This document shows positions 1 to 64,000 of a stretch of 64,000 nt of DNA, piece after piece; within the stretch, counting starts at the first letter, position 1, and each line of letters starts with the position of its first letter. The notes below the pieces were generated by a model, which did no database searches, had not been told where the DNA came from, and was given only the letters and a program-made list of their open reading frames with translations. The translations under genes and the position numbers were made by a program. This stretch comes from Ignavibacteria bacterium (lineage in GTDB: Bacteria > Bacteroidota > Ignavibacteria > Kapaibacteriales > Kapaibacteriaceae). The stretch is taken from NCBI GenBank assembly GCA_015709655.1, contig CP054181.1, positions 1,484,207 through 1,548,206 on the forward strand. The letters are read 5' to 3'.

Positions 1-64
1 CGTCCTTAGTCGCCGGCCAAGGAGCGTCTTCAAGGTATGCAGCAAGTTCAGGGGTCCAAAACAT
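1..64 (-). CDS. DUF2795 family protein, N-terminal fragment (runs off the window)
   Basis: The minus strand from an ATG at 64 reads MFWTPELAAYLEDAPWPATK and continues past the edge of the window. This N-terminus matches what I recall of the small DUF2795 family (W-T-x-E-L-A-x-Y-L-E-D-A-P-W-P-A-T-K). An AGGA lies about ten bases upstream of the ATG, which supports the start. The family has no established function that I know of. It lies downstream of ispD on the same strand but has its own spacer of 132 bases with a possible promoter. Confidence 0.75.
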   Translation of the reverse strand, partial: MFWTPELAAYLEDAPWPATKD

Positions 65-101
65 GATCTATTCCTATTTGGTGCCAAGTGTGATTGGGGC
101 G

Positions 102-132
102 CGAATATACAAGCAGCAAGCTGGTAACGCAA
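102..132 (-). promoter_or_regulatory. Possible Bacteroidota-type promoter for the DUF2795 gene
   Basis: On the minus strand a TTG (130–132) is followed after 20 bases by TATATTCG (102–109), one mismatch from the Bacteroidota -7 box TAnnTTTG. It lies 38 bases upstream of the DUF2795 start in an otherwise empty spacer. Nothing else recognisable is present in 65–196. Confidence 0.35.
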
Positions 133-196
133 CATATTCACACTGATAATGTTTGCAGATTACAAATTAATGCATTCGAAAGGTCATCTTTTTCAA

Positions 197-907
197 TCAA
201 ATTCCTGGTTTCTTCCAGGTTGATCTGCTTATTGACAGTGTTTTTTCCGCTACAGCAATATCGTGTGGCGTGGTGATTTTATTGTTCGTGGTCTCGCCGT
301 CAGTACAATACACGGTATATCCCGCCAATTCAACAACCTGGGCATCATCTGTTGCATCCGGATGAACGTTGAGATACGCTTTTCTCAATATATCAGCCTG
401 AAACCCTTGTGGAGTCTGAGCTGCCCGGAGAGATGATCGAGAAAGTGTTTGTACCACGCTTCCGTCGGCCCCAACTTCCTTGATTGTATCGGAAAGCGGG
501 ACTACCGGAACGGCTGCTCCGTGCTGCCGCGCCTTATGAATAACTTTCTGAAACAGATCTGCGGTTGCCAGTGGCCGAACGGCATCATGGACAAGGATAA
601 CAGAGCATTTGTTCAAACTTGGATGGTCCAGAGCGTTTTTTACGCTTTGCCAGCGTTCCCCGCCGCCGAAAACGACGTGAATTTGTGTGTTTGTCGTTAT
701 CGAGCTGATGATGTGGTTTGCCATCACGTCACTCTCATGAATGGCAAGGACAACACTACCTACGTTGGAGATACTGCAGATAGTTCTCAGTGTGTGCACC
801 AGTATAGGCTCGGTTCCAAGCATGGCATACTGCTTGGGAACCGCCGAGCCAAAGCGTTTTCCAATACCTGCACACGGAACAATTACACCAACGTAGTATG
901 ACGTCAT
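197..907 (-). CDS. ispD: 2-C-methyl-D-erythritol 4-phosphate cytidylyltransferase
   Basis: IspD transfers CMP from CTP to methylerythritol phosphate in the non-mevalonate isoprenoid pathway. I chose the ATG at 907, giving 236 residues, the family's usual length; a longer frame upstream runs into mraY and has no family similarity. Visible family features are the N-terminal nucleotide-binding loop VPCAGIGKRFG with PKQ (about residues 10–25), VHDAVRP, and the DTIK...TPQGF segment. It follows mraY on the same strand after 64 bases and ends the run starting at rnhA. Isoprenoid supply beside mraY is sensible because MraY uses undecaprenyl phosphate, but the pairing is not a standard operon. Confidence 0.9.
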   Translation of the reverse strand: MTSYYVGVIVPCAGIGKRFGSAVPKQYAMLGTEPILVHTLRTICSISNVGSVVLAIHESDVMANHIISSITTNTQIHVVFGGGERWQSVKNALDHPSLNKCSVILVHDAVRPLATADLFQKVIHKARQHGAAVPVVPLSDTIKEVGADGSVVQTLSRSSLRAAQTPQGFQADILRKAYLNVHPDATDDAQVVELAGYTVYCTDGETTNNKITTPHDIAVAEKTLSISRSTWKKPGI

Positions 908-971
908 AACCAGAGTGCACCAGTGCTGGCGAGGATTAAACAACGGTTGTAATAAACAGTTGCCATCAAAG

Positions 972-2102
972 CTAACGCACCTTGAATGTTGCCATAGTAA
1001 TGATGGCCAGCATAACAGCAATTATGTAAAATCGGGTAACAATTTTGGATTCATGCCATCCTTTTTTCTCAAAGTGGTGGTGAAGTGGAGCCATAAGGAA
1101 CAGGCGCCGACCCTCACCGTATCTGCGGCGGGTGTACTTATACCACGTAACCTGAAGAATAACCGAAACAGTTTCTGCAAAAAATATCCCTCCCAAAATG
1201 GGCAGCAGAAACTCTTTTTTAATGAGAACGCATAAAACACCAATTGCCCCACCTAAAGCAAGCGATCCGGTGTCGCCCATGAATACCTGGGCAGGATAGG
1301 CATTATACCATAAAAACCCCATTGATGCACCAACAATGGCAGCACAAAAAATCACTAACTCATCGGTACCCCTAAGGTGCATGATGTTCAGATAATCGGC
1401 AAAAAAGGCATTGCCTGAAAAGTATGCAATAACAGCAAGTGCAAGGGCACTTATCCCAACCGTACCAATACATAACCCGTCAAGACCATCAGTGAGATTC
1501 ACGGCATTCGAAGTGGCAGTAATTACAAATACAACCATGGGGATATAAAACCAGCCAAAATCAAAATTCACCATTTTCTCAAATGGGACGGTCGTAAGAG
1601 AGCTTACGTCACGCAACGAACTGCTAAACCATTCCGGCATAAAAGTTAGAGCACAGCCCACCATCAGGCTGACAACAACCTGTCCAAGAAGTTTGTATTT
1701 ACCTATCAAACCGTTTGGCAGTTTTCGTACAACCTTCAAATAATCGTCGGTAAACCCAACAATTCCAAGTAAACCGGTTGTAGCAACAACGGTAATAACG
1801 TACATGTTGTCTACCCGGCCCAGCAGCAGGGTTGGGATCAGCACTGCTGCAAGAACGATTATTCCTCCCATGGTTGGCGTACCTGCTTTTGTGCTGTGAT
1901 GCCCCACACCCTGAAGTTCTCTCTTGGCCTGTTCACCAATCTGAATTCGTTTAAGGAGGGCAATCAACTTGGGTCCGACAAGAATTGCGATCAGCAACGC
2001 AAGTACTGCTGCAACGGCAGCCCGGAATGTTACGTACTGAAACACGCCGATTCCGGGAATGGTTGTAAAGTCGCGCATCCAAAGCGCAAGGTGGTACAGC
2101 AT
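972..2102 (-). CDS. mraY: Phospho-N-acetylmuramoyl-pentapeptide transferase
   Basis: MraY is the integral membrane enzyme that loads phospho-MurNAc-pentapeptide onto undecaprenyl phosphate to make lipid I. The 376-residue product has many hydrophobic segments and the family signatures: the DD pair of GFTDDYLK (residues 119–120), NLTDGLDGL, the NAYPAQVFMGDTGSLALGG loop, and the C-terminal PLHHHFEKKGW histidine motif. The ATG at 2102–2100 shares one base with the murF stop (TAATG), which points to translational coupling and fixes the start; a longer in-frame extension upstream lies inside murF and is not real. Confidence 0.95.
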   Translation of the reverse strand: MLYHLALWMRDFTTIPGIGVFQYVTFRAAVAAVLALLIAILVGPKLIALLKRIQIGEQAKRELQGVGHHSTKAGTPTMGGIIVLAAVLIPTLLLGRVDNMYVITVVATTGLLGIVGFTDDYLKVVRKLPNGLIGKYKLLGQVVVSLMVGCALTFMPEWFSSSLRDVSSLTTVPFEKMVNFDFGWFYIPMVVFVITATSNAVNLTDGLDGLCIGTVGISALALAVIAYFSGNAFFADYLNIMHLRGTDELVIFCAAIVGASMGFLWYNAYPAQVFMGDTGSLALGGAIGVLCVLIKKEFLLPILGGIFFAETVSVILQVTWYKYTRRRYGEGRRLFLMAPLHHHFEKKGWHESKIVTRFYIIAVMLAIITMATFKVR

Positions 2103-3484
2103 TAGCGTCCTTTCAGTGCTGAAACAACTTTCTCCATTGTCAACCCACGAGATCCTTTTACAAGAATACATGAGCCGTCGGGAATATTTGCCGTAATGAA
2201 ATCCGCACACTGATTATGAGTGCCGAAACAATGTATGGGATGGTTGATGTTCTGTGATGCTTTGGCAAACTCGGTTCCCAGGGTAATAATGGTATCAGCA
2301 ACGTCTGCCGCCTGATTTAAACAATCAGTATGTTCCTGCTCAGATGCTGTTCCCAGCTCGCGCATATCACCCAAAACGGCAACGCGGTGTACGGCAGGGA
2401 ATAACTGGAGAGTCTTTAGAGCTGAATTCATACTATCAGGATTGGCATTGTACGTGTCGTTCAGCAACGTAAACCGCTCCGAACGTTCTACCTTCATCCT
2501 GCCGTATTCGCTATTCTGCTCCGGCATGTACGATTCCAGTGCCTGTTTAATCTGAGTGGCCGTTAACTCGAACACTGCGCCAACGGCGATTGCAGCAACG
2601 GCATTCATTGCGGCGGCGTATCCGGTTGTTTTCATAACGGAACGAAGAGATGCTCGCTCGTGGACTACATGAATAATCGGGTTCAGTTCCTGTGTAAAGC
2701 TAACACTGGCGCTGATATCAGCGTGTGTGTTAATGCCAAACGAAAGCCCCCTTCCACCGTGACGTTCTACCCAGGCAGCGATACGGACATCATTAAGGTT
2801 AATCAGCATTGTACCACCGGTATCAATGAGAAACTCGAACAGGGTTGTTTCTTCCTTTTCAACACCGTCTAGGTCGATCAGCTTTTCCAGATGCTCCTTA
2901 CCAATTTGGGTGATCAGGCCATGGGTTGGACGTACCATGGCGCAGAGGATCTCGATTTCACCTGGTTCGTTGGTACCAATTTCGATTACTGCAGCCGTAT
3001 GCTGGTCCGTTAGCTGCAGAAGGGTTAAGGGAGTACCAATTTGGTTGTTGTGATTTGCATGGGTTTTTAGCACATGATATTGGGCATTAAGTACATGGGC
3101 AGCCAATTCCTTGGTGCTGGTTTTCCCGGCCGATCCGGCAATTGCAAGAATAGGAATACTAAACCGCTGCCGATGATACCAGGCCAGAGTACCAAGCGCA
3201 TGGAGCGTGGACTCAACACGGATTAGCGGAACGCCGTTTATTGTATCAGAAGTTATCAGCCCCGCATCAACGATTAATAGTACTGCACCTTTAACGGTGG
3301 CTTCGGTAAGAAGAGTATGTGCATCAAAGTTTTCACCGCGAAGGGCAACAAACAATGCACCAGGTTGTAAAGTACGGGTATCGGTGCTAACGCCTGAGGA
3401 ACTGATATTCTCAGGAAGACATATTGCTGCTTCACCAAAGCAAGTAACGAGGTCGGTATAACCGAACTGAGCAAGATTATTCAT
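2102..3484 (-). CDS. murF: UDP-N-acetylmuramoyl-tripeptide–D-alanyl-D-alanine ligase
   Basis: MurF adds D-Ala-D-Ala to UDP-MurNAc-tripeptide, the last cytoplasmic step of peptidoglycan precursor synthesis. The 460-residue product shows the Mur ligase ATP loop GSAGKTSTK (residues 117–125), the N-terminal SSSGVSTDTR...LFVALRGENFD substrate domain, HANHNNQIG, and NDTYNANPDSM near the start of the C-terminal domain. Its start overlaps the rsmH stop by four bases (ATGA) and its stop overlaps the mraY start. In most dcw clusters murE precedes murF; here rsmH does. Confidence 0.95.
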   Translation of the reverse strand: MNNLAQFGYTDLVTCFGEAAICLPENISSSGVSTDTRTLQPGALFVALRGENFDAHTLLTEATVKGAVLLIVDAGLITSDTINGVPLIRVESTLHALGTLAWYHRQRFSIPILAIAGSAGKTSTKELAAHVLNAQYHVLKTHANHNNQIGTPLTLLQLTDQHTAAVIEIGTNEPGEIEILCAMVRPTHGLITQIGKEHLEKLIDLDGVEKEETTLFEFLIDTGGTMLINLNDVRIAAWVERHGGRGLSFGINTHADISASVSFTQELNPIIHVVHERASLRSVMKTTGYAAAMNAVAAIAVGAVFELTATQIKQALESYMPEQNSEYGRMKVERSERFTLLNDTYNANPDSMNSALKTLQLFPAVHRVAVLGDMRELGTASEQEHTDCLNQAADVADTIITLGTEFAKASQNINHPIHCFGTHNQCADFITANIPDGSCILVKGSRGLTMEKVVSALKGR

Positions 3485-4395
3485 TGCGGACGAAGATAAG
3501 AAGATTGAATTTCGGCTGCACGGAATCGTACACTCCGGGAGCGGGGGTTCCGTTCAATTTCGGGTACGTCAGCAACTACGGGTTTCTTGGTTAGAACAGT
3601 CAGTACGGGCGGCGTCTGACGTCGGGAATATTCACGAAAAATATCTTTTACAATGCGGTCTTCCAGTGAATGGTAGCTCAGAACAACAATTCGGCCTCCT
3701 GTATCCATCATGTGAAGGACGGAAACCAGCGACTCTGCAAGAATGTCTAATTCCCGGTTTACGGTAATGCGCAGTGCCTGAAATATTCGTGCAAGTGTTT
3801 TTGCTACATGCTGCGGGGGAATATGCTGTTCTATTGTCGTTCGTAAATCAACAGTTGTCCGGAAAGGGGCTAGGGTACGCCTACGCACAATAGCGCGGGC
3901 AAGCAGAGCCGAAGAAGGATCTTCGCCGTAGTTACGGAATACATTCGCAAGTTCTTTTTCGGTGTATGTATTAAGAACATCCGCCGCCGTTATGCCATCC
4001 TGACCAAAACGCATATCCAGCGGAGCCTCTTGTCGGAACGAAAATCCCCGCGGATGATGATCAAACTGATAACTGCTCACACCTAGGTCAAACAGGATGC
4101 CCTGAACAGGACCTTCATTTTTGAGTGTTTCTGGTATCGTACTGAAGTTCTTGTTAACAATAACATGCCGACTGTCGGAGGGATGGTGCTCGTGATAATG
4201 ACCCACCGCGGCATCATCGGCATCAAACGAGAACAGCCGTCCACTTTCCGGTAGGTGCTGCAATATCATTCCGGTGTGCCCACCTCCACCCAACGTTGCA
4301 TCTACGAACACGCCACCACGATCGGCCTGCAAAAAGTCGATACACAACTGAGCCATTACCGGCACATGGTATTCTTGTTCAGAGAGCCGTGCCAT
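3481..4395 (-). CDS. rsmH: 16S rRNA (cytosine-1402-N4)-methyltransferase
   Basis: RsmH (MraW) methylates N4 of C1402 in the decoding centre of 16S rRNA using S-adenosylmethionine. At 304 residues it is the usual length. It begins with the family opening YHVPVMAQLCIDFL and has the SAM-binding VDATLGGGGHT motif, GILFDLGVSSYQFD, RGFSFR...LDMRF, the ALRITVNREL segment and SYHSLEDRIVK near the C-terminus. It overlaps murF by four bases and follows bshB1 after 35 bases. It normally heads a dcw cluster next to ftsL and ftsI, which are missing here. Confidence 0.95.
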   Translation of the reverse strand: MARLSEQEYHVPVMAQLCIDFLQADRGGVFVDATLGGGGHTGMILQHLPESGRLFSFDADDAAVGHYHEHHPSDSRHVIVNKNFSTIPETLKNEGPVQGILFDLGVSSYQFDHHPRGFSFRQEAPLDMRFGQDGITAADVLNTYTEKELANVFRNYGEDPSSALLARAIVRRRTLAPFRTTVDLRTTIEQHIPPQHVAKTLARIFQALRITVNRELDILAESLVSVLHMMDTGGRIVVLSYHSLEDRIVKDIFREYSRRQTPPVLTVLTKKPVVADVPEIERNPRSRSVRFRAAEIQSSYLRPQ

Positions 4396-4430
4396 TACTG
4401 AAGGAGGCTAATCCAAGAGTGAAAATCAAG

Positions 4431-5153
4431 TTAAAACAAAGTCGATAAACTTTTAACGCCAATACCACCGATCACCAGGAATGCCTCGGCATACTGTACA
4501 CCAATTCGGGTACCATAGTGCATGCAGCGTGCCTGTTGTTCGCTCATGAACTCCGGACGTGACAGTATGGTTTGTGGTTCGTCTGAAACATAGCGGTCAG
4601 GAACGTTAAACTGGCTTGCGTAAGCCAGGATAGCATTTTCTCGTCCCTCCCAGGTATTGCTAACATCTACATATACGATGTTCTGCTCTGGTAAATCATA
4701 GTTCTGCTGATAGCAAAAAACCTTTTGTGGACGGGTATAGTCGCTGGAGTAGGTATCGGGAAGAACCTTTGGCAGACCGCACAGGAATGAAGCACCTACG
4801 GCAAGCTTATGAACTGCTTCATGGTCAGGATGGCGTTCTACGGGAGGACTTGTGATGATAATATCCGGTTTATACTCACGAAATTTTTTTACCAGTGTAA
4901 GTACATGTTCCTGGCAGTATGAAACATGCCCGTCGGGCATTGATAAGATCTCGCGGTGTGCTACACCTAAGATCGACGCAGCATTGTCAGCTTCCTGCTT
5001 GCGAAGTGTGGCATTACCTCGCGTACCGTTTTCACCGGCAGTACAATCGAGCAGCACAACCTTGTGGTTTTCAAGGACAAGTTTTCGGATTGTACCGCCT
5101 GCCGATAGTTCGGCATCATCCGGATGTGCTGAAACAACAAGTACGTTTGCCAT
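4431..5153 (-). CDS. bshB1: LmbE-family deacetylase, probable bacillithiol biosynthesis BshB1
   Basis: LmbE/PIG-L proteins are zinc-dependent N-acetylglucosamine deacetylases. The 240-residue product has the zinc motif AHPDDAELSAGGT at residues 10–22 and a second histidine site in ERHPDHEAVHKLA. Length and the GxFGxRGxxx-type ending region with the ENGTRGNATLR stretch fit the Bacteroidota BshB1 type, which deacetylates GlcNAc-malate in bacillithiol synthesis. Assignment to BshB1 rather than another LmbE deacetylase rests on similarity recalled from this phylum; bshA and bshC are not in the window. It sits between rpiB and rsmH in the same run. Confidence 0.8.
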   Translation of the reverse strand: MANVLVVSAHPDDAELSAGGTIRKLVLENHKVVLLDCTAGENGTRGNATLRKQEADNAASILGVAHREILSMPDGHVSYCQEHVLTLVKKFREYKPDIIITSPPVERHPDHEAVHKLAVGASFLCGLPKVLPDTYSSDYTRPQKVFCYQQNYDLPEQNIVYVDVSNTWEGRENAILAYASQFNVPDRYVSDEPQTILSRPEFMSEQQARCMHYGTRIGVQYAEAFLVIGGIGVKSLSTLF

Positions 5154-5161
5154 GGTCGAGT

Positions 5162-5599
5162 TTAACCCATTGCGTCCAACTTGGCAACACGACCGGCATG
5201 GCGTCCGCCTTCGAAGGATGTTTCCAAGAAAGCCGCAACCATGAGCAGTACATCGTCCAGCGACGACAGCCTGCTTCCAACTGCCAGCATGTTAGCATTG
5301 TTATGTGCCCGGGCCAGTTTTGCCATTTCAACGCTGGTAACATTGGCTGCACGTATTCCGTGCACCTTGTTTGCAGCAATCGAAATTCCAATACCGCTGC
5401 CACACACGATAATTCCTGCGTTGGCTGTACCATTAGCAACAAGCTCTGCGGCAGCCCTTCCATAATCAGGGTAATCAACGGAAGCTTCGGAATCGGTGCC
5501 GGCATCAAGGACGGTATAGCCTTTTTCGGTGAGAAACTTTTTTATTGCCTCTTTGTAAGCAAAGCCGGCATGATCTGAGCCAACGCTAATCGAAATCAT
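5162..5599 (-). CDS. rpiB: Ribose 5-phosphate isomerase B
   Basis: RpiB interconverts ribose 5-phosphate and ribulose 5-phosphate in the pentose phosphate pathway. The 145-residue protein has the LacAB/RpiB signatures: SVGSDHAGFAYKE at the N-terminus, VDYPDYG, the active-site IIVCGSGIGISIAANKVHGIRAA with its catalytic cysteine, and ARAHNNANMLAVGSR. Its start overlaps the dut stop by four bases (ATGA) and eight bases separate its stop from bshB1, so it is part of the same transcription unit. Confidence 0.93.
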   Translation of the reverse strand: MISISVGSDHAGFAYKEAIKKFLTEKGYTVLDAGTDSEASVDYPDYGRAAAELVANGTANAGIIVCGSGIGISIAANKVHGIRAANVTSVEMAKLARAHNNANMLAVGSRLSSLDDVLLMVAAFLETSFEGGRHAGRVAKLDAMG

Positions 5600-6051
5600 A
5601 TTTTCTCCACATGAATGCCGGTGCTGCCAAAGCCACCGGTGTTGCGCTCGGTACTATCAAGACTTACCGTAACGTTCCATTCAACCTGTTCTACCCTTGC
5701 AAAAACAAGCTGTGCTATTCGCATACCGCGTTCGACCGTAAACGGTGAAGCAGAGAAATTAGCCAGGATTATCTGGATTTCTCCCCGGTAGTCACTATCG
5801 ATTGTTCCTGGCGCATTTAGTGCAAACACTCCGTTCTTGGCAGCCAGACCGCTACGTGAGCGCACCTGACACTCGTAACCGGCAGGAACGGCAATACGCA
5901 ATCCCGTAGGAACCATAACAACACCGCCGGGCGGAATTGTTACGGGTGTTGTACAAGCTGCATGCACATCCATACCGGCAGCGCCGGTAGTAGCAAAACA
6001 CGGCAAAGGCAGGTCTGCCGCATGGTCAAGAACATTAATATCTACGAGCAT
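5596..6051 (-). CDS. dut: Deoxyuridine 5'-triphosphate nucleotidohydrolase
   Basis: dUTPase hydrolyses dUTP to dUMP, keeping uracil out of DNA and feeding thymidylate synthesis. All five motifs of the trimeric family appear in order in 151 residues: GAAGMDVHA, the RSRSGLAAKNGV loop, NAPGTIDSDYRGEIQIILAN with its catalytic Asp, RIAQLVFARV, and the C-terminal arm RNTGGFGSTG. It follows rnhA after 14 bases and overlaps rpiB. Confidence 0.95.
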   Translation of the reverse strand: MLVDINVLDHAADLPLPCFATTGAAGMDVHAACTTPVTIPPGGVVMVPTGLRIAVPAGYECQVRSRSGLAAKNGVFALNAPGTIDSDYRGEIQIILANFSASPFTVERGMRIAQLVFARVEQVEWNVTVSLDSTERNTGGFGSTGIHVEKI

Positions 6052-6065
6052 TGCAAAGCCCCTTA

Positions 6066-6734
6066 CTACTTCCTTCCGAAGTCGGCCGGATTTTCACCCC
6101 AAACGTCTGATTCCCATTTCAGGAGTTCATTCTCGTATTCGTTGGTCTCCAGCCAGAGCTCGGCACGTTCCAGCAGCTCAAAAACTTTTCGGTTGCGTGT
6201 TGTTCGGTCAGTTTTTGTTCTGGCTTTTTTATTGCGAACCCAGTTAAGAGCCGTAGTGGAATCAGAATATACCGGCAGCGTACTTTTTTGCTGTTCCAGC
6301 ATACCAAGAGCATGCACGATTGCCAGGAATTCACCGATATTATTTGTTGCATCCTCGAAAGGTCCCAGCCTGAACAATTCGGTACCGGTTGCTGTGTCAA
6401 CACCCCGATATTCCATTACCCGTGTAACCATGTTGCATGCCGCGTCCACGGAAACACTTGGTGTTATTGGTTTCTTTGGTTTTTTAACCTTAGCGCTCTT
6501 CTTGCCTGCCCCACCCTTGGCCAACGATTCGTCAACCCGGGACCCTCCGGCCTTTGGGGGGCCGGCATCAACAGCAGTACGCGCATCTGCAAGTGTATCA
6601 TAAGCGCGGTATCGTGAGCCCGGAAATCCTTCTACCTGTTCTCGGCATTTCTCCCATGACGGGTAAATGCCGGGTATCCGGCCAATCCATACTACATACC
6701 ATTTGCTTTTCTTGGGTGCTCTAATAATGGCCAT
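6066..6734 (-). CDS. rnhA: Ribonuclease HI with N-terminal viroplasmin-like RNA-binding domain
   Basis: RNase HI cleaves the RNA of RNA–DNA hybrids. The 222-residue protein begins with the caulimovirus-viroplasmin domain of eukaryotic-type RNase H1 (KWYVVWIGRIPGIYPSWEKCREQVEGFPGSRYRAYDT), then a Lys/Pro-rich linker around residues 75–93, then the catalytic domain. The latter has NNIGEFLAIVHAL (catalytic Glu), PVYSDSTTALNWV (catalytic Asp) and a C-terminal LKWESDVWGENPADFGRK segment. It heads the minus-strand run and faces comM; a TAATTTTG box lies directly upstream. Confidence 0.9.
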   Translation of the reverse strand: MAIIRAPKKSKWYVVWIGRIPGIYPSWEKCREQVEGFPGSRYRAYDTLADARTAVDAGPPKAGGSRVDESLAKGGAGKKSAKVKKPKKPITPSVSVDAACNMVTRVMEYRGVDTATGTELFRLGPFEDATNNIGEFLAIVHALGMLEQQKSTLPVYSDSTTALNWVRNKKARTKTDRTTRNRKVFELLERAELWLETNEYENELLKWESDVWGENPADFGRK

Positions 6735-6741
6735 AAGGCTG

Positions 6742-6749
6742 CAAAATTA
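6742..6749 (-). promoter_or_regulatory. Bacteroidota -7 box for the rnhA–ispD run
   Basis: The minus strand reads TAATTTTG, a perfect match to TAnnTTTG, eight bases upstream of the rnhA ATG. Transcription would start at or within a few bases of the start codon, so the leader would be very short. I see no convincing TTG partner at the expected -33 spacing. Confidence 0.4.
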
Positions 6750-6802
6750 CGACATTACGGTGCGAACAGTCACATTTTGGATTCAACCGCTACGTGGTTA
6801 TA

Positions 6803-8350
6803 ATGAAGTATGCAAAAACCTTTAGCGCAGCAGTTGTTGGTATCTCTGCATATCCGGTTGAAATTGAAATCCATGTTGAACTCGGATTGCCGGCTTTTCA
6901 GATCGTTGGTTTGCCCGACAGTTCGGTGCGTGAAAGTAAGGAACGTGTTCAGGCAGCAATAAAAAACTCATCGTTCGAGGTACCGCCACGAAAATATACC
7001 GTAAATCTGGCACCGGCAGACGTTCGGAAGGAGGGAAGTATGTTTGATCTTCCGATTGCAATTGGCGTACTGAATGCTGTGCATGAGATCGAAATGGCAG
7101 GACTGTCCGATACGGCAATGGTTGGTGAGCTGGCTTTTGACGGTACGCTCCGCGCCGCTCACGGAGTACTTCCAATTACAGCCATGCTTAAGAAAAATGG
7201 ATTTAAACGTATTGTCCTTCCAATGGCTAACGCCGGCGAAGCAGCGATTGTGTCCGGTATCGATGTTATTCCCGTTGAAACGCTGAAAGAAACAGTTGAC
7301 TTTATGCGTGGCCTGCTGTTGATTAAACCACATATTGTTGACGTACCGCGACTCTTTGAGAAAGCATCTGAAGAAATTATTCCTGACATGGCCGACGTGA
7401 AAGGACAAGCAGCGGTGAAACGGGCGTTGGAGGTAGCTGCGGCGGGCGGGCATAACATCATCATGCTCGGTCCGCCCGGGGCAGGAAAAACCATGCTCGC
7501 AAAGCGATTACCCGGAATTCTCCCCCCGCTTACACTGTCAGAAGCATTAGAAACAACGGCAATACATTCAGTTGCAGGAATTCTGTCACCCGGGCATGCC
7601 CTGGTCACGAAAAGACCGTTTCGTGCCCCACACCACACCATTAGCGATGCGGCGTTGGTGGGTGGCGGCGTTGGTGTTGTAAGGGCAGGAGAAATCACAT
7701 TGGCACACCATGGCGTCTTGTTTTTAGATGAGCTACCTGAATTTCAGCGTAATGTTCTGGAAGTATTGCGCCAGCCACTCGAAGACAGGCAGGTTCTGAT
7801 TTCACGCACACGAACCTCGGTGACGTTTCCAAGCAATGTGATGCTGGTGTGCAGTATGAACCCATGTCCATGCGGAAATTTTGGAAGCGGTGTCAGACCC
7901 TGTACCTGCACGCCAATGGAAGTGTCGAAATACATGGGAAGAGTAAGTGGACCACTATTAGACAGGATTGACCTGCACGTTAATGTTCCTGCCGTCGAAG
8001 TAAAGGAACTAGCCCGCATGCAGTCGGGCGAACCGTCAGAAACAATCCGTCAGCGCGTGATACAGGCCCGTCAAATCCAACATGACCGGTTCCGGGACCG
8101 ACCCGACTTGTTCAAAAACGCCGATATGTCATCGGCTGACTTGCAGCGTTTTGGCAAGCCAACACCTGAAGCACTTGGCTTTTTGCAAAAGAGCATGGAC
8201 AAGTTATCGCTCTCAGCACGTGCATACCATCGTATTCTAAAAGTTGCACGTACGATTTCTGATTTGGAACACGAGGACTACATTCAGCAGCACCATATGG
8301 CAGAAGCAGTTCACTACCGTGACTTAGACCGTCCGTACTGGAACGGATAA
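6803..8350 (+). CDS. comM: YifB/ComM family Mg-chelatase-like AAA+ ATPase
   Basis: ComM-type proteins are hexameric AAA+ helicases that promote branch migration during uptake and integration of transforming DNA. I take the ATG at 6803 (515 residues) since the family begins M-x-x-A-K-T-x-S-A; a GTG nine bases upstream is possible. Visible are the N-terminal ChlI-type domain (GLPAFQIVGLPDSSVRESKERVQAAI), Walker A GPPGAGKT (residues 223–230), RPFRAPHHTISDAALVGGG, Walker B LDELPEF, and the zinc-like cysteine cluster MNPCPCGNFG...PCTCTP. It diverges from rnhA. Confidence 0.93.
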   Translation: MKYAKTFSAAVVGISAYPVEIEIHVELGLPAFQIVGLPDSSVRESKERVQAAIKNSSFEVPPRKYTVNLAPADVRKEGSMFDLPIAIGVLNAVHEIEMAGLSDTAMVGELAFDGTLRAAHGVLPITAMLKKNGFKRIVLPMANAGEAAIVSGIDVIPVETLKETVDFMRGLLLIKPHIVDVPRLFEKASEEIIPDMADVKGQAAVKRALEVAAAGGHNIIMLGPPGAGKTMLAKRLPGILPPLTLSEALETTAIHSVAGILSPGHALVTKRPFRAPHHTISDAALVGGGVGVVRAGEITLAHHGVLFLDELPEFQRNVLEVLRQPLEDRQVLISRTRTSVTFPSNVMLVCSMNPCPCGNFGSGVRPCTCTPMEVSKYMGRVSGPLLDRIDLHVNVPAVEVKELARMQSGEPSETIRQRVIQARQIQHDRFRDRPDLFKNADMSSADLQRFGKPTPEALGFLQKSMDKLSLSARAYHRILKVARTISDLEHEDYIQQHHMAEAVHYRDLDRPYWNG

Positions 8351-8411
8351 ACCGAATAGGTAAAGTATGCAATCAAAGTATGTGTGGTATGTGTGCCGGA
8401 GATTACTCCCG

Positions 8412-9311
8412 CTACTTTGAAAACAGTGAATTACGTAAACAAATCAGACCGCTTTCTATTCCCCTGAACCGTAATCCTAGAACAGCCTCCGTTGTTGATG
8501 TACTTAGTCCCGCACGAAGCGGTCGTTTTGCCGGCAGCTGCAAATCGGCAGCCTGAACCGCGTGAATTAACGACGTGTCCAGTTTAAACACCTCTGCAAT
8601 TTTGGTTGCAAACTGATAACGACTAACGTAGTCCGATCCGCCTACATGGTAAATCCCTTGTGCAGCCGTCTCTATAACCCGTACGATAGCTTCGGCAAGG
8701 TCATCAACATAGGTTGGATTACCATATAAATCGCTGGCAGCGCGGACGGGAGAATTTGTTTCGGCACTTTTCAGTACCGAGTGAACAAAATCAGGACGTG
8801 ATGGGAAGGGGCTATATACAACGTTGGTTCGAATTATCGTGCTGCTGATGCCTGAAGTGATTACAGCATTCTCGCCGGACAGTTTTGTTTTACCATAGTA
8901 GTTAATTGGTGCGGGTGTGTCGTTCTCGGCGTACGGACCCCGCTCGCCGTTAAAAATGTAATCGGTAGAAAGGTGAACAAGATGTGCATCGGTTGCCCGT
9001 GCAAGTCGTACCAGGTCCTTCACGAGTGTTACATTCAGTACCTGTGCCGTTTCTTTATCTGCTTCACAGGCATCTACGCTGGAAGTTGCAACAAGATTAA
9101 CGATAACGGAAGGCAGTTGGCCAAGGATGGTAGATTTAAGCTCGCTCAGCGACGTAACGTTGACGTGTGAGGCAACAATCCTGCTATGTTCAATGTTAAC
9201 CTTCGAGCGGGTTACAAGGTGAAGAGTGGCTGAAGTCTCCTGCAGCAAAATTGGCACCAGCGCCAAACCGGTTGTACTTCCGGCACCGATAATAGTGATA
9301 GTTTTACTCAT
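8412..9311 (-). CDS. RmlD-like sugar-nucleotide/dTDP-4-dehydrorhamnose reductase family protein
   Basis: The 299-residue protein is an extended short-chain dehydrogenase: an N-terminal dinucleotide loop GAGSTTG (residues 9–15), LVATSSVDACEADKETAQVLN as in RmlD enzymes, HLSTDYIFNGERGPYAE, and the catalytic YYGKTK (Tyr-x-x-x-Lys). RmlD makes dTDP-rhamnose for surface glycans, and rmlC lies 50 kb away in this window. The loop has Ser-Thr-Thr where RmlD usually has Gln-Leu-Gly, so the exact substrate is uncertain. Only 11 bases separate its start codon from that of the divergent antiporter gene. Confidence 0.75.
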   Translation of the reverse strand: MSKTITIIGAGSTTGLALVPILLQETSATLHLVTRSKVNIEHSRIVASHVNVTSLSELKSTILGQLPSVIVNLVATSSVDACEADKETAQVLNVTLVKDLVRLARATDAHLVHLSTDYIFNGERGPYAENDTPAPINYYGKTKLSGENAVITSGISSTIIRTNVVYSPFPSRPDFVHSVLKSAETNSPVRAASDLYGNPTYVDDLAEAIVRVIETAAQGIYHVGGSDYVSRYQFATKIAEVFKLDTSLIHAVQAADLQLPAKRPLRAGLSTSTTEAVLGLRFRGIESGLICLRNSLFSK

Positions 9312-9322
9312 TACAAGAACAA

Positions 9323-10567
9323 ATGTATATTACGCTTATGCCTTTACTTACAAGTTTGTTAATGTTGATTGTTGTGGCCAGGATTTTTGGCCACATAGCA
9401 GTACGATTAAAGCAACCAGCGATCGTTGGAGAAATGGTGGCAGGCGTACTGTTAGGCCCGAGCGTATTGGGTCTGGTAACGGCAAGCCCTGCATTATCGG
9501 GCATTTCGGAGCTGGCGGTATTTCTTGTTGTGTTGTCCGCCGGACTGGAAATGAATTTTAACGATGTAGTAAAGGCATTCAAGGGCAAGGGTTCAATAAT
9601 CGGCTTATTTGGATTTTTAATACCGCTAATTCTTGGGATTCTGGTAGGACTGGTTTTTGGTCTGGATGTTAACAAGACGGTTTTCCTGGGATTATGTATT
9701 TCGATAACGGCATTACCTGTTGCCGTTGGAATTCTTCAGAGTTTTGGTATCCTGAACAGCAGAATAGGCAAATACTCAATTGCGACTGCAATCCTTAACG
9801 ACGTATTTGCGCTGATGATTCTTGGCGTACTACTGTCGTTACCTGAGCAGCGTTCATTCGAGGCCGTTGGGATCAGCATTGCATTAACAGTATGGAAGTT
9901 AGTGGTTCTGGGTGCTGTAATTCTTGGGTTTAACTGGGTATTGGAAAAGCTGGTACAGTGGGGAGTGCACGTTGAACGGTTCCCTGAAAAACTTGTACAG
10001 TGGCTGGGCAATGATGCGCTGTTTGGTTTAGTGGTTCTCTTTGTACTGGTATTTGGGTCGGCCAGCGAGATGCTGGGTTTCCATTTTGTTGTGGGTGCGT
10101 TTTTTGGGGCATTGCTGATTGACAGGAAGTTTTTCCTTGCCGAGCGTTATCACGTGCTTGATAGTACATTACGATCGGTAAGCGACGGTTTTCTGGCACC
10201 GATTTTCTTTGCATACCTTGGCCTTGAGTTCAACATTTTTGGCGTCAGCTCTGTTTTGTTTGTAGTTGTTGTGCTCATCGTTTCAATTGTGTCAAAGATG
10301 ATAGCAGGGTGGCTTGGAGGCAGAACCATCGGAATGTCCAAAACAGATTCAATGGGAATAGCTATCATTCTAAACGGACGTGGTGTGATGGAGTTGGTTA
10401 TTGCCAGTATCGGCTACGAGAGGGGTCTGATTGGTCAGGAATTATTCTCGACGCTTGTCCTTATGGGAGTCGTGTCAACACTTATTACCCCGGTGCTGTT
10501 CCGCAAGTTCGTAATGCCACGTCTGGAAAAAGAAAACGAACCGCAGCCGGTGCTTGCAGATGGTTAA
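9323..10567 (+). CDS. CPA2-family (Kef/NapA-type) cation:proton antiporter
   Basis: A 414-residue polytopic membrane protein of the sodium/hydrogen exchanger family. Features include RLKQPAIVGEMVAGVLLGPSVLG, the ELAVFLVVLSAGLEMN segment, ISITALPVAVGIL with AILNDVFALMILG (the conserved Asp of the ion site), and GIAIILNGRGVMELVIA near the C-terminus. No RCK/TrkA domain follows, so it is the short form. The ATG at 9323 is taken from the reading frame; the internal ATG at 9338 is equally plausible because only 11 bases separate 9323 from the divergent gene. Confidence 0.88.
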   Translation: MYITLMPLLTSLLMLIVVARIFGHIAVRLKQPAIVGEMVAGVLLGPSVLGLVTASPALSGISELAVFLVVLSAGLEMNFNDVVKAFKGKGSIIGLFGFLIPLILGILVGLVFGLDVNKTVFLGLCISITALPVAVGILQSFGILNSRIGKYSIATAILNDVFALMILGVLLSLPEQRSFEAVGISIALTVWKLVVLGAVILGFNWVLEKLVQWGVHVERFPEKLVQWLGNDALFGLVVLFVLVFGSASEMLGFHFVVGAFFGALLIDRKFFLAERYHVLDSTLRSVSDGFLAPIFFAYLGLEFNIFGVSSVLFVVVVLIVSIVSKMIAGWLGGRTIGMSKTDSMGIAIILNGRGVMELVIASIGYERGLIGQELFSTLVLMGVVSTLITPVLFRKFVMPRLEKENEPQPVLADG

Positions 10568-10739
10568 GGGCAACGTAGTTTGGTTTAGGTGTCTTGCCGC
10601 ACGGCCCACGTAAAAATGTGCAACTCAGCAATTAGTGTCATGGAGTAGGCCTGACTGTGGTCATTTCTAAAATGTTATTAAGATTGCGTAATTTTCGACA
10701 GGAAAATGAACATAATACAAACTTTCCCAAAGGTTTTCC

Positions 10740-11984
10740 ATGCGAAAGAGTACGATTACATGCGATACGGAAGGAATAATTCAAACGTTTAATCAGGGGG
10801 CTGAGGAAATGTTTGGATACACCGCTTCCGAAGCTGTTGGCAAACTTCGAGTAAGTGCATTTTCACCTGGCGAGATTGTCTTGCAAAACCTTAAAAGCTG
10901 GCTTGACACCGCTAATGAAACGGGTGAGTGGATTGGTCAGACCAACTTTGTTCGTAAAAACGGTGAGGTATTTGGTGCCAGAATCCGGATATCGCCAACC
11001 TCGAAGAACGGAGAACAAATTGGCTATTGCGGTGTGACCGAAGAACTGGAAACCCCGGTTCATGTACCCATAAAGTTTACAACTAAAGCCATACGCTGGC
11101 TTGTTATCACCAGAGCCCCTTTTCTAACGGCAGCATTAACACCGGTGGTGATTGGGTTGGTATGGGTTGCAGCGATCGGGGGTTTTGCGATACCGTGGAC
11201 GGAAAGCCTGCTTGCCGGTCTGGGCGTGTTGCTGCTCCATTTAAGCGCAAACGTCTTTAACGATTATTTCGACGTGAAAAGTGGTACTGATGGCGCAAAC
11301 ACCAAATACTTTGTACAGTACACTGGTGGGAGCAGAGCCATAGAAATGGGGTTGATAGATTTAAAGCGTACAAAGTATGTTGCGGTAACACTACTTCTTG
11401 CTGCGCTGATCATCGGCCTTGGTTTAACCGCAGTGGTGGGAACCGGTGTGTTATACATTGGTCTTGCGGGTCTTGCATTAGGGTACTTTTACACGGCACC
11501 TCCTCTTCGTCTGGTAGCCCGGCATGGTCTTGGCGAGCTCTCGATCGGACTGGCGTTTGGTCCGTTAATTACTCTTGGCATGGCCTACGTTGCTACAGGT
11601 TTTTATTCGTGGGAAGCATTCCTGGTTGGGATTCCTGCAGGCTTGCTTACAACGAACATCCTGATGATTAACCAGATTCCAGATGCAGAAGGAGATGCAA
11701 CTACCGGAAAGAATCACCTGGTTGTAACGTTTGGTCCAACGGTTGCCGGTTGGTTGTATACCGGCACCTGGCTTAGTGCTCTGGCGGGGATATCATGGTT
11801 TGCTTTGCAGTGGAATAAGCCACTCTTACACATAGCAACTGTTGTGGGTCTGGTGTATGGCATTTATACGATCGTATGGATGTTTAAGAACCTTGATAAA
11901 CGCACACTTGTTCGGTCAAACGTCAATACTATTTACTTGCAAATCGCGGTAACGCTGTTGATGGCACTGTTCATGGCGTTATAA
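10740..11984 (+). CDS. PAS domain fused to UbiA/MenA-type prenyltransferase
   Basis: Residues 1–105 look like a PAS sensor: GIIQTFNQGAEEMFGYTASE, a GEWIGQTNFVRKNGEVFGARIRISP strand pair, and GYCGVTEEL. From about residue 117 the protein is a UbiA-superfamily prenyltransferase with many membrane helices, the first Asp-rich motif NDYFD (174–178) followed by the DGANTKY stretch typical of MenA, and the second motif NQIPDAEGD (311–319). MenA attaches a polyprenyl chain to dihydroxynaphthoate to make menaquinone. One continuous frame covers both parts. The fusion is unusual to me; I do not know of a characterised example. The 172 bases upstream contain no gene. Confidence 0.85.
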   Translation: MRKSTITCDTEGIIQTFNQGAEEMFGYTASEAVGKLRVSAFSPGEIVLQNLKSWLDTANETGEWIGQTNFVRKNGEVFGARIRISPTSKNGEQIGYCGVTEELETPVHVPIKFTTKAIRWLVITRAPFLTAALTPVVIGLVWVAAIGGFAIPWTESLLAGLGVLLLHLSANVFNDYFDVKSGTDGANTKYFVQYTGGSRAIEMGLIDLKRTKYVAVTLLLAALIIGLGLTAVVGTGVLYIGLAGLALGYFYTAPPLRLVARHGLGELSIGLAFGPLITLGMAYVATGFYSWEAFLVGIPAGLLTTNILMINQIPDAEGDATTGKNHLVVTFGPTVAGWLYTGTWLSALAGISWFALQWNKPLLHIATVVGLVYGIYTIVWMFKNLDKRTLVRSNVNTIYLQIAVTLLMALFMAL

Positions 11985-12006
11985 TTTTCACGATCTACAA
12001 AAAGCG

Positions 12007-12037
12007 AAAAAGCCGGGGTTTCCTCCGGCTTTTTTTT
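12007..12037. terminator. Bidirectional intrinsic terminator
   Basis: The hairpin AAAAAGCCGG – loop GGTTTCCT – CCGGCTTTTTTTT lies between the convergent prenyltransferase and fasciclin genes. It has a run of T on the plus strand and of A on the other side, so it can stop transcription from both, including the long nos operon. Confidence 0.85.
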
Positions 12038-12052
12038 GGTATTGCAAAACTG

Positions 12053-12616
12053 TTATTGTGGTGGCAGTACAACTGCATCCACAACATGTACCCAACCGTT
12101 TGAGGCACGTACTGAGGCAACGATTTTTGCACCGTCAATCTTCCAGGTGTCACCCTCAATCGACATCGTAACCGGCGTACCGTCGAACATCTTTACTTGT
12201 TGTCCGTTTGTAAAGGCGTCCTTATCCAATGCCGACGTTAGAACGTGATGGTACAGGACAGTTGTAAGCTGATCGGCCTTTTCTGGCTTGAGCAGCGATT
12301 CAACAGTTCCGGCCGGAAGCTTATCAAACGCGGCATTTGTTGGAGCAAACACTGTAAACGGTCCAGCATTGGCAAGAGTATTCTCAAGTCCCGCTGCCTG
12401 CACTGCTTTTACCAGGGTAGAGTGGTCAGCAGAACCCATGGCAACATGCAGAATGTCTTTTTGTGAAACATCGTCCTGAACAAAAGCCTGACCTCCGCCC
12501 GGCTGGTCGGCAGCGCCGGAGGTATTCGCCTGAGTCTTCTCGGCATCCTGCGAGCAACCCCATGCAAGAAACACGGCTGCTAGAATGGTGACTAAAGAAT
12601 GCGACTTTATCATCAT
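12053..12616 (-). CDS. Fasciclin (FAS1) domain lipoprotein
   Basis: A 187-residue exported protein with a lipobox LAWGC near residue 21, a short low-complexity linker, then one FAS1 domain (DHSTLVKAVQAAGLENTLANAGPFTVFAPTNAAFDKLP; YHHVL; VHVVDAVVLPP at the end). FAS1 domains mediate adhesion or ligand binding; a role here is not known. It is the last gene of the nos run, 27 bases after nosY and just before the terminator, so it is probably co-transcribed. Similar fasciclin proteins do occur beside nos genes in this phylum, as far as I recall. Confidence 0.85.
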   Translation of the reverse strand: MMIKSHSLVTILAAVFLAWGCSQDAEKTQANTSGAADQPGGGQAFVQDDVSQKDILHVAMGSADHSTLVKAVQAAGLENTLANAGPFTVFAPTNAAFDKLPAGTVESLLKPEKADQLTTVLYHHVLTSALDKDAFTNGQQVKMFDGTPVTMSIEGDTWKIDGAKIVASVRASNGWVHVVDAVVLPPQ

Positions 12617-12643
12617 GCATCTCCAAAAAGTGAATAAATATGG

Positions 12644-13426
12644 TTACCAGTCTTTTCGAACAAAAGCACGTTTACCGAACACGATTGGTACTACCATCCA
12701 CACCAGCAATGAAACTGCAGATATGGTCGTGCCAAGCGAGGTTCCAAAAAAGTCTTCAAAAACAGCACCTGTGTATCCCATGAGTGCAGCATAGTCAAAG
12801 GTGAGCATCACGATGATGCGGGCAAGATCAACGGGATTCAAAACAATCATGCCGATTGTTGCCATCTCCATGGGGTAGTCCGCAAAGGCAACGGTGATTG
12901 CCAGAATGGCACCATCGTATAAGATGGCTGTGATTAGCCACACCACAAAGGCAACACCCATGGCAGCAGCCTTATCCTGTACGGTAACACCGATCAGATA
13001 GGCAATAGCAAAGAATACCACCGAGAGAGCAGCACCGGTGCTGATAAGAGTTACAAAGGGAGCGGAGAACACAACGCCGTGGAGCAGGCCCGGAATGCCC
13101 ACGCCCAGTACAAACGAAATCAGGAAGGGGAGAGTAACACCAAGGTACAGAGCGGTAAAAATCGATGTACGCGTTACCGGTTGCGAAAGCATTAGCTCAA
13201 CAAAGTCACGATTGTGATGAATATGCAGGGTACCAAAAACAGCGGCAGCAAGCGGAATTAGAATGAGGACGACATTCATCAACCCGACAACGGTTTTGGC
13301 TTCACCGGAGGTAAAAAACAGGAGTCCTTCCGATACGGCAAAGAAAAATAAAAAGTACATAATCAGCCATCGGCTGCGAACAACATCCCGGACAACGTAG
13401 CGGAGTAACTGTAACGTTGGTTTCAT
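12644..13426 (-). CDS. nosY: ABC transporter permease for NosZ maturation
   Basis: The 260-residue protein has about six hydrophobic segments and the NosY/ABC-2 permease pattern: RDVVRSRWLIMYFLFFFAVSEGL at the N-terminus, a HIHHNRDFVELMLSQPVTRTSIF cytoplasmic loop, and the NPVDLARIIVMLTFD segment typical of NosY. With NosF and NosD it forms the complex that helps deliver the copper-sulfur centre to NosZ. Its start overlaps the nosF stop by four bases. Confidence 0.92.
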   Translation of the reverse strand: MKPTLQLLRYVVRDVVRSRWLIMYFLFFFAVSEGLLFFTSGEAKTVVGLMNVVLILIPLAAAVFGTLHIHHNRDFVELMLSQPVTRTSIFTALYLGVTLPFLISFVLGVGIPGLLHGVVFSAPFVTLISTGAALSVVFFAIAYLIGVTVQDKAAAMGVAFVVWLITAILYDGAILAITVAFADYPMEMATIGMIVLNPVDLARIIVMLTFDYAALMGYTGAVFEDFFGTSLGTTISAVSLLVWMVVPIVFGKRAFVRKDW

Positions 13427-14139
13427 TGTACACCCCCGCCCTTTTCCATAATGGCAGCGATGGCTGCCGGAAGATTGGAATGACCTGTAGAAGAGAGTAG
13501 ATTCTGTACTGAGCCATCGTACATGATTACGCCTTCGTTGATATAAACAATCCTGGTGGCAAGCTCTTCGATTTCGGCGATTACGTGCGATGTGATAAGA
13601 ACGCTTGAGCCGTTATCGGCCACGTGACGGATTCGGTTTTTGAGTCGCTGTGTTACCAGCGGATCAAGTCCGGCAGTTGGTTCATCGAGTAGTAACACCC
13701 TGGGTTCGTACATAAATGCCAACACTGCACCAACTTTTTGACGTGTGCCGCCACTCAGTGAGCGCATAGGCTTTTTTAAATGTTCGTGAAGCTGAAATTC
13801 AGAGAACAGTTCTTCGGCTATTTCTGTCTGCTGCTTTCTGATGCCGCGAACCATGGCAATAAGTTCCAGTGGCGACAGATTTTCGGGGTATCGGGCAACT
13901 TGCGACATATAGCCCATCTTGTTGCGTACGTCGGGATTGGCACTCACCAGTTCACCGTCCAGATGTATTGTTCCCGAGTCCGGCCGCACCAAGCCAACAA
14001 TGCTCTTCATGAGCGTGGTTTTACCGGATCCGTTTGGACCTACAAGAGCAGTAACACTGCCCGGTGAGAGCGATATACTCACTCCGTTCAGCACCTGTAG
14101 CTGTTTGAATTTTTTCCTGATGTTCTGTATTTCAATCAT
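13423..14139 (-). CDS. nosF: ABC transporter ATP-binding protein for NosZ maturation
   Basis: A 238-residue ABC ATPase with Walker A GPNGSGKTT (residues 34–42), a signature LSGGTRQKVG, Walker B VLLLDEPTAGLDP and a switch His in TSHVIAEIEEL. It overlaps nosD by eight bases upstream and nosY by four downstream, the standard nosDFY order. Known NosF energises the NosDFY complex that supplies sulfur and copper for the CuZ site. Confidence 0.94.
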   Translation of the reverse strand: MIEIQNIRKKFKQLQVLNGVSISLSPGSVTALVGPNGSGKTTLMKSIVGLVRPDSGTIHLDGELVSANPDVRNKMGYMSQVARYPENLSPLELIAMVRGIRKQQTEIAEELFSEFQLHEHLKKPMRSLSGGTRQKVGAVLAFMYEPRVLLLDEPTAGLDPLVTQRLKNRIRHVADNGSSVLITSHVIAEIEELATRIVYINEGVIMYDGSVQNLLSSTGHSNLPAAIAAIMEKGGGVQ

Positions 14140-15373
14140 GGCGTAAGAATGGTGGCCGCATCAGCGGACGCTTGTCCACAAGAGTTTCAGGAGTCATTGT
14201 TGGAATGATGCGTTCAGTGAGATCCAGGATGGTAATAAATGCGGTATGCATCAGAATTACCGATGATGGGATTCGCTCAACAAGTAGCGAATAGAGGCGC
14301 ACCGGGTGAAAGGGTACGTCACCGAATCCATCTTTGTTTAAATCGTATCCTTCGTATGAACTCCAGTAGTTTTCGTTAAACGAGCTGTTAAGCTCACCCG
14401 CATTAGTTGTAATGTCGAATGTATTACCGTCGAACATGTTTCGGGTAACCGTTACCAGCTCACAGTTGCCAAGGATTCTAAATCCATAGCCATTGCGAAT
14501 AAACCGGTTTTGTTCTATGAGCGACCTGGTAAGACCCTCACCATGTATGGCAACGGTGTTGCCGGTAAATACATTCCCTTTCAGGTGTCCGTGACTGATG
14601 TCTTTAAGCAGCAGCCCGTACGAGGTAGGACCCCAATTGTCGAGGAATGAGTTGTTTAGCATTTGAATTTGCCGGGAATACATAACCGCAACTCCGGCAT
14701 CATTGTGTTTAAAAACATTCGATCGGTACGAGCAGGAATCGGAGAACATGAAGTGCAATCCGTAGCGAATATTTCCTTCACTTTTATTACCAACAACGGT
14801 ACCTTGTCGCATAAATTCAAAGTAGATTCCGTCACGGTGTCCGGTGATTACATTGTCCTTGACCAGTATATTCCTACATTTCCAGGCATGAATGGCGTTA
14901 CCGGAATTCGACTCACTTCGTGGTATTCCGGTTATGGTGTTGCCCTGAATGCGGCAACGCTCAGAACTGTATGCATAGATTGCAAAGAATGCATTTTCGA
15001 TAATGCAGTTCTTAACAACGATGTTGCTTTGTTCCTTGATTTTAATTGCAGCATGATCATCAACGTAGCTAACGGCTACGTTGCGAATGGTAATGCCACT
15101 GATGGTAACATTTCCGGACAGGATGCTGAACACACTGCCATTTTTAGACTCCGCATCAAAAACACATTCACGCGTACCCAGGATTGTTATGGCTGACTTC
15201 ACAACATACCCGGTACCGGGGTACACACCGGGTGTAACCCTGATCGTATCACCATTACCGGTATGTGCAAGTGCAGCACTCATCCCGCCACGGTAGGCCG
15301 GCGTTAGGGTTATGGTTCGTCCCAAACCACTTACAGCACCAAACAACAGTGTTAGTGAGATTAGCAGTTTCAT
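14132..15373 (-). CDS. nosD: Periplasmic copper-handling beta-helix protein
   Basis: NosD is the periplasmic partner of NosFY and hands copper on during CuZ assembly. The 413-residue protein has a signal peptide (LISLTLLFGAVSGLG), then a carbohydrate-binding/sugar-hydrolase-like right-handed beta-helix with repeated N-x-I/V strands (about residues 85–330: NITGI, NVITGHRDGIYFEF, HFMFSDSC) and the NosD ending NENYWSSYEGYDLNKDGFGDVPFHPV. The RHGDGIYFEF-type and SHxN stretches are the family hallmark. It overlaps the TonB receptor by four bases. Confidence 0.93.
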   Translation of the reverse strand: MKLLISLTLLFGAVSGLGRTITLTPAYRGGMSAALAHTGNGDTIRVTPGVYPGTGYVVKSAITILGTRECVFDAESKNGSVFSILSGNVTISGITIRNVAVSYVDDHAAIKIKEQSNIVVKNCIIENAFFAIYAYSSERCRIQGNTITGIPRSESNSGNAIHAWKCRNILVKDNVITGHRDGIYFEFMRQGTVVGNKSEGNIRYGLHFMFSDSCSYRSNVFKHNDAGVAVMYSRQIQMLNNSFLDNWGPTSYGLLLKDISHGHLKGNVFTGNTVAIHGEGLTRSLIEQNRFIRNGYGFRILGNCELVTVTRNMFDGNTFDITTNAGELNSSFNENYWSSYEGYDLNKDGFGDVPFHPVRLYSLLVERIPSSVILMHTAFITILDLTERIIPTMTPETLVDKRPLMRPPFLRHD

Positions 15374-17379
15374 AGTACCAGCCTTGCTCCAAGAACGAAT
15401 GATCGTCCCGCTGAGGGCAGGTTGTTTATGCTTGTATGTTCATGATACAGCCGATCAAACAGGTTAGTACATCCTGCCTGTACACGTATTGCGCGGGTTG
15501 GTTGCCATGCCAGAAGGATGTCTGATCGCCACCATGCACCGGTTGAATCTTCGGGTAGAATAATGTGCGAGGTACGTTCCTGAGCTAAAGCGCCAGTCAT
15601 TAGCAGCTCAGCCTGAATTTCGGGGTTCCCTACAATGGTCCGTATGGTAGCAGATGGAGGACTAATCAGTGGCAGTGGTTCAGAATACAATACCGAATTA
15701 CCCCACAAGGCCTGTACAGATCCCTGAATGCTGCACCATGACGTTACGGCCGTAAGAGCAGAAATATCAAAGCCCCGTATCCAGGCAGCGCCAATGTTGG
15801 ATATCGTGCGGATTGGCACGCGGTTACTTCCGTCATATACAACATTGGTGTCAGTTGCGATATAGTCAGAAATTGATCGTACAAAGGTGTTAACACTAAC
15901 AGTGAAGTCATCGGTGCCATAGGAGCATCCAACCGAGACATTAACAGACGACTCGTTCTTCAGATCAGGGTTGCCATTTACAATTGCGTCGATGCCAGGA
16001 TCGTAAATATAGAATCCATATACCTCAAGCTGTGTTGGCATACGCTGTGCGTACGATAAAACAGACCGAAGCTGAATTGTTTCTGAAACATCATAGTAAA
16101 GCCCCCCGGATGCACTGAATGCGGTAACGGTTTTATCAGGGTTAATCCCGGGAAAGTATCCGCTTAACACGCTGCGAAAAATCTCGTTATTCAGTGTTCT
16201 GTTTGAAACATCAAACCGTGCGGAGCCACGAACCGAGACGCGAGAGCTCACGGTATGGTCTGCTGAGGCAACAACGCCAAGAGTACCAATGCGAGCATCT
16301 CCAATATTGATCATGTGCATTGGGGAAACCGTCGTGTCCAGCGGAATCATGTCCATTGTAGCATTTGCAGCAAGGTACGATGCATCCAGAATAACGGAGT
16401 ATAGTGTAGAAGCAGTAAAAAGCGATACTTCAGAGAGCAGGCCAAGAACGTTTGATGTACCATGCATAGGCATGTTCATATTGGGCATAAACCGCCGGGT
16501 TCGAATTTCTTCAATCGGCCGACTGTAATCGTCCATGTTGTGGATAACACTGTTACCATAAAATTTAACTGATGACGTAACAGCTGGTGTCCAGCGATTA
16601 TTCCAGGTGAGCGCACCGATATAGGCATCGGCATTCCGGGTGTCCATCAGCAAAACCGGATACATGGCATCGATTGCTCGGTCAATAATGGCAGTAGCAA
16701 CCAGTTCCGATGATTTAGTAATCCGAGTTCGTCCAACCAGGTTGATATTATGTTTGCTAAAACCTGATCGAGATATTACGTCACCACCTCCAACGCTGAC
16801 ATCATTTGTGGCCCGATATGTATAACCAATGCGGTAAGCTGCAGACTCAGAGCCTGCGCTTACGTCAGCCCGAAGCCTTCTTCCAAAACCATTTGATTCA
16901 GCCGATGCATCGGTAAGGCAGCGAAGGTCGCTCCGATAATCAGGCTGCTGGGTAGAGAAGTTAACTGATGCACCCAATCCCGAAGCATAGCGCAAATCAG
17001 TACCGTCAGCCGAGACGTTCATAGTACGAATATTGTCAAGCTCTACATATGCTGTAGCAGGATCCATTTTGTCGATGCACGCCGCATGAATTTTCATCCC
17101 GTCGATTGTTGTTGAGATTTGTCCGCCGCGTAACCCTTGTATCATGGCTTCGCCGGCAAAGCCGGATGCACGCTGAATAAGAGAAAGGCCGCTGAACCTC
17201 ATGAGTTGATCTACAGAACTCGACGCTGAAACCGGACGATCTGTTCGCCATGGCATCGTTAGCGGATCGGCGGAGACCGTAACCTGTTGGGCCGTTACGG
17301 AACGGATCGTGTCTTGCGCATTAACGAAATACACACAGAAGAAAATGCCGGCAAATACGATACAACGGTTAAGGAACAT
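15370..17379 (-). CDS. nosA: TonB-dependent copper receptor, NosA/OprC type
   Basis: An outer-membrane TonB-dependent channel of 669 residues: signal peptide, plug domain (SASSSVDQLMRFSGLSLIQR... GEAMIQGLRGGQISTTIDGMKI) and a long beta-barrel ending in aromatic-poor VLGARLVL. OprC and NosA bind copper through a CxxxM...HxM pair. Here CIDKM followed by DPATAYVEL lies at residues 101–105 and HNMDDYS at 280–285, matching that site. I chose the ATG at 17379, which overlaps the preceding stop by 11 bases; 17403 would add eight residues. Its place inside the nos operon supports copper import for NosZ. The symbol is by function and motif, not by overall similarity. Confidence 0.8.
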   Translation of the reverse strand: MFLNRCIVFAGIFFCVYFVNAQDTIRSVTAQQVTVSADPLTMPWRTDRPVSASSSVDQLMRFSGLSLIQRASGFAGEAMIQGLRGGQISTTIDGMKIHAACIDKMDPATAYVELDNIRTMNVSADGTDLRYASGLGASVNFSTQQPDYRSDLRCLTDASAESNGFGRRLRADVSAGSESAAYRIGYTYRATNDVSVGGGDVISRSGFSKHNINLVGRTRITKSSELVATAIIDRAIDAMYPVLLMDTRNADAYIGALTWNNRWTPAVTSSVKFYGNSVIHNMDDYSRPIEEIRTRRFMPNMNMPMHGTSNVLGLLSEVSLFTASTLYSVILDASYLAANATMDMIPLDTTVSPMHMINIGDARIGTLGVVASADHTVSSRVSVRGSARFDVSNRTLNNEIFRSVLSGYFPGINPDKTVTAFSASGGLYYDVSETIQLRSVLSYAQRMPTQLEVYGFYIYDPGIDAIVNGNPDLKNESSVNVSVGCSYGTDDFTVSVNTFVRSISDYIATDTNVVYDGSNRVPIRTISNIGAAWIRGFDISALTAVTSWCSIQGSVQALWGNSVLYSEPLPLISPPSATIRTIVGNPEIQAELLMTGALAQERTSHIILPEDSTGAWWRSDILLAWQPTRAIRVQAGCTNLFDRLYHEHTSINNLPSAGRSFVLGARLVL

Positions 17380-18157
17380 AAACTGGGAAAGGGGCTTGGG
17401 CAAACAGTCCGCTTGGCAGAGTAATGCTGGCTGTTACCAGCCAGTCGCCCGACATTGAGTAATTAACTCGACCAGAATACCATCCATTTACCGGTGTGCC
17501 TGGTTGAACATTCCCGTAGCTGCCATGGCCCATTGACGGCATGGATGGATCAAATACAATCGTTGCATTATTTACGGGTATAAAAACAAACTTATCGGTT
17601 GTTGAATGAAGCAAAAAACTAATATCATTCATACCAACAACGGGTTTTTTGTGTACTACGGAAGCAACATACATGATGCCGGCAGTGGTATCCCGAAAGG
17701 TATATACCCGCTTGGCAGGTTTCACTGTAATCGGCAGAGTAACCTGAACCGTGTTCCCACGATCAGGATCTTCAACCGTGACGTTAATAATCCATGCTGA
17801 ATCAGAAGGCATGGTAAACACCGAGGCGCAAGAATACAGCCCGCTGTCACCTGCCACAGATGATGATGGTTGTTCCACCGGACAGGAGTGGTGATACATT
17901 CCCATATCCATATCGGGGTTGATGGTAACGCCTGCATTATGCAGAACATTTCCCTGGTAGTGGGTGCGAATAAACAACACGTTGTATCCAACAGAAAGCG
18001 CTGAGTCAGCATAAAGCTCAACTTTATAGCCTCCCGAAGACCGGGAGGCTATAAGCATTTTAGAAATTTGGTCGGGTGTTACCGGCTGTGTTGGGTTAGA
18101 GCTGCACCCTGCTATAAGCCCCACAAGCACAGTTGCGAAAATCAGTTTAAATGTCAT
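17369..18157 (-). CDS. Met/His-rich exported lipoprotein with two YtkA/FixH-like domains
   Basis: A 262-residue lipoprotein (lipobox LIAGC near residue 18). Two similar halves are visible, each with a metal-suited cluster: NPDMDMGMYHHSCPVE around residue 85 and PSMPSMGHGSYG around residue 212, followed by immunoglobulin-like strands (NVTVEDPDRG; GRVNYSMSGDWLVTASI). The second half resembles YtkA-like domains. The Met/His clusters and the location between nosL and the copper receptor suggest periplasmic copper binding, which is an inference. Its stop overlaps the receptor start. Confidence 0.7.
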   Translation of the reverse strand: MTFKLIFATVLVGLIAGCSSNPTQPVTPDQISKMLIASRSSGGYKVELYADSALSVGYNVLFIRTHYQGNVLHNAGVTINPDMDMGMYHHSCPVEQPSSSVAGDSGLYSCASVFTMPSDSAWIINVTVEDPDRGNTVQVTLPITVKPAKRVYTFRDTTAGIMYVASVVHKKPVVGMNDISFLLHSTTDKFVFIPVNNATIVFDPSMPSMGHGSYGNVQPGTPVNGWYSGRVNYSMSGDWLVTASITLPSGLFAQAPFPVYVP

Positions 18158-18187
18158 GGCTCACTATCCGGGTAAAATGGGATTAAA

Positions 18188-18631
18188 CTACTGTAGAACT
18201 AACTTTCGAACTGCATCAAAGTTTAACACGTCGCCGGCAAAATTCAGCCGTACCTTTTCGCAGGTGGCAGAATCCTTAAATGCAGCAACATCCAACGTCA
18301 TTGGTGAATGAATCATATCGCTGTGCAGGTAGCATGCCGTTTCTGCCTTAATCAGAGTACCCGGCTCAAGAAAGTTTGTTACCCACAACGAGTGCACATC
18401 ATCGGAACTGACCGTACCTGCCTGTATGTAGTTAATCATGCATTCCGGTGCGTCAAAAACGAAGATTTTTCCTTTCTTCGTGACAATTTCAGCACCGAAC
18501 TTCTGGTCCGTAATACCCATCTTGCACGAGGCGCACTGCTCCTTATCGTAGTTAATACCCCGAGGTGCCGGTTCGGAACAAGCAACAAGGAACAGCAGAG
18601 TGAGCAGCAAGCATGATAGCCGAAGCGTCAT
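18188..18631 (-). CDS. nosL: Copper chaperone lipoprotein NosL
   Basis: NosL is an outer-membrane-anchored copper(I) chaperone for NosZ. The start at 18631 gives 147 residues with a lipoprotein signal (LTLLFLVACSEP) and overlaps the upstream membrane-protein stop by four bases (ATGA). The family motif is clear: CASCKMGITDQKFGAEIVTKKGKIFVFDAPECMINY, with the CxxCxM copper site. It sits between the membrane protein and the Met/His-rich lipoprotein. Confidence 0.93.
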   Translation of the reverse strand: MTLRLSCLLLTLLFLVACSEPAPRGINYDKEQCASCKMGITDQKFGAEIVTKKGKIFVFDAPECMINYIQAGTVSSDDVHSLWVTNFLEPGTLIKAETACYLHSDMIHSPMTLDVAAFKDSATCEKVRLNFAGDVLNFDAVRKLVLQ

Positions 18632-19233
18632 GTTTTTGCTCCTGCAAGAGGAGTGATTGATTTTGTTCTGCTCAGCCACCACGCAAGCATTGCCAGAATA
18701 GCTCCGAAAACAATAAAGCCGAAGCCAATGGCGGGATACGAGTGGGCAGTAAAGTTCAACAGCTGTTTCGATCCGATGAGAGGAGGCTGATATGACATAC
18801 CCTCGATTTTTATAATTGCCTTAGGGTCCAGATCGTGTCCATAGTCATATTCCCATTTCCAGAAATCATACATACCTACCGAACCGGCAATGGTAAGAAT
18901 GGCAAGCCAGGTAATGATCATCCACCGTTTCCCGAGGGCCCCGGCAACAATGCCAAGGCCCACAAGGATTAAAACAACTATTGGCATATACTCTAACTCG
19001 GGGATTGCATCCGGCTGAATAGGCTTCATGCCGATGTAATGGTTAAGAGTATTCAGGTTTTCAAGATCGTTGGGCCTGGAACCGGTAACCTTATCAATGT
19101 GGATGAAGATTCCCAGTTCACTGCCTTTCGGGTATTGCGGTGCTTCGAGCCATATACTCCACATTGGGAAAACGAAAAGTCCCAGCAAAGAGATAGCACC
19201 GGCAATCATTAGAACCCGATGTGTTAATTTCAT
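18628..19233 (-). CDS. Nos-cluster integral membrane protein
   Basis: A 201-residue protein with four predicted membrane segments (about residues 8–28, 84–102, 105–125, 170–190) and a periplasmic stretch between them (LNTLNHYIGMKPIQPDAIPELEY). Proteins of this form usually sit directly after nosZ in clade II nos clusters of Bacteroidota, from memory; their role in NosZ biogenesis or copper handling is not established. Eleven bases separate it from nosZ and it overlaps nosL. Confidence 0.75.
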   Translation of the reverse strand: MKLTHRVLMIAGAISLLGLFVFPMWSIWLEAPQYPKGSELGIFIHIDKVTGSRPNDLENLNTLNHYIGMKPIQPDAIPELEYMPIVVLILVGLGIVAGALGKRWMIITWLAILTIAGSVGMYDFWKWEYDYGHDLDPKAIIKIEGMSYQPPLIGSKQLLNFTAHSYPAIGFGFIVFGAILAMLAWWLSRTKSITPLAGAKT

Positions 19234-19244
19234 GTGTCTGTGCC

Positions 19245-21215
19245 TTATTTCTTGTTATTCCAGGTTAATTCTCCGGTGCCACCATTTGTTACCCGTACGT
19301 ATCCCTGCATTTCCTGGTGGAGTGCAGAGCAGAAATCAGTACAGTAGAACGGAAAGACTCCGGCTTTTTTGGGCTCCCATGTAATTGTTGCGGTTTCACC
19401 CGGCATAATGAGCAGTTCGGATGTGTTGGCACCCAGGACAGCAAAACCGTGCGGAACGTCCCAGTCTTGCTCAACATTGGTTACGTGCCAGAACACCTTA
19501 TCGCCGACCTTAACGCCTTCGATATTATCAGGGGCAAAGTGTGAGCGAATAGACGTAATGTAAACATGAACTTCGTTTCCTTTACGCTCTACACGTGCTT
19601 CTGATTCTTTGCGAGCAACGTGCGGGTGTTTATTCTCGGCAAGCTGGAAAATCTTGCGTGAGTTCTTCGTAATCAGGTCAGCCGGACATGCCACACCATA
19701 GTGGGGCTCTCCTATCGTTGGGAAGTCCAGAAGGAGTTGCATTTTGTCGCCAGAGATATCATAGAGCTGTGCCGACTGTGTTAGCTCTGGTCCTGTGGGC
19801 AGGTAGCGGTCCTTGGTGATCTTGTTGTATGCAATTACATACTTGCCCCACGGCTTGGTTGAGTTACCACCCGGAATCATAAGGTGACCGATAGAATAGT
19901 AGGTTGGCACGCGGTCAACAACTTTAAAATCTTTCAGTGACCATTTTACGATTTCAGACGATACGAACATCGAAGTATAGGCATAACCCTTACCGTCGAA
20001 TTCAGTATGGAGAGGCCCAAGTCCCGGACGTGGTACTTCGCCTGCCAGGCAAGCCTGATAGTTCAACACCGGGATACCGTCAATAACCTTATCGAATTTC
20101 TTGGCACTGATTGCTGACTGCATTTTCGAGAATGACATAACCGGGATAACAGTTGCAAGCTTACCACCGCCAACGATAAGTTCACCGGACGGATCAACGT
20201 CGCACCCGTGGGGTGACTTCGGTGTTGGTAAATAGTACAGAGCATCAGCAACATCGGCAGGTGACAGAACGCGTACTTGCTTTTTCATTGTGTGTGTGGC
20301 GCTGTGTGTTTCATCGTTGTACACGTTATGTGCGTAATCTACATCTACCATCTTGCCCTTGCCCTGAGCAACAGCCTCGGCACACTTTTTCCAGTTGATG
20401 GCAATGATGAAGTCCTTATCGTTTTGCGAAGCGTTGATCTCCTTCATTGTATGGGCTTGTTCGCTATTGTAGCAGGTAATAAACATCCAGTCTTTCGAGA
20501 CTCCTTTACCTGCGCGAGCAAGGTCATAGTCAAACCCGGGTACAAGCAACTGGAAGTCAATACCCATACGACCGGTTTCCTGGTCAACCTTTACGAATGA
20601 CAAAGCCCCTTTAAATTTCTGGGCATACTCCTGAATAGATACATCTTCTTGTGGGATAGGAACAGAGAAGCGTGTACCGGCAACTACGTATTCGGAATTT
20701 TCCGTCGAGAACGGCGAGCTGTGGTTGCCACCGCTATTGGGGATCTCGATGATTTCCTTCGTTCTGAAATCCGTCAGGTCAATGCGTGCAATACGGGGCG
20801 TGTTGTTGCCGTTAATGAAAACCCATTTGCCGTTGGGCACACCACCGGTTTGCGACATGTCGGGGTGGTGGGCGTCATCCCATGGAATAAAACCGTGCGA
20901 CGTCATCAGCATTGGTTTGGTTTCTTCGGAGAAGCCATAACCTTTTTCGGCATCTACCGAGAAAACCGGGATTACGCGGAACAGGCGTCCACTGGGTACT
21001 CCGTACACAGCAAGCTGACCGCTGAAACCACCCGATACAAAACTGTAAAACTCGTCTTTTTCACCGGGCTTAACATAAACCCGTGAAGCAGCATCCCCCG
21101 AAAGGGCACCGCCGGCTGACCCGCCATCTGAAGAACAGCCAACAATGACCAAGGCAACAATTGCCAGCAGGAGAGATCCTAAACGCTTATGGAGCGTACT
21201 CATAAAATACCTCAA
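19245..21215 (-). CDS. nosZ: Nitrous oxide reductase, clade II (Sec-exported)
   Basis: NosZ reduces N2O to N2 in the periplasm. The 656-residue protein starts with a lipoprotein-like Sec signal (ALVIVGCSSDGG) and not a twin-arginine one, as in clade II. CuZ histidines are visible in DDAHHPDMSQ, PKSPHGCDVDP, LGPLHTEFDGKGYAYTS and GEPHYGVA. The CuA motif at the C-terminus is FYCTDFCSALHQEM with Cys625, Cys629, His633 and Met636. It is followed by the membrane protein and nosL and preceded by a cytochrome c. No nosR or nosX is present, as is usual for clade II. Confidence 0.96.
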   Translation of the reverse strand: MRYFMSTLHKRLGSLLLAIVALVIVGCSSDGGSAGGALSGDAASRVYVKPGEKDEFYSFVSGGFSGQLAVYGVPSGRLFRVIPVFSVDAEKGYGFSEETKPMLMTSHGFIPWDDAHHPDMSQTGGVPNGKWVFINGNNTPRIARIDLTDFRTKEIIEIPNSGGNHSSPFSTENSEYVVAGTRFSVPIPQEDVSIQEYAQKFKGALSFVKVDQETGRMGIDFQLLVPGFDYDLARAGKGVSKDWMFITCYNSEQAHTMKEINASQNDKDFIIAINWKKCAEAVAQGKGKMVDVDYAHNVYNDETHSATHTMKKQVRVLSPADVADALYYLPTPKSPHGCDVDPSGELIVGGGKLATVIPVMSFSKMQSAISAKKFDKVIDGIPVLNYQACLAGEVPRPGLGPLHTEFDGKGYAYTSMFVSSEIVKWSLKDFKVVDRVPTYYSIGHLMIPGGNSTKPWGKYVIAYNKITKDRYLPTGPELTQSAQLYDISGDKMQLLLDFPTIGEPHYGVACPADLITKNSRKIFQLAENKHPHVARKESEARVERKGNEVHVYITSIRSHFAPDNIEGVKVGDKVFWHVTNVEQDWDVPHGFAVLGANTSELLIMPGETATITWEPKKAGVFPFYCTDFCSALHQEMQGYVRVTNGGTGELTWNNKK

Positions 21216-21234
21216 ACAATTAGTGGTGTGTTAG

Positions 21235-21705
21235 TTATTTGGATTTACTTGCATAGTCGCGGAGATACTCAAGAACGGCACGAGCATCCTTTTCGTCAAC
21301 ACTTTGGTTAGGCATGGTAATCAGAAACTCCTGAAGCAAACACTTAGCAGTATCATCGTTTGCAAGCATGGTTTCTGTATCCAGAATCATGTTCATAATG
21401 TATTCCGGAGGCCTTCTGTTTGTTACGTCACCCAGTGCCGGACCAACGTAGCGCTCGTCCATTTTATGGCAGGCAGTACACTTCAGATCAAAAACCTCAT
21501 GCCCTGCAGCAGCCATTTTGGCATCTATACCAGGGCCAACATCAACACTTTTAATAATCCCGTAGGTTTTCTTTTCCTGCTGCTTTTCCATGAACGACGG
21601 AACTTCGTCACTGCTGCCAGACTCGTTTGACCCGCAAGCCACTACAAGCAGTGCTGTTGCAACAAGTACAAGATGAACACGGGCTTTCCTGTAAAGTGTT
21701 TTCAT
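21235..21705 (-). CDS. Lipoprotein mono-haem cytochrome c
   Basis: A 156-residue lipoprotein (lipobox LVVAC at about residue 24) with one haem-binding CTACH (residues 76–80), the class I motif VGPALGDVTNRRPPEYI, and a probable axial Met in LITMPNQS (about residue 130). It ends 19 bases before nosZ on the same strand. The likely role is electron delivery to NosZ in place of NosR; this is from context. Clade II clusters often carry such a cytochrome. Confidence 0.9.
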   Translation of the reverse strand: MKTLYRKARVHLVLVATALLVVACGSNESGSSDEVPSFMEKQQEKKTYGIIKSVDVGPGIDAKMAAAGHEVFDLKCTACHKMDERYVGPALGDVTNRRPPEYIMNMILDTETMLANDDTAKCLLQEFLITMPNQSVDEKDARAVLEYLRDYASKSK

Positions 21706-21744
21706 TATATTTCCTTTAAAAAAGTGAATTATGTGGTTTGCTTT

Positions 21745-22416
21745 TTATAGTTGGGCGAGCAGCCGCGGAAAGAGTACAGCGTTTTCAAGATATTGGTGCT
21801 GCACGGTATCTTCGAAAAGCATTTTAATGCCCGCATAAACAGCTCTGTGAGTGCCACAGGCTCCCTCCGGTGGCTGGAACTCGTTGGTAAGGACACGTAA
21901 ACGCTGAAGTTTTTTCCCAACAGCTTCGTGCTCTACCTCATTGCGCTCCACTACCTGCTTTATCGTGTTATGATCGAATTGCCTTGCAGCTATTGAGAAC
22001 AGATACTTCTCTTCATCCTCAAGGTGCTCCGCAAAGGCTTTGTAAAGGTCTTCGAGCAGCTCAAGTATTGCAACTGTTTCGGCATACAGTTCACCATGCT
22101 TCCTTACAACCTTCGTCATCTGCTGTATCATTTTCGGAAGAGATGTTCGCACAAACGAGTGGTGGTTGGTAATGATAAAGTCAACAAGAAAACTGGTGGG
22201 CCACAAGTCAACATGCAAACACTTTGCAGATTTGGTTGGATCTATTGACAGTATCTCGTTTAGGATGACCGTAGTATCCAGCCCCTTCATGACACATGCA
22301 TCTTTTAGCGATACGCGACTTTCACCCAGGAAGCCAAGTTTGTACTTGTACATCACATCAACAGCTGCAGGGAGCTGCTTTACGATGTCGGCCAGTGTTG
22401 ATTGAATAGTAACCAT
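21745..22416 (-). CDS. Ric/ScdA/YtfE-like di-iron hemerythrin protein
   Basis: Ric proteins repair iron-sulfur clusters damaged by nitric oxide. The 223-residue protein has a short N-terminal DUF542-like domain (TLADIVKQLPAAVDVMYKYKLGFLG) and a hemerythrin domain with its ligands: DFIITNHHSFVR, HLEDEEKYLF, HEAVGKKL and HQYLENAVLFPRLL. The N-terminal domain lacks the paired cysteines (YCCGG) of canonical Ric: the site reads YKLGFLG. It lies 41 bases after the Rrf2 gene, so both are probably one unit, consistent with NO stress during denitrification. Confidence 0.8.
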   Translation of the reverse strand: MVTIQSTLADIVKQLPAAVDVMYKYKLGFLGESRVSLKDACVMKGLDTTVILNEILSIDPTKSAKCLHVDLWPTSFLVDFIITNHHSFVRTSLPKMIQQMTKVVRKHGELYAETVAILELLEDLYKAFAEHLEDEEKYLFSIAARQFDHNTIKQVVERNEVEHEAVGKKLQRLRVLTNEFQPPEGACGTHRAVYAGIKMLFEDTVQHQYLENAVLFPRLLAQL

Positions 22417-22457
22417 AGTTTAAATCCTTGAGTGCAGATCCCTAAAATGGAAAGGGG

Positions 22458-22907
22458 CTAAGCAATGCGCAGTCCTTTTGTGTACATCCTTGAAGCCACA
22501 TCTGCAAGAGTAGTTGATGAAAACATTAGCCGCAATCTGGTTCGTTCAACAGCCCACGTTGTATGCATTGCACACGGTGTGGCATCACTGCAGTCTTTCA
22601 ACCCCAGCAAACACTCGGTAAACGGTTCCTTCCCATCAGCCACAATGATAATGTCGAGAAGCGAAATCGTCTTGGCCGGCTTGCTTAACGCAACGCCTCC
22701 GCGCGAACTGCGCTGCGACCTGAGAATTTTATGCTGAACCAGGACGGCTATGATTTTTTTCAGGAAATGATACGGTATGTTCAAGGCCTCCGAAATTTCC
22801 AGCACAGGCGTGTATACAGCCGGATGCTCGTCCAAACTGTCCAATGCCTCCTTCCGCGCGAGATATGCGCTGGCCTGAATTGCATACGTGGAAGATTTCG
22901 ATAACAT
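22458..22907 (-). CDS. Rrf2-family transcriptional regulator
   Basis: A 149-residue winged-helix regulator starting MLSKSSTYAIQASAYLA, with the recognition segment ISEALNIPYHFLKKIIAVLVQHKILRSQRSSRGGVALSKP and the three-cysteine cluster CLLGLKDCSDATPC (about residues 100–113) that binds an iron-sulfur cluster in NsrR and IscR. The first gene of the nos run, it has a strong Bacteroidota promoter and palindrome just upstream, so it probably controls itself and the operon in response to NO or oxygen. Whether it is an NsrR or another subtype cannot be told. Confidence 0.87.
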   Translation of the reverse strand: MLSKSSTYAIQASAYLARKEALDSLDEHPAVYTPVLEISEALNIPYHFLKKIIAVLVQHKILRSQRSSRGGVALSKPAKTISLLDIIIVADGKEPFTECLLGLKDCSDATPCAMHTTWAVERTRLRLMFSSTTLADVASRMYTKGLRIA

Positions 22908-22920
22908 AATGACAATAAGA

Positions 22921-22971
22921 GATAAGAGAGTCCCTTATCACAAAGTTACGGCAGTCTAAAGTGCGGTGCAA
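22921..22971 (-). promoter_or_regulatory. Promoter and palindromic operator of the Rrf2–nos operon
   Basis: On the minus strand TTG (22969–22971), a 20-base spacer and TAACTTTG (22941–22948) match the Bacteroidota consensus. Immediately downstream is the perfect inverted repeat GATAAG-N7-CTTATC (22921–22939), which would overlap the transcription start. It is the likely site for autoregulation by the Rrf2 protein. Confidence 0.6.
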
Positions 22972-23003
22972 GTTTTTTTTAAACTCGAACGAATCCGGCG
23001 CGG

Positions 23004-23034
23004 TATGGGCTAACTCCGGTTATTTCGTAGGCGG
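23004..23034 (+). repeat. Imperfect ~31-bp direct repeat, left copy
   Basis: The stretch from TATGGGCTAACTCC to TTATTTCGTAGGCGG recurs at 25662–25693 with a few changes and two single-base indels. The last 15 bases, TTATTTCGTAGGCGG, are identical. The two copies bracket an orfA remnant and two exported-protein genes. Confidence 0.75.
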
Positions 23035-23091
23035 ACTCGTGATTGTCAGTTGATTGTAAGGCTCATGAACAGTAATGCTGATTTGTAAGGC

Positions 23092-23325
23092 TTACGCTTG
23101 CTCAGCGAGCATCTGCCTGAAGGCCTGATTCTCTAGCCGTAGCCGGTGGTTCTCAGGGTCGGCTTTGCGCACAGTGCCGGACAATCCTGCTGCTCCCAAT
23201 ACCTGGAGCTTGTTCTTCCAGTTGTGGACCCGACTTGCCGTTTTACCTGGTTTAGGGGATGTGCCTTCACGCTCTGCTTCTTCCGGGACCGCACGTTGGG
23301 TTTTCCTGTTCCAGCTCTGGCATGT
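23092..23325 (-). pseudogene. IS3-family transposase OrfA, C-terminal remnant
   Basis: The minus strand carries an open frame of about 78 codons without a start, ending TAA at 23092. It encodes KTASRVHNWKNKL (helix-turn-helix end) and the leucine-zipper segment ADPENHRLRLENQAFRQMLA that closes OrfA of IS3-type elements. No orfB follows, and the N-terminal part is cut by a stop near 23326. The rest of 22972–23578 shows no gene. It is a decayed insertion sequence and not the same as the intact IS at 41970–43239. Confidence 0.7.
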
Positions 23326-23578
23326 TCACATCAACGACTCCTGTGTTGATTCCTTGTACAATCTGGGGTCCTTCTACAGTCATCTGGAGGATAGAAAGGG
23401 ACAGGTTGTAAACCATTTTGTACGCATCGGAGGACTGAGGATGGAGATTCAGTCTATGGTGACAGTGCATCAGGTCCTGATTCAGGAGACCATGAGATAC
23501 AATGATTTGGAATAATGCTATTTTTTTTTTACATTAGTAAGCAAATACTGTATTGTTCATATTATCTGGGAGGAGACT

Positions 23579-24046
23579 ATGAATTCCTTTACGAAACTCA
23601 CATTCCTGTTTGTTGCAGGCTTGTGTTATAATCTTGGTTCAGTTATGGCGGCTACTGCTGAGTACACACTTGTCCGGATGAAACCCGGCCAAGGGAATAG
23701 GCAGTTTATAACGCCTGGTGATGATTCACAGGGATATTGTCCGGACCAAGGGGATAATTGCTACGTTATCGTATCAGTGGATGGCCCGGATGGTCCGTGC
23801 GACGAGGTTCTGCCGGGCGGTTTGATTTTAACGGGTAAAGTGTCGGGTGTTACCGGCTATCACGTCAATGGTGTGGACTCTCAGGCGATTCCGAAATCAG
23901 GTTTCACGTTTGCTCCAGGTGAATACGCGGTACGAATTACGGCATGCTCGGCATATCCTTCGTATGTTAATATGCAGGTTAGCCTGGATGGCATCGTGGT
24001 TGAACCGGATGGTACATTTAGAGTGCTATTTCCCTATATTCCGTAG
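23579..24046 (+). CDS. Small exported protein of unknown function
   Basis: A 155-residue protein with a clear signal peptide (FTKLTFLFVAGLCYNLGSVMAA) and a strong ribosome site GGGAGGAG just upstream. The mature part has four cysteines (DQGDNCYVIVSVDGPDGPCDEV; ITACSAYP) and a strand-rich look. I do not recognise a family. The next gene is also exported and starts 49 bases later, so the two are probably a unit. Confidence 0.75.
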   Translation: MNSFTKLTFLFVAGLCYNLGSVMAATAEYTLVRMKPGQGNRQFITPGDDSQGYCPDQGDNCYVIVSVDGPDGPCDEVLPGGLILTGKVSGVTGYHVNGVDSQAIPKSGFTFAPGEYAVRITACSAYPSYVNMQVSLDGIVVEPDGTFRVLFPYIP

Positions 24047-24094
24047 AGTTTCGAGCCGCTAAATGCTATCATCGTTAACGAAGGGGGCTGCGTT

Positions 24095-25636
24095 TTGGTA
24101 ATCCGGTTTTTGTGGATAGTTCTGGTATGTTGCGGTACAGCATACATGGTGACAGCGCAGGGAGCAGCAGATTCCGCATCGGGTTTGCAGTATTATACCA
24201 CAACAACAGTATCGGACCGCATTGCCATACCACGTGTACTACGGCAGCGCGGCGGACTGGTTGTGCACGTGAATACAGAGTCATGCTCAGTGTGTATGCT
24301 AAACGTACGGACAGTTCTGAACCTGGCCGGCGATAACAGTCTTCCAACGGTAGTGTACGCACGAACAAGCTCGTATACGCAGTACGAGGAAATCAAGTCA
24401 CAATTCCCGGACGCAGAAGTTATATATGATGAATTGGGAGCGTATGCGCAGTTGCACCATGTCACCAACTATCCAGTGATTATGGTAGCAGATAAATACG
24501 GTAGTGTTCGCTACGTAGGCGTACCTGGCGGGACAAACACATTTGATATCCAGTCGTGCAGGATATCAATTGTGAGTCTTGCAACTGAAAAAGATCCATC
24601 AGAACCGTTTGTGCTTCCGGAGGTTACACCCATTGTAGATATTTCGCAGACTATCGGCAGGCGAATGTCTGTATTTTCATCATTGAAGCATGCCCCTGAC
24701 GGAGGCAGCATTGTCATGCTCGATAGGGTTGGCTCAACGCTATCCAGCATTTCAGTACAGACAGGAACGAAGCTACTGTGGCTGAAACACCTTGATTCGG
24801 CAACCAATATTCCTACGCTTCACCGGCCAATGTTGGTTGCCGTATCAAATAGTGCCGACAGTGTTCTTATTGCCGACCAGGACCTGATGACTAGCAGATG
24901 TTTTGGGTATTGGTATACTCCGGGAACCGGTAAAGCCAATGTTATCGATCTCCCCGAAGGCAGCAGGTCACGTACGATGTTAAGTATGGGATGGGATGAT
25001 TCCACGAAAACGTTGTGGGTATCAAGAAGACCTGCCTACTGGCAGTCCGACCCCGACACAGTGCAAACCAGCATCTTATGTGTCGCCAACGATGGTACGC
25101 CAAGTTATCATGGTGGGTTTACAGATGGAGTATTGGCAAGCTACTGCCCCGGTTTTTACTGGTCAGCCGTGACTGAAACACCACACTACATGATTGAACT
25201 GCAAAGTCTCTCGAAAACGATAAATGTTTATGACAGGTCGTCGAAGAATTACACTACCGTGCACCTTGAGTACCCGCAGCGCCATTCGATTAATGCACTT
25301 GAAAGGATTAAGCACATAACACGAAACAGTTCAGTAGAAGCTGTCAAGGAAGCTGCAGATTCAATACAGGTTCTTAACCGTGTTATAGGCTCACGCACTG
25401 AAGATGAGATATTGGTATACTCACGGACAACGACAAACCACTATCCTGAATTATCGCAAAAATGGTCAGGTAAGTATGTTCACTATGTTACCCGCCACAA
25501 GGTACCCAGTGGTAAGTGTACTGGCTTCTGGTTCCTACCTGACGGTATAATACCCCAGGATTATGATGGGAACATACTGTATTGTACAGACTTTGAAGTG
25601 AAAGAACAAAAGATTGTAACGATTAGTCTGGAGTAA
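24095..25636 (+). CDS. Exported protein with thioredoxin-like domain and beta-propeller-like C-terminal part
   Basis: The frame opens at a TTG preceded by AAGGGGG and encodes 513 residues with a signal peptide ending near VTAQG. Residues about 48–150 resemble a thioredoxin fold: VVHVNTESCSVCMLN has a CSVC redox pair and HVTNYPVIMV the cis-proline. The remaining 350 residues are strand-rich with repeated hydrophobic turns, like six-bladed propeller proteins of Bacteroidota, though I cannot assign a family. The start codon is inferred from the ribosome site and signal peptide. Confidence 0.7.
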   Translation: MVIRFLWIVLVCCGTAYMVTAQGAADSASGLQYYTTTTVSDRIAIPRVLRQRGGLVVHVNTESCSVCMLNVRTVLNLAGDNSLPTVVYARTSSYTQYEEIKSQFPDAEVIYDELGAYAQLHHVTNYPVIMVADKYGSVRYVGVPGGTNTFDIQSCRISIVSLATEKDPSEPFVLPEVTPIVDISQTIGRRMSVFSSLKHAPDGGSIVMLDRVGSTLSSISVQTGTKLLWLKHLDSATNIPTLHRPMLVAVSNSADSVLIADQDLMTSRCFGYWYTPGTGKANVIDLPEGSRSRTMLSMGWDDSTKTLWVSRRPAYWQSDPDTVQTSILCVANDGTPSYHGGFTDGVLASYCPGFYWSAVTETPHYMIELQSLSKTINVYDRSSKNYTTVHLEYPQRHSINALERIKHITRNSSVEAVKEAADSIQVLNRVIGSRTEDEILVYSRTTTNHYPELSQKWSGKYVHYVTRHKVPSGKCTGFWFLPDGIIPQDYDGNILYCTDFEVKEQKIVTISLE

Positions 25637-25927
25637 GTAGTCAGCTCCTTGGTGATGTGGATATTGGGCTACCCTCCGTTATTTCGTAGGCGGCGTTACC
25701 CGACAACTCATGCTCAATGCTGTGGGTAACGAAGTATTGGTGGACGAGATGTGACGCAAATCGGCTGCGGTTGTCCCTTCACACCGAGCACGGTCAGCAT
25801 CATGGCGTAGCATCTGCTACCGTGGATGTGTACGTACTTGATTTCGAATTCAAGTTGTGTTGAATGTGGTCAGGAGATCGTACTTCCCGAAGGTATGTTG
25901 TCCACACTCGAGTATTCTGGTAAACCC
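25637..25927. other. Gene-free stretch with decayed sequence
   Basis: No credible gene is present. It holds the right copy of the 31-bp repeat (25662–25693), a distant inverted repeat CGTTACCC/GGGTAACG around it, and a short plus-strand frame ending near 25942 that encodes a CxxC-containing tail (SCVECGQEI), perhaps the remains of a lost gene. Confidence 0.4.
25662..25693 (+). repeat. Imperfect ~31-bp direct repeat, right copy
   Basis: This is the partner of 23004–23034 in the same orientation, sharing GGGCTA..CTCCG and the exact 15-mer TTATTTCGTAGGCGG. The interval between the copies is 2.66 kb. Confidence 0.75.
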
Positions 25928-26293
25928 TCAGGAGTTGTATAGTTGGGAGGCGTCAATAAACACGAAGTACTCCTTGATTTTGCCGTTATCCATGTGTAGG
26001 ACGCTGCATACGGGAACCCGGAGTGTAGTGTCGTTGTGGCGGGTATAGGTAACGTATCCATGGGCGGCTATTACGTTGCCGGTATCGGCCGTTACAAGAA
26101 TATCGTGCTTCAGACTTTTTATGGAAGCAAAAAAACCGGCAACGGCATCGCGTACGGCCTGGATGCCGGAAACAGGATCTGCATTGCCAAATCGAAACGT
26201 TCCGTCGGACGTGAAATATGATGCAAAAGCATCAGCATCGCTTGCATCAACGGCCGCGAACAACTCCTTAAGATCGGGATTCTTCATAGACAA
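25928..26293 (-). CDS. SnoaL/NTF2-like domain protein
   Basis: A 121-residue protein of the cone-shaped NTF2-like fold: LKELFAAVDASDADAFASYFTSDGTFRFGN, VRDAVAGFFASIKSLKHDI, and RVPVCSVLHMDNGKIKEYFVFID are typical SnoaL-like elements. Members range from polyketide cyclases to small binding proteins, so no reaction can be named. It diverges from the broken mgtE; 192 bases lie between them with nothing more than the mgtE promoter box. Start at 26293 or two codons later. Confidence 0.85.
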   Translation of the reverse strand: MSMKNPDLKELFAAVDASDADAFASYFTSDGTFRFGNADPVSGIQAVRDAVAGFFASIKSLKHDILVTADTGNVIAAHGYVTYTRHNDTTLRVPVCSVLHMDNGKIKEYFVFIDASQLYNS

Positions 26294-26485
26294 CTCAAAC
26301 TATTCATGGTGCAGTACATACAATCGTACACCAAAATACAGAATAACAGCGGCTGAACGGTATCCGGTTCATCAATTACACTCTGCCTGGAGTAAGTCAG
26401 AACCGGAATAATACCTCACTGTAGGGCAGCAACACCGGAGAATTTTATATGGGATCTAGGTAAAAAGCTGCCGTAGGTTTGTTCT

Positions 26486-27169
26486 ATGAGAAAAGCGCTG
26501 ATTTCTCCGGAAATTGAAGAATTAATTGTCGCCCGTGAATTCGCTACTGTAAGGGAAGTTGTCGTTGACTGGGATGCGCCTTCGATAGCTGAGATTGTAG
26601 AAGATCTTAGTCCTGACTCGTGTGCCATACTGCTTGGAGTTCTACCAAAAAAACTTGCTTCGGAAACATTTGCCTACTGCGATTCGATTCGACAACACGA
26701 ACTGTTGCGCAGTCTGGCTACTGAACAGGTGGCAGCAATGCTCAACGAGATGGCCGCCGATGACCGCAGGGAACTGTTTCAAGGGTTACCGGCAAATGTT
26801 GTTGCGGAACTAGTGAATCAACTTAGTGTAGAAGAGCGAGCCGTTGCGATACGCCTGCTAAACTACCCTGAAGACTCTGTGGGTCGGCTAATGACACCGG
26901 ACTATGTTCAGGTAAAAAAACATTGGGCGGTCCAGGAAGCTCTGGAGCATATTCGCCAGTTTGCGAAGGACTCAGAAAAACTCACTTCGCTGATAGGCGC
27001 TGTATTGTGGGCTACGTTAACAGGCTCGATGCTTCCAATTTTGTTGAAACGGCTTGGATGAGATTCGGCTACGTCTTCAGCACCGTTCGTGGCAACCTTG
27101 GTTGACGTTACCGGGATTATCATCTACTTTTCGGTAGCCTCGCTGTTTCTTCATGGTATGCTCCTTTAA
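26486..27169 (+). pseudogene. mgtE: Magnesium transporter MgtE, internally deleted and frameshifted
   Basis: The first ~160 codons encode the MgtE N-terminal superhelical domain (MAADDRRELFQGLPANVVAELV, LNYPEDSVGRLMTPDY) and only the start of the CBS region (VQEALEHIRQFAKDSEKL). The frame then jumps to the last membrane helices (VLWATLTGSMLPILLKRLG), skipping most of the CBS pair and the first membrane helices. A frameshift at about 27058 moves the final [20 protein letters not shown] helix into another frame that runs to the TAA at 27167–27169. A TAGGTTTG box (26474–26481) four bases from the ATG may be its promoter. It adjoins the left end of the integrated element. Confidence 0.85.
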
Positions 27170-27285
27170 ACCAGATCGCCAGTAGAGGAGCTTAATCTGT
27201 TACTAGACCGCAGCAGTGCTGGTAAGAAGTACAGTTGAAATTGGCTAGAATGTATGCCCGCAAAGGAGCAAACGGATGAAAATAA

Positions 27286-27315
27286 CAATGCCTCGCCTGG
27301 ACAGACGGGGCATTG
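27286..27315 (-). terminator. Displaced original terminator of tRNA-Glu
   Basis: CAATGCCTCG and CGGGGCATTG pair as a ten-base stem with one mismatch, and on the minus strand a T-rich TTATTTT follows. It lies just outside the left core repeat. Before integration this would have been directly downstream of the tRNA-Glu 3' end. Confidence 0.6.
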
Positions 27316-27320
27316 TGTAC

Positions 27321-27334
27321 GTACACCGTACGGG
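27321..27334. other. Left attachment core (attL) of the integrative element
   Basis: GTACACCGTACGGG is identical to 55151–55164, the 3' end of tRNA-Glu (acceptor and T-arm). Identity stops on both sides after 14 bases. The chromosome to the left holds a tRNA-type terminator, as expected for the displaced end of the target. Confidence 0.75.
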
Positions 27335-27388
27335 TGTCGCATCTTCGCCTCGGAACCCGCATGAACACTGGGTTTCCGCTTTCGGTAT

Positions 27389-27410
27389 GCCAAAGAGGGT
27401 GCCAAACAGG
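27389..27410 (+). repeat. Left arm-type repeat pair
   Basis: GCCAAAGAGGG followed by TGCCAAACAGG gives two GCCAAA units 12 bases apart. The same arrangement with 18 of 22 identical positions occurs at 55001–55022, next to the integrase gene. Likely recombinase arm sites. Confidence 0.55.
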
Positions 27411-27453
27411 GGATTCCGGGTCCTGAACGACCTCCAAAGAGGATGGTCGGGCA

Positions 27454-27663
27454 TCAATTTCCACAAGCAATCTACGAAGTACATGTACGCGATCGGAGCG
27501 CAGTAGGAGAGGGAAGGTACAAGTCAATTTCCACAGGTAACGGTAGAGCTAGGACCCCCGTGTGTCCACGACTCCGTTGTGCAAACATCCACAGGTAAGC
27601 GGTTAGGACATGTAGCCGTCGTAGGTTCTGGCCGGTAAGAACTTCCACAATCCAATACTCCAC
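27454..27663 (+). repeat. Cluster of DnaA-box-like / iteron-like TCCACA repeats
   Basis: Five TCCACA-containing units occur: TCAATTTCCACA (27454), an exact copy followed by GGTAA (27524), ATCCACAGGTAAGCGG (27587), ACTTCCACAATCC (27641) and ACTCCACAAGGAG (27656). The sequence TTTCCACA/ATCCACA is close to the DnaA box TTATCCACA. Spacing is about 70, 60, 55 and 15 bases. They precede the replication-type genes and may be an origin or integrase arm sites. Confidence 0.5.
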
Positions 27664-27688
27664 AAGGAGTATGATACTCGGGGTAGGG

Positions 27689-27703
27689 GCGGGTAAAAAC
27701 AGC
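27689..27703 (+). repeat. 15-bp end repeat, left copy
   Basis: GCGGGTAAAAACAGC is exactly repeated at 55105–55119 in the same orientation, 27.4 kb away and just inside the right core. Confidence 0.65.
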
Positions 27704-27768
27704 GACTCGAAAATCTGGAGGAGACCTGTCTTAATACCGACAGTAACCACCAATGTTCGAGCATCGCT

Positions 27769-28113
27769 ATGTCAGATAAGAAGTCGCAGGTTGTCCAGAT
27801 CGAGGGAGTCTCCATCCATGAACTCCTCGACATGCTCAACGCGAGAGAACTTCAGAACCGCCGAGAGTACCGGGAATATGAAGAATCCCGAGCCATCAGG
27901 TACAATCAAACCGAAAGGGACTCATCCTCCGCGAGTCTTGAGAGGCTGATTACCGATCAGCAACTTGCAGAGATGACTGGGCTCACCCGGCAGACATTGA
28001 GGAAACACCGGCAGGAAGGGAAACTCCGCAACGTCAGGAATATCGAACCCAAGATTCGATACACACAGGAAGCCGTGGACGAATACCTGAGGGGACGGGA
28101 TGAGGACCAATAG
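27769..28113 (+). CDS. HTH (MerR/excisionase-type) DNA-binding protein
   Basis: A 114-residue protein with a charged N-terminal half (possible coiled coil, LNARELQNRREYREYEESR) and a C-terminal winged-helix module: ITDQQLAEMTGLTRQTLRKHRQEGKLRN...KIRYTQEAVDEYLRG, the pattern of excisionases and helix-turn-helix_17 proteins. Its last 14 bases overlap the next gene. At the att-proximal end beside repeats it may serve as excisionase or copy-number control; this is by position. Confidence 0.75.
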   Translation: MSDKKSQVVQIEGVSIHELLDMLNARELQNRREYREYEESRAIRYNQTERDSSSASLERLITDQQLAEMTGLTRQTLRKHRQEGKLRNVRNIEPKIRYTQEAVDEYLRGRDEDQ

Positions 28114-29284
28114 CGTTCGGAGGTCCTCATCCATAAGACTCGACTCATTACTAGTGGGTCAGACTTTTTCTAAAAGTTCTTCTCTTACAGGTGAGGACCC
28201 TCACAGAATCAGGACAGGAATTCTCGAAGGGGTAGGAATTCATGGTTTGAAGGCACACTCCTTCGTCTGTCCATCCGCTCCGAGGCTGGAGTCCATCCTT
28301 CAGAGCATGGAGAGATGCGGGAATGCCTACAATACTCCTGCCCCTTGCTCTGTAGAAGCAGACTGCGCACCTGTGTTTAAGGGAAGGCTGGACAACCTCC
28401 TGTTCACTCGTTACCACAGTGGCAGGACCTCCGTTTCTGGTTGTCTGGACGCGGTTATCCTCGATGCGAATCTCCGGTTGAGGAAGCCTGAGGACATCGA
28501 TTGTGCTCTTGATGCTTTTGCCAAGAGATGGGGCTTCGACGTTCGCCATTGGCAAGTCTCGGGCGTGGAGGTAGCTCTCCAGTGGTGGTCTTCCATGATC
28601 GGAAGGCAGATGGCCGAGTACTGGGGTTCCTACCGAGGACAGTCCGATCCTGTCCCTTACAACTGGAGGTCAAGGCAACCCGATCTTGACGGTACCTACT
28701 ACTACAAGGTCCCCCATGCTGATGGGAGAGTGGTAGACCCTGCCGATCCTCTGAAGCGTTACGACGTAACGAAGAAGTACTTGGAAAAGCACGGTATCCA
28801 CATCCTTGGTCCGGAACCCGACCTCAGGCTCTTCCGTTTCGAAAGGACTCTCAAGTCTGACCTGTGGATTCCTGACTCTTTCGGTAGAGCACCGAAGGAC
28901 GGGAGCGAGAAAGTCCGCCTGACGGTTGGGGACCTGACCAAGCCCGAGGTGTATTCCTACCTGATCTCCCGGTTGGTTTCCACCTTCTTCGGTATCGACA
29001 AGAACAAGGTATCTCCGAAGCCTGTGGAAGAAGTGAAGGGCAACCGCACCAAGGTTCTTGCGGAGCGTCCCTTGGCCCTGGCCATTCTGGGGAATTTCGG
29101 AGAGGCAGGGAAACGTCCAGAGAGGAGAGCGAAGGACCGAACGTATAGGCAGCTACTTCAAAGACGCCATGGAGACATCCTCGATCCTCAGTCATGCTGG
29201 GGGCATCTCCACCGTCTTCTTATGGACCACACCGTGCAGGACGTTCCTCACGTCTGGGAGGAATTCTTCAGACGTTGGTCTTGA
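28100..29284 (+). CDS. Putative replication initiator-like protein of the element
   Basis: A 394-residue protein, probably starting downstream of 28100 or overlapping the HTH gene by 14 bases. It has stretches reminiscent of rolling-circle G2P/Rep proteins: a strand SGCLDAVILDANLRL, a motif TYYYKVPHADGR with LKRYDVTKKYLEKHG followed by LRLFRFERTLKSDLW, similar in shape to the YDK...RFE element of phage replication initiators. I cannot point to a clear HUH histidine pair, so this is a weak assignment based on these motifs and on the neighbouring repeats. There is no relaxase-type partner. Confidence 0.4.
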   Translation: MRTNSVRRSSSIRLDSLLVGQTFSKSSSLTGEDPHRIRTGILEGVGIHGLKAHSFVCPSAPRLESILQSMERCGNAYNTPAPCSVEADCAPVFKGRLDNLLFTRYHSGRTSVSGCLDAVILDANLRLRKPEDIDCALDAFAKRWGFDVRHWQVSGVEVALQWWSSMIGRQMAEYWGSYRGQSDPVPYNWRSRQPDLDGTYYYKVPHADGRVVDPADPLKRYDVTKKYLEKHGIHILGPEPDLRLFRFERTLKSDLWIPDSFGRAPKDGSEKVRLTVGDLTKPEVYSYLISRLVSTFFGIDKNKVSPKPVEEVKGNRTKVLAERPLALAILGNFGEAGKRPERRAKDRTYRQLLQRRHGDILDPQSCWGHLHRLLMDHTVQDVPHVWEEFFRRWS

Positions 29285-29408
29285 TCTTCGTGAAGTTTTT
29301 GCTTGTGGAAAAACGTGTACCTATAACTGTAATGAGTACGTGAGTCAGAGGATACACGAAAGCGTTGGGTCGGACGTAGGCTTCCAAAGCAGGAATGAGC
29401 AGTGCAGG

Positions 29409-30044
29409 TTAGGACTGTTTCCCATGATCTGTGAGGAGCCTTCGAAGCTCGTTTGAGAGCGGCATTTCAGGTCGTCGGTCGAGATGGGAGTGATACCGTG
29501 AGGAGTCAGGTCCCCAATCGAAGTATAGTCCTGCATCGGGGCTATCCATCTCACGCCCTATTTCTTGGGAAAGCTCCAGCGATTGGGTGAACAGAAGTAT
29601 TGGCTTCCGACTTCCAACGAGATGAGCAAATACTTCAAGCCGATAGGTTCCCGCCGTGAACCGGAAGCCATGGTCATCCCGGGGAGCAAGGAAGTGGTGG
29701 TTTACCCCCAAGCCTGTCTCTCCCACAAATAGACCGCTCCCGCGTACCAGTTTGTCATCCCCGTACACCCACACGTTGAAGGTCTGCCGACTCTCATTCC
29801 GGGAAAGGGTGATGTACATGTTCTGGATGACTCATCCCTTCTTAGAGGTCGAATACAGCAAGGTTCGGAGAAACACCTTTGGAGATGCTTCTGATGAAGC
29901 GGAGCCTCGGCCGTCGGGACCGAAGAAAATGACCGTTGGCTGTGTCATCTTCACCGTTCCTCTGCGGAAAAGAGTCAGCCAAGCTGTCGTTCCTGAGATG
30001 AACAGGGAGAGCAGCGAAATCGTAAGTATGATTGGGTCAGGCAT
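29409..30044 (-). pseudogene. Membrane-anchored defence-island protein split by an in-frame TGA
   Basis: Codons 1–70 (30044–29835) encode a membrane segment (IILTISLLSLFISGTTAWLTLF) then RRGTVKMTQPTVIFFGPDG and PKVFLRTLLYSTSKKG. TGA at 29834–29832 interrupts; the same frame continues VIQNMYITLSRNESRQTFNVW...YFDWGPDSSRYH to 29409. The two parts join without frameshift, as in the intact ~200-residue family I recall from defence neighbourhoods (KxGxVIxNMxxxLxRxESxQTFNxWVYGD). A single base change (CGA to TGA would be enough) explains it. Function of the family unknown. The downstream half could restart at the ATG at 29819. Confidence 0.75.
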
Positions 30045-30061
30045 ACCGTCTTGCAGTTTAA

Positions 30062-30850
30062 TTAGAAGGGTACGTCGTCTAACGAGGATTGTTTATTTCG
30101 CGTCAGACGGCGTCGTTCAACACTGCGGATGAACTTGAAAGTCGCGAGTACGGTAGAGAGGATGTACCAACCCTCATCGACATTAACAACCGGGTTCCCG
30201 TGTGCCATGCTGTGGTCATTCCTAACGCTGGAAAAGGCATCCATCGTTGACAATGTATTCCTCAATATTCGTTCTCCCATTACCGTTTCGATGGTTCCGT
30301 CAGCCCTGAGGTCTCGGACATAGGCAGAGCACAGGTACTGGAGGGTGGCATCCCTGTCGTAGGGTAGGTTGTGGGCGTCGGAGAGGTTTCTGAAGTACAA
30401 TACAGTGAAGGTGTGCATTCGGTCTACGGCTTCATCTGCCCTTGACTGTTGTAAGAGGTGGCGAATCGCCTGAGCATGTCTCTCCAAGAGATCATCTGTA
30501 AAGTCTACCTCCAGTGCATCAAGATCGGGGATGTGAGGTTGCGACTCCAGACGAACTATGATTTCAATAGCACGATCGCGTCTCTCTTGGCTGAGACCAT
30601 CCACCATGTCAAGTAAACCCCTAAGTGCTCTACCAACTAGGTGGTCGGGTGCAACATTCCAGAAGCCCCGTAATCGATTGGCCTTTGACCCGGAAGCATA
30701 GTTGTACTCTGGAGCGTAAATGTTTACACCTACCCCAAGTCGGAAGAATTCCTCAAAGTTGTTGTTACTGAAATTGAGAACGTATCCACCGCCCATTTGA
30801 AGCAACCTTTCAAAGAACTGTCGTTCCGGAAATGTCAGAGGCATGTGCAT
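30062..30850 (-). CDS. AbiJ-like abortive infection protein
   Basis: The 262-residue protein matches the AbiJ pattern: N-terminal LTFPERQFFERLLQMGGGYVLNFSNNNFEEFFRLGVGVNIY...GSKANRLRGFW and a C-terminal Abi_C-like domain with SVRNDHSMAHGN (Arg...His-Gly, HEPN-like). AbiJ proteins stop phage infection by killing or arresting the host; the trigger for this one is unknown. It follows the 280-residue membrane protein by 42 bases and precedes the split gene by 17, all on the same strand. Confidence 0.8.
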   Translation of the reverse strand: MHMPLTFPERQFFERLLQMGGGYVLNFSNNNFEEFFRLGVGVNIYAPEYNYASGSKANRLRGFWNVAPDHLVGRALRGLLDMVDGLSQERRDRAIEIIVRLESQPHIPDLDALEVDFTDDLLERHAQAIRHLLQQSRADEAVDRMHTFTVLYFRNLSDAHNLPYDRDATLQYLCSAYVRDLRADGTIETVMGERILRNTLSTMDAFSSVRNDHSMAHGNPVVNVDEGWYILSTVLATFKFIRSVERRRLTRNKQSSLDDVPF

Positions 30851-30892
30851 TTCGTACGTTACGTACGCGCGTTAGAGGATTACAAATACAAG

Positions 30893-31735
30893 CTATGATA
30901 AGGATCGGGGCTCTTTCGACATCCTTTCTGTGGACTTGGCTATCGATTCCAAGGACTTAGATATTGCTGTGAGGCGATCAAGTTCAAAATTCTGTTCAAC
31001 GAATGAGTTGTTGAACATTCGCAGGTCAATGCTATGAACTTCAGAGTACTGCTGACCTGCATATGCGTATGTAGCAGTAAGCGTAAATACAAGGGGTATC
31101 AGAGGGTCGTCAGGCGAAGAGCCTTTGAGTTTGTCCCCGGTGGCTAGTGGAAACAGGAGCTTCATACCATTGGAGAAAGCTGGGATAGTATTGTGAAACG
31201 AGAATGCCCGATGAATGCCCGGGATTCTCTCTGATTCTGTGACACCCATGATATGGAACTCTTTGTCCAAGGTCATAGTGAGGTTTAGAGCGGGTGACTT
31301 TCCGGTATTCTGGATTTCGAGTATAAGTAGAGTATCCTGTTGAACTCGGATTCGAACACTGATGTACGGTCGAGAGATCGCAGCGGTCTGTGCAGTTAAC
31401 GCATCTGCTTGCCTGTGTAAAGCGGATACCTGTTCGGAAAGAGCCTGTTCGGACTTCTCTTGAGCCTTTGCCTGTCGTTGAAGCTCCTTGCGAGTATCTG
31501 CCAGTTCCTGTCGCTGCAAAGCAAGCTCCCTGCTCTGGAGGGAAACCGTAGCAACGACACCCCAGAAAGCCAAGGCCGCTACAAGTGTTCCTGCGGCTTC
31601 AAAGACTGTATCGGGTGGGTACCATACCCAGCCCCGAAGGTACTGGTCAATGAGGACGACTACCAGAGCAAGGAAGAGGATAGTAAGACACCCGCGAACA
31701 AGCAAGGGAGGGAGTTGGGAATCCTCTTTCAACAT
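30893..31735 (-). CDS. Membrane-anchored coiled-coil protein of unknown function
   Basis: 280 residues. Two membrane segments (about residues 10–32 and 40–65) are followed by a heptad-rich coiled coil (LALQRQELADTRKELQRQAKAQEKSEQALSEQVSALHRQADAL, split here as seen at residues ~67–112) and a strand-rich cytoplasmic domain with LLILEIQNTGKSPALNLT. No named family recognised. It overlaps the nuclease gene's stop by seven bases, so they are likely co-translated and may act together. Confidence 0.7.
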   Translation of the reverse strand: MLKEDSQLPPLLVRGCLTILFLALVVVLIDQYLRGWVWYPPDTVFEAAGTLVAALAFWGVVATVSLQSRELALQRQELADTRKELQRQAKAQEKSEQALSEQVSALHRQADALTAQTAAISRPYISVRIRVQQDTLLILEIQNTGKSPALNLTMTLDKEFHIMGVTESERIPGIHRAFSFHNTIPAFSNGMKLLFPLATGDKLKGSSPDDPLIPLVFTLTATYAYAGQQYSEVHSIDLRMFNNSFVEQNFELDRLTAISKSLESIAKSTERMSKEPRSLS

Positions 31736-32295
31736 AGAATTCTCCCCACAAGCGTAGTAACCGCGTCTCGAATGAGCTTTTGTTCGGTTTCCCCCTCAGC
31801 CCATATACCAGCAGCGGAAGCAAGTTCTACGTTATCAAAGGAACAGGATTTTTTGGTGTCAGCGACAGAAGCCAACCACCCGCTTACCACGATGCGTGAG
31901 TTTGAACGCACTCTAGGAAGATGGTCAGTTCCATCCGCGTTCTTCAACGAATTCCGCACATGAGCTACGAGTTCACCGAGTTCCGCCTGAGCATTCTGAA
32001 AGCGATACTGTCCGGATGCGGAGGTCTTGACCTGTACGAGAGCAATGCTGGTAACCCTATAGCCATGGCAGGTGTGTGAACCGATGGCCCACACATCTCC
32101 TTGGGTCCTGCTGTAGTAACTCGCCGTCGAGTACCCTTCCTTGTTGAAGGTCTTGATAACGAACTGTTCGCCTCGTGTTCCCCGTTCGTAGGAAACGAGA
32201 TCACCAAGAGTCTGCTGTTTCCTCTGCTCGTAGCTACGCGCTAGAACCTTGACCACCTTGGACCAATCGTTATGCAGGTCGTAGGCCATAACCAC
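31729..32295 (-). CDS. PD-(D/E)XK-type nuclease
   Basis: 188 residues containing an archetypal nuclease core: GTRGEQFVIKTFNKEGY (conserved Glu), then TQGDVWAIG (Asp) and ALVQVKTS (QxK), the E...GD...QVK order found in restriction endonucleases and Holliday-junction-resolvase-like enzymes. No methyltransferase is nearby, so self-DNA discrimination would need another mechanism. It overlaps the membrane coiled-coil gene. The 265 bases upstream (32296–32560) show no gene. Confidence 0.7.
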   Translation of the reverse strand: MVMAYDLHNDWSKVVKVLARSYEQRKQQTLGDLVSYERGTRGEQFVIKTFNKEGYSTASYYSRTQGDVWAIGSHTCHGYRVTSIALVQVKTSASGQYRFQNAQAELGELVAHVRNSLKNADGTDHLPRVRSNSRIVVSGWLASVADTKKSCSFDNVELASAAGIWAEGETEQKLIRDAVTTLVGRILC

Positions 32296-32560
32296 CTCTC
32301 TCTGATAGAAAATTCACTACTGATCACACGAGAAGAAGGAAGTACTCGCGGACCGTTGAGAGTATTGTATACTACAAATATGTGCTTTTCCTTCCCCCAA
32401 ACTGCCCTGTAGGTGATTGGTGGACAACGACTAAGCCCGAAAAAATTCTTACGCGAAAAGTACGAGATTCTTGGCTACTTCGATCCCGGAATCGACGGGT
32501 TCCCTCCAGTGCACTCCAGCGCGTAGGGCCAACGTACGCTTGGTACCTTCCAAGAACTCT

Positions 32561-34345
32561 TCACGCATCGGAAGGCTCTTCTAGAATCGGGAGGCTCAGA
32601 ACTCCGAGACGAAGGCACATATGCCAGAAGGAGTAGAACAATGAGGTTCTCATTTCATCATCAGCAATCAGTCCGTGCATGAGGTTGTTTCTCAGTTTTG
32701 CTCCATGAGGGCTAAGGAAATAGTAGTTCAACTCGAACCACAGTCCATCGTTCAACATCTCCTTCATCATAGGGTCGGACAGCATTGTCTCCATGCTCAA
32801 CTGTATGTCTGTTCTGTCCTGTTGACGACGGATAGTATCGTCTCCTGAAGCTTGTAGCAACCATCGTAGCCAATGTTCAATTTGGGGCACGAGGATATGG
32901 GTGGCTTCACATATCTCTCCCTTGAATCCGAGATACATTCCCTTCGCCCAACTTTCAGTTCTTCCGTGCGGCACCAGCGCAGCCCGCGACATCAGACGAC
33001 GACAGAAGTCAAGGGAAATGTTGTGTTCCTTCTGCAAGACCTCCAGTCCCGGTACGATACATCCTGACGCGGAAATCCCCAGAGTAAGACCAAAATGCCG
33101 GACCGTTTCTGTTTCGATTGCGCGAACGTAGGATTCCGGGTCGTTAACGTTCAGACCATCACGTTTTGCAACCACTCTACCGTCCGCTGAATAGCTCATA
33201 CCACCCATGATGTGTCTCAAAGGATGTTTCTGAACCAGTTCCTCGGCGAATTCACGAGTTGCGTCGACATTCGTTCTGTAGCACATTCTCGCATACTCGA
33301 ACAATGCTGGGTCCAGCGATTGACCTTGAATTCGAGATTCCGTCGTACGAACCATCTCGGCAATATCCATGGGTTCAGAACTGATTGTACCCATTGATCT
33401 TATGACCTCAATCCCGATTGTACCAAGGTCTTTTCTGAGGTCAGCGATCCGGCCTTCGATGTTGTGCTCACGCCGATATGATCTGGGTAGTCCAGTGTAT
33501 TCCGCAAGAGCGGCACGAACAAGGTAGTCACTGACCATTGCCTTGTCACACTGCGTACTTTGTAGCTCTTCTTCTTGAAGAAAGGAGTCTGCAATTCTAT
33601 GGGTGAGTTGGTTCTCTTTCGCGTGCTGTTGCTGTCCACGGTACTGCTCTCTGATAGACTTCCAACACTCCCGTGCAAGAATGAAGTCCTTGCTGTCGAG
33701 GGCCCTATCTCCTAGAACAATCAGTAGGTCGAGTACCTCCTCCCTCTGCTCGACAACCTCCAAGTAACCAGAGAACAACTGGAATAAGTCTAGCTTATCC
33801 GTGACGTTGTCGGTAGAGTCTTCGAGGAATCTGGCCACCAGTTCATCAATCATCCTTCTCCACGCTGTTCGGTCAAAGGCCCGAGCAATCAACAAGGCTC
33901 TTCTCTTGAGTTCAACGGCCTCAAAGCTGTGTCGTATTTCTGTATCCGATATAAATACATACGACTCCATGGCCATCAATGCCAATTCTTTCCTACGTCG
34001 TTGTCGAACCCACAGTGTGTCAGCTACTCTCGCTTTCAGCCAATGATTATCTATCTCCGGTAATAGTACCTCCAACGCTTGAAGTTCTTCCTCAGAGAGG
34101 TCATCGGGAATCATGGTTCTACCGTTCGGACCTGACAGCATCGGTCCAAATGGGTCAGCTAGGGATTCCGTTTTGATGTACATGGTACAAAGGGCGGCCA
34201 AGAGCTTCAGAGAATGATGTTCGTCCTCTGCCCCTGCTTCTTTCCGCCGTTCCGCAAGACTGTCAAAGGCAGATGCAAAGTCGTGGTACGACTCGATCTC
34301 TATGCCATTGATAGCCTCGCGCCATGGGGCTACACGTAAGTCCAT
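32561..34345 (-). CDS. Large DUF4209-like protein with C-terminal HEPN-type motif
   Basis: A 594-residue, mainly helical protein. The C-terminal ~110 residues contain VPQIEHWLRWLLQASGDD and LRNNLMHGL with Arg552-x4-His557, the catalytic RNase motif of HEPN domains; DUF4209-type proteins end this way. The N-terminal part (residues 1–400) is made of helical repeats resembling scaffold or sensor regions. Such proteins recur in defence islands. RNase activity is inferred from the motif. Confidence 0.65.
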   Translation of the reverse strand: MDLRVAPWREAINGIEIESYHDFASAFDSLAERRKEAGAEDEHHSLKLLAALCTMYIKTESLADPFGPMLSGPNGRTMIPDDLSEEELQALEVLLPEIDNHWLKARVADTLWVRQRRRKELALMAMESYVFISDTEIRHSFEAVELKRRALLIARAFDRTAWRRMIDELVARFLEDSTDNVTDKLDLFQLFSGYLEVVEQREEVLDLLIVLGDRALDSKDFILARECWKSIREQYRGQQQHAKENQLTHRIADSFLQEEELQSTQCDKAMVSDYLVRAALAEYTGLPRSYRREHNIEGRIADLRKDLGTIGIEVIRSMGTISSEPMDIAEMVRTTESRIQGQSLDPALFEYARMCYRTNVDATREFAEELVQKHPLRHIMGGMSYSADGRVVAKRDGLNVNDPESYVRAIETETVRHFGLTLGISASGCIVPGLEVLQKEHNISLDFCRRLMSRAALVPHGRTESWAKGMYLGFKGEICEATHILVPQIEHWLRWLLQASGDDTIRRQQDRTDIQLSMETMLSDPMMKEMLNDGLWFELNYYFLSPHGAKLRNNLMHGLIADDEMRTSLFYSFWHMCLRLGVLSLPILEEPSDA

Positions 34346-34419
34346 ACGACCGTTTTCTCAAACGGGATATTTGTTTGGAGATTGCCAGCAAGAAGTGAAC
34401 CTAACGACAATGGTCAGGA

Positions 34420-35223
34420 CTATTGCATCGCACGATCAATTCTTCGGTGGGCGTAGGAAACCATGGCAAACAAATCCAGAGCATCTTCCTCTGACATCTG
34501 CCAAACGATCTGTGGAGCGTGTGCAGTCGGATTCCGGAAGGTACCGAACATACCTTTGAGGAGATTCATGAATCCTTTCTGTTCGCCTACATCGGTCTCG
34601 GAGACAAGATTGTTGATCCGAAGTAGGGGAGAGGTTCCTCCGAACACAGCGTCAATGAGAGACGCTCCGTCGCCCGTCGCTACACTTCGTACTCGAATCT
34701 TCTCCGCAACACTCTTGGTTGCCTCCAGAACAGCGTGGAAATGATTGTTGTGGTTCAGGAGAACACTACAATACCTGATTGCATCTTGGTGTGTACCTCT
34801 GGCTTCAAGCTTGGTCCGTAGTCTCTCAACCCTTTCTTCAGCCTCGGTCAAAGTCTTGGCAGCAACACCCCTACCGAACTGACCGTCTTCGCGAAATTTC
34901 AATCCGTGGAAAGCAAGAATCTGGTTCAGCTTTTCACGACGTTCCTCGAACAGTTCCTTCTTTCCCACGTACCGGGCAGGTGCCATTCCCTTGCTAATGA
35001 AACTGAGAACACAGTTTCCTTTCTGATCCCGGTATTGCATGCCTACAAGAGCATTGTAGAGCCACTTCCATTTCGTCATCGTAGGATTAGGGTCTGGAAT
35101 ATGTGTGTCTTGGAGAAGGTGCCCGATTTCGCTACCAGAAAGCCCTTCTGAAGTATCGGCAATGATCTTGCAGATGGATTCCAGTTCGGCTGCCGTAAAG
35201 GCATGGGTATCGTTGTTGCTCAT
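34420..35223 (-). CDS. TIGR02391 (Ymh-like) family protein with HEPN motif
   Basis: 267 residues from the ATG at 35223 (a longer frame exists but reads as an unlikely leader). The C-terminal domain is the TIGR02391 family: LVSETDVGEQKGFMNLLKGMFGTFRNPTAHAP, in which Arg-Asn-Pro-Thr-Ala-His is an Rx4-6H HEPN motif, followed by ALDLFAMVSYAHRRIDRA. The N-terminal region looks like a winged-helix domain (SGSEIGHLLQDT). This family is frequent in restriction and defence loci. It is separated by 101 bases from the AbiTii gene upstream. Confidence 0.75.
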   Translation of the reverse strand: MSNNDTHAFTAAELESICKIIADTSEGLSGSEIGHLLQDTHIPDPNPTMTKWKWLYNALVGMQYRDQKGNCVLSFISKGMAPARYVGKKELFEERREKLNQILAFHGLKFREDGQFGRGVAAKTLTEAEERVERLRTKLEARGTHQDAIRYCSVLLNHNNHFHAVLEATKSVAEKIRVRSVATGDGASLIDAVFGGTSPLLRINNLVSETDVGEQKGFMNLLKGMFGTFRNPTAHAPQIVWQMSEEDALDLFAMVSYAHRRIDRAMQ

Positions 35224-35324
35224 AGGTGGGTACGGGTTAGGATGACATGAGTAAGACGGTATCAGCCGGAAGCTTGCCGCGAAAGGAATAACAAAGAGCG
35301 ATTCCAATCGCACCAGTATCCAAC

Positions 35325-36212
35325 TCAACCAAGGCCGTAGTATTTAGCGATCAAGGATGCTAGAAGCGATCCTGCCGTGTTCGCAGCAATACTCCACGTA
35401 CCACTGGCCGATAACATCAGCATCCTGCCGATCCAACCTTGAACGCGAGGTCCTAACTCCGTTGATGCTTGCGGTGAAGGTGGGTCAGCTTGGATGGCTA
35501 CGCGTAGGTTTTCAATATCGTGCTCACTGACATTCTGCTCTCGAAGGCAAGTGGCCAACGCATCGAAACGTTGGACATTCAATGTATTCGTTTGGCTGAT
35601 CGTGCCATGGTTTGTACCGAACACGCCCTGTGCATTTTGGATATGGTAGTTGTTTGTAACCGGAGCTTGTAGTTCGGGGTATGGTTCTGTCTTCATGTGC
35701 GTATTCCTTTCGACATCAAGAGCCCAGCTAAGTACACGGGAGCGCAACTGTTCCAGTAGATGCTTGATCTGGAGTGAGCGAATCATTCGCGCGAGACGTA
35801 CTGGCTCGCCAGCGACATACATGCCTTCTCTTCGTAGTACGCGATTTACCTCATCCGGAACTGGGAAAACTAGGTCTTGATCCTTGTTGCTACTTTCAGA
35901 CAATGCAATTGCCGAAGTGGATACGTTAACTGATCTCAAACTGTGATTGAAGTTGGGATCGTCGAAGGTCAATACCGCTGGAGCCCAACCGAAAGGGCTA
36001 TTATCACCAACAAGTTCAGCATAGACTCTACGATATTCGGGAAGATCGGATACATCGAATCCATCGGGATAACCCTTCAACTCGTATGAAATCCACATGT
36101 TGCTTTCTTCGGTCTTAAGCCCCATTGCTAGGGTCCAAGCCATCCTGAGAAGCTCAGGGAGTGGCGTGGTATCTGAAGTTGCTGCTTCCACCAATCGTTG
36201 GATTTTACTCAT
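35325..36212 (-). CDS. AbiTii domain protein, copy 2
   Basis: 295 residues. The N-terminal ~110 residues match AbiTii (LVEAATSDTTPLPELLRMAW...MWISYELKGYPDG...PEYRRVYAELVGD). A middle motif, NYHIQNAQGVFGTNHGTISQTN, and a C-terminal helical domain ending ASGTWSIAANTAGSLLASLI follow. It is a paralogue of the gene at 36282–37166, about half identical by eye over the full length. AbiTii is an abortive-infection-linked domain; its mode of action is not known to me. It follows copy 1 after 69 bases. Confidence 0.82.
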   Translation of the reverse strand: MSKIQRLVEAATSDTTPLPELLRMAWTLAMGLKTEESNMWISYELKGYPDGFDVSDLPEYRRVYAELVGDNSPFGWAPAVLTFDDPNFNHSLRSVNVSTSAIALSESSNKDQDLVFPVPDEVNRVLRREGMYVAGEPVRLARMIRSLQIKHLLEQLRSRVLSWALDVERNTHMKTEPYPELQAPVTNNYHIQNAQGVFGTNHGTISQTNTLNVQRFDALATCLREQNVSEHDIENLRVAIQADPPSPQASTELGPRVQGWIGRMLMLSASGTWSIAANTAGSLLASLIAKYYGLG

Positions 36213-36281
36213 GAGGATTGTACCCCTTCATACCGAACTCTTCCATGCCATTTTTTTGGAATCGAAAATTTTAGCTGCCAC

Positions 36282-37166
36282 TTACGGACGAGTCATATGC
36301 TGCATTATCAGAGATGCTAGTAGTGACCCGACAGCATTCGTTGCCACGTTCCACGTACCTTCAGCAGCGTACTTGACCATTCGATCAATCCAACCCAGCA
36401 CTTGCGGTCCTAAATCGGTTGATGCAGATTGAAGAGGTGGGTCGGATTGGATAGCTTCTCGAAGATTTTCAATTTCATCCTCAGGGACGTCGTACTCTCG
36501 GAGAGAAGTAGCCAAGGTATTGAAGCGTTGCGAACTCAAGGTGTTCGTTTGATTAATCGTACCGTAATTTGTACCAAAGATACCTTGCGCCTGTTGTATA
36601 TGGTAGTGATGGTTGGTGGCTGGAGAGGGGTGATCAGTAGGTGCCATAGTTTGCTTCGCAATACGTTTTTCAACATCAACAGACCAAGCAAGTACCCTTA
36701 CACGTATCTGCTCAAGAAGCGCAGGCATATGCCTTGATGAGAATCTCCGAGCCAAGTTGACAGGTAACGACGTTCCGAAATCGCCTTTGCGCCTAGCTTG
36801 CCCCGGAATTGGGAATATGAGGTCCATGTTTTTGATGCTCAAATCCTGAAGATGAATTACGGACGTTGGGAGACATAATAAGGCCGGTTGTTCACGCAAA
36901 CCGTTGATCAAAGAGGTTGGCGAAATTGGTTTCCAGCCCCACTTGTCACTCCCTTCAACAAGTTCAACATAAACGATTCGGTATGGCGGATAGTCAGGAG
37001 CCGTAAGTTCAGATGGATACCCACGAAATTCGTACTCAATCCATTGGTCTTCCAAGTTCGAGCGAGATGCAATAACCCATGCTTTTCGAAGCAACTCTGG
37101 CAGTAAGATGGAATCTGATGTTGCAGCATCCTGAAGGTCGTGTATCTGACGTATCGTAGCGTCCAT
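36282..37166 (-). CDS. AbiTii domain protein, copy 1
   Basis: 294 residues from the ATG at 37166, chosen because it aligns with the start of copy 2; a start 45 bases upstream is possible. N-terminal AbiTii (LQDAATSDSILLPELLRKAW...WIEYEFRGYPSE), the same central HYHIQQAQGIFGTNYGTINQTN motif, and the same C-terminal tail (AEGTWNVATNAVGSLLASLI). The tandem pair is a clear gene duplication with divergence. Confidence 0.82.
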   Translation of the reverse strand: MDATIRQIHDLQDAATSDSILLPELLRKAWVIASRSNLEDQWIEYEFRGYPSELTAPDYPPYRIVYVELVEGSDKWGWKPISPTSLINGLREQPALLCLPTSVIHLQDLSIKNMDLIFPIPGQARRKGDFGTSLPVNLARRFSSRHMPALLEQIRVRVLAWSVDVEKRIAKQTMAPTDHPSPATNHHYHIQQAQGIFGTNYGTINQTNTLSSQRFNTLATSLREYDVPEDEIENLREAIQSDPPLQSASTDLGPQVLGWIDRMVKYAAEGTWNVATNAVGSLLASLIMQHMTRP

Positions 37167-37279
37167 GGGGCTTCCGATTGTGTGTGTTCTACCAATTGCA
37201 ACTTCGCACACCTTACTGGAGCAGATTCAGAGTTGGTATATCCGTTGACAACATCACCTTCTCGTGCTCAGATCAGTAC

Positions 37280-37846
37280 CTACTCGACCTCTTGTTCTGG
37301 TTTGATCCGTGAGCGGTCGAAACCTTGCTGAAATTCTTCGAGAAGGCCCTTTGAAATTGTGACTTCGTGTTGATTACCATCAGAAAACCCAGCCCAGACA
37401 TACACCTTCTTTGGACGTAATTCCAATGTTTCCATCTGATCGCCAAACCATTGATTCCCTCGGGTGTTGACGTACCAAGTGGCATCTTCTCCAGAAGAAA
37501 GAACACAGGGTAGAGGGGACTGCTGAACCTCACGGTCAGGGTCAATCTTCTGCCAATGCAAGACTTTGCTACGTCTGGGTTCAAAACGCCAACCAACGCT
37601 TGTGACCTTGACCACTCGATCGCCTGTATTCACGATGTGGATTCTAATAAACCTTGAAGTTCCGGGTAAGAGATGGGCGACATCAGCCCACAACTTCCCT
37701 CGGAACTTGGTGGCACGTCTCGTTAACCAAAGGCTGTAGCCAACCGCGGCGAGTGTGCCGAAGGCAGCAACTACCGTTCCTATTACGTTCACCACGGACC
37801 AACAGTCCCGCGATAACCCAAAGATGTATGGGTCTGGTTGTTCCAT
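37280..37846 (-). CDS. Small membrane-anchored protein of unknown function
   Basis: 188 residues with one membrane segment (WSVVNVIGTVVAAFGTLAAVGYSLWL, about residues 16–41) and a strand-rich remainder (RFIRIHIVNTGDRVVKVTSVGWRFEPR). The layout matches the other membrane-anchored proteins of this cluster. It starts 20 bases after the OLD nuclease gene and probably belongs to the same unit. No family recognised. Confidence 0.65.
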   Translation of the reverse strand: MEQPDPYIFGLSRDCWSVVNVIGTVVAAFGTLAAVGYSLWLTRRATKFRGKLWADVAHLLPGTSRFIRIHIVNTGDRVVKVTSVGWRFEPRRSKVLHWQKIDPDREVQQSPLPCVLSSGEDATWYVNTRGNQWFGDQMETLELRPKKVYVWAGFSDGNQHEVTISKGLLEEFQQGFDRSRIKPEQEVE

Positions 37847-37866
37847 GCGTGAGACTACAAGGACGT

Positions 37867-39825
37867 TTAGAGTACTTCGCCAATCCGTTGGAAGAGCTTC
37901 TCAAAGGAAGCGAGTGTCTCCGGTCCTATGGCGTCGATCGTGAGCAACGGCAGTGTAGCTTGTGCCACTCGGTAATGGTTGAATCCGCCATCCTTTAAGA
38001 GAACGATCTTCTTGTCCTTGAGCCACCGATTGATCCGCTCAACAATTCGGGGATGCTCTCCCAATTCTTCCAAGGTCAGGGTGTTGCCGCCAAGCTTATC
38101 GGCATACGTGTTGTTGAAGGCTTGTATGTAGATAGACGTTGGAAGTAGGTCTTCCACATCAGCTTCTTGCGAAGTTGGTTCACAGAACATGGAAAAATCA
38201 AGAACGCGTTTCCGTTCAATCAGTTTCTGCCGAACGAGGTCCTCAAGTTTCTGAGGTGGGGTAGCCGCACGATCATGAAGCACAACGAGCTTCAACTTGT
38301 TCGACCCAAGAAGGGCTACGAACGTGGCAAGTTTATCGAGTCCACCGACAGGTACGAGAATAGCATCACCAAGGCCCTGTTTATTACTTGCTTCGAGAAG
38401 GGTATTAAGGTGGTTCAAAATGATCAAGTCGGCCGGACCTTCAACAAGAACATTCTTCTTTGCGATAAACAGGTTCTGAGCGATGGAGTATCCCAAAGCT
38501 GCCTGCAAAGGGAAGATGCTCTCATCGGAAGAACCCGCTAGTTCCTTGCTAACCACCGTTCCATCTTTGACACGATCCTCTACCACACGTACTTCATCAA
38601 GCCGTGAAGAATCTACCATGAAAGGGGAGTGCGTTGTATAGATGATCTGGTGTTCGGTTGATAGCTCACGGATGTAGGCCAGAAAATCCGCCTGAGCCAA
38701 GGCATGAAGGTTCAGCCCCGGTTCATCGAGTAGGAGCATCAGAGACTTCGTTGTTCCTGCCCTTGACTGAATGGAGTCGAACCACACCAAAAAGCTGAAG
38801 AACCATATGAAACCCTTGCTCCGCTGACTGAAGGGTACCGTTACGCCATGCCGACGACTTTTGATCCGAATGTAGAGATTCATGCCAGTGTTGTACGGTG
38901 CCGAGTCCTTTGCGTCAGCCTTCACATCAAACTCTACATCCAACTCTTGGTTCTGTCTCCAGAACTCGAAAATCTTCCGTGTGATACTCAGACCAATCGC
39001 TTCAAGTTTGGCCTTGGCAGTCTCATAACCTTCTTCGCCCATCAATTCGTGAAGAGTCGTACCTGCAAGTTCAAGCAATCCTTGAGCTGTCCGATCGGCA
39101 TCGGTGAGTTTCTTCTCAGACTGACGTTGGAGCAGAGACGGCAAGTTGATCTTACCCTCAAGGAGATTGTAGTCATCGAAATACAGGAACTTCGGCAGTG
39201 CAGGAGAGATGTATGCACTCCAGATGTATCCTTCGACTAGTCCCCATCCCGAGCCCTTAATAGCACGCTGCTGCCACTGCGATGCAAATACAGTCAGTGT
39301 ACAGTCTGCTGCAAGATTCAAACCCTCGATCTCAGCTACGACATCCTCAAGGGAGGTTGCTCCCTCGAATACTTCGTCCTTGTGTTCCAGATCACCGAGT
39401 GAACCATGTAGAGCACTGAGAACAGAGGCCGAGTCGATTCTGAACCCAATTTTGCTTTTGTTGTCAATTGTTGTCATCCACGTGAATGTGGTGCCACTGA
39501 GAACAACATCAGAACCGGCGAACACCTCCGAATTAATTTTCGTTGCTAGTTCTTCTTCGATACGGAAGGTCAACCGTACGACTTGTTGAGGGTTCCCGGC
39601 TTCATGCTGAGGACGATAGCGTACGAGGTCCTTACGAGGATAATCCGCAACGTAGTCGAATTGGGCGGAGTCAAGAGGTAAAGCTTTGTGTAGAGCTTCA
39701 AGGAAGGCAGTCTTTCCGGACTCATTCTTACCAACGAGTACAGTAACCTCGCCCCCAATTGGCACAGGGGTTGAATCCTCTATGGACTTATACTTCGAAA
39801 CCTGCGCTTCGATCAGTGTTATCAT
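37867..39825 (-). CDS. OLD-family ATPase/TOPRIM nuclease
   Basis: 652 residues. An ABC-type ATPase with Walker A VGKNESGKT (residues 31–39), Walker B LMLLLDEPGLNLH (about 362–374) and TTHSPF (397–402) is followed by a TOPRIM region: NVLVEGPADLIIL (458–470) and VVLHDRAAT around 514, then DVEDLLP. The TOPRIM Asp pair is altered, with only one Asp in LVVLHDRA, so metal chemistry may differ. OLD nucleases defend against phages alone or with a helicase (as GajA/GajB); no UvrD-type helicase is next to it here. It is the first gene of the long minus-strand defence run. Confidence 0.88.
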   Translation of the reverse strand: MITLIEAQVSKYKSIEDSTPVPIGGEVTVLVGKNESGKTAFLEALHKALPLDSAQFDYVADYPRKDLVRYRPQHEAGNPQQVVRLTFRIEEELATKINSEVFAGSDVVLSGTTFTWMTTIDNKSKIGFRIDSASVLSALHGSLGDLEHKDEVFEGATSLEDVVAEIEGLNLAADCTLTVFASQWQQRAIKGSGWGLVEGYIWSAYISPALPKFLYFDDYNLLEGKINLPSLLQRQSEKKLTDADRTAQGLLELAGTTLHELMGEEGYETAKAKLEAIGLSITRKIFEFWRQNQELDVEFDVKADAKDSAPYNTGMNLYIRIKSRRHGVTVPFSQRSKGFIWFFSFLVWFDSIQSRAGTTKSLMLLLDEPGLNLHALAQADFLAYIRELSTEHQIIYTTHSPFMVDSSRLDEVRVVEDRVKDGTVVSKELAGSSDESIFPLQAALGYSIAQNLFIAKKNVLVEGPADLIILNHLNTLLEASNKQGLGDAILVPVGGLDKLATFVALLGSNKLKLVVLHDRAATPPQKLEDLVRQKLIERKRVLDFSMFCEPTSQEADVEDLLPTSIYIQAFNNTYADKLGGNTLTLEELGEHPRIVERINRWLKDKKIVLLKDGGFNHYRVAQATLPLLTIDAIGPETLASFEKLFQRIGEVL

Positions 39826-39907
39826 GATCTCCCTACCTGTTCGGTTCTATATGTCGTTTGGAATATCAACAAGTTAGCTATTGAACTACTTACGCTCAGA
39901 TTCAATA

Positions 39908-40282
39908 CTATGGCTGGACAGTCAGACTTTCTCGTAAGAGCTTCAGCCGTACGATAGCATCATCCAGAATCTGGGTTGTACTACCTTTCCCATCAACTGG
40001 CGCAAACATCTCCCCCTTCCCGGTCACCAACCAATGAAGGTTCACGTCGTAGGCGGTGGCAAGCTTCACTAGGGTCTCGACGAGTAGTCCACGTTCGCCC
40101 TTCATGGTCCTCGATGCCCAGTCGTTGGACCGGCCCATCGCTGCCGCGAAGTCGGTCTGCCGGACACCTTTCGTCTCCAGCAGTGCCAGCAGCCGGTCAA
40201 GTACGTCCGGAGGTATGCCCTCGGTCTTCTGCGGTTCTACTTTCCCTTTCGTAGAAGCAGATTTCGTCTTTGTCGATTTCAT
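39908..40282 (-). CDS. XRE (Cro/cI-type) helix-turn-helix regulator
   Basis: 124 residues with a Lys-rich N-terminus and a Cro/cI fold: LLALLETKGVRQTDFAAAMGRSNDWASRTMKGERGLLVETLVKLATAYDVNLHWLVTGKG. Such proteins repress their own and neighbouring promoters. It diverges from the 102-residue plus-strand gene across a 77-base region with two nested inverted repeats, and sits upstream of the OLD-led defence run, which it may control. Confidence 0.85.
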   Translation of the reverse strand: MKSTKTKSASTKGKVEPQKTEGIPPDVLDRLLALLETKGVRQTDFAAAMGRSNDWASRTMKGERGLLVETLVKLATAYDVNLHWLVTGKGEMFAPVDGKGSTTQILDDAIVRLKLLRESLTVQP

Positions 40283-40306
40283 TAAAATTTTGCGATGTTT
40301 GCAACT

Positions 40307-40375
40307 CTTGGTTCCTGCTTTCGTAGGTGGCTGGTACGACAGATAAAGAGCTACCAGCGATGAACAGGAACCAAG
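40307..40375. promoter_or_regulatory. Nested inverted repeats between divergent genes (operator)
   Basis: CTTGGTTCCTG (40307–40317) and its exact complement CAGGAACCAAG (40365–40375) enclose a second pair, GCTGGTA (40330–40336) and TACCAGC (40352–40358). The outer right half lies inside the first codons of the 40360 gene. This two-step symmetry beside the XRE gene looks like a repressor operator. Confidence 0.6.
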
Positions 40376-40668
40376 CAGGAATTATCCGACAACTTAAGGA
40401 CAACTCGGTGCACGACCATCAGGCGACGTTCAGGGACCTGTGTCGCCTCATGGACGACACGGAGTTCAACCGCCCTCCATACAGAGGAATACTCGGGAAG
40501 GTAGCCGAAGAACTTGGTCTTCGTGGGGGCCGTAGATCGGTCTACAAGTCGATCCGGATTTCGAGAACAATCGAGGTCATGGTCAAGGTCGCCGAACATA
40601 TTCGGGAGGCGGAGGCTGAGCGAGAGAAGTCTCTGGACGTATACGCACGTATGAGCAAGGGCCGATAG
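40360..40668 (+). CDS. Small charged protein, unknown function
   Basis: 102 residues from the ATG at 40360 (a GTG at 40327 would add 11). Mostly helical and charged: MNRNQAGIIRQLKDNSVHDHQATFRDLCRLMDDTEF and a helix KVAEELGLRGGRRSVYKSIRISR that could be a helix-turn-helix. The divergent XRE gene and shared operator suggest a regulatory pair. I recognise no family. Confidence 0.6.
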   Translation: MNRNQAGIIRQLKDNSVHDHQATFRDLCRLMDDTEFNRPPYRGILGKVAEELGLRGGRRSVYKSIRISRTIEVMVKVAEHIREAEAEREKSLDVYARMSKGR

Positions 40669-40776
40669 ACAAGCATGTCACTGTACCGGGACGGCGTTCC
40701 CGATCAGGAAAAAATCCACGTACGAACCCGATACACAATCGCTTCGAACAACCTATCAATAACCCAAGGAGGAACC

Positions 40777-41274
40777 GTGAGCAAGGAGACGCAACAGCAA
40801 ACCAAGAAGCCGATCTACAAGAAGTGGTGGCTCTGGGTCGGTGTCATCGTAGTCGTTGGCATCATCGGCAGTCAGACAGGGAAGAAGGGTGGTAATGCTC
40901 CTGTAGCCGAAGGAGAAGCAACCTCATCGGCATCTCCCTCGTCACAGCCTGCCGAGAAACCAGCGGAACCCAAGGCGATCGAGGTCACGGCCAAGGACTA
41001 CTATGACGCCTACGAGTCGAACGAGGTCACGGCCGATGCCAAGTACAAGGGCAAGACCATCGCCGTCACAGGAGAAGTGGACGGGGTGAGCAAGACGTTC
41101 GGAACCGTGAGCGTGAACCTGAAAGCTGATGAGTACATCAAGCAGATCCGGTGCAAGCTCAAGACGGAGTCGGACGCAGCCAGTTTGACCAAGGGTCAGA
41201 CGGTAACCCTCGTCGGGGTCGGAGACGACAAGATGATGTTTCCCGAGGTCGAGGACTGTGTGGTGAGGAAATGA
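40777..41274 (+). CDS. Membrane-anchored OB-fold (tRNA_anti-like) protein
   Basis: 165 residues from the GTG at 40777, which has a strong AAGGAGG site five bases upstream. An N-terminal membrane segment (WWLWVGVIVVVGIIGSQTG), a Ser/Pro/Glu-rich linker, and a domain reading YYDAYESNEVTADAKYKGKTIAVTGEVDGVSK...VTLVGVGDDKMMFPEVEDCVV match the OB-fold tRNA_anti-like family. These are usually cell-surface or periplasmic and of unknown role. A hairpin follows its stop codon. Confidence 0.75.
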   Translation: MSKETQQQTKKPIYKKWWLWVGVIVVVGIIGSQTGKKGGNAPVAEGEATSSASPSSQPAEKPAEPKAIEVTAKDYYDAYESNEVTADAKYKGKTIAVTGEVDGVSKTFGTVSVNLKADEYIKQIRCKLKTESDAASLTKGQTVTLVGVGDDKMMFPEVEDCVVRK

Positions 41275-41282
41275 AGGTGTGG

Positions 41283-41305
41283 GGCCCCGGGACGAACCGG
41301 GGTCC
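41283..41305 (+). terminator. GC-rich hairpin after the OB-fold gene
   Basis: GGCCCCGG – GACGAA – CCGGGGTCC pairs as an eight-base stem just after the stop at 41274. There is no T run, so termination strength is uncertain. Confidence 0.4.
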
Positions 41306-41613
41306 ATCGCAGTATGTCATGGGTACTCGTGGTTACCTGTAGGAGTTGTTTCGTGCCATCTACCGGAGAAGAAACTCCCCATGGAGTGCTTTGTGAAACC
41401 GTAATACCGAACCATGAAAAGTTCATATACTAAAACAACGCGGACTGCGATGTTTGTCACCGGGGGTGGAAACGAAGTGTTCCGGTGAATGTGGTTCTCC
41501 CCACACGTTATCGCTTCGTACAGAGATAGTACAAGAAAGACTGGCTTGTGGAAGTAATTCTCCCGGCCAGCAGGTATTCACATCTATCCATTTTGTTGCT
41601 CGTAGGAGGTTCC
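41306..41613. other. Gene-free stretch upstream of the subtilase
   Basis: No credible gene. It has a seven-base inverted repeat TCACCGG (41457–41463) / CCGGTGA (41482–41488) and, right before the subtilase ATG, a clear ribosome site GTAGGAGG. The minus-strand frames here read as shadows. Confidence 0.4.
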
Positions 41614-41966
41614 ATGTCTCGTTTGATCGTGTTGATACTGTTCTCCATCCTGAGTTCTGCCTTGGTTCGTGCACAGGCCGTGCCCAGTCCCGGCAATCTC
41701 GTCCTCGCCACTCCTGACGGTACCGGGGGATATGAAAACAAAGACAGTCTATGTCTGGATACATCCGCCAATCCGAAAGAACTCTGTGCCAAGCGGTACT
41801 TCTCCGTCCTCTTTCGCACCGCACCGTTCCACGACAGTGCTGCCGCCGACGCTAACGGCAACTACGACATCACCGATGTTGATGACACACACAACGACTA
41901 TTTCCTCTGGAAACGCCTCGACAGTTTGACGGATGGACTCGTCATCCATACGACGACGACAGAGAC

Positions 41967-41969
41967 GTC
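41967..41969 (+). repeat. 3-bp target-site duplication, left (GTC)
   Basis: GTC here and GTC at 43240–43242 flank the insertion exactly, the duplication length typical of IS3-family elements. Confidence 0.8.
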
Positions 41970-42037
41970 TGGAGTGGTCCTGAAAAAGTGGACACTACGG
42001 GGAAGGTGTAATTTTCCAAAAATCTAAGGAAAGAGCA

Positions 42038-42328
42038 ATGAAACATCCACCTCGCATTTATGATGAAGCATTTAAACGTCGCGCCCTGGAGATGGTAGCT
42101 GCGGGACGTACGCTGGCCTCGGTGGCCCGTGAGCTTGGCATCGACGTCAAGCGACTATCGTACTGGAAGCGTACGCTTGGAGCTGCAGCAGCTGCCGGGC
42201 AGAAGACACCTGACGAGCTTGCCGCCGAAGTACGAGCCTTGCGTAAGCGCGCTGAGCGTGCAGAAATGGAACTGGCCATTTTAAAAAAAGCGATGTCGAT
42301 CTTTGCCGCTCCGCCGGGAAGGGACTGA
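42038..42328 (+). CDS. IS3-family transposase OrfA (DNA-binding)
   Basis: 96 residues with the helix-turn-helix FKRRALEMVAAGRTLASVARELGIDVKRLSYWKR and a leucine-zipper segment LAAEVRALRKRAERAEMELAILKKA, as in OrfA of IS3 elements. An A7 run followed by G (42283–42290), read TTA AAA AAA G in its frame, is a slippery site; a -1 shift there opens into orfB, so an OrfAB fusion can be made. Confidence 0.93.
   Translation: MKHPPRIYDEAFKRRALEMVAAGRTLASVARELGIDVKRLSYWKRTLGAAAAAGQKTPDELAAEVRALRKRAERAEMELAILKKAMSIFAAPPGRD
42283..42290 (+). promoter_or_regulatory. Likely programmed -1 frameshift site of the IS
   Basis: The heptamer A AAA AAA (then G) sits near the end of orfA. In the -1 frame the codons run open from here into the orfB start region, so ribosomes slipping here would make the full transposase. 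This is the standard IS3 arrangement. Confidence 0.75.
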
Positions 42329-42333
42329 AATAC

Positions 42334-43212
42334 ATGTTTATCAACAACCACCGGCACTGTTGGCCGGTGCGCCTGCAGTGCCATGTGCTGCAGGTGAGTG
42401 CCAGCGGCTACTATGCCTGGTTAAAGCGACCTGAACCTCAGCTTAGTGACGATGAGCGCAAGCTGGTGCGTGCCATGCGCGAGATTGATGAGAAGTCCAA
42501 CCATACCTTCGGCAGCCGCCGGATGTACAAGGAACTGCGGCGAGGCAACCTTGTGGCAGGCCGTCACAAAATGCGCCGGCTGATGCGGGAAGACGGCATC
42601 CGTGTCAAGCGCACGCCCAGGCGTGCGTTGGTGCAAACTACCGACTCGCAACATCAGCACCCGGTGGCCGACAATCGGCTCAATCGCAACTTTACCGTCA
42701 CGAAACCGAACACCGTCTGGGCTGCCGACATCACCTATGTACAGACCAACGCTGGCTATGTGTACTTGGCGGTGGTGATGGATTTGTTCTCGCGTCGCAT
42801 CATTGGCTGGCATCTGTCAGAGACGATCACGCAACAGCTCACCATCACGGCACTCTGGAAGGCCTGGAAGAACCGTTCTTATGCCACCGGCATGCTCATT
42901 CATAGTGATCGCGGTTCGCAGTATGCTGCGGCAGGCTATCGCCAGTTTCTGACTGACTACTGTAAAGCAACGCAGAGCATGAGCCGCAAGGGAAACTGCT
43001 GGGACAACGCACCAGTAGAATCCTTTTTTGCCACGCTCAAGACCGAAGAATTCAACGACATCAACTTCGTCGATCTCGAGCACCTGAAGCGTCAGGCAGC
43101 ACACTACATCGAGAACATTTATAATCGCAGACGACTGCATTCAACACTTGGATATACAACCCCCGTTGACTTTGAAAACAACTACTTTCGTAACCAAAAA
43201 CACCTACCCTAA
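42334..43212 (+). CDS. IS3-family transposase OrfB (DDE catalytic)
   Basis: 292 residues with a helical HTH_21 region (NHTFGSRRMYKELRR) and the retroviral-type integrase core: first Asp in WAADITYV, second in IHSDRGSQYAAA, Glu in NAPVESFFATLK, and the IENIYNRRRLHSTLGYTTPV C-terminus of IS3-type transposases. The ATG at 42334 lies five bases after the orfA stop codon; expression is probably mainly by frameshifting from orfA. Confidence 0.95.
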   Translation: MFINNHRHCWPVRLQCHVLQVSASGYYAWLKRPEPQLSDDERKLVRAMREIDEKSNHTFGSRRMYKELRRGNLVAGRHKMRRLMREDGIRVKRTPRRALVQTTDSQHQHPVADNRLNRNFTVTKPNTVWAADITYVQTNAGYVYLAVVMDLFSRRIIGWHLSETITQQLTITALWKAWKNRSYATGMLIHSDRGSQYAAAGYRQFLTDYCKATQSMSRKGNCWDNAPVESFFATLKTEEFNDINFVDLEHLKRQAAHYIENIYNRRRLHSTLGYTTPVDFENNYFRNQKHLP

Positions 43213-43239
43213 TGTGTCCATTTTTATGGGACCACTCCA

Positions 43240-43242
43240 GTC
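43240..43242 (+). repeat. 3-bp target-site duplication, right (GTC)
   Basis: This matches 41967–41969. Joining 41969 to 43243 restores the subtilase reading frame (…ETS-SEYYAKYF…). Confidence 0.8.
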
Positions 43243-46200
43243 CTCGGAATACTATGCCAAGTATTTCCGCGTGTCCTTCGGCAAGTACATTCGCGTGGAC
43301 ACGGTCCTGTCGTATTTCGCAGCGATGGACAGTGTCGCTTCCTCCGACCTTGTCTCGCGGGCTGTACGGTATCTCTCATCTTCCAACGATCCGGCCTTCA
43401 AACAAGTCCAGTCGATGACGCAGATCGCCGGTACGTCGACGACACCGAACAACGAACGGCGGTATACGCTTCTGGGGTATCAGTACAACCTGCACTTGAC
43501 GAAGATTCCCATGGCATGGGAGATCACCAAGGGAAGCAATCAGGTCTACGTGGGCGTCGATGACCAGAATACCCAGTTCGGTCTTACGGACGTCGTAGAA
43601 CATCGGGACCTGCATAAGGTTGCCAACGGCGGGAACTATCTCTTCCCGGGATTCAAATCGGCAGGAGTACCGCAGACGTGGGATGGCACGACGAAGATCA
43701 TCCCTGCACACCAGAACCATGGCTTTGCCAATCTCGGCGTGATTGCAGCCGAAGAGAATACTCTCGGTCTGGTAGGGTTCGCACCCGGTGTACGAGTATT
43801 CCAGACGCACAATCAAGACGATAATCGGTACGCCAAACTTGACGTTTCGGCCACATCAGGAATACAACTTCCTCATGTCATGTCCTGCGCCTATATACTT
43901 CCGAGTGGTACGACAGGAACCTACCGGGAGGCGATGGAGAACGGCATCGCCGTCATCTCCAGTGGACCGAACGGAGAGAACAAGGTGTCATACGAACCGG
44001 TCACAACCGCGCCCTATATTCTCAGTGGTATTGATGTCGACTACAACGATCCTGACTTCAGCCCGTTGGGTGGCTTGGTTCTGACCCATGCGACCGACCC
44101 GCAAAAGGATGTCAAGATTTTGGCCGTCGAGCAGTACTCGCACTCGCTGGTACGTGGTGGCCTTCAGGACTGCCCAATCTTCAATTCCTTCGGATACGGG
44201 CCGGAGTGGGACTTCAACCAGCCGATGTGTCTCGGTCTGGGCAAATTCTCGACAGCGAGTACGCAGAGTACCCGCGCAGGCGACAAAACCCTTGCCTATA
44301 TCGATGTCGTCGTTCCAGCCAACTACCTTGGACTACTGCTGGACGGCTCGACCTCGAAGTACGAAGAGTACTGTGCAGGAAATTCCCGCGCCGTTCCGCA
44401 GGCCGCTGCTATTGTTGGCCTCATGAATTCGGTGCACGACCGTTTGGGCAAGACCGGTCTGGATGTACAACGGAGAGTGTATGACATCGTCACGTTCACT
44501 GCCGACAAGATTCTGGATTTGCAACCCGGTCATACGGCTGCACAATCGATGGCCAGTGAATCCGGTCCGGGCAACGACGCATATTCGACCGTTGTGCCTA
44601 ATAGCACATCTCCGGAATATCGCGTGTTCAAGGTACCGAACAGGGCATTCGCCGAGCAGTACAGCTATCTGCTCGATGGATCGGGCAAACTCAAGACCGG
44701 CTACATCGACCAGACGAACGACGCGCTCCACCGGTACTGGGCTCCACGGTTCGGCTTCGGACGTATTAATGCCTTCCGTTGCGTTGCGCACTCCATACCC
44801 GGAACGAACGGTGCCGGTCAGGAGAACGTGAAGTACCAGTATTCGGGCTCCGACGACCTCGACTGGGCGAAAGGACATGCCCTCAGTGGCACGACCTATC
44901 TCCATCTCGGCAAGTTCAAGGATGCCACGACGAAGGTCCTCGACGCTGGTGGAGTCGCCTACACGGGTGAACCAGCCTACATGAACAACAACGGCAAGAC
45001 ACTCGTGGATGTTGATCTTTCGGTAGGGACGAGCCAGACGCTGGTCGTCGATGGTATCCTCACCACGAGCCTGTCGAGCAACTTCAAGAAGATCGCGACC
45101 TCTTCCACGGGGAGAATACTGGCCACAGGATGGGTGGAGAACGTCGACTTGGAAGGACTCGTCCGTGCCTCCGACTTACGGATAAAGCGGACGGCAGCAG
45201 GCACAGCCCTCAAGACCACGGGCAGCAGCGAACTGCACGATACCACATGGCTCCGTGGCAGTGGCGACATCGTCGTCTCCTCTGGGACCCTCACGCTCCA
45301 GCCGGGAGCCACGGTCTACCTCTATGACGGTGCCAAGATCATTGTCAAGGCCGGTGCGGAACTCAAGCTCAAGCATGGAGCACGTATCCTCGACAAGGAG
45401 ACGACGAAACTGGCCAACAGGATCGTCCTCGAACAGAAGAACGGAGCCACACCGGGGGGCAAACTCACGATCGAGTCGAAGGTTGAAGAAGCCGTCATCG
45501 ATGCGGAAGTGCAAGTGAACGACGACGCGCAGTTCACGGTCAACGATGCCGAGGGTGAAGCCTTCCCGAGTGTCTGGATTCATAAGGTAACGGTCGAGAC
45601 AGGAGGCAAGGTTTCCTTGGCGGACAAAGCCTTCATCAAACGCGTGAATCCCTCTTCGACAACGCCTGCTCTGATCCTCAAGTCCTCGAACGGACTCGTG
45701 GTAGCGGGAAGCGCAACGGTCCGGCTGGACGCGCCGGTGGAAGTCCAGAGTGGCAGCAAACTCGAAGTCGGTACGTCGGCCACGCTGAAAGTGGGAGCAC
45801 TGACGGTACAATCCAATGGTTCGCTCATCGCGAAGGCGGGTGCTACGGTACAGTTCTTCGACGACGAGAATACAATCCGTGGAAAGTTCAGCGGAGAAGG
45901 TGCTCCCGGAAACCTCGCACGGTTCAAGGCCACGAACGAATCGAGTGGCTCGTGTTCGGCTCTGACACGGAAGAACTTCGTACGTCTCATCGTAGAACCG
46001 GACAAGTGGGTATACAACACGAACACACCGGGTACGCAGCCACTGGATCAGGTCCTCATGGCATACTTCCATGCGCAGGATGCAGAGTTCACCAACGTAT
46101 ATACGACGATCAAGAACATGCCTGTCCTTGCACGGGTGGGTGGTGTCTTGCAGGCAGGGAAAATGAAAAGCTGCACGTTCAAGGCTGACCGCAGCGTTTA

Positions 46201-48133
46201 TGTAGCGGCAGGGATGGAAGCAGCCTTCCGGTCAAAGCCTCTGTTCCTTGTAAGTGTCAGCAAGGATAGTCGTCTGTTCCAGAAGGCCCGGCAGACGAGT
46301 GTCGGTGTTCCGGGAGCCATCTACCAGCAAGGTCTTAACCTCATTCGATACCTCACTGTGGAGGGCTGCAAATTCCACGACGCAGGAGGCAAAATCACGA
46401 GCACGAACTATCGTGGGCTTGTTCAGAGCATTCTTGAAAGTCTCGGCGGCGACTATCCGGTTTCAGGTTTGAAGGTCACGTCGCTGTCGAAGATCACGAT
46501 GACGGGCAGCACCTTCGCCTTCCTCCATACAGGAGTCAACGCAGAAAACGTTACGGGGCACTTCTCAGGCAACATTTTCGGCGGTCATGCCGATGGCATC
46601 GCCTGTGGATCGGCCACGATCTGCAACAACACCTTCAGTGGCTGTGTGCAGGGTGTTCGGGCAACAGCGGGCAACAATCAGGTCTTCGACAACACCTTCG
46701 GTGGAACAATGACGTCCACAACCAACACACTCTTCGGTAGTGGCGTACAGGTGGACTTCATCGGCTCGGGATACCTCCAGTCGCTGGGGGGCAATGCCGA
46801 ATGTCGGAACAACGAGCTGGAGAACTACGGCAGTGGCCTCCATGCCGTGCGCGGAGTCCTGCAAGCCCGTGACCGCTTCGCCTTCCTTGCGCCGAACCAG
46901 AACGACCGTGGAAAGGCTCTCGTCAATGGACGGAACGAGTTCGATGGACCGGTTAGCGGTGGTTCAAACCCGTACTTTGTTGGTCTTGAACGGTCGGACA
47001 TCTACCTTGGAGATGCGGGCGTCGTCCAGTTGGAATGTGGCAAGAACGTTTTCAGCGCGAACCAGCAGTTCCAGCTACAGAAATCCAACAACGTGGCGAA
47101 CGTCGTCGTGACGACGAACGACTTCGGCGTTGCTCTACTGGCGAATATCCGTCACAATGCCAATATCGTTCCACAGGGTAATGACCTCCAGAATGGCGAG
47201 CATCCCTATGGAGCGCAGTGTGAAGCGACCGTTCGTGAACGTGCCGGAGAGTTCGAATGTGTGATATTACCGGTACCGGACCCGGATGCCTTCACGCCGA
47301 ACTACAACCTCGAACTTCTGCATCCCCTGAACGTGAAGAAGTTCGGTATCGTCGTACCGTCGTGGGATGGCATCGACACGAACTATGCCAAGGAAATCTT
47401 CACGGTGTCGACTTCGTGGCTTGCGAATGCCGGTCTGGATGTTGCTATCCGCATGGAATCTATCGACAATGCTGTGCAGTCTGCACAGGTCCACCCGAAG
47501 GCCGACTCGGTGACTGCCGTCCTCTTGGGTACCTTGCAGACTCTGGGTCTGAACACCGGAGCCCCGCTCGTCCTGCGGGAGAAGGCCGTCATCGGACGGG
47601 TCGAACTCCTTTCCCGAAATGAACGCTACGACGAGGCACAGTTCTGGCTCGACACGGCCCGGGCAGGGATGTTCGCTGGATACGATTCCGTGAACGTCGA
47701 CCTGCTGAGTACGCGGCTCGCCATCATGGCTGACACGTCGCTGACGCTCGTGCAGTCGACCGATACCCTCAACGCTCTGGTTACGTTGGAAACAGAACAC
47801 GCCAAACGACCTACTGGGATGAACAAGGAGCCAATTCGGGAAGTGGTACGCTCGGGAGTGGGAGACGTGCTATTCGTCGTCTATCCCAATCCGAGCCGTG
47901 ACCATCTCACGGTACGCTACGAAGGGAAACGTATGCGTGATGTGACCGTGCGTCTTCTCGACATGATGGGTGCTGAACTCCTTCGTCTCTGGAGGAGCGA
48001 TGTAACCTTTGGTTCGGAAATCGTCATTACTGATACGGACCTGCCGAATGGTACCTATCTTGTGGAAGTCGGTGATGGCACGTCCGTTGGAACAGCCATC
48101 ATCTCTGTCGTACGATAGGCGATATTTCTGGAC

Positions 48134-50005
48134 ATGTCCAATTCACGCATCATTTTGATCCTTTTGGTAGCCTTCGCCGCTCATGTGGCGAGGGCTGCCG
48201 GAGAGGATTCGGTCCATCTGGATTCCCTGTACCTCAAAGGTGCACGGGGAATGGTGCCCTGCAACGATGGGTCATTCGTCGGAGGATACATCAACTGTCC
48301 GACGTTTCCACCGGGGTACTATGAATCCGACCATTGTGATCGTCCTGTACTGACCCGGTCATGGGACGGAGGCAAGACTTGGGTTGTCGAGGATGTTGGT
48401 GCCCCGACCTATGCGTACTCCGGCATCGTTCGTCTGCGCGGAGGGGTGTTGCTCACCGCACATAACAGTTGGCTCTACGGTTTTCTGACAAGTACTGATA
48501 ATGGGAGAACATGGCAAGCAACCTTCGATACGACTCAAGCGACGCCAGTATTGAGTGTAGGAGAAGTCATCGGGATGCTCTTCCGTGACCACAGGGGCCT
48601 ACTCTACTGGAAGCTGGGTGGAGAACTCCACGTGAGCCTTGACAACGGCAAAACATTCATCTGGCTGCGATACTCCGACCTGCGGGAAGGATACTATGTC
48701 CTGCCAACTGATGGTTTGCTGGTTACGCATACCGTCGGATCGGGAAGCTCACCCGGTTCGATCCAGATGAGCTTCAACCATGGGCGGTCGTGGTCCCAGA
48801 CACTGAAAGGGTATGACCAAGGAACGTTTGGCAAAGAAGACTCGATGAGTACCCTCACCGGATGCGTTATCATTCGTGACACCGTTGCTGTGGACGATCG
48901 GTTCGGCTATTATCCAGACGGTGGACACAATTACCAACCAATCCCGAGAACAATGTACTGGCATAGGAAGGAACATGTATGGACTTCCGGTAGGTTCCTT
49001 CAAAGTTTCGGCATCAATGGGATCATGGATAGTACGGAATGTTGGTTTACTGGTGCGTTCGCGACTCTAGCACTTGGCCCTGAGGATACCGTTCAACGGG
49101 CGGTAAGCAGGGATATTCCTGTCGACTCTATCCCTCCTGAAGGCGATACGATGATCTACACACGTGGAAGATTGTACGATCACTTCTATGACTTAGATGG
49201 CAATATTCACCCACATGGCTCAAATGTCTATGTGCCTCGTCGTGCTCCGAGACCGGTCTCACGACTCGATCGGCTCTATACCTGCACAGGCGTCGAGTAC
49301 GTCGTCGGTGGCCACCATCTCGATACCGTGATACTGGACCCGTCACGTTCCGTGAACGCGAGGCTCTCGTATACCATCACACCCAACAAACGTCTTTCGA
49401 CCATCGTCATCGAAGCTGTCGACACGACACGCCCCATGCACTTTACCATGATGGTCGACGACAGCATTACAGGACGTCAGTGGTTCTCGGACTCAGTGAT
49501 GACCGTCACCAAGCCGGTGGTCGCACTGGGGCGGTTCTATCTGGATACGATACTCACGTGTACCTATCCTGAGGGCCCGTTCATGTGGTACTACAACGAT
49601 ACCCTGATGCCCCATAGGATTGTGGGTGCGAATGCTGACAGCGTGATCTTCAAACCCAAGCCGGGTAAGTACAAGGTCATGGCGAAGTCGCCCTTCGGAT
49701 GCGACGTCTGGTCGAACGAAGTGAGCATTACCACGACAGCGATCGAGGAGAGCGGTGACAGTGAGAACGGAAGGTACTCTGCCTATCCAGATAACGATGG
49801 AAACATCCACGTCCGATGGACTGGATTCGGACCTACTCCTTCGTCCATCACGGTCTTCGACATCCTCGGAAGGCGACTGGAGGCTGACGTGAGGATTTCT
49901 GGGAACGAGGCAGTGGTGGACTGCGAAGATCATCAGAAGATGGTACTCATCATGATTTCCACAGGGAAAGCTGTACACGTTCTACGGGTGCTGCGACCGC
50001 AATAG
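48134..50005 (+). CDS. Exported Asp-box (BNR/sialidase-like) protein with T9SS-type C-terminus
   Basis: 623 residues. Signal peptide ILLVAFAAHVARA. Four Asp-box-like repeats: SWDGGKTW, STDNGRTW, SLDNGKTF, SFNHGRSW, which place it in a beta-propeller of the sialidase type; no sialidase catalytic FRIP is seen, so it is not called an enzyme. An Ig-like segment (YPEGPFMWYYNDTLMP) and a C-terminal region resembling a sorting domain (SITVFDILGRRLEADVRI ... VLIMISTGKAVHVLRVL) follow. It starts 16 bases after the subtilase stop and is probably co-transcribed with it. Confidence 0.8.
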   Translation: MSNSRIILILLVAFAAHVARAAGEDSVHLDSLYLKGARGMVPCNDGSFVGGYINCPTFPPGYYESDHCDRPVLTRSWDGGKTWVVEDVGAPTYAYSGIVRLRGGVLLTAHNSWLYGFLTSTDNGRTWQATFDTTQATPVLSVGEVIGMLFRDHRGLLYWKLGGELHVSLDNGKTFIWLRYSDLREGYYVLPTDGLLVTHTVGSGSSPGSIQMSFNHGRSWSQTLKGYDQGTFGKEDSMSTLTGCVIIRDTVAVDDRFGYYPDGGHNYQPIPRTMYWHRKEHVWTSGRFLQSFGINGIMDSTECWFTGAFATLALGPEDTVQRAVSRDIPVDSIPPEGDTMIYTRGRLYDHFYDLDGNIHPHGSNVYVPRRAPRPVSRLDRLYTCTGVEYVVGGHHLDTVILDPSRSVNARLSYTITPNKRLSTIVIEAVDTTRPMHFTMMVDDSITGRQWFSDSVMTVTKPVVALGRFYLDTILTCTYPEGPFMWYYNDTLMPHRIVGANADSVIFKPKPGKYKVMAKSPFGCDVWSNEVSITTTAIEESGDSENGRYSAYPDNDGNIHVRWTGFGPTPSSITVFDILGRRLEADVRISGNEAVVDCEDHQKMVLIMISTGKAVHVLRVLRPQ

Positions 50006-50249
50006 TAGAACAGGGCGTTATGATGGCCTGTAAGCTTCGCAGAGGCTGTGGAAGTCTATGGCCTCTGGAGTGGAGGTGTCTACGTCGCCAGAATCCGTTC
50101 AGAAGCGGTTGTAGGGGGCATGGTGAGGATGTCGGGGGGCTTCACGATCGTGAAGTAGTGCCCGGTTATTGAAGTAGTGACTGCGGTTATTGTTGAATCA
50201 GAGGGTTCGATACGAACGTGTCGGACCCTCTCTTCAGAGTGGAGCAATC
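50006..50249. other. Intergenic region upstream of the SIR2 gene
   Basis: No gene seen. It contains the palindrome, repeats and hairpin described in the next entry. Confidence 0.5.
50140..50230 (+). promoter_or_regulatory. Palindrome, tandem repeat and hairpin before the SIR2 gene
   Basis: CTTCACGATCGTGAAG (50140–50155) is a perfect 16-base palindrome. It runs into two tandem copies of TGAAGTAGTG...CGGTTAT (50151–50169 and 50170–50190). GAGGGTTCGA and TCGGACCCTC (50201–50210 and 50221–50230) form a ten-base stem with loop TACGAACGTG, about 20 bases before the ATG. The set looks like an operator plus a leader hairpin or attenuator. Confidence 0.5.
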
Positions 50250-51443
50250 ATGGAACTAGCGGTTCTTCTCGGTGCTGGAGCTTCTCTACCTCAGATGCCT
50301 TCGACACGTTGCATAACCAAAGAGTTGATCGATGCGTTTGATTCTTGGGTTGGCGACTCGGCCGCGAATCGTCCATTTAGAAAGGCAACGGAGCAACCCG
50401 TTAGTTACACCCACGATCATCACTCACGAGGGTCTCTTGCAGAACTGAAACGGCTGTTCGAGGCTGTAGTTTTGCTAAGCACCGATCCGATGACATTCGA
50501 GGAAGTATACTCCATCGCGGACCAGATTCGACAGCACATAGATCATGAGTATGATAACAATGCACTGGAACCTACGGTCTACCATCTGTGCAGGCGTTTG
50601 GGAACAGATTGGAAGCCTTTGGATAGACTGGAACTCAAAAGTAAGTGCAGAGAACTTTTGGACCTTATCAACTGCGTCGTGAAAACAGGGGTCGGCGGGT
50701 CAGCGTGGTATACGGCACCTGATGGTTTCCCTGCTCACAATCTTCAAGTGGTTCTTGACTTGCTCAAACAAGAGATTGTGACCCGATTACATCTGTTGAC
50801 GACCAACTTCGACGTGCTCGTTGAAGAAGCACTCAAAGAACAAGCTATAGTCTACTACGATGGGTTTGGATGTACTCCTGAATTTGGTGGTCAGGTTGTT
50901 CGGTGGGAGGCAGATGAGCACAAGTTTTTGACGAGCGGAGCAGTATCTCTTTACAAGCTTCACGGCTCTGAGAACTGGTCGTGGGTATACGGCAATGAAC
51001 CGTTCCCACTCTTCCTAGGGAAAATCGTTGGACGGATCACAGCTTACCCAAATCTTGACGGGGTAGGAGGTATTCATCGACTTCGTGACGATAACAACCT
51101 TCTTCTGTCCGGAAAGACAAACAAACTTCTGGCTTACAATCAAGGTTGGGCATTGGATTTAGCTGAAGCTGCTAACCGAGGAATGCGCATGTGCCAACAC
51201 CTCATCGTTGCTGGATACGGATTCAGTGATGAAGGGATCAACTTCCGGCTCATACACTGGATGAGTAGATGCGAGAACAGAATGCTAGTGATCGATCCAT
51301 GCTTCACAAATACTTTGAATGTAGCGAAAGGGGCCATTCAATCACGACTCACAGAATGGAAGCAAGAGGGTCGAATGGTGGCTATTGAAGATCCATTAGG
51401 CGAAGTCACTGACGCAGCATTGTCAGAATGGCTCTTCGACTAG
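50250..51443 (+). CDS. SIR2-like (NADase-type) defence protein
   Basis: 397 residues from the ATG at 50250. Sirtuin-fold motifs are LLGAGASLP (residues 6–14), LLTTNFDVLV (184–188 for TTNFD), SLYKLHGSENW with a catalytic-type His238, and AGYGFSDEGIN. Defence SIR2 proteins hydrolyse NAD+ on phage infection; no paired HerA, Argonaute or ThsB gene is adjacent, so it appears standalone or works with the next genes. Confidence 0.82.
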   Translation: MELAVLLGAGASLPQMPSTRCITKELIDAFDSWVGDSAANRPFRKATEQPVSYTHDHHSRGSLAELKRLFEAVVLLSTDPMTFEEVYSIADQIRQHIDHEYDNNALEPTVYHLCRRLGTDWKPLDRLELKSKCRELLDLINCVVKTGVGGSAWYTAPDGFPAHNLQVVLDLLKQEIVTRLHLLTTNFDVLVEEALKEQAIVYYDGFGCTPEFGGQVVRWEADEHKFLTSGAVSLYKLHGSENWSWVYGNEPFPLFLGKIVGRITAYPNLDGVGGIHRLRDDNNLLLSGKTNKLLAYNQGWALDLAEAANRGMRMCQHLIVAGYGFSDEGINFRLIHWMSRCENRMLVIDPCFTNTLNVAKGAIQSRLTEWKQEGRMVAIEDPLGEVTDAALSEWLFD

Positions 51444-51618
51444 CCAATATTCTCGAATACCGGAAAAGGTATCTCGGGTACACTCTACTGAACCATAGAA
51501 GGAATTGCAATTGATGAGGTACTTGAGGATGTACACTCACGCCGTCGAATAATCCACAAGGACCGAAACCACTCCTCGACCATGACGCACAGAACAAAGA
51601 CGACCGGAACTATCCACA

Positions 51619-51921
51619 TCAGAGACCTCCATCGTTGTACATGTAACAACACATCTTGAAACGACGGAAGTCCGTTGAATCGTCCGCAACCCCCATCTTC
51701 CGTAGGATGGCGATGAGTTCCTTCAGGGTGACTCTGGGTCGGTGATCCGTCTGGAGTTCGACCACATCCCGGACAAACGTCCGGAGACCTCGAAGGTACT
51801 CGTATGCCTGTGGATAATCATCGATGTCATTGAGGCGGACAAAAGCCTTCACGGCTTCGAGGATCATGGCTTCTTTACCTTGAAGCCATCCGCGGACGCG
51901 AGTTATTGGGTGTCTGTACAT
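51619..51921 (-). CDS. Small conserved protein, copy A
   Basis: 100 residues, helical: HPITRVRGWLQG..., VKAFVRLNDIDDYPQAYEYLRGLRTFVRDVVELQTDHRPRVTLKELI. It shares HPITR-x-x-GW, the YP...LR-x-LR-x-F/YV-x-DVVE core and RPR with the gene at 53308–53535, and both begin just after GTCTTAC in the upstream DNA. No family recognised. A 77-residue version would start at a later Met; I use the ATG aligning with its paralogue. Confidence 0.6.
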   Translation of the reverse strand: MYRHPITRVRGWLQGKEAMILEAVKAFVRLNDIDDYPQAYEYLRGLRTFVRDVVELQTDHRPRVTLKELIAILRKMGVADDSTDFRRFKMCCYMYNDGGL

Positions 51922-52008
51922 GTAGGTAAGACACTACATTCTCCCGCAAGGAGCTATGTTCCGTTGCATAGTGTTTGTGGACGATGATGACCCTAGGAGG
52001 ATAGAGAC

Positions 52009-53289
52009 ATGTGGCCAAAACCACTGACGGATGTCACGTCGGAAGACATCCAAGCATTGATACAGGACCGTGCACCCGAGTCCCGGCACTTGGAATTCAA
52101 GCGTCAACCACCCAATTCTTCAGACACGGAGATGACTCGGTTCCTTCTGACCGTTGCCGCCTTCGCGAATGCTGGCGGTGGCTATCTCGTTTACGGAATT
52201 AATGCGGAGGCGGATGGGGCTGACCAGGGTGGAACGGCGTCAGAAGTTGTGCCGATCGCCGAAAACATTGACGCCCTGATTCGAAGGCTCGAAGGAAGTA
52301 TGCTTACAAGGATACATCCAAGGGTTTACGCGGGCCTCCGTGGGGTTCCTGCTCATGAGGTATTCAGCAGCTCCGATGATGGAACGGGCAATGGAGACGG
52401 TACAGGAAGCGGGAAAGGCTCAGGTCCCGGGCGTAGTAACGCAGACGGTACAGGTTTCGGAGTCGGAGTGGATGAACCCGTAGGACATGTACTCGTCGTA
52501 CGGATACCACCTAGTACGCAGACGCCACATGCAGTTCAGACCAATGATGGTTTCAAGTTTCCTGTACGTGTATCCGCAGGGAGGCAGAACATGGACATGC
52601 ACGAGATTCGCAGGGCAATAGTGAATTCGGAAAGTGCTGTTGATCGGATAAGAAAATTCACACAGGAGCGGTATGAGATGCTGCGACCAACATTCGTAGA
52701 CGGTACTACTGTTCTTCACTTACTACCCATGAATCCTGAGCTAGGATCGGACATCATTTCTTCCTTTTCAGAAGATGGATTACAGAAGTTTACTCCTCTG
52801 TGGATGACGGGTGGTTGGCATACCCGATACAACCTTGATGGCTATCTCAACGCCTCCTATATTGATGGTAATGAGGACGGTTCGAGCTATTCATCTACTC
52901 AGGTATTCCGCGACGGTAGGATCGAGGCTGTTACCCATCACTGGGGGTTGGATAATCTCCTCCGCCATGAAAGATTGGTTGAGCAAATTCTCCGAGCAGT
53001 ACCCCGGTATATGGAGATGATCGAATCAAAAGTGAATCCCTATCCTCTTGTTGTCTCTCTGTCATTGAACCTCCATCCGGAGACTGTTCTGTCAACAGAA
53101 GTACGGCGACCGAAGAAAGTTCGGCAGAATGATCTCCACATACCACACATCGTTCTTCAGCAGAAGCCGGAGTCATGGCCGAAGGCTTTTCGTCCGATTT
53201 TCGATCTCCTTTGGAACGCTTTCGGCCTTGATCGCTGCTGGTACTATGATGAAGCGGGAAACTTCGATCTACGGAACGGTCGGCGTTGA
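52009..53289 (+). CDS. AlbA_2/Schlafen-type DNA-binding domain protein
   Basis: 426 residues. The N-terminal ~190 residues match AlbA_2 (divergent AAA_4/Schlafen-type) proteins: ESRHLEFKRQ, FANAGGGYLVYGIN, and HVLVVRIPPSTQTPHAV...FPVRVSAGRQ. Inside lies a Gly/Asp-rich stretch (SSDDGTGNGDGTGSGKGSGPG, residues about 124–144). The C-terminal half is unrecognised. A ribosome site AGGAGG is 11 bases upstream of the ATG. It is flanked on both sides by the paralogous small genes on the other strand. Confidence 0.75.
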   Translation: MWPKPLTDVTSEDIQALIQDRAPESRHLEFKRQPPNSSDTEMTRFLLTVAAFANAGGGYLVYGINAEADGADQGGTASEVVPIAENIDALIRRLEGSMLTRIHPRVYAGLRGVPAHEVFSSSDDGTGNGDGTGSGKGSGPGRSNADGTGFGVGVDEPVGHVLVVRIPPSTQTPHAVQTNDGFKFPVRVSAGRQNMDMHEIRRAIVNSESAVDRIRKFTQERYEMLRPTFVDGTTVLHLLPMNPELGSDIISSFSEDGLQKFTPLWMTGGWHTRYNLDGYLNASYIDGNEDGSSYSSTQVFRDGRIEAVTHHWGLDNLLRHERLVEQILRAVPRYMEMIESKVNPYPLVVSLSLNLHPETVLSTEVRRPKKVRQNDLHIPHIVLQQKPESWPKAFRPIFDLLWNAFGLDRCWYYDEAGNFDLRNGRR

Positions 53290-53307
53290 GCACTTCAGTG
53301 GAAGCAA

Positions 53308-53535
53308 CTAGAGCATGGTTTCTAGGACCTTCAAGAGAAGCCGGGGACGACAACCTGTCCTATACTCCACAACGTCCTCCACATACACCCGAAGAGTACG
53401 CAGGAACGTCCGCCAGTCTGGGTAGTGATCTGGATTGTGGATTTCGTAGAATTCCCGGACGGCCGAGCGCACGAGTAGCTCTCGGTAGGACGACCATCCG
53501 GGAAGACGAGTAATTGGGTGATGAGGACTCCACAT
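53308..53535 (-). CDS. Small conserved protein, copy B
   Basis: 75 residues from the ATG at 53535: MWSPHHPITRLPGWSSYRELLVRSAVREFYEIHNPDHYPDWRTFLRTLRVYVEDVVEYRTGCRPRLLLKVLETML. It aligns over most of its length with copy A at 51619–51921. It ends 18 bases after the AlbA_2 stop (convergent) and starts 14 bases before the integrase stop. Confidence 0.6.
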   Translation of the reverse strand: MWSPHHPITRLPGWSSYRELLVRSAVREFYEIHNPDHYPDWRTFLRTLRVYVEDVVEYRTGCRPRLLLKVLETML

Positions 53536-53549
53536 GGAAGTAAGACGTT

Positions 53550-54980
53550 CTACGCTGCCTTCCGCCACTGCCCGGATAGCGTGAACATAGGGTCCCGGAA
53601 GGACGAGGATTCATCACGTTCCTTTCCGAACGCATAGAGCACTTCAATGTCCGGGATGCTGGTGTACGTCCTGAGTTGTGCCAGATTCTTGTGGCCGGTG
53701 ATCTTCATGATGATCTCGTCTGGAATTCCTCTTGCACGACATATACTCACGAGCGTTCGCCTTCCTGTGTGCGATGCCATAACGTCGCAGAGACGATGTC
53801 TGTGCTGAACAGTTCTATCACCGCGATACTGTCGGACAACTACTTCCGAAGTTAGGCCCGCAGATTCAGCCGCCTCCTTCACATAGTTGTTGAAATTTTG
53901 ATTCGCGATCTCGATGCTTTTCAGACCTGCGGGGTATTTGGCAAGAAGTTCTCGTGTTGCGGGGAAGAGTGGAATAGTGACGCTGCCGCGATCCTTCATG
54001 GTTTCGATGTGAATAGCATCGTCGGTAATGACTGCTTCATCAATGTGCCAGAAGTTCTCGAATCGGAGAGCTGTCAAACACATCAGTACGAACGCATCTC
54101 GCACACGTTCAAGTCTTCCTTCCGTTGGTAAGAACCGATGGTTGTAGAACTTGCTCAGGATCTCCTCTGGAAGAGCTGTCAAAGGATACTTCGTGTAGCT
54201 GAAGCCGAGAGGTTTGGTGCTCACAGGAGTAATGTACTTCTGTTCTCCAGCCCACTTGAGTACTTGACGAAGCCGTTTTGTGACGTTGTCGATAGAACTT
54301 CCCGCATCATCCTTGTCGTGAATCAAATACCTGAACCAACTCTTCGAGAATTTGGGGAGCTCTTCCTCGATCCTATCGATGGTGAATCCAAACGGGTAGT
54401 AACGATCCAAGAACAACTCCAGATTGTACGCTAAGGTCTGGTAGTTCTTGTAGTGGCTCTCCATCTCCGCGAGTTTGCGACCATCATTGGAAACGTAGTT
54501 CCTCATGAACTCGCCAAGTAGCCCACCGAATTTGTATGTGTCTTCCTTGTCCTTGTGGCGGACGAAGAGAGGCAGTTTCCCGTGATGTAAGATATTCGTT
54601 TTTCCATCGATGAGTGAGATGACATCCTTCTCGCTGAGTAGAGCATCTACTGTCCTTCCGACGCGGTTGGATTCTGCGGCCATGTAAGCGTTGCGGATGC
54701 GGTCCACGATCGTGTTCAATCGTGACCGGACAGCTTCGCGGTTCCTGTACGTACCCCTGATGTCGTTCTTGCCATTGTCCCAATATTCCACGGGCATAAT
54801 GATCCCTGTGGCGTGCCTGACACGGCCGTCCGGATTCTTGCTCGTCACCCATCTACGGCAGGTAGCGTAGCACCTGAAAGAGCCGTTCTGTGAGCCCTTC
54901 TTCGTTTTGAAGGGGAAAGTGATGTGGATCGTATCGTCTCCCGATCCTACGTGGAATCGTTGATTCTTGACCTTGGGCAT
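53550..54980 (-). CDS. Tyrosine recombinase (integrase) of the element
   Basis: 476 residues from the ATG at 54980; upstream in-frame codons (to 55121) hold the GCCAAAC repeats and probably are not translated. The catalytic domain has Arg in CLTALRFENFWHI, HxxR in SHTGRRTLV, ITGHKN, and the nucleophile Tyr in LRTYTSIPD near the C-terminus. A SAM-like core-binding domain covers the middle (NLELFLDRYYPFG...). It lies next to tRNA-Glu and integrates and excises the island. Confidence 0.93.
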   Translation of the reverse strand: MPKVKNQRFHVGSGDDTIHITFPFKTKKGSQNGSFRCYATCRRWVTSKNPDGRVRHATGIIMPVEYWDNGKNDIRGTYRNREAVRSRLNTIVDRIRNAYMAAESNRVGRTVDALLSEKDVISLIDGKTNILHHGKLPLFVRHKDKEDTYKFGGLLGEFMRNYVSNDGRKLAEMESHYKNYQTLAYNLELFLDRYYPFGFTIDRIEEELPKFSKSWFRYLIHDKDDAGSSIDNVTKRLRQVLKWAGEQKYITPVSTKPLGFSYTKYPLTALPEEILSKFYNHRFLPTEGRLERVRDAFVLMCLTALRFENFWHIDEAVITDDAIHIETMKDRGSVTIPLFPATRELLAKYPAGLKSIEIANQNFNNYVKEAAESAGLTSEVVVRQYRGDRTVQHRHRLCDVMASHTGRRTLVSICRARGIPDEIIMKITGHKNLAQLRTYTSIPDIEVLYAFGKERDESSSFRDPMFTLSGQWRKAA

Positions 54981-55000
54981 ATGTGTCCAGTGATAGGTGT

Positions 55001-55022
55001 GCCAAACGGGGTGCCAAACCCG
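55001..55022 (+). repeat. Right arm-type repeat pair
   Basis: GCCAAACGGGG and TGCCAAACCCG match the left pair at 27389–27410 in the same orientation. Likely integrase arm sites just upstream of the integrase start. Confidence 0.55.
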
Positions 55023-55104
55023 ACCACTGTAAGACGCCATCTCTGTAAAAAACCGAAGACGATTCTGTGAAGTGTATGTCCACAACCCGCATGGAATGGT
55101 AAGT

Positions 55105-55119
55105 GCGGGTAAAAACAGC
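55105..55119 (+). repeat. 15-bp end repeat, right copy
   Basis: GCGGGTAAAAACAGC is identical to 27689–27703. Here it overlaps the terminator of tRNA-Glu. Confidence 0.65.
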
Positions 55120-55143
55120 AAAGCCCCGTCAAATGACGAGGCT
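55111..55143 (-). terminator. Terminator downstream of tRNA-Glu, carried by the element
   Basis: On the minus strand AGCCTCGTCA TT TGACGGGGCT forms a stem with one mismatch, followed by TTGCTGTTTTT. It lies on the element side of the core repeat and replaces the native terminator now at 27286–27315. Confidence 0.65.
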
Positions 55144-55148
55144 CTGGA

Positions 55149-55223
55149 TGGTACACCGTACGGGATTTGAACCCGTGCTGCCGCCTTGAAAGGGCGGTGT
55201 CCTAACCCCTAGACGAACGGTGC
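55149..55223 (-). tRNA. tRNA-Glu (anticodon UUC)
   Basis: The minus strand folds as a cloverleaf: acceptor GCACCGT/ACGGTGT, anticodon stem CCGCC/GGCGG with loop CTTTCAA (anticodon UUC), T-arm GCGGG-TTCAAAT-CCCGT, then A and an encoded CCA. Position 1 pairs G·U with 72. It is the integration target; its 3' part is the core repeat 55151–55164. Confidence 0.95.
55151..55164. other. Right attachment core (attR) inside tRNA-Glu
   Basis: GTACACCGTACGGG lies in the acceptor/T-arm of the intact tRNA and equals 27321–27334. Confidence 0.75.
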
Positions 55224-55235
55224 ATAAAAGAGCAT

Positions 55236-55243
55236 CAAAGATA
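55236..55243 (-). promoter_or_regulatory. Bacteroidota -7 box of tRNA-Glu
   Basis: TATCTTTG on the minus strand matches TAnnTTTG, 12 bases upstream of the tRNA 5' end, giving a leader of a few bases. No clear -33 TTG was found. Confidence 0.45.
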
Positions 55244-55395
55244 CGGCTTTTTTTAATGCGCTCGTGTATTCCTTGTGGGACAACCCGGAATTAAATGGCA
55301 GATTAATTGGATAATAAATACGATTTTAGCAGAACGAAGCAAAAAACGGGTACTGGCAGCACTCTTTTGGTTTTTTTTGTAAACATCAAACAAAT

Positions 55396-56013
55396 ATGAA
55401 GCTTATTGGACTTACCGGTGGGATTGGTACCGGAAAATCATCGGTAGCCCAGGTGTTCAGGAGCCTGGGTTGGGAGGTGTTGAGTTCCGACTCAACGGCT
55501 AAGACTGTTACCGGGTCAAACCCGGGGGTACGTAGTGCAATTGCGGCATTGCTGGGCGAAGACGTCCTAACGTCAGATGGACTGAATAGCCGACTGGTTG
55601 CTGAACGGGTATTTGGTTCTGACGCCGAGAGTAGTACGCGTCTGAGAGAACTTGAAAAAATCATACATCCGCACGTACTTGAGTATCACATGAAACAAAT
55701 ACACGAGTTGGATGAAAGGGGCTCAGGCACAGTGGTTGTGGATAGTGCGCTGATTTACGAGGTGGGTCTGGAAGATGGTTTTGACTATGTAGTTGTGGTA
55801 AACGCCTCAGTACAGGAATGCATTCGCCGGGTGATGCAGCGCTCCGGACTAACCGAAGAGCAGGTGAGGCAACGAATTAAACAGCAAATGCCGATGAAGG
55901 AAAAGTGTATGCGGGCCGACTTCGTTATTGAGAACAGCGGGACGCTGGACGAGCTGGAAGCCGCTGCAAAAAAACTGGCAGTGATTATTCAGGCCCTTCC
56001 TGACAGGCAGTGA
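55396..56013 (+). CDS. coaE: Dephospho-CoA kinase
   Basis: CoaE phosphorylates dephospho-CoA in the last step of coenzyme A synthesis. 205 residues with the P-loop GLTGGIGTGKSSV (residues 5–17), the SSDSTAKTV segment, IIHPHVL, and the lid helix CIRRVMQRSGLTEEQVRQRIKQQM. It is the first core gene to the right of the island and runs away from the tRNA. Confidence 0.95.
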   Translation: MKLIGLTGGIGTGKSSVAQVFRSLGWEVLSSDSTAKTVTGSNPGVRSAIAALLGEDVLTSDGLNSRLVAERVFGSDAESSTRLRELEKIIHPHVLEYHMKQIHELDERGSGTVVVDSALIYEVGLEDGFDYVVVVNASVQECIRRVMQRSGLTEEQVRQRIKQQMPMKEKCMRADFVIENSGTLDELEAAAKKLAVIIQALPDRQ

Positions 56014-56155
56014 TCAAACAGCAATAACCTAAGCCAATGTACCGGTACGAGTCTGATGTACTCACTTAAATCAATCTCTGTTCGTCTTCACTGCTTCACA
56101 TCTAATTCATTAGTTTCGCACTAACAAGTTTTACGTTTTACAAAGGTTTAGCCGT

Positions 56156-56479
56156 ATGGCACATCCAGTCCATCTTACCGACGCTGATTTTAATAGCACC
56201 ATTAATGCAGGTAACGTTGTTTTAGTTGATTTCTGGGCCGCCTGGTGTGGTCCGTGCAGAGCTATTGCACCAATAATTGACGATCTCGCCGGCGAATATG
56301 AAGGTCGTGCCACAATTGCAAAGGTCGATGTTGACAATAATCCCAAGGTGGCAATGGAGTATGGCATCCGCAGTATTCCAACCCTGCTCGTATTTAAGGG
56401 CGGTCGCGTGGTTGATACCATCGTGGGCGCTGTTCCCAAAAACTTTATAACCGATAAGCTGAATGCTCAACTGAGCTGA
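56156..56479 (+). CDS. trxA: Thioredoxin
   Basis: 107 residues with the redox site WAAWCGPCRAIAP (about residues 26–38), cis-proline IRSIPTLLVF and the family length. It reduces disulfides in the cytoplasm. The 142 bases upstream hold only low-similarity promoter-like sequence. Confidence 0.96.
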   Translation: MAHPVHLTDADFNSTINAGNVVLVDFWAAWCGPCRAIAPIIDDLAGEYEGRATIAKVDVDNNPKVAMEYGIRSIPTLLVFKGGRVVDTIVGAVPKNFITDKLNAQLS

Positions 56480-56513
56480 TGCCCCAGCCCCTTTCAATAA
56501 CTTGGATTTTAAC

Positions 56514-56816
56514 ATGACTCGGCCAACGCTGTTGCCAGGTAACGAGTTGAGCGAACATCTAAAAGACATTCCAATGTGGCGCCTTGAAGGCGCCACTATT
56601 GTTCGTGAGATGCCGGCATCCGACTTTGCCGCTGCAATGGGCCTTGTTAACGCTGTAGCCCTGCTGGCCGAAAAGGCAGATCATCATCCGGATATACTGT
56701 TGTACGGATGGAATAAGGTTCGGATTACACTGAGCACGCATGATCAGGGCGGGATTACAATGGCTGATATACGGCTTGCAAAAGCAATCGACGCATTGAA
56801 ATTTAACATCGTTTAA
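56514..56816 (+). CDS. Pterin-4a-carbinolamine dehydratase
   Basis: 100 residues from the ATG at 56514. The family pattern is visible: WRLEGATIVREMPASDFAAAMGLVNAVALLAEKADHHPDILLYGWNKVRITLSTHDQGGITMADIRLAKAIDAL with the catalytic HHPD. These enzymes recycle pterin cofactors of aromatic amino acid hydroxylases or support molybdopterin-type chemistry. It lies 34 bases after trxA. Confidence 0.9.
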   Translation: MTRPTLLPGNELSEHLKDIPMWRLEGATIVREMPASDFAAAMGLVNAVALLAEKADHHPDILLYGWNKVRITLSTHDQGGITMADIRLAKAIDALKFNIV

Positions 56817-56832
56817 TATCGACAACTTCTAA

Positions 56833-58137
<1,305 letters not shown>

Positions 58138-58173
58138 GGCCTGCTTATAATTCAAGAAGTGTATTTTGCAGTT

Positions 58174-58207
58174 CCGGTGTTGCTGTGCAGCACCGGCAAC
58201 GTTTTTA
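58174..58207 (+). terminator. Hairpin after enolase
   Basis: CCGGTG (58174–58179) pairs with CACCGG (58191–58196), with an inner TGC/GCA pairing, and TTTTT follows at 58202. It may partially terminate before the phosphohexomutase gene. Confidence 0.6.
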
Positions 58208-58225
58208 TCCTGCTTGGGAGATAGT

Positions 58226-59635
58226 ATGGCAATTTCATTTGGTACCGACGGATGGCGGGGCTTAATAGCTCGTGACTTCACATTTGATAACGTGGAACTG
58301 GTTGCCCATGCAACAGCCCGGTACGTTAGAACTCTTCAACGCGAGGGCGCAAGCGTTGTTATCGGCTACGATACCCGCTTCCTTTCCCGCCAGTTTGCCG
58401 AAACAGCGGCATGCGTTATCGCCGGGTATGGGATTACGGTACACTTGTCAAATGCAATAAGCTCAACTCCACAGGTGAGCTTTCACACAAAGGCTAAAAA
58501 GGCTCAACTTGGAATTGTTATCACGGCTAGCCATAATCCGCCTGAATACAGTGGTTTTAAGCTAAAAGCAGGCTTTGGCGGCCCTGCAATCCCAGAACAA
58601 ATTGCACGGGTTGAAAAAGAACTGGCTGCCCTTGATGGCAAAGCCCCTAAGATGAAGGTACCTGCATACGATGCGGCTGTAGATGCCAAGATCATACGGC
58701 TGTTCGATGCGGCTGATGCATACGCCAAGTATCTGTTTAAAAAGATCGATATCGAGGCAATTAAAAAAAGTGGACTCAAAATAGTTTACGATCCAATGCA
58801 CGGTGCCGGTATTAATTTTATGCACAAAATTCTACCGGATGTATTCGAAATTCACGGCTGGCATAATCCAGGCTTCGGCGAAGTAGATCACCCGGAACCG
58901 ATTGCCGAATGTTTGCAACCTCTGATGCGGACAGTTAAAAACAAGAAAGCCGATGTAGGCCTTGCTACTGATGGTGATGCCGACAGGCTGGGATTGGTTG
59001 ACGGTAACGGTAATTATGTAGATCCGCACCGGGTGTTTATGCTAATAATGGACTATCTGTACACCGATAAAAAGAAGCGGGGCGCAGTCGTAAAAACTGT
59101 ATCTCTCACTTCGATGGTGAATAGATTTTGTGAGCGCCACCATCTTGATTTGATCGAAACACCAGTAGGGTTTAAACATGTTGCCAAGCTCATGAATGAG
59201 CGTAAGGTCTTAATCGGTGGTGAAGAAAGCGGCGGCCTGGGTACCATTATGCATATACCCGAGCGCGACGGTATTTTTAATGGCCTGCTCATCCTGGAGA
59301 TGCTGGCAAAGCGAAAAAAAACGCTGAAGGAACTGTGTGACGAACTGGATACCGCGTTTGGACCTCATCGCTATCGACGCCGCGATGTTCGGGTTACGGA
59401 GGCTCATAAAAAGGCTGTTTTGAATGCCTGTTCAAAACGTCCGTTGAAAATTGGTCGCTATAATGTTCTTCAGATTGATGATCGTGATGGTTATAAGTTT
59501 ACGGTTGACGGAGGAGCGTGGCTACTTATTCGTGCTTCTGGAACAGAGCCGCTCCTACGGTTTTATGCTGAGGCATCATCGCTGGCCAAGGTAGATGAGT
59601 TACTAACCGAAGGACTGCAAATGGGCGTATCATAG
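58226..59635 (+). CDS. Phosphoglucomutase/phosphomannomutase family protein
   Basis: 469 residues from the ATG at 58226, preceded by GGGAGA. Alpha-D-phosphohexomutase motifs appear in order: FGTDGWRG, catalytic TASHNPPEYSGFK, magnesium loop ATDGDADRLG, sugar-binding GGEESGG, and phosphate loop RASGTEPLLR. It interconverts hexose 1- and 6-phosphates, feeding sugar-nucleotide synthesis next to rmlC. Glucose versus mannose preference cannot be told. Confidence 0.93.
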   Translation: MAISFGTDGWRGLIARDFTFDNVELVAHATARYVRTLQREGASVVIGYDTRFLSRQFAETAACVIAGYGITVHLSNAISSTPQVSFHTKAKKAQLGIVITASHNPPEYSGFKLKAGFGGPAIPEQIARVEKELAALDGKAPKMKVPAYDAAVDAKIIRLFDAADAYAKYLFKKIDIEAIKKSGLKIVYDPMHGAGINFMHKILPDVFEIHGWHNPGFGEVDHPEPIAECLQPLMRTVKNKKADVGLATDGDADRLGLVDGNGNYVDPHRVFMLIMDYLYTDKKKRGAVVKTVSLTSMVNRFCERHHLDLIETPVGFKHVAKLMNERKVLIGGEESGGLGTIMHIPERDGIFNGLLILEMLAKRKKTLKELCDELDTAFGPHRYRRRDVRVTEAHKKAVLNACSKRPLKIGRYNVLQIDDRDGYKFTVDGGAWLLIRASGTEPLLRFYAEASSLAKVDELLTEGLQMGVS

Positions 59636-59648
59636 GCTGCGTAGCATT

Positions 59649-60182
59649 ATGCCACTACACCTTACAACAACGTTACTCAATGGTGTTCTTGTATTTCGTA
59701 CCGATGTATTTACAGATGATCGGGGCTTCTTTACCGAATTGTTTCGAAGTATAGAACTTAGTGAGTTACATATCCCTGTACTTTTTGCCCAGGAAAATCT
59801 GTCCACAAGCAAAAAGCATGTTATTCGCGGTCTACACACCCAGCCAAACCAGGGGAAATTATTGTCAGTGGTAAGGGGCTCCGTCTTCCTTGTCGAGCTG
59901 GATGTGCGTCCGGAATCCGATACATTTGGTAAGTGGGCTTCCGTTACACTTGATGCTGACAAGCCTCATATTGTGTGGATCCCGCCGGGGTTTGCTAATG
60001 GCTTCTGCGCACTGCATGAGGGTACGGTTGTTTGCTATAAATGCACTGCCGGGTATGACCCCAATACAGAAGTTGCCATCAACCCGTTAGATCCGCAACT
60101 GAACATACCATGGCCGGCACAAAACCCTATTCTGAGCACAAAAGATGCTACAGCCCCTTTGTTCTCAGAAATTACGTTTTAA
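59649..60182 (+). CDS. rmlC: dTDP-4-dehydrorhamnose 3,5-epimerase
   Basis: RmlC epimerises the 4-keto sugar in dTDP-rhamnose synthesis. 177 residues with DVFTDDRGFFTELF, the active-site HVIRGLHTQPNQGKLLSVVRGSVFLVELDVR, WIPPGFANGFCAL and a YDPNTEVAINPLDP segment. It starts 13 bases after the phosphohexomutase and ends overlapping the convergent pdxB by 11 bases. Confidence 0.93.
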   Translation: MPLHLTTTLLNGVLVFRTDVFTDDRGFFTELFRSIELSELHIPVLFAQENLSTSKKHVIRGLHTQPNQGKLLSVVRGSVFLVELDVRPESDTFGKWASVTLDADKPHIVWIPPGFANGFCALHEGTVVCYKCTAGYDPNTEVAINPLDPQLNIPWPAQNPILSTKDATAPLFSEITF

Positions 60183-61203
60183 CAACAAAACGGGTTGAGA
60201 GAACTTCGTTGCAGAGTTTGTATTGTTGGCGCAGCTCGTCGAATGTTTTCCTGTCGGGTTGTTCGCTGTATCTACCAAAAAAGTATTCGGCTTCTGCTTG
60301 TACAGTACGAAGTCGTGAAATGTTGGTTCCAACACACCCGGCACCCACGGGTTGAACGATTCGGCCGACAGGAGGTATGGTTGCAGTGCCGTGTTGATTC
60401 CATTCGGAGTAAGCTTTAACCAACGCACTGGCGGCACCAAGCTTTGCCTGGATACTGTAGCCGGCAATATGCGGTGTACAATACCGCACACTTTCAACAA
60501 CCGACATGGGTAGGTCGGGTTCAGTTTGGAAAACATCAAGAACTGCACGAATTCTCTGATTCCTGCATAGTGTAGCAAGTGCATCATCATCAACAATCCC
60601 GCCACGTGCCGTATTGATCAGCAGTGATCCCGGTTTCATACTCCGGAGCAATCTGTCAGAAAGCATACCAGCGGTTGGATATGCAGTGTCATGGGTGAAG
60701 GGAACATGCAGCGTAAGTACGTCTGCAGCTTCCACTATATCGGTCAGCGTACCAGCGCTTTCACCATACAACGGCGGATCGTAAATACGTATGCGATATC
60801 CAAGCTCCCTAAGCGCTGCTTCTACACGTACACCCACGTTGCCATGACCAACAAGGCAGACAAGGCTACCCGGATCAGGAGCAAGTATGGAAATCCATGC
60901 CAATGTGTACTCAGCAACAGCCCATGCATTGGATGCCGGGGCGTGAGCGAAACCAATGCCATTACGAGCGAGGTAATCAACATCAATATGATCGATACCT
61001 GCAGTAGCCGAGCCTACGAATTTGACGTTCGTTCCGGCCAACAGATCTTTATTAACGCGGGTCGTTGACCTTACAAAAAGAGCAGTAGCACCGCAGTCCA
61101 AAATATCAGCACGCGCCAGGGTTCGTCCATGGAACCGTCTCAGTGTCTCCAACGGGAAATCCACGTTGGTTGAAAGTGGGATTAGTTCATCAGCAAGAAT
61201 CAT
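60172..61203 (-). CDS. pdxB: Erythronate-4-phosphate dehydrogenase
   Basis: PdxB oxidises 4-phosphoerythronate in the DXP-dependent pyridoxal phosphate pathway. 343 residues with the opening ILADELIPLSTNVDFP, VKFVGSATAGIDHIDVDYLARNGI, the NAD loop LVGHGNVGVRVEAAL, HVPFT, and the catalytic INTARGGIVDDDAL. The C-terminal half beyond the NAD domain resembles the PdxB dimerisation part. It is convergent with rmlC and adjoins the dehydrogenase-like gene. Confidence 0.9.
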   Translation of the reverse strand: MILADELIPLSTNVDFPLETLRRFHGRTLARADILDCGATALFVRSTTRVNKDLLAGTNVKFVGSATAGIDHIDVDYLARNGIGFAHAPASNAWAVAEYTLAWISILAPDPGSLVCLVGHGNVGVRVEAALRELGYRIRIYDPPLYGESAGTLTDIVEAADVLTLHVPFTHDTAYPTAGMLSDRLLRSMKPGSLLINTARGGIVDDDALATLCRNQRIRAVLDVFQTEPDLPMSVVESVRYCTPHIAGYSIQAKLGAASALVKAYSEWNQHGTATIPPVGRIVQPVGAGCVGTNISRLRTVQAEAEYFFGRYSEQPDRKTFDELRQQYKLCNEVLSTRFVVKT

Positions 61204-61205
61204 TA

Positions 61206-63239
61206 TTAGTACTTGATCACTACAGCAGAGGCAACTCCGTGGTGCGAGGTAATGCGTATGGCGTATGCTCCCGGAAGAACAGAACCCAGAGTACCGCCGG
61301 TAAACGGTAATTCGACAGCACCCGAGTAAACAGTAGTGCTATAGAGTTGCTTCCCTGATAAGCTTGAAATCGTTAGAGTTCCTCCCCTGAACTCGTCGGG
61401 TATCAGCACATTCAAGCTTTCTGAAAATGGATTAGGGTAAACAGTAAGTAATGCATGAGCAGGCTGATATTCATAAACACCCGACGGGTTTAACCGCGTA
61501 ATAACAGTTACTGGCGGAGATGTGTAGCTATCTGTTATTAACGAAACTTTTGCACTGGATCTGGCTGTATCCTGAAACTGGAGCACTGCACTCACCCAAA
61601 TGGTATCGCCGGGAATAAACGATCCGGTATCTACTTCGGTAACATGAATATTAACCTTGCGTTGCGTGTTGTGTACAAACGTGCCAGTAACTGAAACCGG
61701 TGCCGAGCCAACTACAATAAACGGTAGTCTTACAGTTGTATCCTTGTATCCGCTGAAATACAACTCAACAGTATCAGCAACCGGTGTGGCTACACCTGAA
61801 TTTGTTGTACCAACAAGTACAACAGAATCGCTCTGTCCCTCTCCATAACCAATACGAATAGTTTGGATATACCGTCCGGTATCAGGGGGCGCAAACTCGA
61901 GAGGAATATATGTTGTATCAAGAGGCAAAACATGGACCGGAAATAACCACTGCATCGAATGAAGGATATCTGCTGTAGGTTGTATAAGATTCCAGACATA
62001 GTTAATGTGAATTGTACCGGTGCCCGTATTAATGACAGGCACATCAACTTTTCGAGTGAACCCCGGTGTAGCCGAAATAAATACAGTATCGGGAATGATG
62101 AATTCAGCAGGAGTGGTATCCGGTATCGAAACAAGTTCCAAAACCCTGTCATCGTGTGACAGCGGAAATGGAGGCTGTCCCATTGCTTCCTTATTACTGG
62201 TACAAACAAAGATTCTTCCGTCCTTAGTAACAGCGATATCACGGAGACGTCCCACACTATTAGAGAATACCTCAAAGTGGCTCTGAATTTCTGTCCCCTC
62301 ATCGTTAAGCTTCAAAAACTGCATCATGCTTCCCTTCAGATAGACCTGGATAAGGCAATTCTTCAGCTCGGCAAACCTGTCAGCATTGTAATAATCCATT
62401 CCGCCTGGCGCCCAGGTCACATCACCGGTACTCCACCGGGGTGGCAACACATTGGCGGAGTCACAGTATTCAATCTCATCGTCTTCATCGCACGGACCTT
62501 CTACCATAGGCCAGCCGTAGTTGCCGCCTTTTACAATGAAGTTAATTTCATCTTCTATAGCATTACCATGTTCGCTTGCCCAGATGTTACCGTTCGGAAG
62601 AATAACAAATCCCTGAACGTTACGATGCCCTTTTGACCACATAGAGTTGCCCGGGACCGGATTGTCGGCCGGTACCGACCCATCCAGATTTACCCGATGA
62701 ATCTTCCCTTCGATAACGTCATCTTCCAAAGCAAGCCATGTACGTGGCATATCGCCACCGGTTATCCACAGCTTTCTGTTATCATCAATAAACAATCGTG
62801 TACCCTGATGCATCGTGGCTGCGGGCTCCAGCCGAAATACTTCCATTGGATTTGTAAGAACATTCTGTTCGTAGATATAGCGCTCTACCACCCGTACGGG
62901 GTGTTCTTCGGTACCGCCGATCCACGATACATACACCCAGGGTGTATCTGCAAAGTTGGGATGAAAGCAAAATCCAAGCATTCCGGTTTCTTTTACCAGA
63001 AGAACTTTGTCATGAAGGTCCAGAATTGTATCACGCTCACCGGTTTCGAGATTGGTACGTGTACAGTAGCCAATACGTTCGGTAGCCCAGAGCCATCCGT
63101 CGGGGCCTTCCTTGATTTCCCAAGGGATGGTGTATCCGGTGGCAACGGTTACCAGTGTGTAGGTTGAGTTAGCCGCGGAAGATGTTTGAACAAGTACAAC
63201 AAGAATAACAGCAAGGGCAACAGTAAGTGATTTTAACAT
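61206..63239 (-). CDS. T9SS-exported glucose/sorbosone-dehydrogenase-like protein
   Basis: 677 residues. Signal peptide ending near SSA, then a six-bladed propeller of the glucose/sorbosone dehydrogenase type (VATGYTIPWEIKEGPDGWLWATERIGYCTR, GMLGFCFHPNFADTPWVYVSW, GNYGWPMVEGPCDEDDEIEYCD, RIFVCTSNK). Residues ~390–590 hold Ig-like repeats. The C-terminus is a type A sorting domain: LTVYPNPFSESLNVLI...GAYAIRITSHHGVASAVVIKY. PQQ dependence is usual for the family; substrate unknown. It sits 2 bases after the pdxB start on the same strand and 25 bases after the Ig-like gene. Confidence 0.88.
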   Translation of the reverse strand: MLKSLTVALAVILVVLVQTSSAANSTYTLVTVATGYTIPWEIKEGPDGWLWATERIGYCTRTNLETGERDTILDLHDKVLLVKETGMLGFCFHPNFADTPWVYVSWIGGTEEHPVRVVERYIYEQNVLTNPMEVFRLEPAATMHQGTRLFIDDNRKLWITGGDMPRTWLALEDDVIEGKIHRVNLDGSVPADNPVPGNSMWSKGHRNVQGFVILPNGNIWASEHGNAIEDEINFIVKGGNYGWPMVEGPCDEDDEIEYCDSANVLPPRWSTGDVTWAPGGMDYYNADRFAELKNCLIQVYLKGSMMQFLKLNDEGTEIQSHFEVFSNSVGRLRDIAVTKDGRIFVCTSNKEAMGQPPFPLSHDDRVLELVSIPDTTPAEFIIPDTVFISATPGFTRKVDVPVINTGTGTIHINYVWNLIQPTADILHSMQWLFPVHVLPLDTTYIPLEFAPPDTGRYIQTIRIGYGEGQSDSVVLVGTTNSGVATPVADTVELYFSGYKDTTVRLPFIVVGSAPVSVTGTFVHNTQRKVNIHVTEVDTGSFIPGDTIWVSAVLQFQDTARSSAKVSLITDSYTSPPVTVITRLNPSGVYEYQPAHALLTVYPNPFSESLNVLIPDEFRGGTLTISSLSGKQLYSTTVYSGAVELPFTGGTLGSVLPGAYAIRITSHHGVASAVVIKY

Positions 63240-63264
63240 TTAAAAAGTAAGGATAATAAAGAAA

Positions 63265-64000
63265 TTACTCGATAGAAACCAAAACACCCTCAGTAGTCCA
63301 GCGGGGGCGAATAGTAACAAGAATGTTCGTCTTAAAAAAAGGTTCTGAGTGAACAAACGGGTAATGAGATCCGTAGTCGTAGCTGGCATTTCCGTTTCTA
63401 TCCTCAAACACATCAATGATGTAATCTCCGGGTGCAAGCGAATCTGCATACCAGGTATTCCCGGAAATCAGTTTCACCGTTCGAACAATTTTGTTGGAAA
63501 CGGAGTGGATACGTGCAACGTAAGTATAGTTTGTAATTCGATGTGATGTGAATTCACCACGTACTGAACCAAGACGAATATCCGGATTGGCTGAATCTGC
63601 ATGTATCGGTGTTTCCAGGCTTACAGTTGTGTCGGCAGGGGCAGGGCCTACAACAATCAGCAGCGAGTCTGTATGTTCCTGCGTAACGGAAACATCTCCA
63701 GATGCAATGCCAAACTGCTCCGTGAAATCCGGTAAGCCATTCATATTAGAATCGTTAAATGCAAGAACTCTGAATAAGCCATTGGCAAGCCCCTTAATCG
63801 AGAATGTGCCGTCGGAGCCTATCTGAATTTGGTAGGGGGCTATGGCTTTCATGCTGTTAAAGGCAGAGTCAAGAGTGTCTGCCCGTGGGAACGCAGCAAC
63901 AACCAGGTTGGACAGATTTTCCGCAACAACACGTCCGCTAATAGTTCCGGTGTCGATGACCGGTCCGGTGCTAAAAATAATTGTTGTTGCCTGAGTTGGT
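63265..64000 (-). CDS. Ig-like exported protein, C-terminal part (runs off the window)
   Basis: The minus-strand frame is open to the window edge. From the edge it reads FSTGPVIDTGTISGRVVAENLSNLVVAAFP, then YQIQIGSDGTFSIKGLANGLFRVLAFNDSNMNGLPDFTEQFGIASGDV, and ends ...NILVTIRPRWTTEGVLVSIE at 63265. The DTGTISGRV and FNDSNxNGxPD patterns are those of Ig-like (SbsA-type) domain proteins common in Chlorobiota-like genomes. Only the C-terminal 245 residues are present. Probably surface-associated and co-transcribed with the propeller protein. Confidence 0.8.
   Translation of the reverse strand, partial: PTQATTIIFSTGPVIDTGTISGRVVAENLSNLVVAAFPRADTLDSAFNSMKAIAPYQIQIGSDGTFSIKGLANGLFRVLAFNDSNMNGLPDFTEQFGIASGDVSVTQEHTDSLLIVVGPAPADTTVSLETPIHADSANPDIRLGSVRGEFTSHRITNYTYVARIHSVSNKIVRTVKLISGNTWYADSLAPGDYIIDVFEDRNGNASYDYGSHYPFVHSEPFFKTNILVTIRPRWTTEGVLVSIE

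Follow-up and report, generated by a model that had tools for sequence, protein, structure and literature searches.

The window, a stretch of 64,000 nucleotides of DNA from an Ignavibacteria bacterium, carries eleven minus-strand open reading frames between positions 29409 and 39825, which correspond to ten genes, the last carrying an in-frame stop. The families were searched for in Pfam, PADLOC and NCBIfam, with matches far above chance, and the region proved to be what the first-pass annotation had described, a ten-gene minus-strand defence run of mixed known families, with every frame in the place given to it. The genes are closely spaced: 20 bp between the OLD gene and that of a 188-aa protein, 69 bp between two AbiTii genes, about 101 bp from there to the Ymh gene, 74 bp between Ymh and DUF4209, 265 bp between DUF4209 and a putative nuclease, a 7 bp overlap of the latter with a 280-aa gene, then 42 bp to the Abi_C gene and 17 bp to the interrupted gene.

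The gene at 37867..39825 (minus strand) encodes an OLD-type ABC ATPase with a TOPRIM domain. This identity, already proposed, was supported by matches to AAA_15 (6.5e-19), OLD-like_TOPRIM (2.1e-6) and PADLOC Old (4e-25). The Walker A/B motifs and the C-terminal TOPRIM domain lie within a single protein and the motifs are conserved in an alignment of homologues. The closest solved structure is 6p74, that of the Thermus scotoductus OLD, which, like P2 Old, belongs to Class 1, where ABC ATPase and TOPRIM are likewise encoded by one gene. As in that class, the protein belongs to a widespread subfamily that is a single gene in most homologous loci, and its homologues stand alone in eight diverse plasmids. 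It differs in that, of the usual TOPRIM acidic set (E, DxD), the E and one D are kept and the second D is missing across the subfamily, and in that the copy here sits among defence genes, whereas Class 1 OLDs have been described as not near other defence genes (PMC10568477). Gabija, a Class 2 OLD system, requires a UvrD-like GajB beside GajA; the run contains no helicase gene, and neither a GajB helicase nor a retron was found near the OLD gene in the window. The gene bears on the open question, raised in PMC10568477, of whether a stand-alone OLD protects against phages on its own. Its neighbour (37280..37846, minus strand) encodes the 188-aa protein, an orphan with one N-terminal TM segment by hydropathy. 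No credible relative was found in 395 genomes of the phylum, plasmids or viral contigs, the weak matches being located inside other genes or in spurious frames.

Two AbiTii genes follow on the same strand, copy 1 at 36282..37166 (PF18864, 9.7e-17; most likely start ATG 37166) and copy 2 at 35325..36212 (PF18864, 2.4e-22). Both therefore belong to the family to which they had been assigned; they are 48% identical, a tandem duplicate, and the conserved AbiTii glutamate, E44, is invariant in both. A structure model with two sequences had a pLDDT of 41, too poor for use. The next gene (34420..35223, minus strand) encodes a TIGR02391/Ymh HEPN protein of the PD-Lambda-3_B type, matching Hypoth_Ymh (2e-34), TIGR02391 (1e-31) and, end to end over 260/270 positions, PADLOC PD-Lambda-3_B (3e-85). 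The R-x4-H motif noticed earlier is present and intact as RNPTAH. The likeliest Ymh start, ATG 35223, leaves about 100 bp between this gene and the second AbiTii gene, so that the two most likely do not overlap.

The protein described at first as a DUF4209-like HEPN protein (32561..34345, minus strand) matched DUF7380 (2.6e-39), DUF4209 (1.8e-10) and, end to end, the PADLOC candidate PDC-S39 (1e-136), from which no difference was seen, PDC-S39 itself being a candidate family only. Homologues occur in several phyla and one archaeon with neighbours that differ between loci, and a 47% homologue in a same-genus genome, G005, is broken. The Abi_C or 'abortive infection family' HEPN-type protein (30062..30850, minus strand) gave a match of 4e-5, just at the family cut-off, and has full-length homologues (~37%) on plasmids. 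An R-x4-6-H motif is found in three translations, as RNPTAH in Ymh, an intact RNNLMH (R-x4-H) in the DUF4209 protein and RNDHSMAH (R-x6-H) in Abi_C, suggesting that all three are RNases.

Between the DUF4209 and Abi_C genes lie a 188-aa orphan (31729..32295, minus strand) and a 280-aa protein (30893..31735, minus strand) which, by hydropathy, has two N-terminal TM segments followed by a coiled coil and a beta-rich C-terminal part. The former had been called a PD-(D/E)XK nuclease. The motif E..GD..QVK can be read by eye, but no family was matched in Pfam, PADLOC, NCBIfam or PHROGs and a fold model failed (pLDDT 33), so the call is a motif reading only. No relatives were found in 123 genomes of the order, plasmids, viral contigs or contigs of 84,980 species. 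A genome-wide peptide scan that likewise returned none is a weak negative, because it also missed the relatives of Ymh, which has many, and so detects very close relatives only. The 280-aa gene has weak, partial relatives, none of them adjoining such a nuclease.

The last gene (29409..30044, minus strand) encodes a membrane-anchored protein that had been described as split. Two open reading frames are indeed present, but they form a single frame with a TGA at codon 71, and a Yersinia ruckeri relative reads through both halves; the second half has an intact relative (52%) on Yersinia ruckeri plasmids. A frameshift was rejected, both halves being in the same frame with the TGA between them. Recoding of TGA was also considered, as an interrupted relative is known from Qingshengfaniella, but there the stop is TAG and at another position, which makes decay likelier. 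The gene is a probable pseudogene.

It had further been proposed that subsets of the run are multi-gene systems. Conservation of neighbouring pairs was sampled in plasmids and in at most 395 genomes, all from a single phylum, and, as far as this check could be run, the result was negative. The 188-aa neighbour was absent beside eight full-length OLD homologues (three phyla and one archaeon) and one same-order homologue. Neither pair that had been singled out, OLD with the 188-aa protein or nuclease with the 280-aa protein, was recovered, one partner of each lacking credible relatives. As no neighbour pair was conserved in anything searched, a single ten-gene system was rejected: the run is a collection of separate, mostly known anti-phage genes rather than one new ten-part machine. 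The short gaps between ten co-directional genes do leave room for a single transcript and some co-operation. A promoter scan performed no better than on shuffled sequence.

The clustering is explained by an integrase, a tRNA-Glu gene and a probable attachment site, all of which the first-pass annotation had missed. The tRNA-Glu(ttc) gene (55149..55223, minus strand) is the likely integration target, its 3' end (55151-55164) forming the right attachment site, and a tyrosine recombinase (53550..55121, minus strand; PF00589, 9e-7) abuts it. The candidate left attachment site, GTACACCGTACGGG (27321..27334), directly repeats 14 bp from the 3' end of tRNA-Glu, where its sole other copy lies, and is adjoined by a terminator-like hairpin. 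Matches of at least 14 bp to the tRNA end have an empirical P of ~0.005, and a dispersed repeat was ruled out in 480 kb of the genome. Both marks of an integrative element, an integrase beside a tRNA and a direct repeat of the tRNA end, are therefore present. The same-genus genome G003 lacks the insert: about 1 kb separates the genes on either side of the region there, compared with about 46 kb here. Relative to G003 the insert starts at about 9.3 kb, as against 27.3 kb for the 14-bp repeat, which implies either two side-by-side insertions or an element larger than the repeat suggests. The empty-site comparison on the mgtE side was uninformative because the mgtE context varies among relatives. 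At the same tRNA-Glu, G002 and G005 have distant, different integrases.

Just inside the candidate left attachment site is an HTH_17/excisionase-like regulator gene (27769..28113, plus strand; HTH_17, 2e-9; phrog_66 excisionase, 8e-10), followed by that of a 394-aa protein (28100..29284, plus strand) which had no match in Pfam, PHROGs, PADLOC or PDB and, read by eye, is possibly a replication initiator. Upstream of the run are an XRE/CI-type regulator (39908..40282, minus strand; phrog_2328, 3e-14) and, divergent from it on the plus strand, a 113-aa gene (40327..40668) and a gene for a membrane tRNA_anti-like (OB)/superinfection-exclusion-like protein (40675..41274; PF12869, 3e-17; phrog_8545, 8e-27). 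The XRE regulator, which had been suggested to control the run, is real, but the group recurs in G005 (an XRE homologue, a similar 113-aa gene in the same position by eye and a DNA match to the tRNA_anti-like gene) beside different defence cargo, which includes the broken PDC-S39. XRE therefore looks like part of the element backbone and not like a regulator dedicated to the run. Nearer the integrase, on the plus strand, a SIR2_2-like protein (50190..51443) and a Schlafen/AlbA_2 protein (52009..53289) are probable further cargo.

It is probable that the run is defence cargo of an integrative element at tRNA-Glu (about 27321-55164) and consists of several independent modules. These would be the stand-alone OLD; the AbiTii pair together with the Ymh HEPN RNase; PDC-S39 and Abi_C, each an HEPN protein and a module by itself; two or three membrane and nuclease genes that are orphans or in decay; and the SIR2-like and Schlafen-like genes. 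Each module would sense some disturbance caused by the phage and respond at a late stage, with RNA cleavage (abortive infection) by the three HEPN proteins and DNA cleavage by OLD. The tRNA-integrated defence islands of other bacteria share the integrase at a tRNA, the variable cargo and a regulator group near the cargo; the gene set here is a new combination. The locus is one more defence island, well delimited and probably mobile, and a caution that ten genes on one strand need not be one system.

The best-supported functional link within the run is that of AbiTii with the Ymh HEPN RNase, as AbiTii-Ymh fusions have been published (PMC3710099). The lactococcal AbiTii and AbiTii-HEPN proteins share the AbiTii domain, but here it is duplicated in tandem and the HEPN partner is encoded next door, with no fusion. 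An AbiTii sensor and the Ymh RNase, perhaps joined by the DUF4209 protein, could be the two or three components of a single abortive-infection system, although the odds are somewhat against it. This would be a variant of PD-Lambda-3, a two-gene system described as abortive infection (PMC13190303), with AbiTii, immediately upstream on the same strand, replacing component A, and would be compatible with the cargo view as one module. The end-to-end PD-Lambda-3_B match points the same way, as does G223, in which AbiTii and a shorter Ymh-type gene are 2 kb apart. On the other hand, there is no AbiTii beside nine other full-length Ymh homologues, and Ymh is absent beside four of the five AbiTii homologues in the phylum whose wide flanks were examined. 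Component A was not matched among the Ymh neighbours, nor in a search of this genome that had no positive control.

Membrane-based assemblies are less probable. A three-gene system in which the 280-aa protein serves as a platform positioning the putative DNA nuclease, with Abi_C as back-up, would fit the 7-bp overlap, the 42-bp spacing and the 265-bp gap before them, and SNIPE, a membrane-anchored nuclease that cuts incoming phage DNA (PMC13190303), is a precedent; it is nevertheless unlikely, as Abi_C homologues have other neighbours and the nuclease is confined to this locus in everything searched. A membrane-tethered OLD is slightly less likely still. The 20-bp gap is in its favour, and in G027 the gene of a different OLD overlaps one whose product, with TM, coiled-coil and beta-domain parts, is related to the 280-aa protein, so that the order has at least one further OLD-membrane pairing. 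The 188-aa protein, however, has no detectable kinship to the G027 protein (E 0.26), and the full-length homologues of this OLD that were examined lack such a neighbour. Equally doubtful is that the run is decaying, inactive cargo: the in-frame stop, an internal deletion in the mgtE copy immediately outside and the broken homologue in G005 would agree with decay, but the remaining frames are open and the HEPN, Walker A/B and TOPRIM residues intact. Cargo made up of independent modules is the preferred reading.

A more tentative lead is that Ymh/PD-Lambda-3_B may be a portable HEPN effector module placed downstream of unrelated defence genes. Many 'different' systems would then share a swappable killing arm, each with its own sensor, and one HEPN effector common to several named systems would make for a simpler classification. 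Ymh homologues were found in 103 plasmid records, and those whose surroundings were examined had a different partner each time. Full two-domain copies lie just downstream of a DRT8 reverse transcriptase, PDC-S54, Schlafen-AlbA_2/RecG-C, a Cthe_2314 HEPN protein, an HSDR_N/AAA protein and, in this run, AbiTii.

The minus-strand gene run at 29409-39825 is present as the first-pass annotation stated, and its names for the OLD, both AbiTii, TIGR02391/Ymh, DUF4209 and Abi_C proteins were borne out by family searches. PADLOC, the defence catalogue, already has names for two of these proteins, each matched end to end: PD-Lambda-3_B for Ymh (3e-85) and PDC-S39 for the DUF4209 protein (1e-136). Three HEPN motifs, RNPTAH, RNNLMH and RNDHSMAH, are intact in the translations. 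The AbiTii proteins are 48% identical to each other and are a tandem duplicate. The split membrane gene turns out to be one reading frame interrupted by an in-frame TGA. In a Yersinia relative this frame is uninterrupted; the Qingshengfaniella relative (L106 4842-5369) is also broken, by a TAG at another position. The run is a genuine, gene-rich defence island, and the element that carries it is probably integrative. Its combination is new and the kinds of parts are known; the data searched gave no evidence of a single ten-gene system.

The first-pass annotation had named, as a test that could refute its idea of multi-gene systems, the conservation elsewhere of two neighbour pairs: OLD (37867-39825) with a 188-residue membrane protein (37280-37846), and a putative 188-residue nuclease (31729-32295) with a 280-residue protein (30893-31735). 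Neither pair was found to be conserved in the data searched. Full-length OLD homologues (31-37% identity) occur on plasmids of Actinomycetota, Bacillota, Pseudomonadota and a halophilic archaeon. In the eight homologue loci read out the neighbours vary from one to the next and none resembles the membrane gene, which is likewise missing beside a same-order homologue. Walker A, Walker B, the TOPRIM glutamate and an A-D-x-E-D motif are kept in most members, with only one aspartate of the usual DxD. The differing neighbours and conserved motifs show that this OLD belongs to a stand-alone subfamily. Both 188-residue genes are orphans in all data searched, and the nuclease label comes down to an E..GD..QVK motif read by eye. 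Matches to the 280-residue protein cover only one region of it, either the membrane-coiled-coil or the beta-rich part. The sole hint of an OLD-membrane pairing is a single case in a genome of the same order (L010 602-3209), where a different OLD gene and a transmembrane, coiled-coil and beta-domain gene related to the 280-residue protein share an overlap of a few bases, possibly forming a membrane-tethered pair.

Within the run the strongest functional link is that of AbiTii with Ymh, since fusions of these domains occur in other bacteria (PMC3710099) and the genes are adjacent here. PD-Lambda-3 works by abortive infection (PMC13190303). In the proposed mechanism AbiTii would sense or scaffold, and Ymh would cut RNA after triggering. 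PD-Lambda-3 component A was not found in a whole-genome search lacking a positive control. At nine other loci a full-length or nearly full-length Ymh gene lies no more than 250 bp downstream of a co-directional gene, and the upstream gene is different each time: DRT8 reverse transcriptase (2e-130), PDC-S54 (4e-149), Schlafen-AlbA_2 (AlbA_2/RecG-C), Cthe_2314 HEPN, an HSDR_N/AAA protein, a nucleoid-associated NA37 protein, a C92 peptidase and two without a name. Full-length Ymh of the PD-Lambda-3_B type lies directly 3' of unrelated defence genes at L123 9237-11683, L122 4584-6862, L125 109-2239, L014 and L017; the defence genes at this set of loci are DRT8, PDC-S54, AlbA_2/RecG-C, Cthe_2314 HEPN and HSDR_N/AAA. 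That Ymh is a portable HEPN effector is a lead, from nine loci with no background count.

A tyrosine integrase (53550-55121) abuts tRNA-Glu (55149-55223), and a direct repeat of 14 bases from the tRNA 3' end is found at 27321; just inside this site lies an excisionase-like gene. About 0.5% of random 38-base stretches of the window give such a match, and a scan of 480 kb of the genome ruled out a dispersed repeat. Genome G003, of the same genus, has no insert: about 1 kb, with the tRNA in it, separates its copies of the flanking genes (window 8412-9311 and 55396-56013). G002 and G005, of the same genus, carry other integrases at this tRNA. Taken together, these features indicate that integration at tRNA-Glu is recurrent and that the run is cargo, along with one SIR2-like and one Schlafen-AlbA_2 gene. 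The DNA missing from G003, nitrous-oxide-reductase genes included, starts near 9.3 kb, a poor fit to the repeat at 27321; either an older insertion lies beside the run's element, or that element extends further than the repeat would imply.

In G005 the XRE gene (39908-40282) is again accompanied by a tRNA_anti-like membrane gene and by a divergent small gene similar to the one here. Beside this group in G005 are genes for a large methyltransferase-like protein and for a PDC-S39 homologue that is broken and lies next to a transposase gene (L049 217-2156 and 2266-3609). Recurrence beside other genes suggests that the regulator is probably element backbone; its control of the defence run is possible. 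Adjacent L049 genes resemble, by eye, a three-Cys-motif partner and a DUF5131 protein.

The element also contains an IS3-type transposase pair (42038-43212) with 46-bp imperfect inverted repeats (41964-42009 and 43200-43245). The stretch at 43148-50005, between the run and the SIR2-like gene, encodes two proteins that are odd cargo in a defence island: one of 1656 residues that has a Por secretion tail, and a 623-residue BNR-repeat protein. The roughly 18 kb at 9312-27320, which G003 likewise lacks between those flanking genes, holds nosZ-type nitrous oxide reductase, NosL and hemerythrin genes. An mgtE copy at 26486-27123 has its middle deleted, with the CBS and most of the transmembrane part gone; a second copy (61%) has a long open frame at G000:C1:668159.
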